A DNA stretch of 64,000 nt from Entophlyctis helioformis. Taxonomy: Eukaryota > Chytridiomycota > Chytridiomycetes > Chytridiales > Chytriomycetaceae. The stretch covers positions 107,210 to 171,209 of the forward strand of contig JAHLKH010000043.1 of assembly GCA_025526915.1 (NCBI GenBank), given 5' to 3'. Made by a program: the position numbers and the translations under genes. Below are positions 1-64,000 of the stretch, piece after piece; position 1 is the first letter of the stretch; each line of letters opens with the position of its first letter. The notes under the pieces were generated by a model. It made no database searches. It saw nothing but the letters and a program-made list of their open reading frames with translations, and was not told the origin of the DNA.

Positions 1-2882
1 GGCGTCCATGGAGAGTGTCTCTGGGACATTGTCCGGGCCGATGGGCGTCGTGCCAAAGACCAGGCTGAGAATGGCGGTATGGAAGACGTCCTCGTAGCGC
101 ACGCGCAGGTCGGGGTGCGACAGGTTTTCCGGGTTGCGCGACGCAGCCACAGACTCGAGCGCATGCACAGCCGTCTCGAGCCATTCGGTGGTGCGCGCAA
201 GCGACGCCTGGCCGTTGGCGAGGGCCACCGTGAACTTTTGGCGCTCGTACTCGACGCCTGGCGCATGAGGTGCGGCTTGAGCTTCTGCAGACGGTAGTTG
301 GCCAGATCCAGCTTCATCTCGTCGACAATCTCGAGTGTGCGTGCGAGGGCACTGACCACGTCGGTCTCGGTCGCTAGGCGCGGATCGAGGCATCGCGCAT
401 CGGTGCACACAGCTGCAGCATCTTGGATGCAATGTACGCAATGCAGCGCGGCAGATCAAACACAAAGCGCGACATTTGCTGCTTGATGAGGTCAAAGTCG
501 AGTGCCTCGTGGATCTCTTGCGCAACATGGCCTTGCTCAGAGACCATGCTGAGCAGGCCCTGCTTGATGTCGGACAGGATGCCCAGGGCCTGCGATCCGT
601 ATCCGCTTTGTGCAATCTCGTCGCGGACGCCGTCGAAAAAGGCCCGACGAGCCACAGCAGCCACCTGCTCTTCAAACTGGCTGCGCTTGGGCCGCTTGAG
701 GCTAAAGTCGGGGTCCATGACCAGCTCGTGTGCAAGCTGCTCGTTGGAAAACACCTGGCCAAACTCTGGCGCCACAGACTGGATGGCCGGCGCCATGCCG
801 TGCGATGCAGATGGCATGCTCGGCTCGTTGCGCTGGTCGTTGGTGACAGGCTGCTGCTGCTGCTGCTGACGTCCCGTGCGCTCGGGGCTCTTTGTGGGCG
901 ATCCAGACCGGCCGCTGCGCGACGACTGCGACGACATGCGGCGACTCTGCGTGACCGAGTCAGCGCGACGGCCGGGCAGCTGCGACTGGAACAGCTGGGA
1001 GACGTGCTGCGGTGCGCCGATTCGCTCGTGGCCGAGATGAACGACGCCCGAGTCTGGCGAGACTCTGGCGATGTCGAGAGACGGGTATCTGGCGACGACG
1101 AGAGACGCGTCTCGTGCGGCGCGACGGAATGCGGATGGGGCTGGACGGCACCATCTCCACATCCTGCGCGGCAAGCTCGGCATGCAGGCGCGAGCGGGCA
1201 GCCTCGAGCCGAGCAATGGCCGGAGCGCCAAACTTTTCAATGCGGTCGTGGATCTGGTGCTGCTGCTCGTCGATGCGCGGAGCCCACTCGGTCTCGGCAT
1301 CCTCCTGGTCCTTGACCGAGAGCCAGAGACGCTCCAGATCCAAAAAGTGGGAGACGAGATCGTCGATGAGCTTGTGCATGTCCTGCGACTTCCATGCCTC
1401 GAATGCGGCGTAGTAGGCCATGTATGACTTGAGGAAGGATCGACCGAGGATGTGCAGGTCGTCTGCCGGGGTCGCAGCAGCAGTGGCTGTCCATGCATCA
1501 AAGTCGGCCAGCATGGACTCTGCCAGCGACTTGAGATCCTGTTATTGCGATCGATGAATGGATCGATGGCATCATCACCGTCGTCGCCACCGACATCGGC
1601 ATGGTCGACATCGGCATGGTCGACAGCAGAAGGTTGTGGAACACGAGATTGGTCAGCGCCGGATGGTCAGCACTGGCAGATAGCAGCCACGTTGGCAGGC
1701 ATGGCAGACAAGCGTGCACAGTACAGCACGTACATCAAGCGAGTCACGCACCTGTTCCTGCGGGCCAATGGTCTGCAGAGTGTCTTGCGGGTGGCCAATG
1801 ATCATGTAGGCCGACAGGAACACCCGGGCGGGGTTCTTCCACAGCGACGACGAGATGGGCGGATCGGCCAGCTTCTTGGCACGCAGCAGCAGCCGGCCGG
1901 CAGCCTTGATCAGGCGGTCCGTCTGCAGCATGCGGATGAGGCGCTGGAACGGCATGGCCGACGCCGTCTCGATCGACAGGCCCGTGCGCCGGAACGCCAG
2001 CACGAGCGGGGCGAGCTTGCAGCGACGCCACCACGCCTGGATGGCTTCGGCCGCCTCGTCGCGCACGAGCTCTGTTTCCTGGTTGGCCCACGAGTCCGGG
2101 TCAAACAGCCGCGACCGGGGGATGGTGAGCAGGCGCTGGCGGCGCTTGGCGGTGGTGTGCATGCGGGCGTCGATGGCCGACTTGAGGGCCGTCTTTTCCT
2201 GCTGCGCCTTGAGCGCCTGCGAGCGGGCGACGGCCTTGGCGTGCGCCACCGTCTGCGCCAGCATCTGCACCCGCTCGTTCATGAGCGACTGCCGGTTGCG
2301 GGATGCGAGTTCAAGCGTCTCCTGGATGCGCGATCGCTTGATGGACGAGTCGCCCGTCATGCGCTGGTTGACGGCGGCCACGGCCTGGCGGATGTGGTCG
2401 GTGCGGCGCGCGAGCTTGGCGCGGCGGGCCTCGATGAATGCCGTGTGGCGGGCAGCGCCGTTCGAGTGCGAGTGCTCCGAGTGGTGGCCATGGTGGTCAT
2501 GCGAAGCGTGCACGCCTGCACCAGCACTTGCACTTGCACCAGCGACGTGCTGCGAGAGCGATTGCGTGAGCAGGGACTGCGACGCCTGCGGCCGCTGCGG
2601 CGTGGTGGGCGAGATGGACATGGCCACGGGCGAGCGGGCGGCGTGGTTGCCAATCGGCGACGGGGCAAGCGAGCCGGGCCCGCTGCGATGCACATCCACG
2701 GCCGGCTGGATCTTTTGGCCAAATCGTGCCGCGAGGTGCTTGGGACGGCCGGCGGGCTGCGTGAGGCCGTGGACGTCAATCACAAAAAAGTCGGTCGAGT
2801 TGAGGTGGGCGGCAGCGTCGCTGCCCGAGGAGCTGCCCGCGCCTGCCGAGGCATTTGCATGGGCGTGCCTGTTGTGCTCCAT
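1..2882 (-). CDS. TCP11 (T-complex 11/SOK1) family protein, 3' end cut by window edge
   Basis: The protein starts at ATG 2882 with a low-complexity N-terminus rich in S, A and H. A coiled, basic segment follows, and then the TCP11 domain, recognisable from SAYMIIGHPQDTL at the end of exon 1 (2882..1752). A GTGCGTGA donor and an AG at 1540-1539 join exon 2 (from 1538), which continues DLKSLAESMLADFDAWT. Downstream the same family signature resumes with SKMLQLCAPMRDASIR, then EIVDEMKLDLANYRLQKLKPHLM, and runs open off the window start. TCP11 proteins are known from sperm flagellar motility and, in fungi, as suppressors of PKA defects. Between about 1150 and 960 the reading frame changes across an S/R/Q-rich linker; I could not place an intron there, so a short intron or indel is unresolved. 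Family assignment is firm; the linker is not. Confidence 0.82.
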
Positions 2883-3267
2883 TTGCTGCTGCTGCTGCTG
2901 CTACTACTGCGGGCGATGCCGGCGGTGTTGGGAACCGAATGGAATCGGAGTGGTGGTGGTAGTGGCTCAGCAACCTGCTGCTGAAGGTGAACAGAACGTT
3001 TGCAAGGGAGCTGTGTGTGGGTGCTGGTCCCAGTGCGGGGGCTGGTGCAAAGAGGCAATCAATCGCTGGTTCTTTGGGATGCCTGCAGCTGGCGACAGGC
3101 GGCCGTGTGAGTTGTTGTTGTCAAGGCCTCACTTGCCAAATACACGTTTGCAAAGGCTGGTCAAGGCGGCCTTGGGCGTGGATCTGAATCGACGTGGAGG
3201 AGTCATGAGCTGCAAGTGCCCAACCGGCCGGCCATTCATTCATCACCCAAACAAATCGCAGGCGCAG
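2883..3267. other. intergenic gap between TCP11 and EXO1
   Basis: About 385 nt separating two minus-strand genes. It holds a short GCA/GTA trinucleotide run just upstream of the TCP11 start (about 2885-2910) and otherwise nothing I can support. It must contain the TCP11 promoter and the EXO1 3' UTR. Confidence 0.5.
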
Positions 3268-6200
3268 TCAGCGGAGCGAGCGAAAGAACGCAGATGTCGT
3301 GCTCGTGCTGTTGCTGTGGCTGGTCTTGCTGCCATGGGCGGCTGCCGATGACGAGCTGGACGATGCTGATGGCGAGCTGGATGCCATCGACGAGGCCGAT
3401 CCAGCCCCAGCCACTCGCATGCGGCCCGTCCCGAGCCGTTTCCTGGTGGTCGATCCAGCTGCACTGGACGAGATCGGCCCGCCGATGCCAGTGCCAGTGC
3501 TTGCGCCAGCGCCAGTTGATGTGGTGCCGATACCCTTGTAGCTAAACAGCGACGAAAGACTGCCGCTGCGTGCTGATTGAGCAGACAGCACATGGCGCAC
3601 AGTGTTTGCAGCCGGCGGGCCAGGCTGGTCGATCTGAGCATCGCCGCGATGGCTGCTCTGCTGCCTTTGCTGCTTTTGCTGCTCTTGCTGCCCAGCATCG
3701 CATCCAGTCGCTGGCTGCACCTCAAGCGTCTGCCGATCAACAGGAGCATCGCCGCGTCCCTCGCTCGCGTCCACGACTACCGAAACGCCTGGTGCACCAG
3801 ACAGATCAGCGACAGTCGCGTGTGTCGGCTTCTCTTCGTGATGCACATGACCATCGTTGCGCGTCGACAGACTCAAGGTCGCTGCTGGCGTCGTCGCCAT
3901 GGCAGGTTTCGCAGTGAGCGTCACTCGCAATCGCGACGTCGCCAGTCCATTCCGCAGCATACTGAGTCGGATAGGCAGCCCAGACGTCTCCTTGGCAATC
4001 CTTGGTGTCGCCGGCAGCATCGTCGTCTTGGCAGCAGGCTCGGCACCAGAACCAGAGACCCCGCTCGGAGAGGCAGTGTCGTTGCATGCCTTGCTGTCGG
4101 TATTAGCCTTGGTGGACAAGGACGAGGCGGTCGGCAAGAAGAACGGCGAAACCGCGTCGGTCACCTTGACCATCTGCGGTCGCTGCACGCTCCCGTTCGA
4201 CACTCTCATGACGCGCATTCCAGGCGTGGTCGATGTGTGCGTTGTTGAGAGCGGCAATGACAATGGAGCAGACGTATCGCTCGGCCGATTGAGGTTGCTG
4301 TTGCTGCTGCTACTGCTGCTGCTGTTCGACTGTGCGAGCTTTCGTGTTGGCGTGGCAGATACACTTTTTTGTGCATCGAGCTCTTGATCCAGTTTCTGCT
4401 GCTGCTGCTGCTGCGGCTGAGGCGTGTTTTGGTCCAAGAAACGTCCATTGATTCTCGTATGGCTGTCCTGCGTTACGCTTTGCTCCTGTTGTGGCGGCTG
4501 ATCTTGCTGGCCAAAGCTGAAACCCGATGCAGGAATCGCAGAGGGTGCCGACCTCGATGCCGTCATGGTATGTAGGGTATGTGACCTTGATGGAGGGCCA
4601 GTTGGCGTCGCGAAGGCCGGTGTGTGCATAGCAGCCGATTGATCGAGTCGCGTGTCTGATAACGGCTGTCGACTTGGTGTGCGTGCCAGCAGAAAGTCTC
4701 CAAGTGGTTGGCGTTGGCTGCTGTGCAAAATGGACGGTGACAGCCGCAATGGCTTCATGGGCTGTGCGAGCAACGATGGAAACTCCATCAAGGACGGTGT
4801 TGAGGGAGACGGCTGCGACGAGTCGGACCGATGATAAGAGGCATGCGGCTGCCAATGATCGGCTCGCTGCTTCTTGTTGGACAGTGAGGCTGGCGAGTCG
4901 AGAGGCGATGACGACAGGGGAGCATTAAAGTTGCCAGATTGCTGCGAGGGATGCCGTTGGGATGACAACGGCACTGATGTTGTTGCTGCTGCTGCTGCTG
5001 CGTTTGGTAAAGACGACGATGATGACGACGATCGGGAGAGGTGCATGGCGACTGGTCTCATATTCTCGGCATTAAAGTGAGACGATGTGGTGGCCACGTG
5101 GGGTGTTGCTGTCTTGTTGGGCATGCGTCCATGTCCAGATGCAGACGCAGACGCGGATGCCTGCCCATTCGGCAGTTGCTTGAATGGAGAGCGCTCGTCG
5201 TGATGCTGTTTGGGGATGGAAGCCAAAGCTGCTCAACGGCCGCTTGTGTGCTATCGGCGTTGCTGTTGATGCGGATCTGACTGAAGGTTGTTGCATGGTC
5301 GGTGTTGCCGCGTCTGCCTCCTTGAGGGCCAAGTGACAGGGAAGTCGGGCTCAAACGGGGCATACGTCTCTGGATCACAGTGGCCCTCTGCGATCGCTCT
5401 TGCCAGGTCGGGAGGGAGATCCCTGTTGCCCATGCGAGTCAGCAACACGAATCCCAAGCAGGCCACGGATGGAGAGATGATGCGACGCCACTCACGACCC
5501 AATGACAAACGACAGCTCGTCAGAGATCTCCATGTCTGGTGGAAACGGGTGCAGAGGAACGAGACGGCCGAGACTGGGGTCGTAGACACGCTGATGCAGA
5601 AAGGTATAGTTGGCGAGCATGAACTTTTTTCGGTATCCCTTGACCAGCTTCGCGTTCCCGGGCATGTTGGGAAACGACTCCCAATTCTTGAGAACCTGCC
5701 AGCCACAACACGGAAGAGGCGAGACAGCAGCGCAGTGGCGATGAGTGGCAGGAATCGTGTTGGCAGCAAGTGGCGTGCATGGCCGAATGCCTACCGACTC
5801 TGCTCGTGTGTTTAACAATGCTTTCTTGGCCTTTGCAAGTCCGATCCCTTCGGGCGATGCCAGATAGTCACAGCCCGACAGGATGCACATTTCGCGAAAC
5901 TTGGTCATGTTCCAGTGCCGCAAGTCCTTGATCGTGAAGATGTCGTCGCGCCTAATCTCGATGGGTTTGGAGTCGAACTTTAGCTTGTAAATGACCCTGG
6001 AGCAGCCGTACGTCAATAAATCAGAGTCTTCTGTGATGGTTGCCGTGGTGACGCCAATGCGGTCAAAGAACGCGAGCTGCGCGTCCGCCTCGTATGGCGC
6101 GACGTAAAACTCCACGTCCAGCTTTCGCAGCTCCTGTCCATTCGCCAGCGTACGTCAGTGGGCTGGTGGGATGCCGAGAGTGATCGGGGTAGAAGCGACA

Positions 6201-6782
6201 GGGACAGCACCCGACCTTGATAACCTCGTATGCCATGAGCGGCGTGACTTCGACGATCCCTTTGAGGGCAGCATTAGCCTTCTCCCTGTCGCCCTTTTGC
6301 AGATGCTCCTCGTACTTTGCTCGAGCCTCGGCTCGTTTCCTGTCGGTTGTGCAGGTCAGTACTCGTCTTGATCCCAGACTCGGCATGGGTTGCACAGCTA
6401 GCGACGCACTGGTGCCGATCTTCTTCGGTTCGCAGCTTGGAGGGCAGCCTGCCTCCGTCAAACACGATGATGGGCGTGATGTTGTGGTTCATGAGCAACC
6501 GCACCATGTCCAAAAAGTACTGGACGTATCTGTAGGCAAGCCAAAGCAGACGAGCGTCAGCGTCGACAACAACGACAGCAGCAGGCAGCAGTAGCAGCAG
6601 CCAGAGTCGACCTGGCCATACTTTCTGGTTGGGATACCAAAGACGAGTTCGGGTGCGCACTGGTTGGCGCCTCGATGCAGCCAGACATAGCCGTCGACGC
6701 CAATCGTCTGTCCAGCATAGTCTCGCAGCTGGACTGGCCGCTGGATGCTCTTGAGGAAGGGCAGAAGGCCGCCGATTCCCAT
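3268..6782 (-). CDS. EXO1: exonuclease 1 (Rad2/XPG family 5'-3' DNA exonuclease)
   Basis: EXO1 resects DNA ends and removes the error strand in mismatch repair. The start is ATG 6782, giving MGIGGLLPFLKSIQRPVQLR, the family's N-terminal signature. Exons: 6782..6622, 6529..6410, 6339..6216, 6133..5795, 5695..5496, then from 5422. All junctions keep phase; the first donor is GTATGG, which restores TRKYVQYFLDM. Catalytic acidic motifs are visible: IIVFDGG, APYEADAQLAFF, ITEDSDLLTYG and SGCDYLASPEGIG. The exon from 5422 runs into an unresolved intron (about 5340-5230) and then a roughly 650-residue disordered tail rich in S, Q and P, ending SAFFRSLR at stop 3268. Long disordered tails that bind MutL proteins are usual for EXO1; the terminal aromatic pair could be such a site, but that is inference. 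The next gene upstream, PXMP4, is on the same strand. Confidence 0.93.
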
Positions 6783-7334
6783 TGGAAGGAGAGACAGCTG
6801 CCAGCGCACAAGGACTGCAGTTGCCGGCTGGTTGTGCAGCGACGTTCAGACGACAGGATCCAGCGAGATTCGTCCGAGTGGCAACGGTCTTGTCCGCTTG
6901 TCCGAGTGGGAGGGCACGGCCACACAACGCACAAAGTTTGGCGGGCTGGCGGGCGGGATGACTGACTAGCTGGCCAAGTGACTGCGGCTGGACTGCGGCT
7001 GGACTGCTGCTCAGATGGAGGGAGGGCCGTGGCTATTGAATGGAGCAGCAGGCGTAATGCCTCGAGCTTGAGTTGGGGATGCAGTTGAACGATCGTTGGG
7101 ACGGCTGAGCAATCCAGACGCGGGCACTTGGACAACCAAGTTGCTCTGGTAACATCGGCATACTGAGCAGGTGCAGAGCACGGCTGGCCAAGGGCTCGAT
7201 ACGTTGGCCAATATGGCTGGGCGAGCACGACGGAAAGAGTGATATGGTCCAATGTCATTGGCATCCACAGTCTCGACGATCCAATCCAATCCGATCCAAT
7301 CCAATCCATCCCAACAACAGACACCTCGACAGCA
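6783..7334. other. intergenic gap with a short ATCCA-type repeat
   Basis: About 550 nt between the EXO1 start and the PXMP4 stop, both minus strand. The only structure I see is an imperfect ATCCA pentanucleotide run at about 7278-7310. The EXO1 promoter should lie here; no clear TATA element was found. Confidence 0.45.
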
Positions 7335-8594
7335 TCACTTGTTGTGCCAGAGCCAGTTCTTAAAGTTGTCAAAGTGGTCCGAGTCGTTGTACAGATACTG
7401 CATCGATGACTGGAGAGACGGCTGGAGCGTGTCGCGGTCGTGTCTGAACAGCCACATGACAATACCTGTAGGACGCATCGCCATATATAGCATGTGAGCA
7501 GCGATCGTAGGGCAAGGCCGGCAACAGTCCAAGGCAACAGCAGTCCAAGGCAGCAGAGACTGAACGCCAGCGATCGTGCGTACCCCAGGTGACCGCTGCA
7601 AAGACAGGGAACGAGTTCTTGGGCTTGGGAATGACCTTGCGCTTGATGGCCAGCCGGGCAACACCCATGGCGACACGCGAGAACAGGTACAGCACAATCT
7701 ATCCAAGTCGAGCAGCATCGTTCGCGTCAACACGTGCATCTCTCCCCATTCACGGTCCGGTGCTTAAAGTAACAATCAAGCAGACGGGCAGACGGCACGG
7801 CACGGCACGGCATGCGGGGCTTGCCTGGTTGTTGACTGCGGTGTTCTTGCCAAAGACAATGTATCCACCAATGATGCCGGCAATGAACGAGTCGGCATTG
7901 TGCTCGAATCCCTTGATCTTGCGCTGTATGAGCAGCAGTGACTTGTAGATGGTCACGAAAACGGCCAGGTTCCGTGAGTGCTGGTATGTGAGCTTGAGGA
8001 TCGACTTGGCCATGCTCTTGAGGCTGCCCAAGGGGTGGTTGTCAGTGGCGGTTTTCAAGCATGCCTGATGGTGACATGACAGATCCCGTCTGGCCGAAGA
8101 GATTGGCCGTGCCTGGCAGATACACACGGCGCATGCTGGCACTCACTCGGTGCGACGGAAGAGAAACGTCATGACGAGGGCATGGGGGAAGCGAATCTTG
8201 GCGCCTGCCCGCCACACCGAGCGCCAAGCAAGAGCGGAGGGTGCGTGTATGCACACGGCACGGGTGCTGGTCAGATACGATATGCAGAGCAGATGGGGCG
8301 ATAGAGCGACGGGGCGACGGGGCGGCATGGTGGCAGGGCGGCATCTGGGCCAGTGCGTGTCCGGCAAGCCCAGCGCTGCAGCACCCCGCCACCTGAGCAA
8401 CTGGACAACGAGCGTGGCAGCAGCGTCTCTGCTCGTGTCTCCTCCTGCCTTTGGCTGTGGGACATGGGCCGGCGCAGACAGCTGAAGCAAGTGGAGCAGC
8501 ACGCACCGTAGACGGCGCCGTTTCTAAAGCCCTTGACAATGGCCAGCAGGTCCTTGTGCTGGCCCGAGGCAAGCAACTGGTTCAAGGCGTCCAT
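7335..8594 (-). CDS. PXMP4: peroxisomal membrane protein 4 (PMP24, Tim17-like family)
   Basis: A small multispanning peroxisomal membrane protein of unknown transport role. Exons 8594..8507, 8204..8147, 8023..7825, 7698..7584 and 7465..7335 keep phase throughout and give 196 aa, close to the 212 aa of animal PXMP4. Family landmarks in order: VKGFRNGAVYG (residues 20-30), KIRFPHALVMTFLFR, AGIIGGYIVFGKNTAVNNQ, LYLFSRVAMGVARLA and WLFRHDRDTLQPSLQSSMQYL near the C-terminus, which matches the animal ...TLQPSLQSSM... signature. Intron 3 has a GC donor (CAG|GCAAGC at 7825/7824), needed to join NNQ to IVLYLFSR. Start ATG 8594 gives MDALNQLLASGQHK. Assignment is secure from several independent motifs. 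Confidence 0.95.
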
Positions 8595-8984
8595 AGTGGA
8601 TGTGCGACTCGCTTGTTCGGTTTATGGGCAAGATGAGGTGGCGTGACGCGAACGCAACGTCTCAGCAGCACCAAGACGGCTCACGGACCAAGAGTTGCAG
8701 GAGGGATGGACACAATGTGTAAAGTGGTGGCAATGGGGCTGTTATTTCTGCCGTTGCTGGCGGTCCTGCTGCGTCGAGAGGTGGCTGCCATCGCTCTATG
8801 GTTGTTTGAGCCAACGAAGAAAGCATTCAGATGATATTGGGTTGAGGTGGTGGGTTTGTTGGTCGTTGATGTTGGGTGCGTGTTGGCGATGGGTGATCGC
8901 GGATGACATGTGGTGGAATGCACAAGGCGGGATTGATGGTCACCATTTGAGCCGGAGGCGATTATACGAGCCAAGTCATGCGCA
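8595..8984. other. intergenic gap between PXMP4 and the mitoferrin gene
   Basis: About 390 nt. I see no coding signal, repeat or RNA gene; it should hold the PXMP4 promoter and the 3' UTR of the mitochondrial carrier gene on the same strand. Confidence 0.45.
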
Positions 8985-10837
8985 TCATGAACGCGGCGGA
9001 ATATTTACAAGTTGGGATGGCTCGGACTTGAGGGTTGTGACAGACGCTGATGCCGTTGCTGACGTGGTGATCATCATCTTGATGAACTCGTACTGTTGTG
9101 CAAGAAAACCAGAAAGCAAGCCAGCAGGCAAGCCAGAAAGCAGTCCAGAAAGCAAACGGCTGTTAGTTCTGAGTGTCTGGTTGGTGCAGCGAGCGATCAG
9201 GACACATTCAAGCCATACCGTTGTCCAGCAGATGGCAGTCGACGGCGCGTTTGCCACAATGCGTGCCTTGACGCCACGGGTGAAACCCATGAGGCCATGA
9301 CGCTCGTAAATGATCTTGAATGCACCGCCCAGGCCAGACACTTGGCGGATGGCCGCATCCGCTGACAAGCCGCGCGTCTGCAGCAGCGTCTTGGCGACGT
9401 CGAGTGGGTTGGTGAGCAAGGATGCAACACTGCCAGAGATTGCACCGGCAGCGATGTGTGACTTGGGATCATAGGTGCCCGACGGGTTGAATGTCTTGCG
9501 CATGTACTCGTATGTTGCAAACTGGACCGATTGGTATGGTGCAGACATCAACAGCGTGGTTGGATATGAGACGTAAAAGGCGCCGATGCCCTCTGTGCGC
9601 AGCACGTTCAATGCCGTTCCAAGCAGGCCGCGATTCGCCGAGCAGATCTGCATTCTCTGTTTGATGACTGGGCAACCACCATGGCAGCAGGGTGTGAGTG
9701 CTTGCAGGAATGCAGCCGAGTTCATGGCAAGGCGGTGTCGAGCTCATGTCGAGTTCAAGTCAAGTCTGCTGGCGGACTGCCAGGAGAATAGCCACACTGA
9801 CTCTTGACGACGATCGCCACTCGGCAGACATGTGATTGCTCAAGGGGCAGCACACACGCACAAAAGCACCATGAGCACAGCGAGGCGGAACTCACCATCA
9901 AAAGGCGTCGAGAATCCGTCGTGCGCAACTGTGGCGAGGATACCTGCGGCAGCTGTTTACACAGACAAGCATGGGGGGCAGTAAGCACACAGGAGCGCTA
10001 GGGCAGACCAGCAAGCTGGTGCGATCCAGGTGTACAAGGGATCCCGTCCCATCGCTTCGCATCGCATCGGATCGGCAAGGCCAATCTCGGAAGGCAGACA
10101 GGGACGGAAGCCAACCACACGGAAAAACGGGTGCCGCACGAATAGGCAGCGACCAACGGAAGGAACAGCTGGACGCCGGCACGGGCAAAGGGGCGAAGAC
10201 GTACCATGCGACATGTGCTGGTGGGTGGACGAGTCGAAGCGGTGGAAGACGTCCTTGAAGTGCTCGTAGACGGAGAAGTACAGGGCATGGGCAGGGCCGG
10301 CGCCAAGCACGACCGACGACACTCCACGCCAGAGAGCAGCAAAGCCCTCGGTGGTGTAAATGCGGGCCAGCGACTGCGAGATGCCAGAGTAGAGCTGCGA
10401 CGAGCTCATGAACTGCATGCGGGTCTGTTGGCGAGCGGGCGGCGGGCGGGCGAGCCAGACAGTCATGGTGCGGGCCGTCGTTGCCACAGGAGCGGTTGCA
10501 GCGGTGGTCGGGGCCGGCGTGCGCAGACAGCGGTCCAGCAGACGATACGTTAGTTCCAGACACGAACGTGGGGTGCTGGCTGCGTGCATTGGTTTGACGG
10601 CCGGCGGAACAGGCAGGCAGGCGGGCGGGCGGGCGGAGCAGCCGCAGATGGCGACGATGCAAGGGTTACCTTGATGGCATCGATGGGGTATGTGACGGTG
10701 TGCTCGGTGATGCCTGCGAGTGCACCGGCGAGCAGGTTGACCTTGACGGACGAGCCAGGCAGCGACTCGTAGTCGTAGTCGCCGTCGTCAATAGCGGGCG
10801 CTGGTGCGGATGCGGATGAGGATGCTGAAGCAGCCAT
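8985..10837 (-). CDS. MRS4: mitoferrin-type mitochondrial iron carrier (SLC25A28/37, Mrs3/4)
   Basis: Mitochondrial carrier of the inner membrane that imports ferrous iron for Fe-S and haem synthesis. Exons 10837..10670, 10424..10205, 9952..9896, 9667..9219 and 9092..8985 keep phase and give 333 aa. The three carrier repeats are visible through their signature loops: TVTYPIDAIKTRMQ, FSTPFDVIKQRMQ and LLTNPLDVAKTLLQTRG. Mitoferrin-type features are GAGPAHALYFSVYEHFKD in repeat 1 and the conserved PYQSVQFATYEYMRKTFNP segment. Start ATG 10837 (MAASASSS) opens 79 bp from the divergent PHO13-type gene, so the two probably share a promoter. Mrs3/4 versus another carrier subtype is judged from the GPAHA and NPxxTYDPxSH motifs; I am fairly sure. 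Confidence 0.92.
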
Positions 10838-10916
10838 TTGGGAGGCGGCGGGTTGTTGCGTTTGTGGGCAGGCGCGGCAGGTGATCTCTCCTCGCAAAGC
10901 ATCTCGCTCGGCGACC

Positions 10917-12357
10917 ATGGCAGCAGCACCGGCAGCGGCGGCGGCGGCGGCGGCAGGCAGGCAGCAGCTGGCAACGGCCGCAGACCTCGACTCGTTCCTG
11001 GCCAAGTACGACACGTTCCTGCTCGACTGCGACGGCGTGCTGTGGCTCGGCAACAACCTCATTCCAGGCGTGGCCGATGCCCTTGCCCGCATGCGCGCGG
11101 CGGTGAGTTGCAGTGCCCGTCGCCCACTGCGCCGCTGCTCCTGACACACGCTGGCTGTGTGCGCTCAGGGCAAGCGTCTGCTGTTTGTCACCAACAACAG
11201 CACAAAGGCCCGTGCAGACTACCTCAAAAAGTTCACCTCGCTCGGCTTGCAGGCGTCTGTCGTGAGTGCCGCATCGCATGCCTGGCCGATCCAAGCAGAT
11301 CTGTCCAGGATGTCTGCAATGTGCTGACGGATGGGCCATGGCAGGACGAGATCTTTGGATCGTCGTATGCAGCAGCATACTACGTCGCCAACCAGCTCAA
11401 CTTTCCAAAGGACAAAAAGGTCTTTGTCTGCGGCATGAAGGGCATCTGCGATGAGCTCGCGTCCGAGGGCATCCAATACTGCGGTGGTCCGGTGCGTTGC
11501 TCATATCGTGCACGATCTTGCCGGATATCGATCCAATCCTCACTCGATCCAGTCTCATCAGCGTGCACGCTGACCTCCCCCCAACTCTTTGGTCGTCCAG
11601 GACGAGGATGAGCGCGTGTCGGACATGTCGCATCTCGGTGATGTCAAGCCGGACCCCCAGATTGGCGCCGTTCTGTTTGGATTCGACATCAACATCAACT
11701 ACACCAAGCTGGCCAAGGCGTTCACGTACATCCATTCGAACCCCGAGTGCCATTTCTTGGCCACCAACAGCGACCTCACGTACCCTGCTGCTGGCACCGT
11801 CTTTCCTGGTTCGTCTGTTTCCGAGAATCTTGTGTCGATCGGCTGCTTTATTCGTTGCTGATATGACGTCCTCGCATCTGTGTTTTGCAGGGACCGGCGC
11901 GCTTCTTGCCGCGCTTGCTGCGCCTCTCGGCCCCAACAGACAGCCGACTGTGCTTGGAAAGCCGCACCAGACGATGCTTGACGTGATTGTCGCCAAGTAC
12001 CACCTGGACCGCCACAGAACATGCATGATTGGCGATCGGTAAGCATCCGCCGGTTTAAGCATCTGGAGTGCGTGCAGTTGCAAGACATTGCAGATCCATG
12101 CTAATGATGATGTTGTGCCAACGCAGACTCGACACCGACATTGAGTTTGGCAAGCTTGGCGGTCTCAGCACCCTGCTGGTCATGACTGGTAAGTGCCAAT
12201 AGTCCAACCGCGCTGCAGATCGATAGGGGATCTTGTTCTCACATGGCCTGTATGGATCCATGCAGGCGTCACAAGCGAAAAGGAGCTTGCTGCCAGTGCC
12301 GTGGTGCCCGACTACGTGGTCGACAGTCTCGGCCTTTTGGGCACGCTCACGCAATAA
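10917..12357 (+). CDS. PHO13: PHO13-type HAD phosphatase (4-nitrophenylphosphatase / phosphoglycolate phosphatase)
   Basis: HAD-superfamily phosphatase that in yeast and animals hydrolyses 2-phosphoglycolate and other side products of glycolysis. Exons 10917..11102, 11169..11261, 11345..11491, 11601..11808, 11891..12038, 12127..12188 and 12266..12357 keep phase and give 311 aa, the normal family length. HAD motif I is LLDCDGVLWLG (nucleophile DxD), motif II is FVTNNSTKAR, the capping domain contains LFGFDININYTKL, motif III is LGKPHQTML, and motif IV is MIGDRLDTDIEFG. Start ATG 10917 follows the divergent mitoferrin start by 79 bp; the A-rich N-terminus before FLAKYDTFLLDCDG is slightly longer than usual. 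ERV14 begins 41 bp after the stop. Confidence 0.95.
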
Positions 12358-12398
12358 ACTCGAGCTGTTTCCTCAGCTTTTGATTGTGCCAGATCTCA

Positions 12399-13368
12399 AT
12401 GGAGGGCGTGAGTTGGCTGCTGTCGCTCGGCCCGTCTGCTGGCTCGCTTGCTTGCTTGGTTGTCCTGTTGGCTCGAGGACTGACTGGCTGCTGGCGTCCA
12501 CCGGTGCTGCAACCGCTGGCCGTGACCGCGACCGACGACTGGACCACTGCCTGCCGCACTCGCGCAGATGCTGTTTCTGTTTGCGCTCGTCATGTCGGCC
12601 GTGCTCCTCTTTGGCATGGTCTTCTTCGTGAGTCGCCTTGCCTGCCTGCCTGCCTCGTGCTTGTTGTGGCTGCTTGGTGCTGGCTGTATCCTCTTGGCTG
12701 CCAAGCGCCTTGACGCTACGTCGCCAGCGGTCGAGCGTCCAAGCCAAGAGCATGTGCAGCATCTGCTCGCTCGCTCACTGCCGCCCTTTCACATGAACTC
12801 ACACCGGCATCCACATGCAATACGCCCCTGTGCCGCCAGATCATCATGTTCTCGGATCTCGAGTCCGATTACATCAACCCCATCGATCTTTGCAACAAGC
12901 TCAACCAGGTGCGTTGCACCTCTCTGCTGTCCATGCAGAGACTCCACGTTGCCTGTGTCGAGCTCGTTCAATGACTGACGATGCAAGCAACTGCCAGTTT
13001 GTCTTGCCAGAGCACATTGCTCATGCCGTTCTGTGTGCCCTGTTCCTCCTTACTGGAAGCTGGGTGGCCCTGATCATCAACCTGCCGCTCCTCGCGTGGC
13101 ACGGATACAAGTACGTACATCTCGCCCTGCATTCAGGCCAGATCTGCTTCCACGTGTTTGGCTTCTCGCTTGGCTGACTCTCGCATCTCGTCTACACAGG
13201 ATCATCAACAACCGCCACATGTATGACGCCACAGAGATCTTCCGGACGCTGCCGCAGCAAAAGAAGGAGGCGTTTGCCAAGCTCGGTTTCTATCTCCTCT
13301 GCTTCTTCTTCTACCTCTACCGGATGATCGAGGCCCTCATTTCCACGCCAGGCGCTGGACGGAAGTGA
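12399..13368 (+). CDS. ERV14: cornichon-family ER cargo receptor (Erv14)
   Basis: Transmembrane cargo adaptor that loads membrane proteins into COPII vesicles at the ER. Exons 12399..12407 (only MEG, 9 nt), 12568..12627, 12840..12908, 12998..13110 and 13200..13368 keep phase and give 139 aa, the typical length. Diagnostic segments are IIMFSDLESDYINPIDLCNK, NLPLLAWHGYK, DATEIFRTLPQQKKE and KLGFYLLCFFFYLYRMI. Hydrophobic helices are seen at residues 4-23, 60-80 and near the C-terminus. The tiny first exon is supported by a GTGAGT donor and by the length match with the family. The gene converges on GMF. Confidence 0.95.
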
Positions 13369-13627
13369 TTGAGCGCGGCGTCTTGCCGTCTGGACTGGCC
13401 ACTTTCAGCTGTGGCGTTGGGTACGATCCGCTGCCCAGGCAGTCTCAAGTGTGTGTGTGAGTGTTTGGCAACGAGAGCAGCAGCAGCAGAGGCATTGTGG
13501 AATACAGAAATGGCAACAACCGTCCCTGCCCATCTGATTCATTTCACCCATACATCCATACATCCTATCCTATCCTATCCTCATGTGGCTGAAATCGGCA
13601 GATGAGACTGGAAGGGCACGGCAGTGA
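13369..13627. other. convergent intergenic spacer, ERV14 / GMF
   Basis: About 260 nt between two converging stop codons. It contains short CATCC/CCTAT pentanucleotide repeats at about 13552-13580. No gene is seen. Confidence 0.4.
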
Positions 13628-13925
13628 TCATGGTCGCGTCATGGTGGATTCAAGCTTCTGCACAAGCCACTCGTCCGTCAGAGTCTCCGACTCGGTAAAG
13701 TCAAACACCTGCTCGCCAGACGCTCAAGAATTAGAAGAGCTCCTTGGGTTGGATAGGGATGCAAGCAGGACTTGCCTTGCCAACGACATTGGCCTTTTGG
13801 AACAGCAGCGATGCCGTACTAGCGTACAGCATGCGGTTGCTGGTGCTCGATCCCGACGGACTGTGCACAGCACAGGCACAATCAACAGTCGGCCAGTCAG
13901 TCAGTCAGTCAGCCAGTCAGTCAGA

Positions 13926-13990
<65 letters not shown>

Positions 13991-14742
13991 GGACAGACGG
14001 ACAGACGGCCGATCAATCGCGTTCATGCCAGCGTTGCAACCACCGCAAGGCGACGTACTTGTAGTAGAGACCTGTCCATCCATGAGTGCGTGTATGCAAT
14101 GTGAGCGGTGGGCAGATCAGGACGCCAAGCATGGAGATGAGGCATACCGACAAGGGGATACGACACACGACCGTCCTTGTGGTTGATCTGGTACGTGACA
14201 ATCATGAACCTGGGCGTCGACTCGGGGAGCTCCTCTGCAATCTCCTCTGTCGTGACAAGCGCCAGTCAGCATTGTGTCAGGCCGCACAAGCCGCACAGGC
14301 CTCACAGGCCGCACAAGCCGCGAGTGCCAACAACGAACCAAGCGACGTGTTGGTCATGAACTGGTCTTCGACAACCGTCAGCGTCGGCACATCGATCTTG
14401 AGAATGAGCGCACTGATGGGCTTGGACTTGCTGCAACAGCGCCAAGGCAACGGATAAGCGTGCGGCTCAGCAGCGGTGCTGTGTGTATGCACGTGCATGC
14501 ACCCACCTCAGACGGCCATGGCCTTGCTGTGGTGCCACGAGCAGCAAGGGTTGTGCCACTCAGTACTGCATGTCTGGACAACGGCAGTGCGCCTGTGTGT
14601 GGTGGTGCATTGGGCGAGCAACGCACCTTAAAGTCCTGCAGGACGGCTTCGGACACCTGGCACGTTTGGAGAGACTGCAGATATGCACAGTCGTGAGCTG
14701 TCCCGCCTGGCTCTGGCTCCAAAGGCGTGCTGCTCTCACCAT
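13628..14742 (-). CDS. GMF1: glia maturation factor (ADF/cofilin superfamily, Arp2/3 debranching)
   Basis: GMF binds Arp2/3, removes actin branches and inhibits nucleation. I resolve seven exons: 14742..14740 (only the ATG), 14674..14627, 14426..14339, 14246..14148, 14071..14059 (13 nt), 13860..13776 and 13708..13628. Phase is kept throughout and the product is 138 aa, exactly the family size. Key segments: TCQVSEAVLQDFK, ALILKIDVPTLTVVEDQ, ELPESTPRFMIVTYQINHKD (GMF's ...PRF.V.SY...H.DGR signature), GRVSYPL, NRMLYASTASLL and VFDFTESETLTDEWLVQKLE. The last intron has a GC donor (AAG|GCAAGT at 13776/13775). The intron between the 13-nt exon and the next one contains a long CCAG repeat. The ATG-only first exon is inferred from a GTGAGA donor plus correct length; an alternative start cannot be excluded. 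Confidence 0.9.
13895..13995. repeat. CAGT then CCAG tetranucleotide array inside a GMF intron
   Basis: A CAGT run is followed by roughly 16-17 head-to-tail CCAG units and then CGGACAGA-like remnants. It lies wholly inside the intron preceding the GMF exon at 13860..13776 (minus strand). On the sense strand it reads CTGG, a pyrimidine-poor tract between donor and acceptor. Similar shorter CCAG/CAGA arrays occur in the first RPN12 intron and after the ankyrin gene. Confidence 0.85.
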
Positions 14743-14819
14743 CTTTGGTGCAGTGCGCAAACGTCAAGATGAGCGTGGCCGAGGAAAGCACACCAGGCCA
14801 TCTATTTGAGCATGTCGAA

Positions 14820-17320
14820 TCATCGTCTGTATCTCGATCCCATCCGCTGCTCTTCAGCCCGGTCGGCGGCAGCCTTGGCAGTCGCTGCAGCAATCGCCTC
14901 GTTCTGGCGCATCAGCTCGCGCATCTTCTCGAGCTCGGGCTGCGCCTCGTCAAAGTGCTCCTGCGCAAGCTCAAAGGCGTCCCGTCTGAGCGCCTTGCCC
15001 GTGAGCTCAGACTCTTCACGTGCACGGATCTGCCAGTGCACCGACGTGCGCGTGAAATACTCTCGCAGTGTTTCTGCCGGCAGTGTTAGCCAGCGTATCG
15101 GATGAACCGCATGAGCATGGCAAGCCGACTCACCAGCGAGAAGCGGCTCCAACTCGGCGCGGATCTTGCGCTCCTCCTCGGTCAGGTTCTCCTCCTCCTC
15201 TGACTTTTCCTTGAGTGACAGATCGGCCATGGCTTCGGTTGCTTCCTCTGGCGCGTCGTCGGCATCACCCTCTTCCTGCTCGTCCTCGTCCCTGTCATCG
15301 CCTGCATTGCGAGCCACGCGCTTCTTGCCGTCCTTGCTCTTCTTGCCGGATGCAGGGCGGCCCTTGGACTTTTTGCGCTCGTCCTGGCCGCCATCGCCAG
15401 CCTCGTCTGCATCCTCATCTCCATCCTCATCGTCCTCGTCTTCTTCATCATCATCGTCGTCGTCGTCCTCATCATCATCGTCGTCGTCATCATCCGAGTT
15501 CTCGCCCAGCCATTCTGCCTTTTGGATGTCGTCCACCATCAGCGGCACCCACTCGTTCAGCTTGTCCAGATTGAGTGCCCACATGTCGTTGAGCGTGATC
15601 TCCTTGGACTTGTCTTCAAGAATGCCTCCAAACCTGGCAATCCACCACGCAGGCAAGTTGGTCAGCCATGTCATTACAACGCAAGGTTGGCCATCTGCCA
15701 GCCACCTACATGTAGAGTATGTTGCGCGACACGGTCAACATCGTATTGAAGCGCTGGCAAGGAGCAATGGGCTCGACAGGGTTGGCTTCAGACACATCGT
15801 CCGTGTCCATTCCCTCGGCAGCATCGTCCTCATCGCCAGACTCGACATCCGACCCGTCTTGGCGTCGCTGCTGCTGTTGGGCTGCCTTTGCCTTTTTCTT
15901 GTTGCGCTTTGCACCTGCAGACGGACGCAGAGTAAGCGGGAACCACTTGTTGGCGTCAATTTGGTACTGGTACAGGTCGTTGTGATAGATGGACTCGAGC
16001 TGCTCCTCAGTCTCTTGCACGTCACTAACGCCTCCAAACAGAATGCCGCGGCCCTTGTGCACGGTCATGGTGCATCCACTTCTCTGCCTATGTTGTGTTG
16101 TCACTGCTGTTAGCAGAGCATTTAAAACGCCGCATACCAACTAACAAAGACACGGCTCTTACGTTGGGCCAACGCCACCAGGCTTCTTGCGACGCTCCCA
16201 GCGGATCGACTCGACTTGCGGCGACATCTTGAGAACCCACACATCTGTCGCGTCGATCACGGTTAGCTGTTGCTTGCAGCCGTTGTACAAAATGCCCGTC
16301 AATCCATGCCCGCCAGCGCCGTCCACTTACCACTATGCACCACTCCGACAGGCTTCTTTCCCTTGACAAAGACCTTGGAGTAGCCGCCAAAGAGACAGAC
16401 CGTGTCATTGTGCGTGAACAGCTGGCATCCAGACCGTGACGGGGGACGCGGCTCTGGGATGTCCAGCTTGATCCACTTGAACTCGAGCGTGTCAAACAGC
16501 CACGTGTCGTCGTAGTACTTTGTGGTTGTGACGTTGTCAAAGAAGCCGCCAAAGAGCACAATGTAGTGCTTCCACAGCGTCATGCGGTGGCCCGAGCGCG
16601 GTGGCGGGGCGTTGCGCATGTCGAGCCGCTCCCACGCGTTGGCCTTGAGATCCATGGTCCACATGCCCTCTTTCCAGTGGAAGAAGTTGGTCTCGTTGGG
16701 GCTGACAAACTCGCCGCCCCAGAGAAACAGCCGGCCGGCAGGCGTGATCACGACCTGGTGGGACGATCTCGGACCTGGACTGTTGGGCGACGTTGTCTTG
16801 CGCCACTCTTTCTTCTCGGTGTTGTATCTGCCATGCAGGTGAACAATGCAGGTGATCGTCAGCATGCGTCACCGCCAGACATGCATGCGAGGCAGGAGAC
16901 GGCAGCCAGCGCACCTGAACAGCTCGTTGTACATGTGGACAGTGCGGCCGTCGTAAAACTCGCCGCCAAACAGCAGCAGCTCGGCAGGGTTGAGCGGATT
17001 GGCCGTCAGCGAGGCGTTGCAGCGGCGCGACGGCGGCGGACAGTCGAACTCCTCGGTCACTTTGAACTTGTCCTGCTCGCTCTTGTTGAACTCTTCGAGG
17101 AGCGCATCGATGTCCTCTTCGGGCTCGTCCAGCTCCTTCTTCTGCTTGCGCAGCTTCTTCTGCTCCTCCTATCGCTGGCTGCCGTCAGCGCAAGAAGCAG
17201 CATGCACTGGCATGTGCTGGCATTGCCTGCGTGTCAGCGTACCTTGTCCTTGCTCTTGGCGCCAGCAGCGGGTCCAGCGGCCGCCTTGCGCTTCTTCTTT
17301 TTGTCACGCCCGCCGCCCAT
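14820..17320 (-). CDS. KLHDC4: kelch-repeat protein, KLHDC4/Kel3 type
   Basis: Exons 17320..17243, 17168..16915, 16827..16331, 16244..16163, 16087..15710, 15633..15134 and 15073..14820 keep phase and give 680 aa. After a basic start (MGGGRDKKKKRK) comes a beta-propeller of kelch blades, each with GG plus Y/W landmarks: ELLLFGGEFYDG, LFLWGGEFVSPN, YIVLFGGFFDN, VCLFGGYSKVFVKGKKPVG, GILFGGVSD and NILYMFGGILED. A strongly acidic D/E run follows (about 15410-15500), then KSKGRPASGKKSKDGKK, and a C-terminal segment ETLREYFTRTSVHWQ typical of the KLHDC4 family's extra domain. The function is poorly defined in any organism. It starts 166 bp from divergent PCH2; GMF begins 77 bp downstream on the same strand. 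Confidence 0.92.
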
Positions 17321-17486
17321 TCGCCTTGTGGATCTTTCGTTGAACCAAAGACGCTCGGCCAAACGGGTCACAATCCTGCAGGTTGATGAGGTGGCATGCT
17401 CGCAGATGTGCGCCGATCACGGGTGGTGCATGCCGGCTGCTGACTCTGCTGGCCGTGGCGTGTCACACCAGCCAGAGCCTCTGGGA

Positions 17487-19603
17487 ATGGAGCGCATGTC
17501 GTCTGGATACCTGACGCTGCACATGCAGGTGCAGCAGCAGATGGACGGCATCTCGGTGGCCGACACCTGCGCAGACACCGACGCGGTCGCTGCAGGTGCC
17601 AGCAGGCACGACGCCGCGTCGGGATCGCTGTTTGCCGTTGAGCGCAGCGGCCACCACGGCGCTCACGGCGCACACGGCGCACATGCTGCCCAGGAAGCGG
17701 CGGGCGACCCCGCCAGTGTCCCGCTCACGACCGTCCACGGTTCGTCTGCTGGTGTCTCGCCCAGTCGCGCGCATGTCTCACGCCACCCGATCCTTTCCTC
17801 CCTCCGTTGTCCATCTGCACTAGTCGAGGCAAAGCTGCGCCAGAGCAGCGCCAGCACCGTCAGGCTCGACACGGCCAAGACCCGCGTCGCCTCGTTCCTG
17901 CGCTCCAGCCACGTGTCGCTGCTGCTCATGTCGTCCATCCCGGCCTCTGCCCTCGCCTCCGATCCGTTCATCCACGAGCACATTCTCGCCATCCGTGTCT
18001 GCGAGGCACGCGGCAGTGGCAAGTGTCTCACAGGATCGATGCTGTCTGCGCCAGACTGCAGCAGACTGCGGCGCTCATGCTCGCTTCTACTCACGCCTTC
18101 ACGAACAGCTGATACGATGCCGGCAGACGACATTGTTGCCATTGACTCGTGTGATCTGAACATCCATGTGTACTACGACGCTGCGCAACAGGACAGCGTG
18201 CTCGTGCTGGACGACTCGCCCTCTGGCGATCCCGTGCAGGCTGCATCTCAGCATTGGGATCTTCCTTCGGCTGAGCTCGAGGGTGTTTGGGACAGGTGGG
18301 TGCTGCTCGTCAAGCCAATGCAGACAGCCTCGGCCCTCACCGCCGAGTCCACCCTTGCGGTGCCCAGTCTCGTGTTTGATCAGGATCTGCCGCTCCATCT
18401 GCTCGACTTTGTCTACACATCGCTGCTGTTTTCCGACATGGACGTCGACACCAACCTGGTCAGCGTCAACCGCGTCATCCTACTCCACGGGCCGCCTGGC
18501 ACAGGCAAAACCACGCTTTGCCGTGCACTCGCACAGGTACACTGTCTTTTGGGGCATGTCCGCCATGCGACAAGCCGCTGCAATGGCTTGCTCATATTCA
18601 TGGTACATTCAGAAACTCGCCATTCGACTGTCCGACAGATACCTGTACGGCAAGCTGGTCGAGATCAACGCACATTCGCTGTTCAGCAAGTACTTTGCAG
18701 AGTCGGGCAAGCTGATCATGCAGCTGTTCCAAAGCATGCACGACCTGCTGGACAGCGAGGACGTGTTTGTGTGCATTCTCATGGGCAAGCCACGTTTGCT
18801 TTGGCGGCTGCCATGTGGCCATCACATACTGATCTGCACATCATAGATGAAGTCGAGAGCCTGAGTGCGACGCGCAAGTCGGCTGCTGCAGGACTGGAGC
18901 CATCTGACGGGATTCGCGCTGTGAGAGCTGCAATCTTCACGCAGGCTGCGTTGCTGTCTTTGGCTCACTCGTGCACTTTTTGATGCCATCAGGTCAACGC
19001 TCTGCTCACGCAGCTCGACCGTCTGCGACGCCGCAAGAACGTGCTTGTCTTGACCACATCAAATCTCACCGATGCGATTGGTGTGTGCTGCTTGCTGTCC
19101 AGCAATAGCCCAGCCGTTCGCTTACCAAAACATTGGCTGGATGGCGCAACAGACACGGCATTCATCGATCGTGCGGACATCAAGCAGTACATTGGCGAGC
19201 CGTCCAAGCGTGCAGCATACACCATCCTGACATCGTGTCTTGAAGAGCTCATGGCAAAGCACGTGATCCAGCCGCCTGTTGCCATACAGACGCTTCGCGA
19301 ACTCGAGCTCTTTGGCAGCAACGCGCCGTACACGAGCCGCCAGCTGTACAGCATCGCGTGCCAATGTGCAGGCTTTAGTGGCCGCACTCTGCGCAAACTG
19401 CCCTTCCTGGCCCATGCACAATTCATCCATGTGAGACTCGACGCTGTTGCTGCCGCTTGCACGTATGTGGTCCGATTGCTGATCTCTGAATGCGGCTGGC
19501 TGAACAGACACGGTCGACGTCGTTGCCACGATTCCTGTCTGCACTCGAAGCGGCAGTGATTTCCGAGCGCAGTGAACGCAGCCACATTCTCGCACATAAA
19601 TGA
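17487..19603 (+). CDS. PCH2: PCH2/TRIP13 AAA+ ATPase (HORMA-domain remodeller)
   Basis: TRIP13/Pch2 unfolds HORMA proteins such as Mad2 and Hop1, acting in the spindle checkpoint and meiotic recombination. Exons 17487..17739, 17824..18018, 18127..18295, 18368..18536, 18613..18784, 18847..18920, 18993..19080, 19153..19430 and 19508..19603 keep phase and give 497 aa. Walker A is LLHGPPGTGKTTLC, Walker B is ILMDEVESL, sensor 1 is LTTSNLTDAI, and TAFIDRADIKQYIG plus FSGRTLRKLPFLAHA are highly specific. Introns 2 and 5 both need GC donors (G|GCAAGT at 18019, G|GCAAGC at 18785). The start is chosen as the Met of MERMSSGYL; an in-frame Met slightly upstream is possible. The N-terminal region is divergent, as usual. 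Confidence 0.95.
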
Positions 19604-19629
19604 ACGCAGAATGACCGCCTGTCTTTATG

Positions 19630-22520
19630 TCTCTAGAACAACAGCGAGTGAGATCCCACGTTGAACAGCTCTGCAAGCGAGTCTGGAGGAATGTTCTCTT
19701 CCGCACACAGCTCGTCGATCTCGGCATTGATATTGCTGCAAGCCTGTCGTGTCAGTCATTTACGCAGTGTTTACAGCACGCCAACCGCTCATACTCAACT
19801 CGATATCGATGCGAAGCTGCTGGATCTGGTGCATCAAGTGCTGTGCAAGCGCATCATTGACCAAAGGGAAGATCAGATGATCGGCATCGTCCGTGATCCG
19901 AGTCTCGTGCCGGCTGTATGTGTCTTGTTCGTGGTGATGGTCCAAGTAGCAGTCAATCGTCTGTTGAAGCAGCCGCTCGCCGTCGCCGTCTGTCGAGCTG
20001 CGTTTGTGGCCGCTGTGCCAACGCTGGTCACTCAACCTGCTCGGCTCGTCTGCAAACACAATCGGGTCTATCCCAACTGATCGTGTCCATGGACGCGACT
20101 GCAGATCGATGTCTACTTGAATCGCTGTATCAACACCGCTGGCCTCGTGCTGAGTGCCGATTGCCACGAGCGACGGCTTGTCGGTTTCCACAAAAGCATC
20201 TCGCGTTGTTGCCTCGCCCACATCAGTCTGTGTGGCAGCATGGGTCTGCTGCTTGGCGTCCACAGTCCCCAGATCGGCAGTATCTGTTGCTTGATCGCTG
20301 GTCGGCACAGTCTCTGCCACTGTTTGTACTGCTTCCGCTGGAGCTGCTGGTGGGTCAATCGCGTCTGGTTGCTGCGGCTCGCCTTGCTTCTCCAAGGTCC
20401 GTACTAGTTCAACGTCTGGGTTCTGTGCAACTAGCACCGGCGCGGCAACCACATCCATCTCGAGCTGCTCAAGAGTCATCTCGGGAGACCGCGAGACCGG
20501 CCGCTTTGGGAACATGGACATGGGTGACACTGGGGATGATGCAATGGCGAGTGTCGTGCCAGAGCTTGCAACGACTGTGGGTTGGACGGCAGTGGGTTTC
20601 TCGGTGCCAGCTGTGAGAGCAGGCGGCAGTGATGGCGGCGGCGGTTGTGTTTGTACAGCAATCGGATCAGTAATCTGCAAAGGCGGCGGTCGTTGTGCGG
20701 GAAATAGCCGTTCGCGAACAACCTGCACAGCAATGGCTGCAGTTAGCACGAGAGTCGGGCATAGCGACTGATGAAGAGACTTACCGACTCGACTACACGT
20801 TCAATGATGCCATCAAGAGATATGGCTCGATTCTGGATGGGATTGGCTTGATCGTCGCTTTCTTCATCAAGGCTGTCGTCGAATACAGCTGCAGATTGTA
20901 GGCGAGCAGGCGAAGGCGGATGGGACAGCGATGGCTGTAGTGTTGGGATAGGCGGCTGCGGCACAGGAACAGGCGGTGTTGCTGGCACTTCAGGCACGTC
21001 CACAAGCTTGGACCATGGAGCGCGTCTGCTCGGCGTTGATGCAGTAGATGACGGCACAGTCGTTGTCAACAGCGCCTTGGAAAAGGGCATGGAACGAACA
21101 GGAGCAAGCGACGGTGCAGCTGCTTCAGGCTCCCATGCCCAAAGCGGCGGCCGGTGCGAGCCATGTGAGGATCCTACACTTGACAGCACAGCCGTTGTGG
21201 CGGCTGCATTGGGAGACGAGCTAGGTTGCAGAATCGCAGAGTCATTGAGCAAGGAGGGTCGGTTGCCGATGGCTGACTGCGGCTGGGGCCATGAAAGTCT
21301 GCTGATGTGCGTGGAAGACGAGAGCAACGTTCCACTGTGATCATGATGGGACATGGCTTGATCACGGTGCAGTTGTTGATGTTGCAGTGATGGCGGAGGC
21401 GATGGCGATAAACCAGTATCCATGCCGTATCTGCGACGAATGCTTGCTATGATGGTTTCAGGATCGTCTGACAGGATCTCATTGGCAATGCGAGACGGCG
21501 AATGGACGCGCGAAGTTGGCTCGAGAACGGGCTGGTTGAGAGGCTTGAAAGGCTGGGCATCTTGCAGGCTGTGGGTTGAAGAAGAGGCAAGGTCAAGACC
21601 GAGATCTACCATTGCACTGCAGCCAATTCTCTGTCAGCTGGGCATTCAGACGTCCAGTCGTTGGAATATGTGCACACATGATGCACAAACCATGATGCGA
21701 GGATCTGGTCTGCCCTGAGCCCGAGATCTGCGATCGAGTCGCTCTCGGTGTACTCGTATGCAGTTGATGGTGCCATGGATCGTGACGGCTGCTGCGGCAA
21801 TGACCGTGCAGACATGGGTGATGCAGATGTGTGGCGGTCGTCGCCGATGTTGCTTGCAATGGATGAGAAATGGATTGGCGATGATCGGACCGACGATGCT
21901 GTGGACGATTGCTGCAGATCGTGGGCAGGAACCGAGTACGAAAGTGAAGACGCCGCGTGGTTGGATGCCAGCACCTTCTTTTCGACGACTTGGAAGCGTC
22001 TTGTGCTGGCGTTGCTTCTGGCCGACAACTGCTTTCGGTCAGATGGTGCAGATGTGGACGTGGAATCTGTGACAGCAGCACCAGTAGGCGGAATGGCAGA
22101 GCGAGCAGAAGAAGATGCAGATGCAGATGCAGTGGTGATGGGTGTTTGCGCCGATCCCTTCGAGGCGGCTGTGACGGCAGCTGTGGAAGCCGATGTTGCT
22201 GCAGCCGAGGGTTTGGCAGATCCGGACACCGCAGCAGCCGCAGATCGAGTCGAAGCCAGCGACCGCGTTGAAGTGGTTCCGCGCAAGCCAAGGCCAGGAG
22301 CAGATGCGGCTGCCATCGGTATCAGCGTGCCCAGGCTGCTGCTGCTGCTTGCGGTTGCCTTGCTAGCAGAGACAGCGGGCATGCCAAACGAGCTCCGGCG
22401 GCTTGCACCGGCTGCAGAGCCAGCGGTCACAGCAGCGGCCGTTGCATGCTGGCTCGAGCCGCTCTCTTTGAGCATCTTGGCGGCAAGAGTCGAAACGAGC
22501 GACGCTGCGATGGTGCGTTT
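19630..22520 (-). CDS. unidentified low-complexity protein, several exons
   Basis: I do not recognise this gene. Open exons on the minus strand cover about 22520-21700, 21612-20800, 20745-19790 and a short last exon near 19740-19630. The N-terminal part contains TIAASLVSTLAAKMLKESGS, then long S/A/T-rich disorder. The middle has ANEILSDDPETIIASIRRRY and SLDGIIERVV, apparently continuing VRERLFPAQRPPPLQI after an intron. The C-terminal part ends in an ordered helix, HLIFPLVNDALAQHLMHQIQ. Exact splice sites and the start codon are unresolved. The gene converges on PCH2 (about 30 bp between stops) and is divergent from GID8. The short helical islands in a disordered chain are compatible with a scaffold protein, but I assign no function. 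Confidence 0.55.
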
Positions 22521-22817
22521 GTATCTGGGCAGGCATCTGGGCAGGCGTTTGGCACACATCTGGCAGGCACCAAGCTGACACCTGGCTGCGTCTGCTGTGC
22601 GTGGCTGCGCACGACCCGCTCTCTGCCCAACTGCGCCCTGCGTCCAGGCTGCTGCAACATCCAAGAAGGTCCGTCCGTCGCCCAGCTTCGCTGGCTGCTG
22701 TCTTGAACGGAGCCCACGAAGCTTGTTTGGCCCCACACGACCAACGCTGACTGTCTGCATCGACCTGCACATACCCATACCCATGCGCTGCCGCAATGCT
22801 CCGCACTGACGCAGTCA

Positions 22818-23904
22818 CTGTCTCGCGACGAGTGGGAGCGCAGGCTGGCCGAAGTCAATGTCAGCAAAGAGTACGTTGCCTGTTCTCGGTCGCAGCATGC
22901 TGGAGGGCCAGGCCCTGGACATGCATCGGCACATTCGCGTTGCGCGTTCGCCAAGCCTACTTGGCCAAACCAACTAACAGTGGATGTCTGGCAATGGCCG
23001 GACGGATGGACGAACGGATGCGCGGATGGGCGTGATCCAGCGACCTCAACAAGCTCATCATGAACTATCTGGTCATCGAAGGCTACAAGGATGCGGCCGA
23101 AAAGTTCAGCGTGGAGGCGCATATTGCACCGTCGGTCGATCTGATGTCTATTCAGGACCGCATGAACATCAGAACTGCCGTCCAGACAGGCAACATCGAG
23201 GCTGCCATTGAGAAAGTCAATGATCTGGATCCCGAGGTTAGACTGCGCAGCACGCTTGCTTTTGCTGATCTGAGCAAGCCAGCGATGGGACTGATATCGG
23301 CGAAACGTGTGGGTTCGGCTGGATGGTGGATAGATCCTGGACACAAACCCAAGGCTGTACTTTCATCTGCAGCAACAGAAGCTGATTGAGCTCATTCGGC
23401 TGGGACGCATCAACGACGCCATCGAGTTTGCACAGGAGGAGCTCGCGCCTCGTGGCGAAGAGAATGTGGGTCGAGTGTCTTTGCAACGCCGGGATGGAGT
23501 GCCGTGCATCATGGTGGTGCTAATCAAGCCCTGCTTGCACGCTTGACAGCCCGAGTTTCTGGAAGAGCTCGAACGCACCATGGCGCTGCTTGCATTTGAC
23601 GACACACGCACATCGCCTGTTGGGGATCTGCTGGACAACTCTCAGCGCCAAAAGACGGCGAGCGAGCTGAATGCGGCGATCCTGACGGCACAGTGTCAAG
23701 AAAAGGATCCCAAGCTTCCGTCTCTTCTCAAGATGCTCGTCTGGGCACAGGTGATTCATTGGCTTGCCAGCTGTCCCAGGCATGGTCGTTCCAAACTGAC
23801 CGTGTATCAAACAGAACCAACTCGAAGAAAAGATGACATTCCCCAAGATCAGAAACCTTGTCACGGCAGAGCTCGAGGACGTATCCATGCCCATTAGCAC
23901 GTAG
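22818..23904 (+). CDS. GID8: GID8/TWA1, LisH-CTLH subunit of the GID/CTLH E3 ubiquitin ligase
   Basis: GID8 is the scaffold subunit of the CTLH complex that targets gluconeogenic enzymes and other proteins. Resolved exons: coding from about 22818 to 22870, then 23041..23236, 23334..23465, 23550..23750 and 23815..23904, all in phase. Landmarks: [13 protein letters not shown], LisH motif [24 protein letters not shown] segment [16 protein letters not shown] with [19 protein letters not shown], then [11 protein letters not shown] and [12 protein letters not shown]. No ATG is in frame in the first resolved exon (the ATGs at 22783 and 22796 are out of frame), so a small upstream first exon must exist; I could not place it. 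The 3' end converges on GLRX3, 169 nt apart. Confidence 0.9.
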
Positions 23905-24073
23905 CCCTCCCATTGCCGCCATTGTCTTGTTCACACGATCATGTCCCTCTCTCTTTCCGTCTCTCCCGTCTTTGGCCTATCGTGCCGGTCAGCATGCCCA
24001 CTTAACAAGGTCCAGCAAATCAATCCATTGTGATGTCCATGCGTCTTATTCATTGCAGATCAGCCGGTATCAG

Positions 24074-25645
24074 TCAGCCGACAGTGCTCTTGAACTCGCC
24101 GAGCTCAATCAGCTCCTTGACAATGTCCAAACCGCCAACCAGCTCTCCCTTGGCATAGAGCTGCGGGTATGTTGGCCAGTTGCTGTACTCCTTGAGACCT
24201 TGTCGGATCTCTTCGTCCTCCAGAATGTCAAACCTGTCACATCCACCGTGGTCAGCACGGCAAATGATGGAAACCAAGATGCACAGACTTGGACACGTAC
24301 GTTTCATAGGCGACGCACTGCTCGTCGAGAAGCTTGACAAGCTGGCGGGAGAAACCGCAGCGTGGAGTGGACGGCGATCCCTTCATGAACAGCTGCAGAC
24401 ACAGAGTGGTGGTTGTGTTAGCCTGGCACCAACATTCATCGCTACGCACGCCCCTGAGATGGAAGCCCGCTTACCATGACCGGTGCCTTCCGGACGAGCT
24501 TGCCCAGACGCGTGTTGAGGTCCTCCTCCTTGGGCACCATCTGCTGGAACTCGCCCGACTCGACAAGCTCCTTGAGGATATCGAGTCCGCCAACAAGCTC
24601 GCCATTGACGTACAGCTGAGGGTAGGTGGGCCAGTTGCTGTACTCCTTGAGCGCCTCGCGCACGGTCTCGTCGGCAAGGATGTTGAACGAGCCGTACGGG
24701 CATCCAACCTTGGTGAGGATCTCGACCGTCTGGCGCGAGAAGCCGCATCGAGGCTCAGACGGCGTGCCCTTCATGAAGAGCATCACGGGCTGCGACGCGA
24801 TGAGCTGGCCGAGCTTCTTGTCGAGGGCAGCCTTGGCCTCTGCCGCAGATGCCGGCGTGGTCTCTGCAGCAGGTGCGACAGCCGATGTGGGCGGCACAAG
24901 AGCAGATGCCGTCTTGGCGTACTTTTCCACAGCAGTAGAGAGGGCTGGGGCATTGGCGCCCTCGATACGCTCTGCAATCTTTCCTTGCTGTTGTGCACGG
25001 CAGCGGGAAACTGTCAGACGCAGGGATCGCACCACGATCAAGCATGTCCAGCCAGACGAACCCGCAGAACAATAAACGTCGGGACTGTGGCGATCTCGTA
25101 TGACTCGGACACATCTGGGAAGTTCTCGGCCTCGAGCTGTGCAGTCCAGCGAGCGATCAGTTGGCCATGTTGGAGATGGGCAAGCGATCCATTGGTGGAT
25201 GGCGACATGGCACGGCAGCATTGCGCCATGAGTCATAGGCTTGTCACATGTGCAAGTACTGTCGACAGCCACATGGGCGAAGCGAGGCGATGGAGAGAGA
25301 GGGCGAGAGAGCGGCACGCAGAGAGGCACAGACAGAGGCGGCGCTTACTCGGATGAACGACAGGACGGGGTACTTGCGGGACAGCTCGTCAAAGACGTCG
25401 TTCATGTCCTTGCACGGCTCATGCCATTCTGCCCAGAAGTTGAGCACAGACACCGGCTGGGCGGCCACGAGCGTGGCAAAGTGCTCGTCGGTCGTGACGT
25501 CTGTCGACAGCCAGGCACAGCGAGGAGGCGCAAGCGGGTGGTGAGTGCATATGCGTACATGGCTGTCTGCCTGGCTGCCTCGGGAACTGCGCAGCACGGC
25601 AGCACACGCACCGTTGACGTTGGACTTGGTCTTTGCAACCACCAT
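24074..25645 (-). CDS. GLRX3: PICOT-type monothiol glutaredoxin, Trx-Grx-Grx
   Basis: Multidomain glutaredoxin that carries [2Fe-2S] clusters for cytosolic iron handling. Exons 25645..25612, 25500..25349, 25136..25062, 24987..24475, 24392..24301 and 24233..24074 keep phase and give 341 aa, matching animal GLRX3. Domain order: thioredoxin-like domain with a single-Cys site ([12 protein letters not shown]), an A/P/T-rich linker, first Grx with [15 protein letters not shown] and [18 protein letters not shown], second Grx with [15 protein letters not shown] and [19 protein letters not shown]. Both Grx domains keep CGFS, WPTYPQ and GG. Yeast Grx3/4 have one Grx domain, so this is the two-Grx animal-like form. 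Start ATG 25645 lies only 222 nt from the stop of the Fanzor-containing gene, which probably interrupted the original upstream region. Confidence 0.96.
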
Positions 25646-25867
25646 CTCAAAGGGACGATTTGGGGATTTTGGATAACGAGCGTGGAACGAATTTGGCCAC
25701 TTTAATGGGCCCCATAAAGATACAATTACCAAGCGATTTGGAATTGGATTCGACCCGAGAGGCAACGAATAGATGCCCGCGTATCACACGATGGAAGGTT
25801 CGAGTCAGCAACGAGCATGCGACGACAAGCAGGCGAGGCACATCCAACGAGGGTCTTACCTTTATCG

Positions 25868-27307
25868 TTAGAAAAAGTGACCCGTTAGGTCGATCGGGAG
25901 GTGCCCCGATTCAAAGTTGGTAGTCAAACAAGTCACTGTATGGGATGAGTGACAGGTGACTTGAGGGCAGGCTGTCGCGTGTTGGTCGCTGCTGGACGAC
26001 GGATGGACCGTGTCTTGAACGCCACAGGACGGCAGGCTGATCTGGTCCCATGAGGCCACATGCGACTTGAAGTGTTTCCGCGTTTGAGGCTGTGGGACAA
26101 CAGACGGAGCATTTCGTGCACGCCACTGGATGAATAGATGCATTGCCTCGATGTCTGCAAGGTACTCTGTCGTGGCTGGATTGCTGTCGGCTTTGGTGTG
26201 CGTCAAGTAGAGCGGCCGTTGTCCAAAGAGCAGATGCTCCAGTGCAACCATCCCGATGTTGGTGGCTCCAAGCACGTCTCGGTGGTAGACGGTCGTGCAT
26301 GGTATGCACTCGTAGCGTCGCAGGTTGGTGCGGTTCTCGTATGGGATCCGCTGCTTGCACTGCGGGCACATCTGGCTGGTCAGGTTCTCATTGCAGCGGT
26401 AGATCTGTGTGTGTGTGTGTGTGCATGATCGTGTGTCAGTTGGTGTACAGATGGATGGATGGATGGATGGATGGCATATCCAGACGCACATAGGCATATC
26501 CAGATGACCGCAGATGCCTGATGAGAAACTTCTCAAACACAGCATGCCGGCCACCTTGGCCTGTAAAGTCGATGCCAAATGCCCACACAACGGGAATGTC
26601 CTTCTCTGTTGGCTTGTCACAGCGGCCTTGAGACGCAGCAGATGCGCGCTCTCCAGTGGTCGATCCTGCCAGCTTCATGATGCCCTCAAGAGCGTTTCCG
26701 CGATCAGACATGCTGTTGCTGCACATGGTGAACCGCTTGGCCTTGACCTTCTGTGGAATGCCATGCCATGCCATGCCATCCAGTGTGATCAGCAGGCAAT
26801 CAAGCAGCATGGCGGTCATGTCAATGGACATCCAGAAACAGGGAAAACGTACCCGTGCATTCAGGAATGGCGTGCAGTATGCATGGCAGCGCAGATCCCA
26901 AAAGGCTCTCTCGCCTGCTGAAACCTTTGGATCGGCATGCTTTGCTGTCTTGAATGCAATGGCCGCCTGGATGTCGGCTGCCTTGGCAAGTCGATCAGCA
27001 AACCTGGCACAGGAGGCAGGCACTGTGAGTTGATCTGGTCAAGAGTGCGCATGGCAGAGTCATTGCATGCATACCACCGCTGAAAGTCACGCTCAGCTTG
27101 AAACATGCCAGAGGAGAGCACGTAGTTGGACTCGAGCTTATACGAAAAGTCTCTGAGATCGACCAAGATGCTGGACGCGCCATACAGGTACCGCTGGCCC
27201 CAATCAAAGCTGACAACGCGAACAGTCTGGTAGCCTTGGTCAGTGAACAGGTTGTTGGCTTTGATGATGTCGCGCAGTCGCTGCGAGGCGTAAAAGTTGC
27301 GCTTGCC
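25868..27307 (-). other. Fanzor RuvC catalytic core and zinc finger (sub-region of the fusion gene)
   Basis: Exon 27307.. begins GKRNFYASQRLRDII and carries RuvC-I FDWGQR, the Asp codon being 27205..27203. Exon 26750..26490 carries KVKAKRFTMCSNSMSDRG and VVWAFGIDFTGQGG, where bacterial TnpB would have its RuvC-II glutamate and this protein has none. The last exon, 26404..25868, begins IYRCNENLTSQ; the Glu codon 26389..26387 matches the relocated glutamate described for Fanzors. Zinc-finger cysteines are C13, C16, C33 and C36 of that exon, and RuvC-III Asp is 26278..26276 in HRDVLGATN. After the core comes a roughly 110-residue C-terminal extension I do not recognise. Family knowledge: Fanzors use such a core with a guide RNA from the element's 3' end. 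Confidence 0.85.
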
Positions 27308-30300
27308 CTGTCATGCCATGGCATGAGTGAGGAATGCACAATGCATGTGCACCAATGCGCGAGTTTAGCATGCAAGTGGCTTACAGGATTGGGCGTGTAT
27401 GGCTTGGCGGCTGACGGGTCGGCTGGATCGGCAGCTGTGGATGGCATGTCAGTCGGTGTGGACAACAAATGCTCGTCTGGATTGGCACAGCAACTCACAT
27501 TCGCCGTTAATGTAATCGGGCTCGCCATCAGCCTCGTCAACAAGCCACGGCTGCTCGCCTGAAGACGCCGCGTTGGGATCTGCAGATCGAGGCGGCAGTC
27601 AGAATCCATGTGTGCACCATCGCATTCAAGCACGCCACATACTGCGAGGTGACTCTGGACGGTTTGTGCAGCAGTCCAGTGCCAGCTGGTAGATGCTGTA
27701 TCCATCCGTCATGATGCTGCCAAGTAGGATCGCCTTGGCTGGTCTTGCTGGACGCACAGCATCAATCGCAGCCTTGATATGCTCCTCGCGCTCCTTGCCA
27801 TCCAGACCCTGCTCATCGGCCTCTCGCGTCGCCTTGGCTGTGGCCTTGGCAACCGCGTCCATCTCATCTTTGGCTTCTGAAGGTGTCTGGAAGCGACCTT
27901 TCTTGGGGCGGAGACCTGGGAGAAGGATGTCAAAGATGCAAACCTCACGACTTGCGCTGAATGCGTCTTGGATGTCCTTGTTGGATGACGCAAGAGCTGA
28001 CTTGGCATCTTTGTAGCCTTGGAGAAAAGTGCAGTGTCAGCATCAAATTGTGTACACATGGCATATACAGGCAGTGCGACCAACCAAGTGCAGCCAGAAG
28101 CTGTAGTCTCAATGCCTGCAAAGCAGGATCCTGATTGCCACGGATGCGCTCATCCTTTGTCCTCATCACCGCCCAAAAGAGGGTGGTCTCAGTGATGAGG
28201 ACAAACGGATCGCGGCCTGCAGGCTGCGGACACAACTTGAGGGATGAGCCTGCGAGATCACACAACTGCTTGAACTTGCCGGCCTCTGACAGCGACTTGT
28301 TGCGCACGACCGCCGTGAGCCTGTGCAGTGCTTGTGGGATCTTGACAACGCGTCCGTCTTGTCTGGTTGACAGTGGCGTGCCAGACGTGGCGTCCCTGGT
28401 GGCTGTATCCATTGCCTTGGCAAATTCCGCTGCCTTGTCAGCAGATATACCAGGAATCAGTCGGTGGATTGCCCAGTCAATGAGCATCGACTGGTGGGTC
28501 ATGAAGTGCACAGCAAGCATGCCACAGATGCCCCGTGCCAGATTTTTGTAGATGTCGTTCCGAGCAGCTGCACACAAACTGTCGTCAAGCCTGCCAGGCA
28601 AAACGGCATGCATCATGCTTGCGTCCATGTGCACAATGGCTGACAGCAATGAGCCGGCCTGCATCGCGTCCATCTTGGCTGCCCGCGCCACACCAGCCCG
28701 CATCTTGGTCATGCTGTCCCGGATCATCTGCTGTGTCCATTCGCGGTTGATGATCATCTGCATGATGGTCACAATCCACGAGTGGGCCACATGCTTTGTT
28801 GCCCGCGGCATGACTGACTCCTGACCGGTGAGAATGTAGCCCAGGTATCGCAGAAGCATCGTGACGGCTCCCTCGCCACTAGAGGTGCTGTTTGTGAGCA
28901 CCTTGAGCAGATCATTTGCCGATGGTACTGCCCGTTGTAGTGGTGGCTCGATGGCTGGTGGTTGGGCATCGGTGCTGCTGGATGCGGCGGCTACTGCTGC
29001 TGGTGCTGCTGTTGCTACTGCTGGTGCTGTGTCGTCGGTGAAGGTGCAGATCTTGACCATTGTGCCCGCCTCAAGTCTCACCAAGTCGCCATAGTGAGCG
29101 ATGTCGGTGTTGCTGCAGAGCGGGCCCTCGCCGTACATGCGCCGGGCATTAACGGGCCATCTGAGGACGCATCCAGCAGCGTAGAGCCACGCGCTCTCGT
29201 CCTTGAAGTGATCAGGATCAATATACACATATTCCATCTCACCATTCCTCCTGGCCTCCATGACGCAGAACTTGAGTGGCAGCGGTGCATATGGGTCGAG
29301 TGCGACGAGCTCTTTGACGATGGCGCCGATCATAGTGATGCATGCACGCCGCACGTCGGCCGTGTATCGGTACACGCCATTGAAGATGCTTTCTGAGACC
29401 AAACCGCGGGTCTGTGTTGCCGGCGCCGTCTTGGCCTGGTGTCCAAAATACTTTGCAAGCATTGGATCTCCAGAGAGCATTTCCTGTGTGTAGCACAAGT
29501 CAACATACACAAAGCCAGACATGCAGAGCAACATGGCAATCCAAACTCATACCTCCATTTTGACAATCTGCTCAGGGCGATCGTATGTGCTCTCCACTGG
29601 CCTTGCCTCATTGCCATGGATGGCAGCAGCAGCCGTCATGACTGGCAATGCCATCATGCGGTGGATCTTTTCAAGCATCTGCTCTATCGCCGATCTTTCA
29701 CCACGATCGTATCTGTCAAAGAACGCACCGGTCAGCACACACACTCAAGGCACATGCCATGCCATGTGCCACTTACGCCCGTGTCTCGGCATCAGATTGA
29801 GCCTGGCGGGCTTGCCTGCTCGCATCCTTCTTGTGCTCCTGGATGAACTTCTTGGTCTTGGCCTTCTCAGCTTGCTCAGCTCGCTCCTTATCACGCTCAG
29901 CCTGCATGGCCGGTGTGACCAGGTATGGATCCTGCCGTGGTTGAATGCAATGTTAGGCATGCATCTTGAATGTGCACAAGATGCTCGCAATCACAAGCCT
30001 GCAGTTCAACTCACAGTCGTCCTTGTGTCTTGAAGCACACCAATGTGAAAGACCTTGTCGCAATCTGTGCCTCTATCATCTGCGGCTCGAGGTGGCAGCA
30101 GCATCTTGCATGGTTTTGGTGGCTTGACGGCCTGTTGAGTGGAAGGATAAGCAATCGCAGCAAGCCATCACATGCAAACAGAGCCAGCAAACGCAAAGAC
30201 GCACCGGTACTCGATTGATAATCGACTGCAGCATCTGCTTTGCTTGGTCATAACACTCGCCAAATTCTGACACTTGGAAATCAGCATGCCTGACATCCGT

Positions 30301-32557
30301 TGGGTTTGTCAGGGCATTGAGCGTCTTTATGGCCGTTTCGCGAATATCAGCCACAGCTTCTGGGGTCGCAATCCGTGTGCTCCTTCTGAGCGGCTGCTTT
30401 GTCTTTTTACCCTTGACTGTCACACAAATGCCGTGATCAGTGGTGAATACACAATGCCACACTGTGTCAACCCGTGCAGAGCGAACCTGGCGTTTTTAGA
30501 CGCCTGAAAGATGCGCATTTCAAGCCTGGATACTTCTTGAGCCGCTCATTCAGTCTTGCTATCACCTTCTGCTCGCCCAGTAATGGATCAAGTCGGCAGC
30601 ATTGAAGATCAGCAACAGCATGCAGTGGACAGCCAAGACACGCATCCAAGCCTCGCAAAACCCACCAATGCATGATAAAGAATCTTGCCAGCCGGGCTGA
30701 GCCTTGCATATGCTTCTTTAGCGATACGCCAGTCATGCACAGCCTGCAGCAGCTGCTTGCTTGCATTCTCGCAGATATCAGCAAGGATGTCGCGGCCGTT
30801 GAGAATGTCGTCGGCGAGGAGGTCTGCCGTGCATCGGAGAACGCAGCTAAACACGACACGGCAGCCATTGAGCATGACAAAAACGTCGTCCAGTTGCCTT
30901 GTGTTGACAATGTGCTTGGCAAGCACCATGACTTCATCCCGTGTAAGGTGCCAAACCGCACCACTGGCATTGCCCTTCAGCTGCTGTGCCGTGTGGCTCA
31001 AGCAGCAGCACTGCGGGCCGTGCATGCAGAGGCAGATCTGCCAGTGGCATCCATCAGAGTCAGTGCCATGAGAATCCTCCAGAGATCACAAGCACGCCTA
31101 CTTTTTTCGAGCCGAGGCTGTCCTGTTGGCAGTCCTGCTGTTGCCATTGGATGATGCATGCATTCATGTCAATGCCATGCTGTCCAAGTGCATCCAAAGC
31201 AAGACTTACAGCGGTATCATTTGAGCAAAAACATCCCCATAACAACCATGGCTTTGGTCTGTGAACTCTCCAATATCTGCTCCAGTTTCGTCACGGTCGA
31301 GAAACACCGCAAAGGCATTGCTGAACGATTGAGCAAGAGGCTTGCCGCCGATCTTGTACATCTGCAACATAAATGAGGCCTTGAAGACGTCCACAAACAT
31401 CCTGGCAAGTCTGGGTCTTGCAGGCGTTGACAGAACTCTGCGACAGTGATCCCTGCCCATGTTGCCTCAAAACGAATGCATGCCATAATGCACTTTGCAG
31501 CCGTGACGATCCCTTGCAAGTCATCATTGCAGCATCACGAGTAAGTCAAGGTCACAGCGCATGGCATCCAAATTGCAAAGCAGGCAAGCCAACATACCAA
31601 TCTCATCACAATGAAAATAGTCATTTCTCGCTGCGGCTGCCGCCAACCGGCAGATGTCAAGAATCTCTGGCAAGTCAAAGGTGGCTGCAATAGATGCTAC
31701 ACCTGGGTGGTTGTACGATCTCATCTGTGCAATCTGTCTGCCGCGCATTTGCAGCAGCAGGACAGGGCAAATCCCCGCACAATGAAAGATAAGGTCGGTA
31801 TCACCACTGATGACGACGACCGGCACATTGCTGTCAAGAAAGGCGTGTGAGCCATGGATTGGAGAGGCATGCAGAAGACCAACCAACCTTGCTTCGCGCA
31901 CGCGGCATGCAATGCAAACATCCGCCTCATTATCGCAAAGGCACACAGATGACCCTTCCCCAAAGTATCCAAGAAGACCCCCAATGGCCCCACAGATTGC
32001 CGCCTTACGCTCGCATGTCAATGGAAACGCCCACTGGAGTGACTGGATCTCGTCCCTGGAAGGGCACTCAGTCAGCACGGCATGCAAATCAACAGCAGCA
32101 AGTGGCATACTTTGTGAGCCTGTTGCCTTTCTGGTCTGCTTTTCACTTGGCCACCATTGTCTGGATCGACAATGCTGCTTCCAAATTTACCCGTGCCCGC
32201 TCAGTGCGGACAGCCTTGATATTGGTGTTGAGAAGCGAGCCATCGACATGGAGCCGGACCATGTGGAGCTTTCCAATCGATGCTGCGAGGCTGGCAATGA
32301 GTGGCTCAAGTGTCGGCGTCCAGTTTTCCTCTGGCTGTGCCAGCAGTATTGGTGCTGCTTTGTAGATATCGCCGGCAAAAAGACTGAGAACGTCCACATG
32401 CACAACGCACTGGATGGGCGGACGCTCTGTGTTGTGCTGCTGCAGTGTTTGATGGGGCTGTACCACGACCTGAATTGCACCCGAGAGAAGGGTTGTGGGA
32501 TCAAGGGTTTTGCTACCACCTGCTTGTCGATGGGACAGTCGCGCCGACGACTCCCAT
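25868..32557 (-). CDS. XPG/FEN1-like nuclease fused to Fanzor (TnpB-like RNA-guided nuclease), about 20 exons, with apparent frameshifts
   Basis: N-terminal module (32557-29790): XPG N-region with VVHVDVLSLF and MVRLHVDGSLL, then XPG I-region with LCDNEADVCIA, VVVISGDTDLIFHC and RNDYFHCDEIG; all expected acidic residues are present. Clear exons are about 32500..32147, 32055..31888 and 31830..31598, then from 31512. After helical segments comes a charged coiled region (EQAEKAKTKKFIQEHKKDAS). A GTAAGT donor near 29776 joins in phase to YDRGERSAIEQML, leading into the Fanzor part (29740-25868): SESIFNGVYRYTADVRRA, KAILLGSIMTDGYSIYQLAL, RuvC-I VVSFDWGQRYLYGAS, VVWAFGIDFTGQGG, YRCNENLTSQMCPQC, a C4 zinc finger (CPQC...CIPC) and RuvC-III HRDVLGATNIG. 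Apparent frameshifts lie near 31430 and 27025, so it may be a decaying copy. The exact start (ATG 32557, MGVVGA) is tentative. Confidence 0.78.
26405..26475. repeat. TG and GGAT microsatellites in the intron between Fanzor catalytic exons
   Basis: A TG run (about 26408-26424) and a GGAT tetranucleotide run (about 26449-26473) fill most of the 85-nt intron (26489..26405 on the minus strand) separating the exon with IDFTGQGG from the exon with NENLTSQ. The GTGCGT donor and CACACAG acceptor are intact. Confidence 0.8.
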
Positions 32558-32821
32558 GCGTGTTGGGCGTGCTTGTTGGTTTGTTGTTGCGTGTTGTTGT
32601 GTGTCGTGGCAAGTCGCGATCTGGTGTTTGTTTGCATTGGCATGCTCTGATTGTTTGGCGCAACACATGGAGCACTGGTCTGTGTGTGTGTGGAATGGCA
32701 TGCTCCTCAGAGAGAGAGAGAGCGTTGCACATGACTATGCATTCGCCCCTCTTTATTCATGGAGGACACACACGCACCGCCCAGCGAGACAGCAGGCGCT
32801 GCTACCTGCACCACTGCCGTT

Positions 32822-32974
32822 GCTGTGCTCGCATCGCGCAGTGTCAGCACTGCGCAAGGGCTCTCTAGATCGACCAATCAGAGCGATTCCACCAGGATCG
32901 ACCAATCACAGCGATTCCACCAGGATTGACCAATCACAGCAATTCCACCAGGGGTAATGGTATGAGAACCGGGC
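32822..32974. repeat. terminal repeat block of element copy 1: three 28-bp units plus stem-loop
   Basis: Three nearly identical 28-bp units stand head to tail at 32868-32895, 32896-32923 and 32924-32951. Each contains CCAAT (GACCAATCA) and ATTCCACCAG. A 23-bp end segment, 32952-32974, runs to GAACCGGGC. Inside the block, GCGCAGTG and CACTGCGC form a perfect 8-bp stem with a 4-nt loop (about 32836-32855). The whole block is the reverse complement of 54043-54225, with few mismatches. It is upstream of the fusion gene and ends about 28 bp before the RPN12 start codon. Confidence 0.93.
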
Positions 32975-33002
32975 CACTTTTTGATCCAATCCAAATCCCA
33001 CG

Positions 33003-34409
33003 ATGGCTCTGCAGCAAGGTTCGTACCCTGGCCGGGCTGCATGTGCGACCAGCCAGACAGGCCAGACAGCCAGACAGCCAGACAGACAGCCAGCCATGGC
33101 ATGACAGGCATTGCATGGCGCCACGCTGACACTGGACACCGTCTCGCCGCACTCGCCGGCGGCCAACAGCGCTCTCTGGCTTCGAGGCTCTCAAGAAGGA
33201 CTTTGCCGCGCCTAATCCAGACCTGCTCAAGACGGGCCAGGCCCTCACGCGGCTCAAGGTGCGTTGGCCGTGGCTGCTGCAGGCGGCGGCGGCAGGCGCT
33301 CGCTGCTGGCTGTCGTATTGCTGGCACTGACCTCTTTTCCGTGCGGCTGCATCCTGTGGCGTCTGCGTGGGCCCCTGCCCCCTCGCCTTGTGCCTCGCCT
33401 CGCCTCGTCCGCGCTCGTTCACACTTGGACGGACACGCTTGACCGGCCTCCAGATTCTGCTGACTGAGCTGTCGTTCCTGCTGCCCGCTGGCTCTGGCAG
33501 CCCGGACCCCAAGGAGCTCCTTCTTGCCCGTAAGTTTGCGTCTGGCCCATCCGACCGTCAGTTGGCCCGTTCACTTTTGTAATGCTCATGGCGTCATTGG
33601 CTTGCAACAACAGGCGAGATCCTCGAGATCGGTGCCTTGTGGAGCATCCGCTCCAAGGACATTCCCTCCTTTGAGCGCTACATTGCTCAGCTCAAGGCAT
33701 ACTATGTCGACTACGCGTACGTTCTTGTCTTGCCGCCTGCTGCTTTCCTCTCCTTACTCAAAGCATCTATGGTGCCGGTTTTTGACCCACCTTGGTCACA
33801 CAGGACCGTTCTTCCCGAGTCGGCGCGTCTGTACACAATTCTCGGCCTCAATCTCTTGCGTCTGTTGGCCCAGAACCGCATTGCAGAGTTCCACACGGAG
33901 CTCGAGACCATTGACCCTGACCACATTGGCTCCAACGTGTACATCAAGCACCCCGTGCAAATTGAGCAGTGCCTCATGGAAGGCTCCTACAACAAAGTCT
34001 GGAACGCCCGCGCCAACGTCCCTGCGGAAGAGTACACCTTCTTTATGGACATTCTGATGGGCACGATCAGGTGAGAGCGGCTTGCCTCTCCCCTATCATC
34101 CGACGTGGCTGTCAGGCTGACTGTTGAGCGCATCCATTCACCTATCCGTCCATTCGTTGCAGAAACGAGATTGCTGGCTGCAGCGAGAAGGCATACACCA
34201 CTCTCCCCATTGCCGATGCCACAACGCTCCTTTACTTCAAGACTGGTGATGAGCTCCTGACGTTTGCCAAGGAGCGCGGATGGAACGTCAACGCGACCGA
34301 GAAGAAGATCTACTTTGGCGTCAGCAACAACGACGACAACGAGATCCCTGCTCCCAAGATGATCAGACAGATGCTGCACTACGCACAGGAGCTTGAGCAG
34401 ATTGTCTAA
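33003..34409 (+). CDS. RPN12: 26S proteasome regulatory subunit Rpn12 (PSMD8)
   Basis: Lid subunit of the 19S regulatory particle, the last to join the lid. Exons 33003..33018, 33170..33258, 33454..33529, 33614..33716, 33804..34070 and 34163..34409 keep phase and give 265 aa, the normal size. Landmarks: [80 protein letters not shown] and [13 protein letters not shown]. The C-terminus, [11 protein letters not shown], matches the conserved tail that docks the lid. The first exon encodes only MALQQ plus one base and is followed by a CAGA/CCAG-rich intron. The element terminus at 32974 leaves only about 28 bp of non-element sequence before the ATG, so the element's CCAAT array may now lie in the promoter. 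Confidence 0.95.
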
Positions 34410-34572
34410 TCTCGCTCTTGCTGCTTCTCTTGACCAAGCGTGGCATTGTGGCCGTCTCTGGTGGTGCAATGACATTCGTTTGTGGTATCGCTGTCGAACT
34501 CAATGAACAGACGAGCCAGCCCTTCATTCTTGCTCTTGCAGCCAACCAACGCATTGCAATCGCACAAACGCA

Positions 34573-36300
34573 TCACATTGGGAGCTCTGCAATCGTCCCG
34601 CTGCGACTCTGTTGTGCCAGCGATAGAGCAGATGGGCTCATGGTGACGATCGATCCGCGCTTGGCAGACGATGGACGTGACTGCTGTGGTTGCTGCTGTT
34701 GACGAGAGAAGCTTGATCGCGACGATGCTGTCGCCGAGCGTAACGCCATGCGGTCCTCGACGCGCTGGATGACTGTCTCGAGATACTTGCTGCGCTGGCC
34801 CGGCAGATGAGCGTACGGGTTCGGATTCTGCTTGGCAATGTTCTGGACGCGCATGCAGTGGATTCGCATGAGCGTTTGCAATGTCAGGCAATGGAAAGCG
34901 ATAACGCAAGGGATATTGCGGCTTACATATGCGATCGAGCCAATCGGGTCGAGAATGTCTTCGCCAGTCTTGACGCTCTTGAGGACCTTTTCAATGGCCG
35001 GCAAGAGCGTCGGGAACACGACGCGCTGAAGATATGCCGATGCTTCCTCCTCAAGCAGTGGATTCGGAATGGGAGTCCTTGCGCTCATGGGGCGGCGTGA
35101 TGGCGATGTACTGGTGCTGGGATTCGTGCCGATGCCGGATTCTGTGCTGAAGGTTGAGCTGCTGGCTGATCGGCCCGAGCCAGGTGCCCAAGTGAAGCTT
35201 GCAGGCTGGTCAGTTTCCGCGAGTGTTGGTGGATGGTGGTGGTGATGGTGATGATGGTGGCGGCTTTCGCCGTCATGTGCGATCTCGTGTGCGGCCGATG
35301 GGTCGTCGAGTGACAATGTGGATGTATCCTTGCTGGGCTGTATGACGATGTCGTCCAAGCGGTGCTGATCACCATTGTCGTCTGCCTGCTCTTGGCCGTT
35401 GCCACCTTGACCGCCACCAGCTGTATGACTGTTTTTGGACCGGTTCAGCTCGCTGCCACCACCAACCGCAAACCCTTTTTTGCTATGCTGGTCCTTTGGC
35501 TTGTGTTGCTGGTGCGTCTTGGACGACTTGGTGGGATCTTGGTGACGCGACCCTGGCGAGCGCGCTCGGTTTCTGTCCCTGTCGCCAGACGTGGCTCGTG
35601 GCGTCGTTGGGCCCGATGCCGCTTCAGACGACGGGTCCGACTTGCCTGCCTTCTTGGCCGAGCCTGCGCTGTGGATATTGCGAGAATCGCGGGGACTGCC
35701 AACAGCCTTTCCAGAGTTGCCATCCAACGGCGGACGCTCTTGCTTGCTCTGTTGTTGTTGCTGCGTGGCTGCAAGCGGCTCGTGAGGCTCGGTGAACCCC
35801 TCTGCTTGACAGCATAGCAGCAATGGTCGTCGAACAGTGTCAGCATCCAGAGAGTGGCATCTTTTAGTCGTGTAGGCTGCAGGTACACACCAATGAGCTC
35901 GTCGTCGTCAAAGTCACTGCCTGCAGTCTGCGGACGGCGTTTGTGAGCAGAATGCGCAGACGAGACCATTTTCCAAGTTGAACCGGCAAGAATATATTGT
36001 GCGCCGGCTTGACAGCTTGACAGAGAAGCGTTGGCAATGGAGACGACAGACAAGCAGAGCAAGACCGCGGCGGCGACGAGCCCCAGTGCCGACAAGGACA
36101 AAGCACGCCAGCGAGAAAACTCCAACACATCCGGATTGGTGGGCTGCACCTGGACTCCGTCTCGGCTTGTTGACTGCCTTTCCTTGCCCATGCAGCTCGC
36201 ATAGCTCCCTTGCCTCAATGCATAGCGCATACGTGTCTTGCCAGTCTCGAACTGCTGGACGCGTCTCGTACTCGCGTTTTTGCTGACCGGCGTGCTTTGA
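34573..36300 (-). CDS. disordered protein with a Dpy-30-like helical motif; 5' exons unresolved
   Basis: The clear part is two exons: about 35820..34927 and 34842..34573 (stop). The first encodes a long disordered region with Q, S, K and a run of nine His (about 35235-35260), then an ordered segment: NPLLEEEASAYLQRVVFPTL, LPAIEKVLKSVKTGEDILDP and IGSIAY, which the splice continues into NIAKQNPNP. That pattern (leading helix, VxPTLxPAxE, DPxxxxA, xNP) resembles the Dpy-30-type docking motif of axonemal proteins such as AK7 and NDK5. No ATG opens the first exon, so one or more exons lie upstream toward 36351, where several frames are open but unconvincing. The gene is divergent from the STRAD-like gene. 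Confidence 0.6.
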
Positions 36301-36349
36301 TGCGCGACAGTCGTTTCTAGGCGGACTGCTGAAGAAGAGCAACCCAAGC

Positions 36350-37768
36350 ATGAGATTCTCGAGCAACTTGGCCGACTACGACTTGATCAGCGATGTTGGT
36401 GAGCCAATCGACGAGTGTTGGCACTGCTTGGTGCTGTTGTCATGCCAACTCATCGACTGCACAACGATGTTGGCAAGGCGGCGTGGACGACATTTCCTTC
36501 CTGTACTTGGCCAAGCACAATCCAACAGGCGACATGGTGGCGTTGCAGTACACGGACCTGACACTCTCGCCAGACTATGAGTTTATTGAAGAGCTGATTG
36601 TGCGTGTGGCTGCATGGACGGCATGGCCACAGTTGGCGGCTTCTGCATACGCGACTAACCCCCTTGAACGCCATGGCCGGGTCTCAGCGAAGCGTTCATA
36701 ATGCCAAAATGTGCAAGCATCCCAACATCCTTCCGTATCTGCATTCGTTTATCCAGGAAGAACGACTTTGGTCAGTGACGTATCCCGTCAAGGCAGGTCA
36801 GTCTCTCATCCAGAGTCTCGCATGCCGCTCAACGCGGACTCTAGGGTCTCGCGACTGATGCGGCACTTGTGGCTGTTCATCCAGGCTCATGCCGCACTAT
36901 TCTCAAGTCTCATTTTCCAAACGGCTTCGGTGAAGACGTTGTTGCGTCATTCTCAAGTCAGTGCTCAAAGGCTTGGTCTATATGCACCGAAACCACATGA
37001 TCCACAAGTAAGCCTGCAATGTCTTCATGTTCAGCGCAATACGCGAGTGTCTGATGCTCCAATCTTGCAGCGATATTCGTGCCGGCAACATTCTGATTGA
37101 TCAAGGCGGCCATGTGCGTATCACCGGTCTGCGCCATCTGGCACATTTGTCGCAGAACGGCGAGTACGTCCAATCCGTGTTTTCGCTTGTGGGCGACAAC
37201 ATTGAATGGGCAGCACCGGAAGTCATGGCGCAAAACAGCAACTACGACGAAAAGGCGGATGTGTACTCGATTGGCATCACTGCTCTTGAGCTGGCGCATA
37301 ACCGCACGCCGTTTGACGATTGGCCGCCACTCAAGGTAGTCCAACTCGGCCGCAGACTGCCCATGCCGGATCGCGTTTCTAACATCAACCACCGCCAATC
37401 CCTGCACATCTTAGGTGTTGCTGTGCAAGATGGAGTACGAGTGTCCAGCACTGCAGGCGGTCGACAAGAGCATGTCCAAAAACTTTAACCGCTTCATCCA
37501 AGCGTGCCTGAGCAAGGATCCGGGCATGCGACCCAGTGTGCAGGACCTCCTTGAGTTCCCCTTCATCAAGCAGTCGCGAGGATCGGCATACATTGAGCAA
37601 AAAGTGGTCAAGGCTGTGTTGGATGGAGTGGTGGTCGAGTCGCCTGTCGCGGATGGCGGTGATGTGCCCCCGTCTGCTTCTGCGAGTCAGCAGGCTGTGG
37701 CTGAAAGCAGTGGAAGGGATCATCCAAAACGACCAGCAACGAGGCAGTGCATGTCTCGACCAGTCTAG
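36350..37768 (+). CDS. STRAD-like STE20 pseudokinase, with an apparent frameshift
   Basis: STRAD is the catalytically dead partner that activates LKB1 kinase. Start ATG 36350 gives MRFSSNLADYDLISDVG. Exons 36350..36398, 36478..36599 and 36688.. are in phase; then come a segment to about 37007, DIRAGNILIDQGGHVRITGL and the C-lobe to 37768. Kinase landmarks are degraded as in STRAD: the lysine position reads MVALQYTDL (no Lys), the HRD region reads HNDIRAGNILI, and DFG is replaced by ITGLRHL, like the GLR of animal STRAD. WAAPEVM, DVYSIGITALELAHNRTPF and ACLSKDPGMRPSVQDLL follow. At about 36945-36950 the frame of FPNGFGEDVVAS and that of ILKSVLKGLVYMHRN differ by one base. This is a sequencing error, an indel or an unseen splice. 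Confidence 0.8.
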
Positions 37769-37865
37769 TTGCAGACACTGCTGGACGACGCGGGTCGGGA
37801 CATGCGAGATAATGTCTCTCTGGTGATGCCAATGCTCATGTCAAACAAGTCACAGAGACATAAAC

Positions 37866-38122
37866 GCCATACTCGTTAAAGCTGTTGGCTGTGCGTAGAT
37901 CACTCAGTGATGGCATCCCCCTGGTCCGGCACGTCCATGGTGTTGGCTCCATAAAGTATGCTGGATTTTAGGTGATGCCAAAGTTCATTCCAAGAAGATT
38001 CCCAGTCCCCAAGACACTAGATGCCATACCCTTTCGAGCTTTAGGCCGTGCGTAGATCCCTCAGTTATGTCATCCCCCTGGTCCAACACGTCCGTGGTGT
38101 TGGCTCCACAAAGTACGCTGGA
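37866..38122. repeat. direct duplication of about 100 bp (37866-37965 and 38022-38122)
   Basis: Two copies about 156 bp apart share GCCATAC, then GTGCGTAGATC, CATCCCCCTGGTCC and GTGTTGGCTCCA with scattered mismatches. They lie between the STRAD-like gene and the tRNA-Gly gene. Neither copy has a convincing ORF. Confidence 0.8.
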
Positions 38123-38298
38123 ACACAGCATGGACAGCCTGAAGAAATGCGCACATTTCGCGAGGCGAGTGGACGCACATCTTTCCGTGAAGACAGGCGG
38201 CGTGCAGGATCGTCCAAAATGAATGCCACACTGCCTGAATGCTGCAAAAAGAGAGCGAGGCTGCCTGTCCATTCCACATGTGGAACGGGCGAAAAGTG

Positions 38299-38370
38299 TG
38301 CATCGACCGGGGGTCGAACCCGGGCCACGCGCTTGGAAGGCGCGGATGTTAACCACTACACTATCGATGC
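38299..38370 (-). tRNA. tRNA-Gly (anticodon TCC)
   Basis: A 72-nt intronless cloverleaf on the minus strand. The acceptor stem GCATCGA pairs with TCGATGC, with discriminator A at 38299. The A box TAGTGTAGTGG and B box GGTTCGACC are intact, and the anticodon loop CTTCCAA carries anticodon TCC. The T arm is CCCGGGTTCGACCCCCGG-like. It lies about 290 bp upstream of the ankyrin gene and is the only tRNA I found in the window. Confidence 0.95.
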
Positions 38371-38656
38371 TCCTCTTGTTGAGAGATTTTGCTTGCTTGA
38401 GTACTTGAACCGTACTTGTACAAACCACAAGAATGGAGTATCCCAGCCTCGCCTGCCCAAAGCATGGCACTCTGTGCCACCAACCAACCGCACTGCAAGC
38501 AGCGCTTGGGCACACCACCGCACAGATGCGATCGGCCCACGGACAGCCCACCGACAGCCCACAAGTCATCCAGCCTTGAGATCCGTTCTGCCGACTTTCC
38601 CAATCATCGCCCAACACAGCGACAACACCTTGCCTCTGCAAGCACCAACGAACACC

Positions 38657-40378
38657 ATGGACCACGCAACCGGCAGCCGCTCGGCAGCAGTCGACGCCGA
38701 CACGGCATTCGGCACTGCGACGTTGGCAGCAGCCCTCGAGCACAGCACAGCAGCCAGCACGGGCGACGACCACCAGCCGCCGCTCGATGGCTGCAATGTG
38801 GAGCAGCCGAAGCAGCCGTCTGGCCGCAACGAGCCGCTGCCGTTCGGTCGCAGCCACTGGGACGGCAAGCCGGCAGAGATCCATGCCATGATCCTCAGGG
38901 CCGCCGGCCCGCTCACGCTCTTTGTCAACGGCCTGCTGGGCGACAGCGACCGTCTCAGCTACCGAACAAAGCGAGCGCTGTGGACGGATGCATTCGAGGT
39001 CGACTGGGACGGCGATCTGGCGCTGCTGCCCGATGTGCCGCTGACGGCCGACAACGGCCTGTGCGAGGTGCGGTCGCGGTCCATGTATGCCAGGCTGTGC
39101 GCTCGCTTCCCCGACAGGCTGGCCCGCGGCGACGTCTCGGAAGCCAACTACTACTCGGGCGGCACGATGGTCCGCCGCCACCGCGAGCTGCTGCTCCACG
39201 TCCCAATGCGGCGTGGCTGGTTCGACCTGCTCGACTTCAAGTTCACCGTCTGGCTCAGCTGGATGGCGATTGCGTTTGGACACCCGCTTCTCCTCAAGCA
39301 CCTCGTCGCCCACCACCGCATCAACCTGCGAAAGTTTGGCACGTTTGGGGAGTTTATGGCGATGGATCTCGCGGCTCGGTCTGGGTGTCTGGAAGTGGTG
39401 CAGATGCTGCACGATGCAGACAGCCGTGCGTGCACGACAGAGGCCATGGACCAGGCGGCATTGGGCGGCCATCTGGATGTGGTTGTCTGGCTCCACACCA
39501 ACCGCACGGAAGGATGCACGACGGATGCCATGGACGGCGCAGCAGAGGGCGGCCATCTGGACGTCATCCAGTGGTTGCACATCAACCGAGCAGAGGGATG
39601 CACCAACGATGCCATCGACCTGGCAGCCATCTCTGGCCATCTGGACGTCATCCAGTGGCTCCACGCCAACCGCACAGAAGGATGCACGATCAACGCGATG
39701 GATCTGGCGGCTGCAGGAGGCCACCTCCCTGTTGTCAAGTGGCTGCACAGCCATCGGACAGAGGGATGCACGACCAAGGCGATGGACTATGCTGCTCGAC
39801 ACGGCCGACTCCCAGTTGTCCAGTGGCTGCATGCCAACCGCAGCGAAGGATGCACGACCGATGCCATGGATGGAGCGGCAGAGGGTGGCTATCTTGATGT
39901 CGTCGAGTGGCTGCATGCCAACAGACGCGAGGGATGCACGACCAAGGCAATGGATGAGGCAGCCGCATGCGGCCATGTACCCGTGCTGGAGTGGCTCCAT
40001 GCCAATCGGACAGAAGGTTGCACGACCGGTGCCATGCTGTGTGCGGCTCAAAACGGACACGTTGACAGCATCGCCTGGCTGCATCGGCATCGCCCAGACA
40101 CGTATACCCCGTGTGTTCAACAGCGCGTCGAGCAACGGGCGGCTCGATGTCCTGCAGTGTCTCCTCGACTGTGGATACAAGGTCGATCTCCGGACCATCC
40201 GGCACGCCAAGGACTCTGCGACGAGGGCGTTTCTGCTGCGCACGCTGACGCTGGAGGAGACGAGCAGCTGCATCGCGAGGCGATTGACGCACGGGCAAAG
40301 CCACGCGTTGTTGAGCAACTGGCAGCAGCCGTTGCCAAGCACAAGGAGTCCAGCAGTGCAATGGCTGCAAGGGAATAA
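38657..40378 (+). CDS. ankyrin-repeat protein, C-terminal end frameshifted
   Basis: Start ATG 38657 (MDHATGSRSAAVDADT) is chosen because extending the frame further upstream would run through the tRNA. Residues 60-240 are an unrecognised N-terminal domain with LRAAGPLTLFVNGLLGD and WFDLLDFKFTVWLSW. From about 39360 there are nine to ten ankyrin repeats of 33 residues, very uniform, of the form AMDxAAxxGHLDVVxWLHxN followed by RxEGCTT. At about 40101-40112 (a run of four C) the frame in use loses the repeat pattern, while the +1 frame continues VFNSASSNGRLDVLQCLLD and runs on to about 40553. A one-base deletion or sequencing error is likely. The stop at 40378 belongs to the shifted frame. Such WLH-type arrays are common, function unknown. 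Confidence 0.78.
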   Translation: MDHATGSRSAAVDADTAFGTATLAAALEHSTAASTGDDHQPPLDGCNVEQPKQPSGRNEPLPFGRSHWDGKPAEIHAMILRAAGPLTLFVNGLLGDSDRLSYRTKRALWTDAFEVDWDGDLALLPDVPLTADNGLCEVRSRSMYARLCARFPDRLARGDVSEANYYSGGTMVRRHRELLLHVPMRRGWFDLLDFKFTVWLSWMAIAFGHPLLLKHLVAHHRINLRKFGTFGEFMAMDLAARSGCLEVVQMLHDADSRACTTEAMDQAALGGHLDVVVWLHTNRTEGCTTDAMDGAAEGGHLDVIQWLHINRAEGCTNDAIDLAAISGHLDVIQWLHANRTEGCTINAMDLAAAGGHLPVVKWLHSHRTEGCTTKAMDYAARHGRLPVVQWLHANRSEGCTTDAMDGAAEGGYLDVVEWLHANRREGCTTKAMDEAAACGHVPVLEWLHANRTEGCTTGAMLCAAQNGHVDSIAWLHRHRPDTYTPCVQQRVEQRAARCPAVSPRLWIQGRSPDHPARQGLCDEGVSAAHADAGGDEQLHREAIDARAKPRVVEQLAAAVAKHKESSSAMAARE

Positions 40379-40442
40379 AGAGATGGCGAGTGTTGGTTGC
40401 GTTGGTTTTCGACGGGAGCTGTCTGCTCGCAGAGTGTGCTGC

Positions 40443-40445
<3 letters not shown>

Positions 40446-40473
<28 letters not shown>

Positions 40474-40476
40474 ATC
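40446..40476. repeat. short CCAG array after the ankyrin gene
   Basis: About seven CCAG units, the same motif as in the GMF intron. Confidence 0.75.
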
Positions 40477-40692
40477 CAAATCGGCAGCCAGATGCTCCGC
40501 CATCCTCCGCCACGAGCAGTGCCGTCTCAGCGACTGTCGCGGTCGGAGTTTGACGCGCGGCCGACCGACTTCTGTGGCTCAGCACACGGCAACGACTCTG
40601 GCAGTGTGTGTGTGAGTGTGTGCATTCGACCACAACCACAAGACTCAGCAGTCTTTGTCCGCTGCTCCGCATCCAAGACACACTGTCGGGCC

Positions 40693-41683
40693 ATGAACAG
40701 CGGCAACAGCAGCAGCCTGCACAGCAGCAGTAGCCATTCACACGCCCCGTCGTTTCTGCTGGCTGGAGCCACACCGGCAGCCGCCGTGTCTTGCCAGCAG
40801 CCAACAACGAGCGGCGCAAGCCATGTCTCGTGCGTGCCGCCGTGTGTGTATCCAGTGTCCCACCCATACTCGGGGTTCTCGTCGCTGCCTCACCGCTTCC
40901 GTCGCGAGCTGCATCTGCGCCTACAGCAGCTGAAGCAGCAACAGCAGCTCCAACTCCTACAGCAAAAGCAGCAACAGCAGCAGCAACAGCAGGCCAGCGC
41001 CGTCGATAGCCACACATCTGCATTCACTGAGCCCGACGCCTCGTTTGCCTCTGGCTTGGATGCGGCTGCACCGACCTGGTATTTGCACGACCTTGTGAAT
41101 GGACCGGCAACGAATGCGCCGTCGTCATCCAATGCAACGGCTCTGGCAAGCTCGGCGCGGGCACCGGGCACAACGACAGCGTCGACAGCGTCCATGTCGT
41201 CTGCAGCCGATGGGTCTGGGCATGCAGCCGGCCATGCAGCCGGATATGCCGCGATCACAGGGCGTGCTCATCACTCACACAAGCGGAGTGGAAGCGGGGT
41301 CGGCGCCACTTCAGCAGCATTTGGTGGCAATACAGACACTGTGTACAGTGCAGCCGGCGACGACTCGTCGTTCACGGGCCAGCGTGCTGTCCTGACGTTC
41401 CGCCAGCAGCTCAAGATGGACATTGCCTCGCGTGGCTCGGCCGTCGAACGACTGTTTGCACAGCTTGGCGTGGTGCGTCGCATCGGACGTTTGATGTGCT
41501 ACTAGTGTGCCGACTGACTGATTGGTTCTGTGCCGCCTACAGGATGTGGACGGTGCAGGCGATAGACCTGAGGCTATCTCCCGATTGCTTGAGATGCAGC
41601 CCGACTTTGGCCACGCATCGGCAGAAGCCATGGACAAGATGCATCTCATCACTGCGTTGCGACAGGCGCAATGCTCTTACTGA
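40693..41683 (+). CDS. unidentified low-complexity protein, two exons
   Basis: I do not recognise this protein. Exon 40693..41472 (start MNSGNSSSLHSSSS) and exon 41543..41683 are joined by a GTGCGT donor and CTACAG acceptor in phase, giving 306 aa. The N-terminal two thirds are S/A/Q-rich, with a glutamine-leucine run after FRRELHLRLQQLKQQQ and H/G/A-rich segments. The last 75 residues look ordered: LTFRQQLKMDIASRGSAVER, LFAQLGVDVDGAGD, then PEAISRLLEMQPDFGH and MDKMHLITALRQAQCSY. The ordered tail is the part to search. The gene lies between the ankyrin and CFAP97 genes on the same strand, 62 nt before the latter. Confidence 0.6.
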
Positions 41684-41745
41684 TCATACTTTGATAATAG
41701 ATATGGCCCGATATTCACACACTTCACTTTCCGCTCAAAAGAAAC

Positions 41746-43348
41746 ATGTCGGACGAAGCAGCCGCAGCGGCTGTGCAGCCAGAAGATGCAGCTCAGGACG
41801 AGGCGACGAGAAGCAGCGAGTCCAATCAGGACGGGGACAAGGCAGAAAAGAAGCCGTCGGCGGCAGCGCCAAAGGCGGCAGACAAGGATCCGCTCATGCG
41901 GCACCACCCGGATCCGCTTGATCAAGTCGACCCGCCCGGCCCGGAATGCGACGAGGCCGCACTGCCGGCCACCAAGACCCGCATTCCCGATCCATTCCCA
42001 TACCGCCACTACAAAGCCTTCCACCCGTGCAGCAACAAGCTGCTGGCAATGAAGTGGGACCAGACGCTCCGACAGCAGCACCTCAAGAAGCTGGCGGCTG
42101 CCAAGCCGACGATCGACAACTCTGCACCCAAGCCGTACATGCACCTGCAGATGAAGCTCAAGAAGCTGCAAATGGAAGAAGGTTTGTCTGTGCAGCCTGT
42201 GCATGCCTGTGCTGTCTGTGATGTCTGTTGATGGGCAGACGTGCTGCGCATGCGAGAGTGTCTGCAAGCATCGGACGCGACCGCCAAATGCAGGCATGGA
42301 GATGGCCAGAAAACGACAAACAAATCACACTGCTGTCGCTGCCGCAGAACGACCGAGCGCATGCCTGCCTGGCTGAGATGGCTGGCTGACCAAAGGGCTT
42401 GCCGCAACCATCAACAGACAGGCTCGCGCTGATTGAGCGCAACAACCGCATCCTGCTCGAGAAAATGTCGCACATTATGGAGATGGAGGCCAAGGACCCC
42501 AACATCCATGGCGACCGCGACTATGCACACAGTTTGAATGCCGGGTTCCGTGCACGCGAGATGGGCAAGATCCGTGCGGAGAACAGGGTGGGTCGTATCT
42601 GCGTGCACCCATTCCCGCCATCCATCTCACGCCGCGTCCCGTCACTGAACGCTGACCAACGCTCCCCGCACACGGCTGCCAGGCACTGCTCGGACGTTTG
42701 GAGGCCAAGCAGCCGCACTACGACCACATCAAATGGATCGACGAGCGACTGCGCAACCTGGCGTATCTCCAAAACATCTCGTGCTACCCGCACCGGTACA
42801 TTGAGTTGCGCAAGGAGTGGGCCAAGCAGGTCGTGCCTGTCGAGCAGCGTAAAAAGGCACGGTCGCTCAAGCCGGACAAGGCCATGGAGCTGCGCGCTGT
42901 CTTCATGCCTCCGACGCCTGTTTCCGAGAGCGGCGAGAGCGGACACGGTGTTGATGGCCACGACCATGAGCATGGTGCCGTGCACGACGACGCGCATGCT
43001 GCTGCTGATGGCAGTGGCAGTGGCAGTGGCGACGGTGGATCCAAGAAGGGCAACCCAAAGACCAACCTGCTTGCAAACTCGCCGTTCCAGCAGTCGCAGC
43101 ATCCACAGCAGGGGCAGCACGGACATGCACGCAAGGCCGGCGCAGCAGCTGCAGCAACAGCAGGCGGCGCAGGCGCAAAGACGCGCAAGCCGACCAAGGC
43201 GGTGCCGGTCGCAGAGGTGGATCGCGTCGCGTCTGGACGCGGCCCTCGCAAGAGCGTGCCACTTCCCGAGATTGCAAAGTCGACGGACAAGCCACCTCTG
43301 GAGGAGTCGCCAGTGACGATGCCTCTGCCCGAGCCCATTGCCGCATAG
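41746..43348 (+). CDS. CFAP97/hemingway domain protein (ciliary)
   Basis: Exons 41746..42181, 42418..42587 and 42683..43348 keep phase and give 423 aa. The N-terminus is acidic and A-rich. The CFAP97 domain begins at YRHYKAFHPCSNKLLAMKWD and includes IDNSAPKPYMHLQMKLKKLQ. Across the first intron it continues MEEDRLALIERNNRILLEKM, the conserved coiled part. The C-terminal half is disordered, with H/D/G/S-rich and basic segments. Proteins of this family localise to cilia and flagella and are needed for sperm axoneme assembly in animals. It supports a flagellated organism. The gene converges on the uL15 gene. Confidence 0.88.
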
Positions 43349-43551
43349 ATGGTTACAAGGATGGATGTGGTGAAGCACAACGCAATAGATCTTCTCTTTG
43401 CAATCTAATCTAGTCGCCGGCTGTGGGATCGGCTGATGTGCTTCGAGGTGCGCACGCGACTGGACCAGTCGCAAGGGAGGCAGCACAAACAGGCTGTAAA
43501 ACAGCAGGGTCTCGGAAATGAGCTTGTTGTATTCAACACACGGGAAGTGAC

Positions 43552-44642
43552 TTAAGCAATGAGCTCGACCTTGCCACCAGCAGCGACAATCTTCTCCTCA
43601 GCAAGCTTGCTGACGAAGCGGGCCTTGATGATGAAGGGAACCTGGGGGAGCTTGCCCTTGCCGAGGACCTTGGTGAAGCCCTACAGACGACACGAGAAAG
43701 ATGTCAGCCAAATGCAAAATCATGGTCACAGATCTGGGCCGGCATCAACTACGTACGTGGGCGAGGGTGTCGATGACGGGGACGGGACCGCTGGGGTTGG
43801 CAGCAGCCTTGGCACGAGCCTCATCCGAGACGAGCGACCAAAGCTTCTCGATGTTGACGATCGAGGTGTGGTATTGGTTGCGGGTCAGGTGGAAGTGACG
43901 CATACCGACCTTGCCGAAGTAACCAGGGTGGAACATGTCCATGTTGATTCTGTGGTGGTGCTGACCACCGGCAAGACCACGACCACCGGGGTGCTTTCTG
44001 TGCTTGCCAACACGACCGTGACCGGCGGAAACGTCTGTGAACAACCAACGGCATCGGTGAGCATTCGATCGACGCAAGACCATCCAGGCAGAGCATTGCA
44101 GACAGTGTACGTACGACCACGCTTCTTTCTGTTGTGGGAGAGGTGGGTAGGCTAGTGCCGATTGCGAATGGTTGCGTCGTCGCAGTCATGGTCATGCAGC
44201 ATGGCAAGTGTCAGCAACGATGCGGTCTCCTCGGCTCCACTTGGATGCGGCAACGTCAATTGACAGGCAGCAGCAGCAGCAGGCTCGTCGACTGGGTTGT
44301 GGTGCAGCGTCCGTTTGCGCAGCTGTTGTGTCAGATGCCGCTGCAGCCGAGTCCAGTTGAGCGTCGCATGTTGCAGCTGCGTGTGTCGACGCCAAGTCGA
44401 TTCTGCGAATCCGTCCAAGGCGTGCTGTGCTGTGGTGGGTCATGGAGGCCATCCCATCCCATCCCATCCCATCCCATCCAGTCTAGTGTCGGATGCCATG
44501 TCGTGCAGGTGGATGCGGCTGGGGAGGATGGATGCATCTGTCGTGGTCCGGCGTGTCCGCTCTGACGCCCGATGCTGCTGGACGGCTGCTGACTGCCTGC
44601 TGCTTGCCCTTGGGTCAATCAACGGCGTGGACGACGTACCAT
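43552..44642 (-). CDS. RPL28: 60S ribosomal protein uL15 (RPL27A; yeast RPL28)
   Basis: Core large-subunit protein near the peptidyl-transferase region. Resolved exons on the minus strand: 44128..44115 (14 nt), 44034..43757 and 43680..43552. They join in phase to give [60 protein letters not shown], then [15 protein letters not shown] and [17 protein letters not shown], ending ELIA. The 14-nt exon is needed to supply KKRG. The start exon is not resolved: an ATG directly followed by GTACGT at 44642 is a candidate one-codon first exon, but at least one more small exon supplying the R/K-rich N-terminus is missing. Long 5' introns are usual for ribosomal protein genes. Confidence 0.9.
44451..44480. 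repeat. ATCCC pentanucleotide run
   Basis: About six ATCCC units within the presumed 5' intron region of the uL15 gene. Confidence 0.8.
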
Positions 44643-44807
44643 GGCGGATGGACTAAAAAGTGTGACGGCAAGACGAAACGCTCGCCCAAATTGCGCCAAG
44701 ACCAATCTGCGCGTGGAAATGTGAAAGATGGTCACGTGATACTTTGGCTCCATTTGAATCGCCGTGAGTTTGATCGCTCGCTCGCCCGCCCGCTCACCAA
44801 CAACGCC

Positions 44808-45715
44808 ATGCGTCCGTTGACAGAGGAAGAGACCAAGGTGCGCAGGCTGTATCTGCGTCTGCCGCGCACTTCTATGCCACGCTCTGCCATGCCATGCCAC
44901 GCTCTGCTGCTGCCTCTGCTCTGCTGCTCACACTTCCCTGCCCATGCCATGCCCCATGCCTGCGTCTGTCGGCCGCATGTCCTCCTCGGCGTGCTGCCCC
45001 CCAGACCTTCTTTGAGAAGCTCGCCAAATAGTGAGTGCTCCTTTTTTTTTCTTCTCGTGGCCGTCGAATGCACCTCAGTCACTGACCGCCGCTCGCCTGC
45101 TTCCACTCGCCATCTGCCATGCTCCCCCTCCTCGTCCCCCTGCAGCATCGGCCGCAACATCTCACATCTCATTGACCGCCCTGATGAGCCGTACTGCTTC
45201 CGCATGCAGCGCGACCGTGTCTACTACGTCAGCGAGGCGATCATGAAGCGCGCGACGTCGGTTGCCCGCGAGCAGCTTCTGTCGCTCGGCATCTGCTTTG
45301 GCAAGTTCACCAAGACCGGCAAGTTCCGTCTGCACATCACCGCGCTCGACTACCTGGCACAGTTTGCAAAGTACAAGGTCTGGATCAAGCCCAACGGCGA
45401 GATGTCCTACATGTACGGCAACCACGTCCTCAAGGCACATCTCGGCCGTATCACCGAAGACACGCCAGAGCACCAAGGCGTGATCATCTACACCATGTCC
45501 GACATTCCCCTGGTGAGTGTTTGCTGATCTGGCAAGGCCACATGCCGTGCACGCACTCATGCCTCTCCTGCTTTCGTGCTCTCCTCTCTTGACAGGGCTT
45601 TGGCGTGACTGCAAAGTCTACTGCCGACGCGCGCAAGATGGAGCCCACGGCAATCTGTGTCTACCACCAGGCGGACATTGGCGAGTACCTGCGTGACGAA
45701 GACACGCTCTTCTAA
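44808..45715 (+). CDS. NIP7: 60S ribosome biogenesis factor NIP7
   Basis: NIP7 is a PUA-domain protein required for 27S pre-rRNA processing in pre-60S particles. Exons 44808..44837, 45005..45030 (26 nt), 45146..45512 and 45596..45715 keep phase and give 180 aa, the exact family length. Start [10 protein letters not shown] continues [20 protein letters not shown]. Then come [34 protein letters not shown], the PUA segment [36 protein letters not shown] and the terminal [16 protein letters not shown]. It is divergent from the uL15 gene, consistent with shared regulation of ribosome biogenesis. Confidence 0.97.
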
Positions 45716-46297
45716 TCCTTATACACCTTTTTAAGCATACATCTTCCTGTACATGAATTCCTATCTGCATTCACGCTTTCTGCATGCCCTGTCCATGTCT
45801 CGGCGCACTCCCTCTTGCTTGCGCATGCCTCTCCCCTACAACACACCCCACTCTGCCCTTACATTTGAGCTTGCCTCTCAGTGGCAATGCTCGCTGTGGC
45901 ACGCGTGGAAGATCAACACAAAAGATTCGCTAACACGGCCCGATACCCGTGGGCTAGGTTTGATAGTAGCTTTTGAACATACCCTTTTGCCTTCCTCTCT
46001 TGCTTTGCCCGTCAATGAATCCTTGGTTGTTGTACTTTTCTCTTATAGCCATGGCCGTGATCTCCAGCAACGCTTGGCGCATCAAATTATCAATACGCCA
46101 TGATCACACCACATTGCAGCCTGCCACAAAGAATCTGTCGTGGCATGGACAGACATCTGGAGGTCGCCAAGGACAACAACAAGAGGTATGTTGAAAAATG
46201 ATATTCTGATTAAAAAAGGGAAACCAATCAAGACCTAGATGGCATAAACACAAACAGAACCCAGGGCCCAAACATCCAAAGTGAGCGACCAAGAGCC
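45716..46297. other. convergent intergenic spacer, NIP7 / GH18 gene
   Basis: About 580 nt, AT-richer than its neighbours. I see no conserved ORF, repeat or RNA signature. It holds the 3' UTRs of two converging genes. Confidence 0.45.
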
Positions 46298-48241
46298 TCA
46301 AGAAGTAAACTCGGAAAACTTGGACGTAAACTCGAGGAGCTGCTGCTGGATCTTGGAGCTGTCGATATTGTTGCTGTTGTTGCCATTGTCGCGGTTGATG
46401 GACCAGAACGACAAGAGCGACACCCACGACGTGGACTTGGCAAACTCGACCACAGCATCGGCATTGTCGAGCGAAAAGACGCCAGTGCCGCCGTTGACGC
46501 CGATCATGGGAGTGATGCCGATATCGACAGCGAGGCCGAGTGCCTTGAGCTGCATGTGGGCAGCCACGGACGACAGGACGATGGTGTTGGCCAGGTTGGG
46601 CTGCGAGCCCGTGTAGTTTTGCGTGAGGAGGTTGATGAGGGCGGGCGGCTGGGCGGCATTGACGGCAGCCTGGATAAACGAGATCGCAGGGCCTGCGAAA
46701 CCAGTGCTGCCGACCGGGAGCGTGTAGATAAACTCGAGGTTGGAGTAGATGCTCAGGAGCGATTCAACGGCTGCGAGACGAGCCACGGTCGCATTGGCGT
46801 TGGCGAGCGTCGAGCCTTGGATGTTGAAGTCGAACTGGCGGATGCCGTAAAAGTCGATCAGAACGCGGTAGGCAGACAGCAGCTGAGCTGCAGTGCGGTT
46901 GGCTGCAGACAGCTCGACGCCGACCGGACCGCCAAACGATGCAATGACCTCGGCGCCGTTGGAGCGGGCGGCAACGATCCGCTGGTTGATCGTCGGGTTG
47001 CCTTGGCCTGGCAGAATGTCGTACGCACCGCCCCAGCTTGGCTTTCCGGCGTTGTTGACAATGAATGCGAACGTGACGTACTTGAGGTTCTGCGACTTGA
47101 CCGCCTGGCCAATGTCGAGGTTGAACTGGTCGGCCTTGAGGTAGGGCGAGAAGCGGCGAGCGGGAGGGTCGACCGGGCCGACACTGGGATACCACTCCAT
47201 CTTGGCATTGGCGCAAGGGACGAGAGAGAGCTTGTTGGTGAGCCAGTCGACGTCGAGACAGTTTCCAGTCGCGGCAGCCTTGATCTTCTTGTTGAAGCGA
47301 CCGAGCGTCCATCTCTGGTTGATGGCGGACGTGCTGCAGTTGTAGATGCCGATGGTGGAAGCACTGCCAACCGCGTTGACGTTTCCGCCAAAGACGTCGG
47401 TGCAGAATCCGGTGGCGACATTCAGGAGACGGTCGAGTTTGTCGGCTTGGAAGATGGAGCAGCGCTGAGCAATGCCGAGAACCTTTTTGGGTCGAGTGAC
47501 ACCGCCCTGGAGAGGTGCGAGGGTTGCAGATGGCAGGTGGCAAGTGGCAGATGCAGATACATGAATCTCGTGAGTGACAGCGCGTCGGACATGTCGGACA
47601 AAGGCGGACAACGCGACATGAATGATAATCAATCAACGTACTGCACACTTGTGGTTAAAGTCCTTGTGGCGGATCAGAATGCTCTTGGGGCGGTTCTCGG
47701 GACTAAACTTGGCCAGAGTGTAGCCAGCGCCAGGCGCCGAGCAGCTGCGTAGAACGACACCGCCACTTGGGCCGACGGCAACACAGTTGTTTGTGTTGAA
47801 GACGCGCAGAGCACCGCTAGAAAGGCGCGTGTATCGCTGGCCGGTCGTGTTGAAGCAAGTGCTGAGGACGATGTTCGAGTTGATGGTGGTGACGGTGTTG
47901 CCAGAGACGGTCAGACACCAGCCGGTCAGCGGGTTCTTGATGTTGGAGTTGGAGATGCTCGCTGGGACGGAGAAGGTGGCGCAAAAGTCATCGGTCGTGA
48001 GGGGCTTGTTGATGACGGCAGCGCCGTTGGTGCCCTTTGTGTTGATGAATGGGTGGATGAGACGTGCAAAAGAGATGGACAGGCGAGATAAGATGCGTAA
48101 GATTGGGGGCCAAGGAGCATGACAAGTCATGGCAAGCACTCATGAACGTACAACACACTGGCCAGGAGTCGTGAGCCAGACAAGGTTCTGGGCGCTGGCA
48201 AGCGAGGCGAGCGAGGCAAGAGCAATGGCGAGAACGTGCAT
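46298..48241 (-). CDS. secreted ricin-B-lectin / GH18 protein with degenerate chitinase active site
   Basis: Exons 48241..48152, 48034..47642 and 47506..46298 keep phase and give 563 aa. Residues 1-17 (MHVLAIALASLASLASA) are a signal peptide. One ricin-type beta-trefoil follows (SNIKNPLTGWCLTVSGN, NNCVAVGP), with a second lectin-like part in FCTDVFGGNVNAVG and TGNCLDVDWLTNKLSLVPC. The GH18 barrel begins around FSPYLKADQFNLDIGQAV and has VTFAFIVNNAGKPSWGG, AEVIASFGGPVGVEL and the late strand IGITPMIGVNGGTGVFSLDN with LLSFWSINRDNG. The catalytic DxDxE motif reads DFNIQ and the MDY motif reads QNY, so hydrolysis is doubtful. A cell-wall or carbohydrate-binding lectin role is the safer inference. 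Confidence 0.88.
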
Positions 48242-48949
48242 GGTGGCAAGAGAGAGCGTGTATAGTGTATGCAGTCGAGCGACTGGTCTAGGGGTTTATG
48301 CACACGGCGGCGTGTCTAGAAGAGGGTTGCTGCAGGTGCGTGTCTTGTTCTTGCGGCAGTCGCGGTCGTCGAAGTGCAAGAGCAGGTGAAGAGGTGCGAG
48401 AGCAGGCGGGCAGGCAGTCAGGCGGGTTGGATCTCAAAAGCGAGCGAGCGAGCGAGCTGGGTTGGCGAGAAGCAGACGGGCGAGCACGCATGCCTTTTGA
48501 ATGGCAGCGGCGAGCAGGTCACGTTGGCGACGGGCAGCGGGATGTCGAGGGGGGATGTGATGCTGAGGGGGGCATGTGCGTGCAGCCAGACCCCGCCCGC
48601 CCTGAATCGGAGACACAAGGGCGAATCATCTGGCTGTGCGCATTATCAAATATCAGAGTGGTGCCGGGCAGCGTGTGTCCGACGGCGGCTGCATCTGGAC
48701 AGCGACTGGGCAGCGACCGGGCAGCACATCATCTGACGGCAGCAGTCGGACGGCAGCGGCTGGACCGCCTCTCGTCTGCTTCGAGGCGAGCGTCGGAATG
48801 TTTCTGCGGAGATCCAGCTGAGATTGTCGGCGTGGCGCGCGCGTGTTTGCTCGCGTCACAGCCTGACCCATCATGAACTGACCAACATGCAGCTTGAAGA
48901 AGATTGTATTGCGCACTTGACGCACAAGACAGAAGAGCCATCGCCCGCA
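48242..48949. other. intergenic gap upstream of the GH18 gene
   Basis: About 700 nt between the GH18 start and the RPN11 stop, both minus strand. It contains a GCGA tetranucleotide run (about 48440-48460). No supported gene. It should contain the GH18 promoter; an ACTATACAC sequence about 10-20 nt upstream of the start is a weak TATA candidate. Confidence 0.4.
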
Positions 48950-50667
<1,718 letters not shown>

Positions 50668-50793
50668 TTTCGCGCGTTGAGCAAACGTTGGACAGGCTGC
50701 GCATTCCAATGCCAGTCAGAGTCGGGCTCGGATACGCCTGCCACAGTGGCCCTGCTGAGCACGCCTTGCAACCATCGTGGACGGGCATTGCGT

Positions 50794-52123
50794 TCATTCA
50801 GACGCAGGGTCTGCTGGTGGATCTGCTGGTGGATCCGCACAAAACGCAGACGGCACCGTATGTGGCTCATAGGCTGGCGGCGGCTTACCAACAAGCTCAA
50901 ACACTGCCCGCATGTCGTCCGTGTACTGACCATCCAGCCCACGCACGTACAGATCCTGCACCGGATACTCCTCTGGCCCTGAGTGCGCATCATGATCGCC
51001 ATCTCCTTGGCGCCACGCAAACACAAACACGGAAAACAGCGCCGCTTTGCCAACCATGCCATGCACATCGCAGCGTCGCAGAACACGCAGTCCAACATCC
51101 CGCCCGGCAAGCTCCGTGCGCGGAATCTCGCTCGCCGTCTGGCACACCACAAACCGCGCGTTCCGGTGCACGGCAAGGTGCCGCACAGCAGCACGGCAGT
51201 ACGTCTCAATTCCGCCCCGGAACTCAAACGCACACATCCCGCGTCCAGCATTCAGCGGCAGAGATCCATTTGGTGGCGGAAAGTATGGCGGCGTGCCCGT
51301 CACCAGATCGTACTTGGCGTCGTGCGGAATCAGGGCGTTTGCTGGGTCGCCGCCTTCGGCCAGGACGCGCAGGTCACCGTGGACTACGCGGCATTGATGT
51401 GATGAGGTGTCCATGCCGTTGAAGGATATGGTGCGGCGTGCCAACTCGACATGGCGTGACTGTGCTTCGATGCCCAGACTGGCTGTGAGCGTGTCGTGGA
51501 ATGCCCATCCGATCATGGTCAACACAGATCCAAGACCTGTGCCAATGTCGAGATGCGATGACAACCCGGCGGTGCTGCCGGCTGTGGCCTGCAGCGATCG
51601 CATTTCGCTGATGGCAACGGCCGCTGTGCAGACATCGTCGGTCGTGTACCGGTGTCCCTTGTCCAGCTGGTAGATGCACCAGTGCCCGGAGATGGACGAC
51701 AGAAACTGCCACAGGATTGCCGTCAGCACTCTTGCAGAGATCAGCACGCCAAGCGATGCCACGCCTACTCACTTCGCCCGGGCCAGGTGCTGCGTCCGTG
51801 TCCGCCATGCGTTTGGCAGAGTGCGGTCCAGGCACGGTCCATCCATCCGGTGGCTTGAATGGCCGCAGCGGCTCTTGTGCGGGCTCGTACAGCGTCTTGG
51901 GCGGCAGCCGGCCGCGACCATTGCACACTGTGCATGCTGGCAACGCGGCTTGCTCCAGCTCCTTGGCGCGCTTGTCCTTGATGGGCCGAAGTCCAGACCC
52001 ACGGCACTTCCAGCACACAGACGCCAGTGCATCCGGCGCCGCCGAGTCCCCCTCGAGCGTCTCGGCCAACGCTGGCGCTGCCTCGTAGGTCGCCGCTGTG
52101 TCGACCAGTGCCGAATCTTGCAT
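50794..52123 (-). CDS. TrmN6-like SAM-dependent methyltransferase with N-terminal DnaJ-type zinc-finger motifs
   Basis: Exon 1 ends at 51773 (GAA|GTGAGT) and exon 2 is 51705..50794, in phase. The start at ATG 52123 (MQDSALVDTAATYE) is the first ATG in frame; the frame is open further upstream but without ATG. The N-terminal region has two CxxCxGxG motifs, CWKCRGSG and CTVCNGRGR, like half a DnaJ zinc finger. The catalytic domain begins HWCIYQLDKGHRYTTDDV and has SAM motif I LDIGTGLGSVLTMIGW, motif II GIEAQSRHVELARR and catalytic motif DLVTGTPPYFPPP, a variant of the NPPY motif of N6-adenine methyltransferases. TrmN6 methylates A37 of bacterial tRNA-Val; the eukaryotic substrate is unknown. 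Divergent ADAT1 starts 12 bp away. Confidence 0.82.
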
Positions 52124-52135
52124 GGGTTTCCGTGA

Positions 52136-53766
52136 ATGGCGGAAACCGTTGCTCAGGTCGTCGTCGACCAGTTCGGCAAGCTGCCCAAGCGAGGCCGGCC
52201 GTGCATGCGCTCGGGCGGCAGGCGAGAGTGGACGGTGCTTGCCGGCATCGTGCAAGAGACCCCCGATTCCGCCGGCTCTGGCACACGGCTGAGATGCGTT
52301 GCGCTTGGCACTGGACTCAAGTGTCTGCCCGAGTCGCTGCTTGTGTCGGACGGCTCAGTCGTGAACGACTCGCACGCCGAGGTCGTCTGTCGCCGCAACT
52401 TCCAGCGGTGAGCACCTTGCATGCACGCGCCGAGCTGCTCCCAACTCACGATCGCTGCGCTGCGCCGTGGCCAACAGATACCTCATGAACCAGTCGCTGC
52501 TGGTGCTCAAGGGCAAGCCGTCGCCAGTCGTCGAGCGCATTCAACCAACAGATCCGGCCGAGAACGCCAGCCGACTTCAGCATGCATGCTTCAAGATCAA
52601 GGATGGCGTCCGCTTCCACATGTACATTTCACAGAGCCCCTGTAAGTGGCGCTGGCGATTGCATTCCTGCGATGCCAAGCCATCCTTTCACCTGCTGACC
52701 AGGATGAATGCCGTCCGGCAGGTGGCGATGCGTCGATGCGTGCTCTTGACAAAGCGACTGCAAGCAAGGCGCCACAGCAACAACAGCCACAGGAGCAGCA
52801 TCAAGCATCCAACGATACAGCAACCACCAATACCGGAAAGCGCAAGCACGACGATCAGCTTCCAGAATCGTCAAAACGCCTTGCACTCTCGACAGACTCT
52901 GCAGTGGAAACCGCACTCACGTCAGGCCATGTGTTGCGAGGCAGATCCGACTTTACAGCATATGGCAAGCTGCGCACAAAGCCGTCACGGCCCGACGCTC
53001 CGCCGACCGCATCGCTCTCATGTAGCGACAAGATGGCTAAATGGACCGCATTGGGCCTGGGCGGTGCGCTGCTGTCCATGCTGCTGCCCAACCAGCCCGT
53101 CTTTCTCGCATCGATCACAGTGGGCGACCTGTTTGATGAGGATGCGTTGCGCGCGTCTCTGCTGGATCGCGTGGGGTGTGATAGGCATGTGGCAATCTTG
53201 CGGTCTGGAGTCGCATTTGAATGGGCACAGCCTTCAACAGATGCCGACGATCCCAAAGCCATTGGCGCTGATGCATGTGAGTGCCAACGTTCATTGTGTG
53301 ATTGGAGGCTTGTTGTCTGAGCACTGGCAGCCCTTGCTCCTGCGTCCTCCAGCCGTGTCGTGGTGTTTGGGCGAAGAGTCTGAGGCGATTGTTCAGGGCC
53401 GCAAGCAAGGAACAGCCATGCGCAACGGACGCTGGACAGACGCCTCACGGTAAGCCGCGCTGTCGGTTGGGCTCGTTGTGCTGCCCGCCACCGCTCACTC
53501 ACTGGGTTTCCAGTGTGCGGATCTGCAAAGCCGAAATGGCCAAGCTCTTTGGGCAGGTGCTTGAGCTGGCCACTCCACACGATCAACTTGATCAGTATGC
53601 GAACGCGGCCGAAGGGTCTCGACTCTCGTACTACCAGCTCAAGCAGCGAGCAGTGGCGTACCAGACTGCCAAGCGAGCACTTTATGCAGCTGACGGCGCG
53701 CTTTGCGGCTGGATCGTCAATCCGCCTCTGCTCGAAGAGTTTGACAGCCAGTGTATCATACCATGA
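52136..53766 (+). CDS. TAD1: tRNA-specific adenosine deaminase 1 (ADAT1/Tad1)
   Basis: Deaminates A37 to inosine in tRNA-Ala. Exons 52136..52407, 52478..52641, 52722..53276, 53353..53449 and 53514..53766 keep phase and give 446 aa. Active-site motif 1 is NDSHAEVVCRRNFQRYLMNQ (HAE), motif 2 is SPCGDAS (formed across intron 2), and the ADAR/Tad1 family signature SLSCSDKMAKWTALGLGGAL is complete, followed by GALLSMLLPNQPVFLASITV. The C-terminal helix region has RICKAEMAKLFGQV. A K/S/Q-rich insert of about 70 residues follows motif 2. Start MAETVAQVVVDQFGKLPKRG matches the family's opening. It is divergent from the TrmN6-like gene, so two tRNA-modifying enzymes may share one promoter. Confidence 0.95.
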
Positions 53767-54042
53767 CCCACGAGTCAGCACAGCCTGCATGGATGACGAG
53801 TGGACGACGCACATCCACAAGAGCGTAGGCAACCTAGACTGCTTCGCGGCCCGTTTGGCCGATCAGGAGGATCCCAGGCTCAATAAAACGCTGCTGGGCA
53901 TGACAGGCCCTGGGACGCATGCGACACGGCGCATCTAGGCAATCCGCGGCAGTGTTGGCAGTGTTGCAAGCGATGCTCGGCAGGGCCACTGTGGCAGGCC
54001 AATCGCGACACTCTCTCACGGGTATTTGAACGAGAGGTTTGA
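53767..54042. other. spacer between ADAT1 and element copy 2
   Basis: About 275 nt of 3' flank of ADAT1. No supported feature; identity with element copy 1 begins only at 54043. Confidence 0.45.
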
Positions 54043-54225
54043 GCCCGGTTCTCATACCATTACCCCTGGTGGAATATTCCTGATTGGTCAATCCTGGTGG
54101 AATCGCTGTGATTGGTCAACTCCTGGTGGACTCGCTGTGATTGGCCGATCTTGGTGGAATCGCTGTGATTGGTCGATCTAGAGAGCCCTTGCACGGTGCA
54201 GACACTGCGCGATGCGAGCACAGCA
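54043..54225. repeat. terminal repeat block of element copy 2: four ~28-bp units
   Basis: End segment 54043-54065, then four tandem units at about 54066-54179, each with ATTGG (inverted CCAAT) or a one-base variant and GGTGGAAT/GGTGGACT, then TAGAGAGCCC and an imperfect version of the stem-loop, then GATGCGAGCACAGCA. It is the reverse complement of 32822-32974, with one extra unit. It faces the XPG-like gene in the same sense as in copy 1. Confidence 0.93.
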
Positions 54226-55622
54226 GCAACGCGCCATGCCAGATCCAGACGCTGCTGCACTTGCCGCCCAACTGCACACAAGCAACAACGAGCCAAACGA
54301 CGACGACGGCAACGCAGGCGACAGCACGGATATGGGACAGCACTCGCTTGCTGGTCGAGTCCTTTCAGGGGAGACAGCGAGGCTCACTGCTCAAGGTGGC
54401 ATGCAGCAGGCCATGCAGCAGGCCATGCAGCAGAGCAGCGTGGTCGTGGCCGTCTGAGAGGCGTGCCCAACAAGGCGGGGCGGACAGAAGGCAGGCTGCA
54501 GACAGGCAAGCAGGTGCGTTGACTCGCTGTCTGTCCAGGCATGCTCCATTGCCCATCGACGACGACGGCACAGCAGTCTGACGGCCGTGGCTGTGTGGTC
54601 TTGGCACTGACTGCGTGCATGTCTGATGGGTCCAAACAGCAAGGGACGTCGGCAAGACGGCCGTGAACAGGGCGATCTGGTTGTTGTTCAAGAGGACAGC
54701 GAGAGCATTGGCATCGCAGGAGTGAGCTGCCTGGTGCATTCCGACTGCGACATGGGATGCAGCAGCAGCAGATGAGCAGCCACTGAGACGTGCTCGAAGG
54801 ACCGATCCTTGGAGTTGGCTGCAGGAACTGCTTGCTGGACAGCTGGATCGGCATGCCGACTTGGATGCCAAACTCGACAGTGGCAGCACACTCGACGAGC
54901 AGCACACTCGACGACACTGATCCAGACGAGATTGGTGAGGAGGACGCGAGTGCTGGCAGGCGTGTCTGGCCACATTGCACTTGGTGTGATGGCATCTTGG
55001 ATGCGATCCACTGAGCAGCAACTGGAGTGGCCAGACAGACCAAGCACTCTCCATTCATTCAACAACCACAACGACGAGATGATGGCGATGGTCCTGACTA
55101 TCCAAGTCTTGCATGCACTGTGCTTGTTGACAAGGACGATCCAGAGCAGAGGGGCGATGCAGACAGTGCGTCATCGGCCAACCTGTCCATGGACCAGCTG
55201 GCCAGTCAGGCAACACCAACTGCATCGCACTGAGTCACAATGCAGATGCATACCAGGATGGTTGTTGGATGCAGTGGGACATTGACTGAGAAGATGCTAC
55301 TCGGAGAGAGGCTCGTTGCAATGCGGCTCATGACATGCAAAGTGATGCTGCACAGTGCATATCAAGCTGCGCACTGAGTGGCATCACAACAATGACTGTG
55401 CCAGCAACACACGACTGCATCTTGAACGCCTGGCTGTTGGCTGTGCTCGCTGCTCGCTGCTCCCTCTATGGCTGTTGGGCAGTGGTCTGCGAGTGCCTGG
55501 ATGCTCGCTCTCTATCCACTCACTCTCTGTTTTCATGCAATGAAAAGTTCAACTCCGCCCATCAGATCTGATCAAAGCGCGCCACTTTGGAACGCGCCGT
55601 GTTTGCCCGCAAACAAACAGAT
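54226..55622. other. leader region of element copy 2, no supported gene
   Basis: About 1.4 kb. Small open stretches occur, for example one from 54212 with QQAMQQAMQQ repeats and acidic stretches such as DDTDPDEIGEEDASAG near 54915 and DKDDPEQRGDADSASS near 55130. They lack splice links and a partner in copy 1, so I do not call genes. It may be 5' UTR or decayed coding sequence. Confidence 0.4.
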
Positions 55623-55751
<129 letters not shown>

Positions 55752-55779
55752 CCCATCACACGCACCAGCACCACGCAAC

Positions 55780-58573
55780 ATGACGGTCCGCGGCTACTTG
55801 AGAATGCTCAAGCTAGGCTGTGCCGTCTGGCTCTACCTTGCTGGCACAGCACTCAGCCAGGTCGTGCAGCACGTGGTCCACAGCACACTGCAGCAACAGC
55901 GACCAGCAACAACAGCAACAGCAACAGCAACAGCAACAACAGACGACTTTGTCAGCAGCATGTTACACATTGACGTGCTAAGCGTATTCTACTCGCAGCT
56001 CATCGCCACAGCATCGTTCAGCTTGCCCGACTCCAAGGATGCCTGGAAGGCCATTATCGAGCCGGCCATCGAGCTGTTCATGGTGTCGGTCGGCGACGGC
56101 CACACCATCAAATTCCACATCGACGGTCGCCGCGGAGACGCAGGTATAAAGATCGAGCACCGACACCGCGCACTCAAGATGCTGCATGCGGCGGTCAAGG
56201 TCCTGCGGTATGCGTTCCGCCGTCAAGAATACAAGCAGATTGGGTTGATGACCAAGTAGGTTTGCTACTCTGTACTGTGTGGCTGCCTTACTAACCATCT
56301 TCTGCTGTCGGCCACTCAGAAAGGAGACCCATGCTCTCGGCCGATTTTTCACATTGACACAGACGGACAAACAGCACATTGTTGAGGCCCTCAACGAGCT
56401 TGTTGGCAAAAAGAAGGGATGCACGGTATGCTGGTGTGATTATGAGGCTGATGTATGCATCGCCCGCCATGTTCATGAGCCAAGGTAACATTGCCTTGGA
56501 TCATTCTGCCGTGACTGATGGCTCACAGTCTCCATTTTGTGACAGTGACAAGCCAGTCGTTGTTGTCTCCAATGACTCTGATCTGGTTGCTCATTGTGCT
56601 GGTCAATGTGGTGTCGTTGTGACCCACTTGCAGCATGGGCGGTTTAACCAGCCTCGCTCATACAACCATGGCGGTATCGCCTCAACTGCGTCTGCATTGG
56701 GCGTTCGGGATTTTCGCGGTGCATGTCAGGGTGTCGCAGCGTTTTCTCATACAGACTTTTTTGGCCGCAATCGCCATGGTGGGTTGCTGCGCCTGTTTTG
56801 TTGTCTGTCATGACTCACATGCCATTTGTTGTCTTCATGCGCAATTCTGCTTGTATTGCCTTCAGGGATCGCGGCCGCTGCCAAGTTCATTAACGCGTGG
56901 TTCGATCGCAAGGCGGCCAAGTTGGATGGCAAGGAGGCCGAGCTCTATAGAAAACTCGAGACTCCTGACGAGGCCAAGGTGTTCATGTATGACCTCAGGG
57001 ATGCGTACATCAAGGACTTGGCCAAGAGTCATGACAAGAGCCTCATACCAATGTTCAAGAACGCATTCTCAGTCTTTGTCGACTAAATCGAGCCCAAAGC
57101 GCCAGTTGGCACGTTTGCAGCCCCGATTGTCGCGAGGCAAGTCTATTCTTGAAGGATATCATGGACATATTGGCATTGACACGATTGCATGCCTTGCACA
57201 GATCTGGGCCTCAACAAGGCAATGCCAACCACATGTATGTCAACGTGACAGCCTCGGCTGAAGCCAAGTATGCATGCATGCCATCTGTGGTGTTTCTGGA
57301 AAACTGACATGGCTTTCCTGTTTCTGATGCTGCGATCTCGTTATTGTGCAGGTGCTCATCGCCTGGTTGCTGTTTGATCCATACTGCGCAGCAGCTGCAG
57401 CAGCAAGCCAAGACTGGTGTCCCACCTGTCCACTTGACGAGTGATCGCGTCAAACAGCTTGCCAATGGCATTGTTGCCAGCAGGCGGCTGGATGTGGCAT
57501 TCAAGGAGGTCAATGGCTGCCACGTGGCATTGGACGCCATCATAGAGCAAACAGTTGATCTCCTTGCAAGCAAGTATGATGGAGTCACTAGCCGTGACAT
57601 CCTCGCAGCCATCTGCAGGGCGGCTAGTGCACAGCTGCTGCAGATTGTGCACGAGCAGTCCATCGAGCCAGATGATTACATGGTGCTCAGTAAGGCGGAT
57701 CAGATGATTTGGCATGCTTTTGTAAGTTGCTGCACGGCTTGGATGCATGCCGTTGCTCTTGCACCACACACGGTTGTTGATCTTGAATGTGACTGACTTG
57801 ATCCACTGCTCCTGGACAGACTGTTGCTCCAAGAATGAAGACGCAGCTGGATGAGATCGTGCATCCACAAAATGCCCCCACCGGCATACAGCCACTCCAA
57901 GTATATTCTGCTTGCATTGAAATGGTTGATGCAATCCACTCACAGTGCCGTTTTTGTTGAATGTGCTATTGCAGATACAGGCAAGAAGAAGACCGAGTAC
58001 CGCGGACGGATCAGCACAAGAGTGGCGCCGGCAGACACGTTTGCAGTTATCCATGATGAGGCCACAAACCTGCTGAATGAGTTGAATGGCCTCAAGAATC
58101 GACGTATCAGCAAGGGCAATTCAATCACGCTCGTCAATCAGCAGCAAACGGCCATTGCCCTGCTGCAGAAAGTCATTGAGCAAGCTGCCGTGCGTCTCAT
58201 CTTCCACTGACAGTGTGTGCCTGTACTGATTTGGCACGATTGCTGACCATTCTACTCCACAGGCTGGTCCTCCTCCACTGCTGCCCAAGTCATCTGACAA
58301 CGATCGCCCTGAACAAGCACACCGCAAGAAACTTCTCATTGGTGTACTTGATGACACTAATACGACGGTAGGTTACAGGGCACCGTTGGTGATTGTGACT
58401 GTGTTGCGTGCACAAGGAAGGGATGCCTGATGCTGCATCCAACCACGGCAGGCGCCATTCCAATTCTCTGAGGAGACAGAGGCTGCACATGCAAAGGAGA
58501 ATGCCGAGCGAGCTGAGAAGGCTGCGACCGAGAATACCATCAAGAAAAACAAGAAGAAGTCAGGGCGACTGTA
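55780..58573 (+). pseudogene. XPG/FEN1-like nuclease of element copy 2, interrupted by a stop codon
   Basis: Start ATG 55780 gives [13 protein letters not shown], similar to the XPG/FEN1 N-terminus but with Thr instead of Gly at position 2. Exons 55780..56255, 56320..56484, 56546..56778 and 56866.. are in phase. Motifs: MLHIDVLSVFYSQL, IKFHIDGRRGDAG, CWCDYEADVCIARH, VVVVSNDSDLVAHC and TDFFGRNRHGIAAAAKF, the last formed across an intron. Acidic residues match the Rad2/XPG active site. A TAA at 57084-57086 follows AFSVFVD where copy 1 reads on. Beyond it the coding pattern resumes (GIDTIACLAQIW, DILAAICRAASAQLL, TGKKKTEYRGRISTR, LLIGVLDDTNTT) and ends KKNKKKSGRL. A 364-residue truncated product covering both XPG regions is still possible. 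Confidence 0.75.
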
Positions 58574-58857
58574 ACGAGTTGCAAGGTGCCTCTCCTTGGG
58601 CACTGATGCCACGTGCCAATGGCTGCATGGGCATTATTGGAACGCGCCTTTTTGCCAGCAGTTGATGCATCAGACTTGCCCCAGCTGTCGTCTTGTGCAT
58701 CCGACTGCAGGTACCCTCCATCTCCCCTGTACCTGGCTCTACTACTGATCTGACAATGAAGTCTTGTGCATCCGACTGCAGACCGACCCCCATACTGTTG
58801 CACGACAGCTCAAGACAAGTCAGCGACCGAACGACCAACCGACCAAGCAGCAGCACC
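58574..58857. other. spacer with a 21-bp direct repeat
   Basis: GTCTTGTGCATCCGACTGCA occurs at about 58690-58710 and again at 58761-58781. No gene supported. Confidence 0.6.
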
Positions 58858-59877
58858 ATGCCTCCTGGCGGCCCAGGCCAGCCAGCCTGGATCAGCCAGC
58901 AGCAGCACGACGCCGCCGCCAGCAGCAACTGGCTTGGGCAGCTCCAGGCAACTGCCAGCAGCCTCAGGCACGAGCAACACATCGCCCACCAGCAGCTGTG
59001 CAGCACCAGGCTCGCCTACGACGGCTGCCTGCTCGCCATCCAGCAGCAGAGAGCCTGGCTTGACATGGGGTTTGTTGCGCTGCTTGACATCCACAAGGCA
59101 TGCTTCAACCCCCCAACACCAGCCGGCCGCCTGCGCTACGAGCAGGCCACAGCGGCATTGGAGGAGGGGTGGGCCAAGCTCGACAGCCTCCGGCTCAAGC
59201 AGCAACACCTCGAGCAGACGACCAGCAGCCTGCAAGCTCTCATAGTGCACAAACGAGCCGCCGTCGACCAGGTTGAGCACCAGCTCCTTTTGTGCCTGTC
59301 TGATCAGCTTCAGCCCAGCAGCAGCAGCAGCAGCAGCAACACCAGCCGCAGCTGCACCAGCCGCGGCTGCAGCACCACCGACCTCGCCAACCGTTCCATC
59401 TGCACTGGCCCCAGCCATGTGCAGCCCCAACCGCTCTGCATGCAGCAGCTGCCCGACCAGCCCATCCGCAGCCCCGGCCGCTCTGGCCCTGGCAGCATGC
59501 CTGGCCTGACGCCGCCGCCGCAGCAGCATCGTTCTCCCATTCCGACCGCCACTGCTCTGGCCCCGCCTCAGCAGCACCGACCGACCCAGCCGCCTCTGGC
59601 ACCAGCCAGCCCGGTCAGCAGGGTCGAGCACCCGTCCGTCCCGTACCCGTCCGTCCCGTCCCCATCTGTACCGCTCTGCAGCCCAGTCGCCAGTCCTGCA
59701 GGCTCGCCCATCCAGCCGCCTGCAGCACGCGCCGATTGGCCAACGCGATCTGATTGGTCAACGCGTGCCAATCGGTCAGCAGCAGCTGATTGGTCGGCAC
59801 CAACCGATTGGTCAGCCGCGTCTGATTGGTCGGGATCAGCCTGTAACGGATGCCGCCGCAGTCTCGTGGTCACGTGA
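58858..59877 (+). CDS. unidentified ORF with coiled-coil N-terminus and P/Q/S-rich tail
   Basis: Single open frame from ATG 58858 (MPPGGPGQPAWISQQQ), 339 aa. Residues 20-150 form long helices with LGQLQATASSLRHEQHIAHQ, LDMGFVALLDIHKACFNPP and LEQTTSSLQALIVHKRAAVD, ending in a predicted coiled coil. The rest is low complexity (S, P, Q). The last 45 residues, with DWSxxx repeats, are encoded by a tandem series of ATTGG motifs and may not be real protein. Helical N-terminus plus disordered tail would fit a retroelement gag-like protein, but no zinc knuckle is visible. It lies between the element copy and the retrotransposon; I give no function. Confidence 0.45.
   Translation: MPPGGPGQPAWISQQQHDAAASSNWLGQLQATASSLRHEQHIAHQQLCSTRLAYDGCLLAIQQQRAWLDMGFVALLDIHKACFNPPTPAGRLRYEQATAALEEGWAKLDSLRLKQQHLEQTTSSLQALIVHKRAAVDQVEHQLLLCLSDQLQPSSSSSSSNTSRSCTSRGCSTTDLANRSICTGPSHVQPQPLCMQQLPDQPIRSPGRSGPGSMPGLTPPPQQHRSPIPTATALAPPQQHRPTQPPLAPASPVSRVEHPSVPYPSVPSPSVPLCSPVASPAGSPIQPPAARADWPTRSDWSTRANRSAAADWSAPTDWSAASDWSGSACNGCRRSLVVT
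59735..59850. repeat. cluster of about six ATTGGTC/CCAAT motifs
   Basis: GATTGGTC or close variants recur roughly every 18-20 bp, with CCAATCGG and ACGCG between them. The motif resembles that in the 28-bp terminal units of the Fanzor elements, but the surrounding sequence differs. Confidence 0.8.
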
Positions 59878-59935
59878 CCTGCTGGCATTGATCTGGACGC
59901 GCCTCGCCCAGACTTGGCTTGGCCCTGTTGTTGTA

Positions 59936-60053
59936 GTTGTATCCAGCCGTAAGCCTGTATACTCACTGCCCTCTGCCACCAGGTCTGTGCCTGAGTCTCA
60001 ATGAAGTTGTATCCAGCCGTAAGCCTGTATACTCACTGCCCCTCTGCCACCAG
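59936..60053. repeat. 47-bp direct repeat, 70-bp period
   Basis: GTTGTATCCAGCCGTAAGCC and the following TGTATACTCACTGCCC occur at 59936-59982 and again at 60006-60053 with one indel. No gene is supported in 59878-60400. Confidence 0.9.
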
Positions 60054-60399
60054 ACGGCCAGCCGCTCTCGACGAGGACAGTTACAACAACAACCAACGCC
60101 ACCGACGCCGCCAGCCGCCGTTACCTGCGGCGTCGATTTCTTTTTGTGCGCCTATGGGCCTGTCTCGCACGCCCACCCCTGGCGCCGGCCCTGCCGGCGC
60201 TGCGGCCGACGCCGACCCGGACGCCAACAGTGCCTTGTTTGTCTCGCCAGGCACCTCGTTTGCCGACAAGCCGTCACACCTCCTGCATGGGTTTACGGGT
60301 AACTCTACCATCTGGGCTGATAGCCGCACGCGTGATTCTGGGCTTGGCTCCATGGCCAGCGGTGCAACAGGACGATGTGCAACGAGACGATGGGCGGTC

Positions 60400-60605
60400 T
60401 GACAGACGGCGGGTTTCAGTACACAAGGTCATTCATTGATATAGCTTCGTAGTAATAACGGCATATGCACGGGCAGTACCTGACAGACGGCGGGTTTCAG
60501 TACACAAGGCGACGACTGGGGCAAGTCGCCTTGTGGTCTGTCAGGATTCAAGTGGGACGCGCGACCGGTTGCACGCGTGTCACGTGATCGCGGCTGACTG
60601 TTACA
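60400..60605 (-). repeat. 3' LTR of the Ty3/gypsy element (inner edge resolved)
   Basis: On the minus strand, downstream of the chromodomain stop, a purine tract AAGGGGGGC (60616-60606) is followed at once by TGTAACAGTCAGCC, the usual start of Ty3/gypsy LTRs. The inner LTR edge is therefore 60605. The LTR contains a long inverted repeat (CACAAGGCGAC ... GTCGCCTTGTG, about 60505-60537) and a TATATCAATGA sequence. CCTTGTGTACTGAAACCCGC with the following CGTCTGTCAG occurs twice (about 60400-60430 and 60480-60510). The outer edge is not certain because the other LTR is outside the window; about 60400 is a guess. Confidence 0.7.
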
Positions 60606-60752
60606 GCCCCCCTTGACGAGGGATCCTCTGGAGAACAATCGGCACAGACAAAGAAGGAAGCCACATTCACGTCCAATGCATCCCCAGCGTGGCGGCGGCT
60701 GCGACGGACCGGCGGCTGTGCTGGGAGGGCGGCGAGGTACTGGTCCAGCAGA

Positions 60753-63700
60753 TCAGGTGCAGTCTCGCGCAACTCGGCCTCCTGAGCGGTACTCGTTGTG
60801 TTGCGGGCCGTAACCGAGGTACGAGACCACAAAGGAGCGGCGGCCGTTGCGAGCGACCTTGTGTCCCACAATCGCGTCAATCTCCCATTCAGCTGCTGCA
60901 GGGTCATCAGCAAAGGCGACTGCAGGTGGCTGAGCAGGCAGTGGCCGGCCAGGGAAAGCGGTGGCCGGATCGCGGTACGGCTTCAGAAGACGGACATGGA
61001 ACCACGGATGCAGACGATGCATAGTCGGATGCAGAGCCAGCTTGCAGTTGAGACCATCCAGTGCGGCATTGACCTCTGTGATCGGGAATGGACCCAGCCA
61101 GTTGGGCAGGAACGCGTTGGGGCGATGCGTGTCGGTGGGCCACACAATGCCGGCGGCTTGCAGCATGACCATGTCGCCGACAGCGTAGGCAGGAGCATCA
61201 CGGCGGTGGCGATCGGCGTTGCACTTCTGTCGTTCTTGAGCCTTGGTCAGGTTGGCTGTGGCATCCACGCGAGCCTTGTCAATGGCAGCGAGCAGGTCGT
61301 GGACAGCAGGCGGCGATGATGCTGCCGGCTCGTGTGGCAGCGTGCGAGGCTCGAGGCCAAAGGCGAGGAAGTACGGAGCATAGCCAGTCGATGCGCTTGG
61401 AGCAGAGTTGAGGGCGTGGACAGCCGCATCGAGCATGTGCTCCCAGTTGCTGCCGCGGTGGTTGGCGTACTTGGACAGCAGGTCCTTGAGCGTGCGGATG
61501 GTGCGTTCGGACTGGCCGTCGGTCTCCTGGTGGCGGGCCGTTGCCATGACCTGCTCAATGTCCAGCGCCGCACAGAGCGCCGTCCAGAAGGCAGACAGGA
61601 AGCGAGCGTCGCGGTCCGAGACGATAGACGACGGCAGGCCGTGGCCAGCAAGCACCCATCGGTTGAGGAACAGGCGGCAAGATCCTCGGCAGTCGCATCG
61701 CGTCGCGTCGGCACGCACTTGACAAGCTTTGTCAGGCGATCCACAACAACAAACACAGCATCGTTGCCCTCGTCCGACATGGGCATGAAGGCAATGTCGC
61801 ACGCCACAGACTGGAAGCGGTCGGCAGGGATGGGCAGCGGGTGCAGCAGACCGGCAGGCGCCTGCGTCGACGAGTTGAACCGCTGGCAGGCGTCGCACGA
61901 GCTCACAAAGCGACCGACCGACGCAGCCATGTCTGGCCAGCAGTAGTGCGCACGCAGACGGCCGTATGTTCGTTCGCGGCCCTGGTGGCCGGCATGGGCC
62001 GGCTCGTGGTACGAGGTGAGCAGGTCGGTGCGCACTTGACCCTCTGGGATGTACATGCGACCCTCGTAGAACCATAGGCCGTCGACCAGCTCGAGTTTGG
62101 CTGCCAACTGACGCTCGTGCAGAGCAGCATCAGCAGGATCGGCCTTCCAGCGAGCGACGTCCAGCAGGAACGGATCGGCATCGAGCAGCGGGCGAACGCG
62201 GTCGGCAATGTCGGGTGTTGCGGTGGTCAAGGCATCCACTTCAACCTTTGCACGGCATCGAGCGCAGTGCGGGGCAACAGTCACATGGCGCGACAGCATG
62301 TCGGCAAGGTTGTTGTCGCCCCCCTGGATGTACTGGACCACAGCATCAAACTCCTGCAGCTCCATGATCCAGCGAGCCTGGCGGTACGACAGCTTGGGCT
62401 GCGTCGAGATCCATCGCAGCGAGGCATGGTCGGTGTGGATGGTGAAATGCACGCTGAGCAGGTAGTGCCGGTACTTGTCGCAGGTGTCCACGATCGCCAG
62501 CATCTCGCGCTCGTGGGTCGGGTAGTTGCGTTCCGCATCATTGAGCTTGCGCGAGTAGAACGAGACCGGATGGATCTTGGCCGTGCCGTCCGCCTCGACA
62601 TGCTTCTGGCCAATCCAGCCACCAATGGCAAACTCGGATGCGTCCGTGTACACGTGTGTCTCCAGCGACGGGTCAAAGTACTTGAGCACCGGAGCGTTCG
62701 TGATGGCGTCCAGAATAAAGTCCACAATGGCCCACTTGGCCTCGTCCATCACAAAGGGCACGTCCTTGCGCAGCATGTCCGTGAGCGGCACACAGATGTC
62801 GGCATGGTCTTTGATGAAATCCTTGACCCACACGACTTGCCCAATGAAGCGCCGCAGATCGCCAACCGACCCAATGATCGGCCGAGTCTTCAGTGCCAGC
62901 CGATGCTTGTCCTGGATCGAGTAGCCGTCACCCAGCAACAGATGACCGCAGAACTCGAGCCGCGACGAGAAGAACTCGCACTTGGACATCTTCAGGCGGA
63001 GCGATTCGGCGCGCAGACGACGGAACACTTCCTCCAGGTGCAGCAGGTGGTCCGCCTCGGTCTCCGAGTAGATCAGGATGTCGTCCATGTAGGCGACAAC
63101 GCAGACGTCCAGCAGGTCGTGGAAGATGCGGTTCATCATGGCGTTGAAGGTGGCAGGAGCGTTGCAGAGCCCAAAAGGCATCACCTTGAACTCGTAGTGG
63201 CCGTAACGGGTCACAAACGCCGTCTTGGGGATGTCTTCGTCGTAGATGCGGATGTTGTAGTAGCCGTCCCGCAGATCGACCGACGACATGAACGGCTTGC
63301 CTGCGACGCGGTCAATGAGCGACTGGATACTGGGCATCGACGCGCGATCCTTGACCGTGATGTTGTTCAGCCCACGATAGTCGATGCACAGACGCAGACC
63401 GCCGTCCTTCTTCTTGGCGATCACGATACCCGCAGCAAATGGCGACACAGAGCCGCGGATCATGCCACGCGCGGCGAGGTCGTCCAAGAACGCCTTGACA
63501 GCATCCTGGTGCTCAGTCGGCAGGCTGCGCGTAGGGCGGCGCGGCGGCGGCTTGGAACCAGGCACCAGCTTGATACGATGATCCTCAGGCCGCGACGGCG
63601 GCAGGTTGCCCGGTTGGAAGAGGGCCTGGAACTGGATCAACAGCGGATGGACAACCTCAGGCTGCGTCTCCAGGCTCAGATGGGCGAGTGGATCCGCCTC

Positions 63701-64000
63701 GTCAATCGCCGCAATGGCCGCGTCGGTTGCCGTATCTGCGTCCCCACAGCTGGTCAGGGCCATGATCTCGACATATGATGACTCGTCCGCATGGAAATCC
63801 TCGTAGCTGACGAACTCAATGCCGTGCTGCGCAGCAATGGCCTCAAGGGACATCGGAGCATGATCGCAGGGTGGTTCGGGTGCTGGTTCAGATGCTGTTT
63901 CGGGTACTGGTTCGGGTGCGGGTTCGGGTACTGGTTCGGGTGCTGGTTCGGGTGCTGGTTCGGATGCGGGTTTGGATGCGGGTTCGGGTACTGGTTCGGG
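60753..64000 (-). pseudogene. pol: Ty3/gypsy chromovirus pol polyprotein, 5' end beyond the window, one frameshift
   Basis: Retrotransposon polyprotein read from beyond 64000 (P/E-A/S repeats at 64000-63862) to stop 60753. Domain order: reverse transcriptase with SPFAAGIVIAKKKDGGLRLC, DLRDGYYNIRI and YMDDILIYSE; RNase H with HVYTDASEFAIGGW; integrase zinc-binding region (HEPAHAGHQGRERTYGRLRA ... CDACQRF); integrase core with ACDIAFMP, VSDRDARF and HQETDGQSERTIRTLKD (the D,D,E residues); and a C-terminal chromodomain WEIDAIVGHKV ... SYLGY. The order RT-RH-IN-chromodomain defines a chromovirus. Near 61671 the frame changes by one base between EDLAA and LFLNRW, so this copy is probably inactive unless the base is a sequencing error. 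Protease and gag are not in the window. Confidence 0.94.

Follow-up and report, generated by a model that had tools for sequence, protein, structure and literature searches.

The locus studied here raises the question of whether a single intron-rich gene of Entophlyctis helioformis joins an XPG-type nuclease to a Fanzor nuclease, as an earlier note had proposed, and, if so, what the joined protein might do. We refer to the whole analysed stretch of 64,000 nucleotides as the window. The gene had been taken to extend from 32557 to 25868; its exons and stop do lie there, but the ends of the transposon that contains it are farther out, at 32975 and 25708 (Table 1). The gene has 19 exons, and all 18 introns are of the GT-AG type. 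The motifs HVDVLSLF, HVDGS, CDNEADVCIA, ISGDTDL and NDYFHCDEIG, on which the XPG claim was based, are present in the sequence. The ends of the XPG exons in the window were set with the deposited gene model P0002 and a sibling copy, L039, and the GT and AG were checked. The C-terminal XPG exons recur in L039 and, in part, in deposited model P0001.

Table 1. Features of the window copy of the element, and a second XPG half in the window.
Feature	Position	Strand	Remarks
Fused gene as delimited by the earlier note	32557-25868	-	
XPG/FEN1/EXO1-like half, 4 exons (32557-32111, 32055-31888, 31830-31598, 31512-31210)	31210..32557	-	broken in window copy; motifs seen
XPG half, C-terminal part (exons 31134-31102, 31037-30666, 30568-30487)	30487..31134	-	splice sites checked
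Linker exons between halves (30416-30205, 30131-30015, 29931-29777, 29712-29553)	29553..30416	-	
Intron GTAAGT...TTTGACAG, 64 nt, within linker	29713..29776	-	named in the earlier note
Large central region (exons 29483-28085, 28017-27643, 27579-27499, 27434-27385)	27385..29483	-	
RuvC exons (27307-27075 with VVSFDWGQRY, 27003-26853, 26750-26490 with FGIDFTG)	26490..27307	-	
Last exon: C4 zinc finger, HRDVLGATN, stop	25868..26404	-	PF07282 match
Candidate guide-RNA region, stop to 3' terminus	25708..25867	-	conserved
Whole element between terminal inverted repeats, 7268 bp	25708..32975	-	sibling comparison
5' terminal inverted repeat GGCCCGGTTCTCATACCATTACC	32953..32975	-	
3' terminal inverted repeat	25708..25730	-	window copy a variant
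Second XPG half and linker, truncated (ends at linker)	55781..58575 (about)	+	other subfamily, broken

Consider the passage from the linker into the Fanzor half. The GTAAGT donor and TTTGACAG acceptor described earlier are confirmed at 29776-29713, and the frame continues across that intron, as had been claimed, and across ten others. The linker and Fanzor part of the window copy (12 exons, from 30416 to 25871, with 11 GT-AG introns) comprises 1241 open codons and stops at a TAA at 25870-25868. The two alternative frames run into 6 and 20 stops over the bridging exons plus the initial 100 codons of the exon that follows. Given these stops, and given that the spliced Fanzor part matches Pfam PF07282 (Cas12f1-like TNB; E 1.7e-9, 38.1 bits against a curated cut-off of 26.3), the frame is retained into the Fanzor half beyond what chance would produce. 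The last-exon frame alone matches PF07282 at E 2.2e-8.

The XPG half of the window copy is not open. Its arch exon has a premature stop, single-base deletions are present, and relative to the majority of 21 aligned copies it has 4 deleted and 20 substituted positions in about 1300 bases, some of them noncoding. Thus, the window copy as assembled cannot encode the whole protein. (The window family shows a one-base shift within the arch exon; a frameshift was considered and rejected, since model P0002 has a short intron there.)

It is the related copies that settle the reality of the fusion, despite the broken XPG half in the window. Copy C298, also in this genome, has 18 exons that together yield 1800 open codons and span the XPG core, the linker and the RuvC and zinc-finger end, and the XPG half of L039 is open over 519 residues. 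At 114 of the 147 XPG places listed, the first Fanzor-side exon follows downstream in the same orientation, and in 94 of those 114 the two lie 2118-2317 bp apart; at none of the 147 is a Fanzor-side exon found upstream within 9 kb or on the opposite strand. Among the matches listed, the Fanzor-side exon is missing at 33 of 147 XPG places and XPG at 26 of 140 Fanzor-side places, and a search of five stretches lying upstream of zinc-finger hits that had no XPG match found no XPG half in any of them. On the genomic sequence, therefore, the XPG-Fanzor fusion is real and recurrent in a transposon family of E. helioformis: the single polypeptide of the earlier note holds for C298 and agrees with the order of the halves across the genome, but does not hold for the window copy itself.

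One might suppose instead that the element carries two adjacent genes, whose separate proteins arise through transcription or cleavage. Neither of the deposited models, P0001 and P0002, extends beyond the XPG side or joins the halves, and the Fanzor part has no protein match among database candidates of 683-2172 residues, both of which would suit two genes; the ends of the models, in themselves, neither prove nor refute a longer transcript. Against two genes, the linker exons retain frame and splice sites across subfamilies, the linker protein (with the start of the next exon included in the query) matches the C298 copy over 397 columns at 28% identity with E 4.5e-27, and C298 is open from end to end. 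We therefore set this supposition aside, on the conservation of frame, as very unlikely; in C298 the E. helioformis genome has a copy at odds with halves that are always encoded as two separate genes, one of the outcomes named beforehand as fatal to the fusion. The bridging stretch does carry defects in some copies, with two in-frame stops in L040 and a shift of one base in L041. The protein database search yielded six family proteins among 7994 scored candidates, all from E. helioformis, and no relatives were confirmed in viral and prokaryotic contigs.

What kind of nuclease is the XPG half? The seven FEN1/EXO1 catalytic acids, whose FEN1 numbering is an assignment that we assume, and the K/R pair occur in order and are invariant in all ten XPG halves compared (34-95% identical to the first row). 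When the two halves are searched with profiles, as had been suggested, the Fanzor part exceeds the PF07282 cut-off, whereas Pfam XPG_N and XPG_I match none of 3 proteins or 10 rows of the XPG half. XPG_I_2 matches 8 of these 10 rows when E is allowed up to 10, the best value being 2.4e-4; row 1 scores 17.1 bits, short of the cut-off of 24.2. On these results we name this half superfamily kin rather than a member of Pfam XPG. Sequence searches of Pfam, NCBIfam and PDB using the XPG halves returned nothing of the XPG family, and a PDB profile search only chance matches; the affinity came from the row-by-row Pfam comparison, profile-profile comparison (hhalign probability only 49.8%) and fold search. 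EXO1 is the top match by both fold-search programs, and the predicted structure, although a weak model (pLDDT 47), has the FEN fold. Profile and fold comparison thus point to a place near FEN1/EXO1. The half resembles the EXO1/FEN1/XPG (Rad2) 5' nucleases in its full set of acidic residues with K and R, its order of strands and helices and its best fold matches; it differs in being too diverged for XPG_N and XPG_I, and in its N-terminal position in a transposon protein. XRN-type 5' exoribonucleases also appear in the Foldseek list, with weaker scores, which would fit an XPG half that processes RNA (guide RNA maturation) or persists as a DNA-binding relic, and is no DNA-end nuclease. We consider this quite unlikely, given that EXO1, a DNA enzyme, comes first in both programs and that every catalytic acid is retained.

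The Fanzor half contains the motif D-X(125,275)-[TS][TS]-X-X-C4 zinc finger-X(5,50)-RD (Bao and Jurka 2013), with a gap of 188 from the RuvC-I Asp to TS and the stretch TSQMCPQC...CIPCTTVYHRD. By sequence, both halves retain their catalytic residues. No solved Fanzor chain was matched in a PDB sequence search at E up to 10, in which one unrelated chain appeared at E 0.28, and a second comparison likewise gave none. The central region is, by its position, presumably the Fanzor recognition/WED part; its model is of low confidence (pLDDT 48.9), and fold search gave no convincing match. A transposase hidden in this region was also considered, and fold search gave no result for it.

Similarity among siblings ends at about 32981-32975, and the 3' terminus was located by comparison with L039 and others. 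The 3' repeat of L039, reverse complemented, is GGCCCGATATTCATACAATTACC, and is identical to the 5' repeat at 19 of 23 positions. Allowing up to 3 mismatches, the terminus pattern occurs at 166 places in the genome, and a reversed-pattern control at 0. Target duplications of 8 bp are exact in 5 of the 12 elements examined, agree at 7 of 8 bases in two and at 6 of 8 in one; four of the 12, the window copy among them, lack a convincing duplication. Together with the fact that exons of the fused gene occupy most of the window copy between its ends, the inverted repeats and 8-bp duplications would suit a real fusion whose XPG half carries out excision and insertion, cutting at the inverted repeats or trimming intermediates in place of a missing transposase, with the Fanzor half otherwise employed. 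However, XPG/FEN nucleases are structure-specific, and we know of none that joins strands, so that we regard this role as unlikely. DDE transposases typically leave duplications of 8 bp, so the simpler explanation is a transposase that acts in trans.

The roughly 160 nt from stop to terminus are conserved in 21 copies. A guide-RNA structure in this region has no covariation support in the 21-copy alignment (covariation term +0.4; a double change in one of 36 pairs), and an Rfam search gave a single sub-threshold miRNA match.

To our knowledge, no TnpB with a fused end-processing nuclease is known. TnpB of IS200/IS605 shares RuvC and the C4 zinc finger with this element but is prokaryotic; its guided cut, like that suggested here for the fusion, is proposed to promote recombinational copying of the element (PMC10432273). 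A further comparison is a chytrid Fanzor element, SPu-1 (SpuFz1) of Spizellomyces punctatus, which likewise has inverted repeats, one reading frame and conservation from the stop to the 3' repeat; it is about 2.1 kb long, with a reading frame of 633 residues, 33-bp repeats and putative TA duplications, and the passages describing it report no transposase between its repeats (PMC3627910, PMC10432273). The E. helioformis element, in contrast, measures 7.27 kb, with 19 exons, about 1800 residues and an XPG half, and has 8-bp duplications instead of TA. In Ectocarpus, Fanzor1 occurs in IS4-type elements (ESvi-1B) that also have inverted repeats and target duplications of 8 bp, with no XPG half in the passages describing them (PMC3627910).

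It might also be thought that the family is dead, that is, a formerly working fusion whose present copies are drifting. Indels affect 15 of the 21 aligned XPG copies (for some, assembly error is possible), and with the interiors of introns as the neutral yardstick, divergence at codon positions 1 and 2 equals or exceeds that standard in 14 of 15 comparisons. Against this, C298 is open over its full length, about 20 copies form a group 96-98% identical to the window copy, the catalytic residues are invariant, and dN/dS, measured against synonymous sites, is below 1 in all pairs computed (0.19-0.76; 0.36-0.57 for the window and L040). We give a dead family very little credence, although the intron comparison makes protein-level selection less evident than the dN/dS of the window and L040 would imply.

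Our preferred reading, to which we assign about even chances, is that the locus belongs to a multi-copy DNA transposon, in which one intron-rich gene joins an XPG/EXO1-type 5' nuclease, a charged linker and a Fanzor, and that a guided cut followed by resection would favour copying of the element. The conserved 3' end would yield a guide RNA for the Fanzor half, which would cut matching DNA, such as the allele that lacks the element or a donor site after excision; the XPG/EXO1-like half might then resect or trim the resulting ends 5'-to-3', and the break would be repaired by copying the element from another copy instead of by simple end joining. More tentatively, the protein may act as a self-contained 'cut and resect' enzyme of the transposon: guided by RNA, it would introduce a programmed double-strand break, carry out the 5' resection itself and, like a gene drive, steer repair into recombinational copying of the element.

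The fusion of XPG-type and Fanzor nucleases appears to be novel: none was found in the literature searched, in agreement with the earlier note. What Fanzors do for transposons is left open in the discussion section of Saito 2023. That a Fanzor is naturally fused to a nuclease that processes ends suggests a role after the cut, and such a role is open to direct testing through separate change of each set of catalytic acids. The fusion may also offer a single-chain design, shaped by evolution, that combines guided cutting with 5' resection, in which one protein could cut DNA at a selected site and then process the resulting ends.

The XPG motifs and the GTAAGT/TTTGACAG intron that an earlier note had named are both found on the minus strand of the window, and the frame does continue from the linker into the Fanzor half, as had been claimed: 12 exons (30416 to 25871; the first begins at 30413 in one count) give 1241 codons with no stop, closed by a TAA at 25870-25868. 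The 11 introns of this linker and Fanzor part are 63-102 nt long and, with junctions set by hand, GT-AG in 11 of 11. Profile search bears out the Fanzor assignment, in that the last exon matches Pfam PF07282 (E 1.7e-9 for the spliced protein); the protein also carries the Fanzor/TnpB motif in the definition of Bao and Jurka (PMC3627910). With the XPG half, whose exons we positioned via the sibling copy L039 and the deposited gene model P0002, the whole gene comprises 19 exons separated by 18 introns, all GT-AG, and starts with an ATG at 32557.

That a single gene encodes both halves, as the earlier note held, is upheld by splice sites and a linker frame kept between copies, and by the open frame of the copy on contig C298. 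Donors of the 11 introns are GT in six of six copies (the window and siblings L039-L043), and acceptors are AG in the same six, except at intron 5 of L041 and L042, where AA stands at the aligned place; in L042, the C298 copy, the AG in use sits a few bases further on. The four linker exons have the same lengths in L039 as in the window, and in the other siblings the change in length is divisible by 3 in 15 of 16 cells (L040: -3, -3, 0, 0; L041: +17, -3, 0, +81; L042: +18, -3, 0, +81; L043: +18, +6, 0, +48). Counted across the linker exons plus the 100 codons that open the next exon, in-frame stops number 0 in the window, L039, L042 and L043, 2 in L040 and 9 in L041; the last is free of stops over the same stretch in another frame, which agrees with its one-base shift.

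The C298 copy lies on the minus strand, between about 22009 and its TGA (15297-15295). Its 18 exons and 17 introns (16 GT-AG, one GC-AG) yield 1800 open codons, the count beginning slightly ahead of the first catalytic Asp, with the start point and one acceptor picked for openness. Stops number 36 and 53 in the other two frames, and each of 2000 control exon sets slid at random contained at least 6. At the protein level, this copy is matched by the window's linker and start of the next exon (E 4.5e-27, 28% over 397 columns), by the XPG half of P0002, a window-family sibling (E 6.7e-47, 33%), and by the window's RuvC/zinc-finger part (86.5%). We consider it highly probable that the XPG-Fanzor fusion exists as a gene.

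We searched the 29.57-Mb assembly that contains the window (482 contigs) with a 77-residue XPG piece from another subfamily (at least 149 matches) and with the window's first Fanzor-side exon (at least 151 matches). The matches listed merge into 147 XPG and 140 Fanzor-side places. Among them, 114 of the 147 XPG places are followed in the same orientation by a Fanzor-side exon less than 9 kb downstream, at a distance of 2118-2317 bp in 94 cases, and over the same 9 kb none of the 147 has that exon upstream or on the other strand; the zinc-finger exon is additionally present further downstream at 61. An earlier comparison, using other lists of matches, likewise counted as listed, and 12 kb, placed the zinc-finger exon downstream of 54 of 124 XPG places, upstream of none and on the opposite strand at 3. 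There are exceptions: among the matches listed, 33 of 147 XPG places lack the Fanzor-side exon and 26 of 140 Fanzor-side places lack XPG. Eight stretches upstream of zinc-finger matches without XPG were sought, of which three ran past a contig end, and XPG was absent from all five obtained; thus, truncated copies or XPG-less Fanzors exist too.

The PF07282 search of the genome scored 150 places of 205 candidates, and the Fanzor is therefore a large repeat family. The window XPG exon has at least 154 matches in the genome (36-100% identical among the matches listed), and six deposited proteins match the XPG half, all from the chytrid Entophlyctis helioformis. Within the literature searched, which mostly excludes subscription papers and preprints, the fusion is new: no paper was found on Fanzor together with XPG, none turned up on a transposon-borne XPG as a fused nuclease domain, and neither XPG nor FEN1 was found by term search in the body of three papers (PMC3627910, PMC10711439, PMC10432273). 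Papers pairing Fanzor with flap, among the matches listed, appear from their titles to be editing reviews or tools.

Sibling similarity ends at about 32975. The 5' end of the element is GGCCCGGTTCTCATACCATTACC; the reverse complement of the L039 3' end, GGCCCGATATTCATACAATTACC, is the same at 19 of 23 bases. With at most 3 mismatches allowed, 166 places in the genome fit a 25-base pattern of the 3' terminus, and 0 fit its reversed control. Inspection of both ends of 12 elements for 8-bp duplications found exact ones in five (contigs C102, C7, C6, C5 and C63) and imperfect ones on C18 and C67 (7 of 8 bases) and C22 (6 of 8); a convincing duplication was absent from four of the 12 (C60, C342, C10 and the window copy). 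The window copy is flanked by a PSMD8/RPN12-like gene (+, PF10075) and a glutaredoxin gene (-, PF00462). No transposase apart from this gene was noticed in the sequence stretches inspected by eye; one could come from an element elsewhere. Six copies (L041, L042, L043, L004, L006 and L008) share a flank, ATTTGCCGGC..., directly past the GGGCC terminus, and so the 3' end of that subfamily seems longer than the window family's.

Between the window and L040, dN/dS is 0.57 in the linker and then 0.42, 0.37, 0.36 and 0.44 along the gene; every pair computed falls within 0.19-0.76. Introns are closer than exons between the window and L041 (introns 1-4, 60-71% identical; exons 1-4, 47-57%). In 14 of 15 comparisons, divergence at codon positions 1+2 equals or exceeds that of intron interiors. 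At four-fold sites, a significant excess over intron interiors is confined to the middle part (Fisher p 5e-6 to 0.05; 0.065 to 0.8 in the remaining parts). In window 30204-27308 the short introns, which hardly vary in length, are better kept than the intervening exons, and the contrast is sharpest near the variable exons 28017-27385. Exon 5 of copies L103-L110, in the central region, has alanine/lysine-rich runs of very unequal lengths in several of them. Indels relative to the majority occur in 15 of 21 aligned XPG copies, reflecting decay or assembly error.

The RuvC exons and introns (window 27307-25871 region) are 88-92% identical to those of L040, L041 and L043, and the last exon 77-92%; linker identity to the window is 78% in L040 and 56% in both L041 and L043. 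Such high 3' identity despite diverged linkers points to mosaic elements, exchange of 3' ends between families, or another constraint on the 3' end. XPG halves are far apart between the same subfamilies (33%, P0002 versus the C298 copy). The host EXO1-like gene shares the window with two transposon XPG halves.

Other genes and frames in the window
Feature	Position	Strand	Remarks
Host EXO1-like gene	5492-6154	-	XPG_I PF00867; top PDB match human EXO1
Ankyrin-repeat frame	38045-40378	+	
Ricin-B-lectin frame	46298-47632	-	weak match, just below cut-off
Second XPG half	55781 to about 58575		stops at linker
Retrotransposon-like frame	past 58575, within 55781-64000	-	Tf2-1-like SH3 domain PF24626, 28.4 bits vs cut-off 30

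EXO1-type enzymes resect 5' ends. Fanzors cut DNA using a guide (Saito 2023, PMC10432273), and chytrid SPu-1 elements give an 88-90-nt RNA that arises at the 3' repeat, downstream of the gene (PMC10432273). The stretch of about 160 nt from stop to terminus is conserved in 21 copies, and covariation is absent from it in the 21-copy alignment; the candidate guide RNA that may come from this stretch thus rests on position and analogy. For TnpB, a role in favouring recombinational repair from the element-bearing copy has been proposed (PMC10432273), and we infer the same role for the XPG-Fanzor element. The Fanzor half would make a guided DNA break, the attached XPG/EXO1-type half would resect its 5' ends, and break and attached resection together would favour recombinational repair from the copy that bears the element. 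We give this whole mechanism, of guided break, attached resection and recombinational copying, an even chance of being correct.
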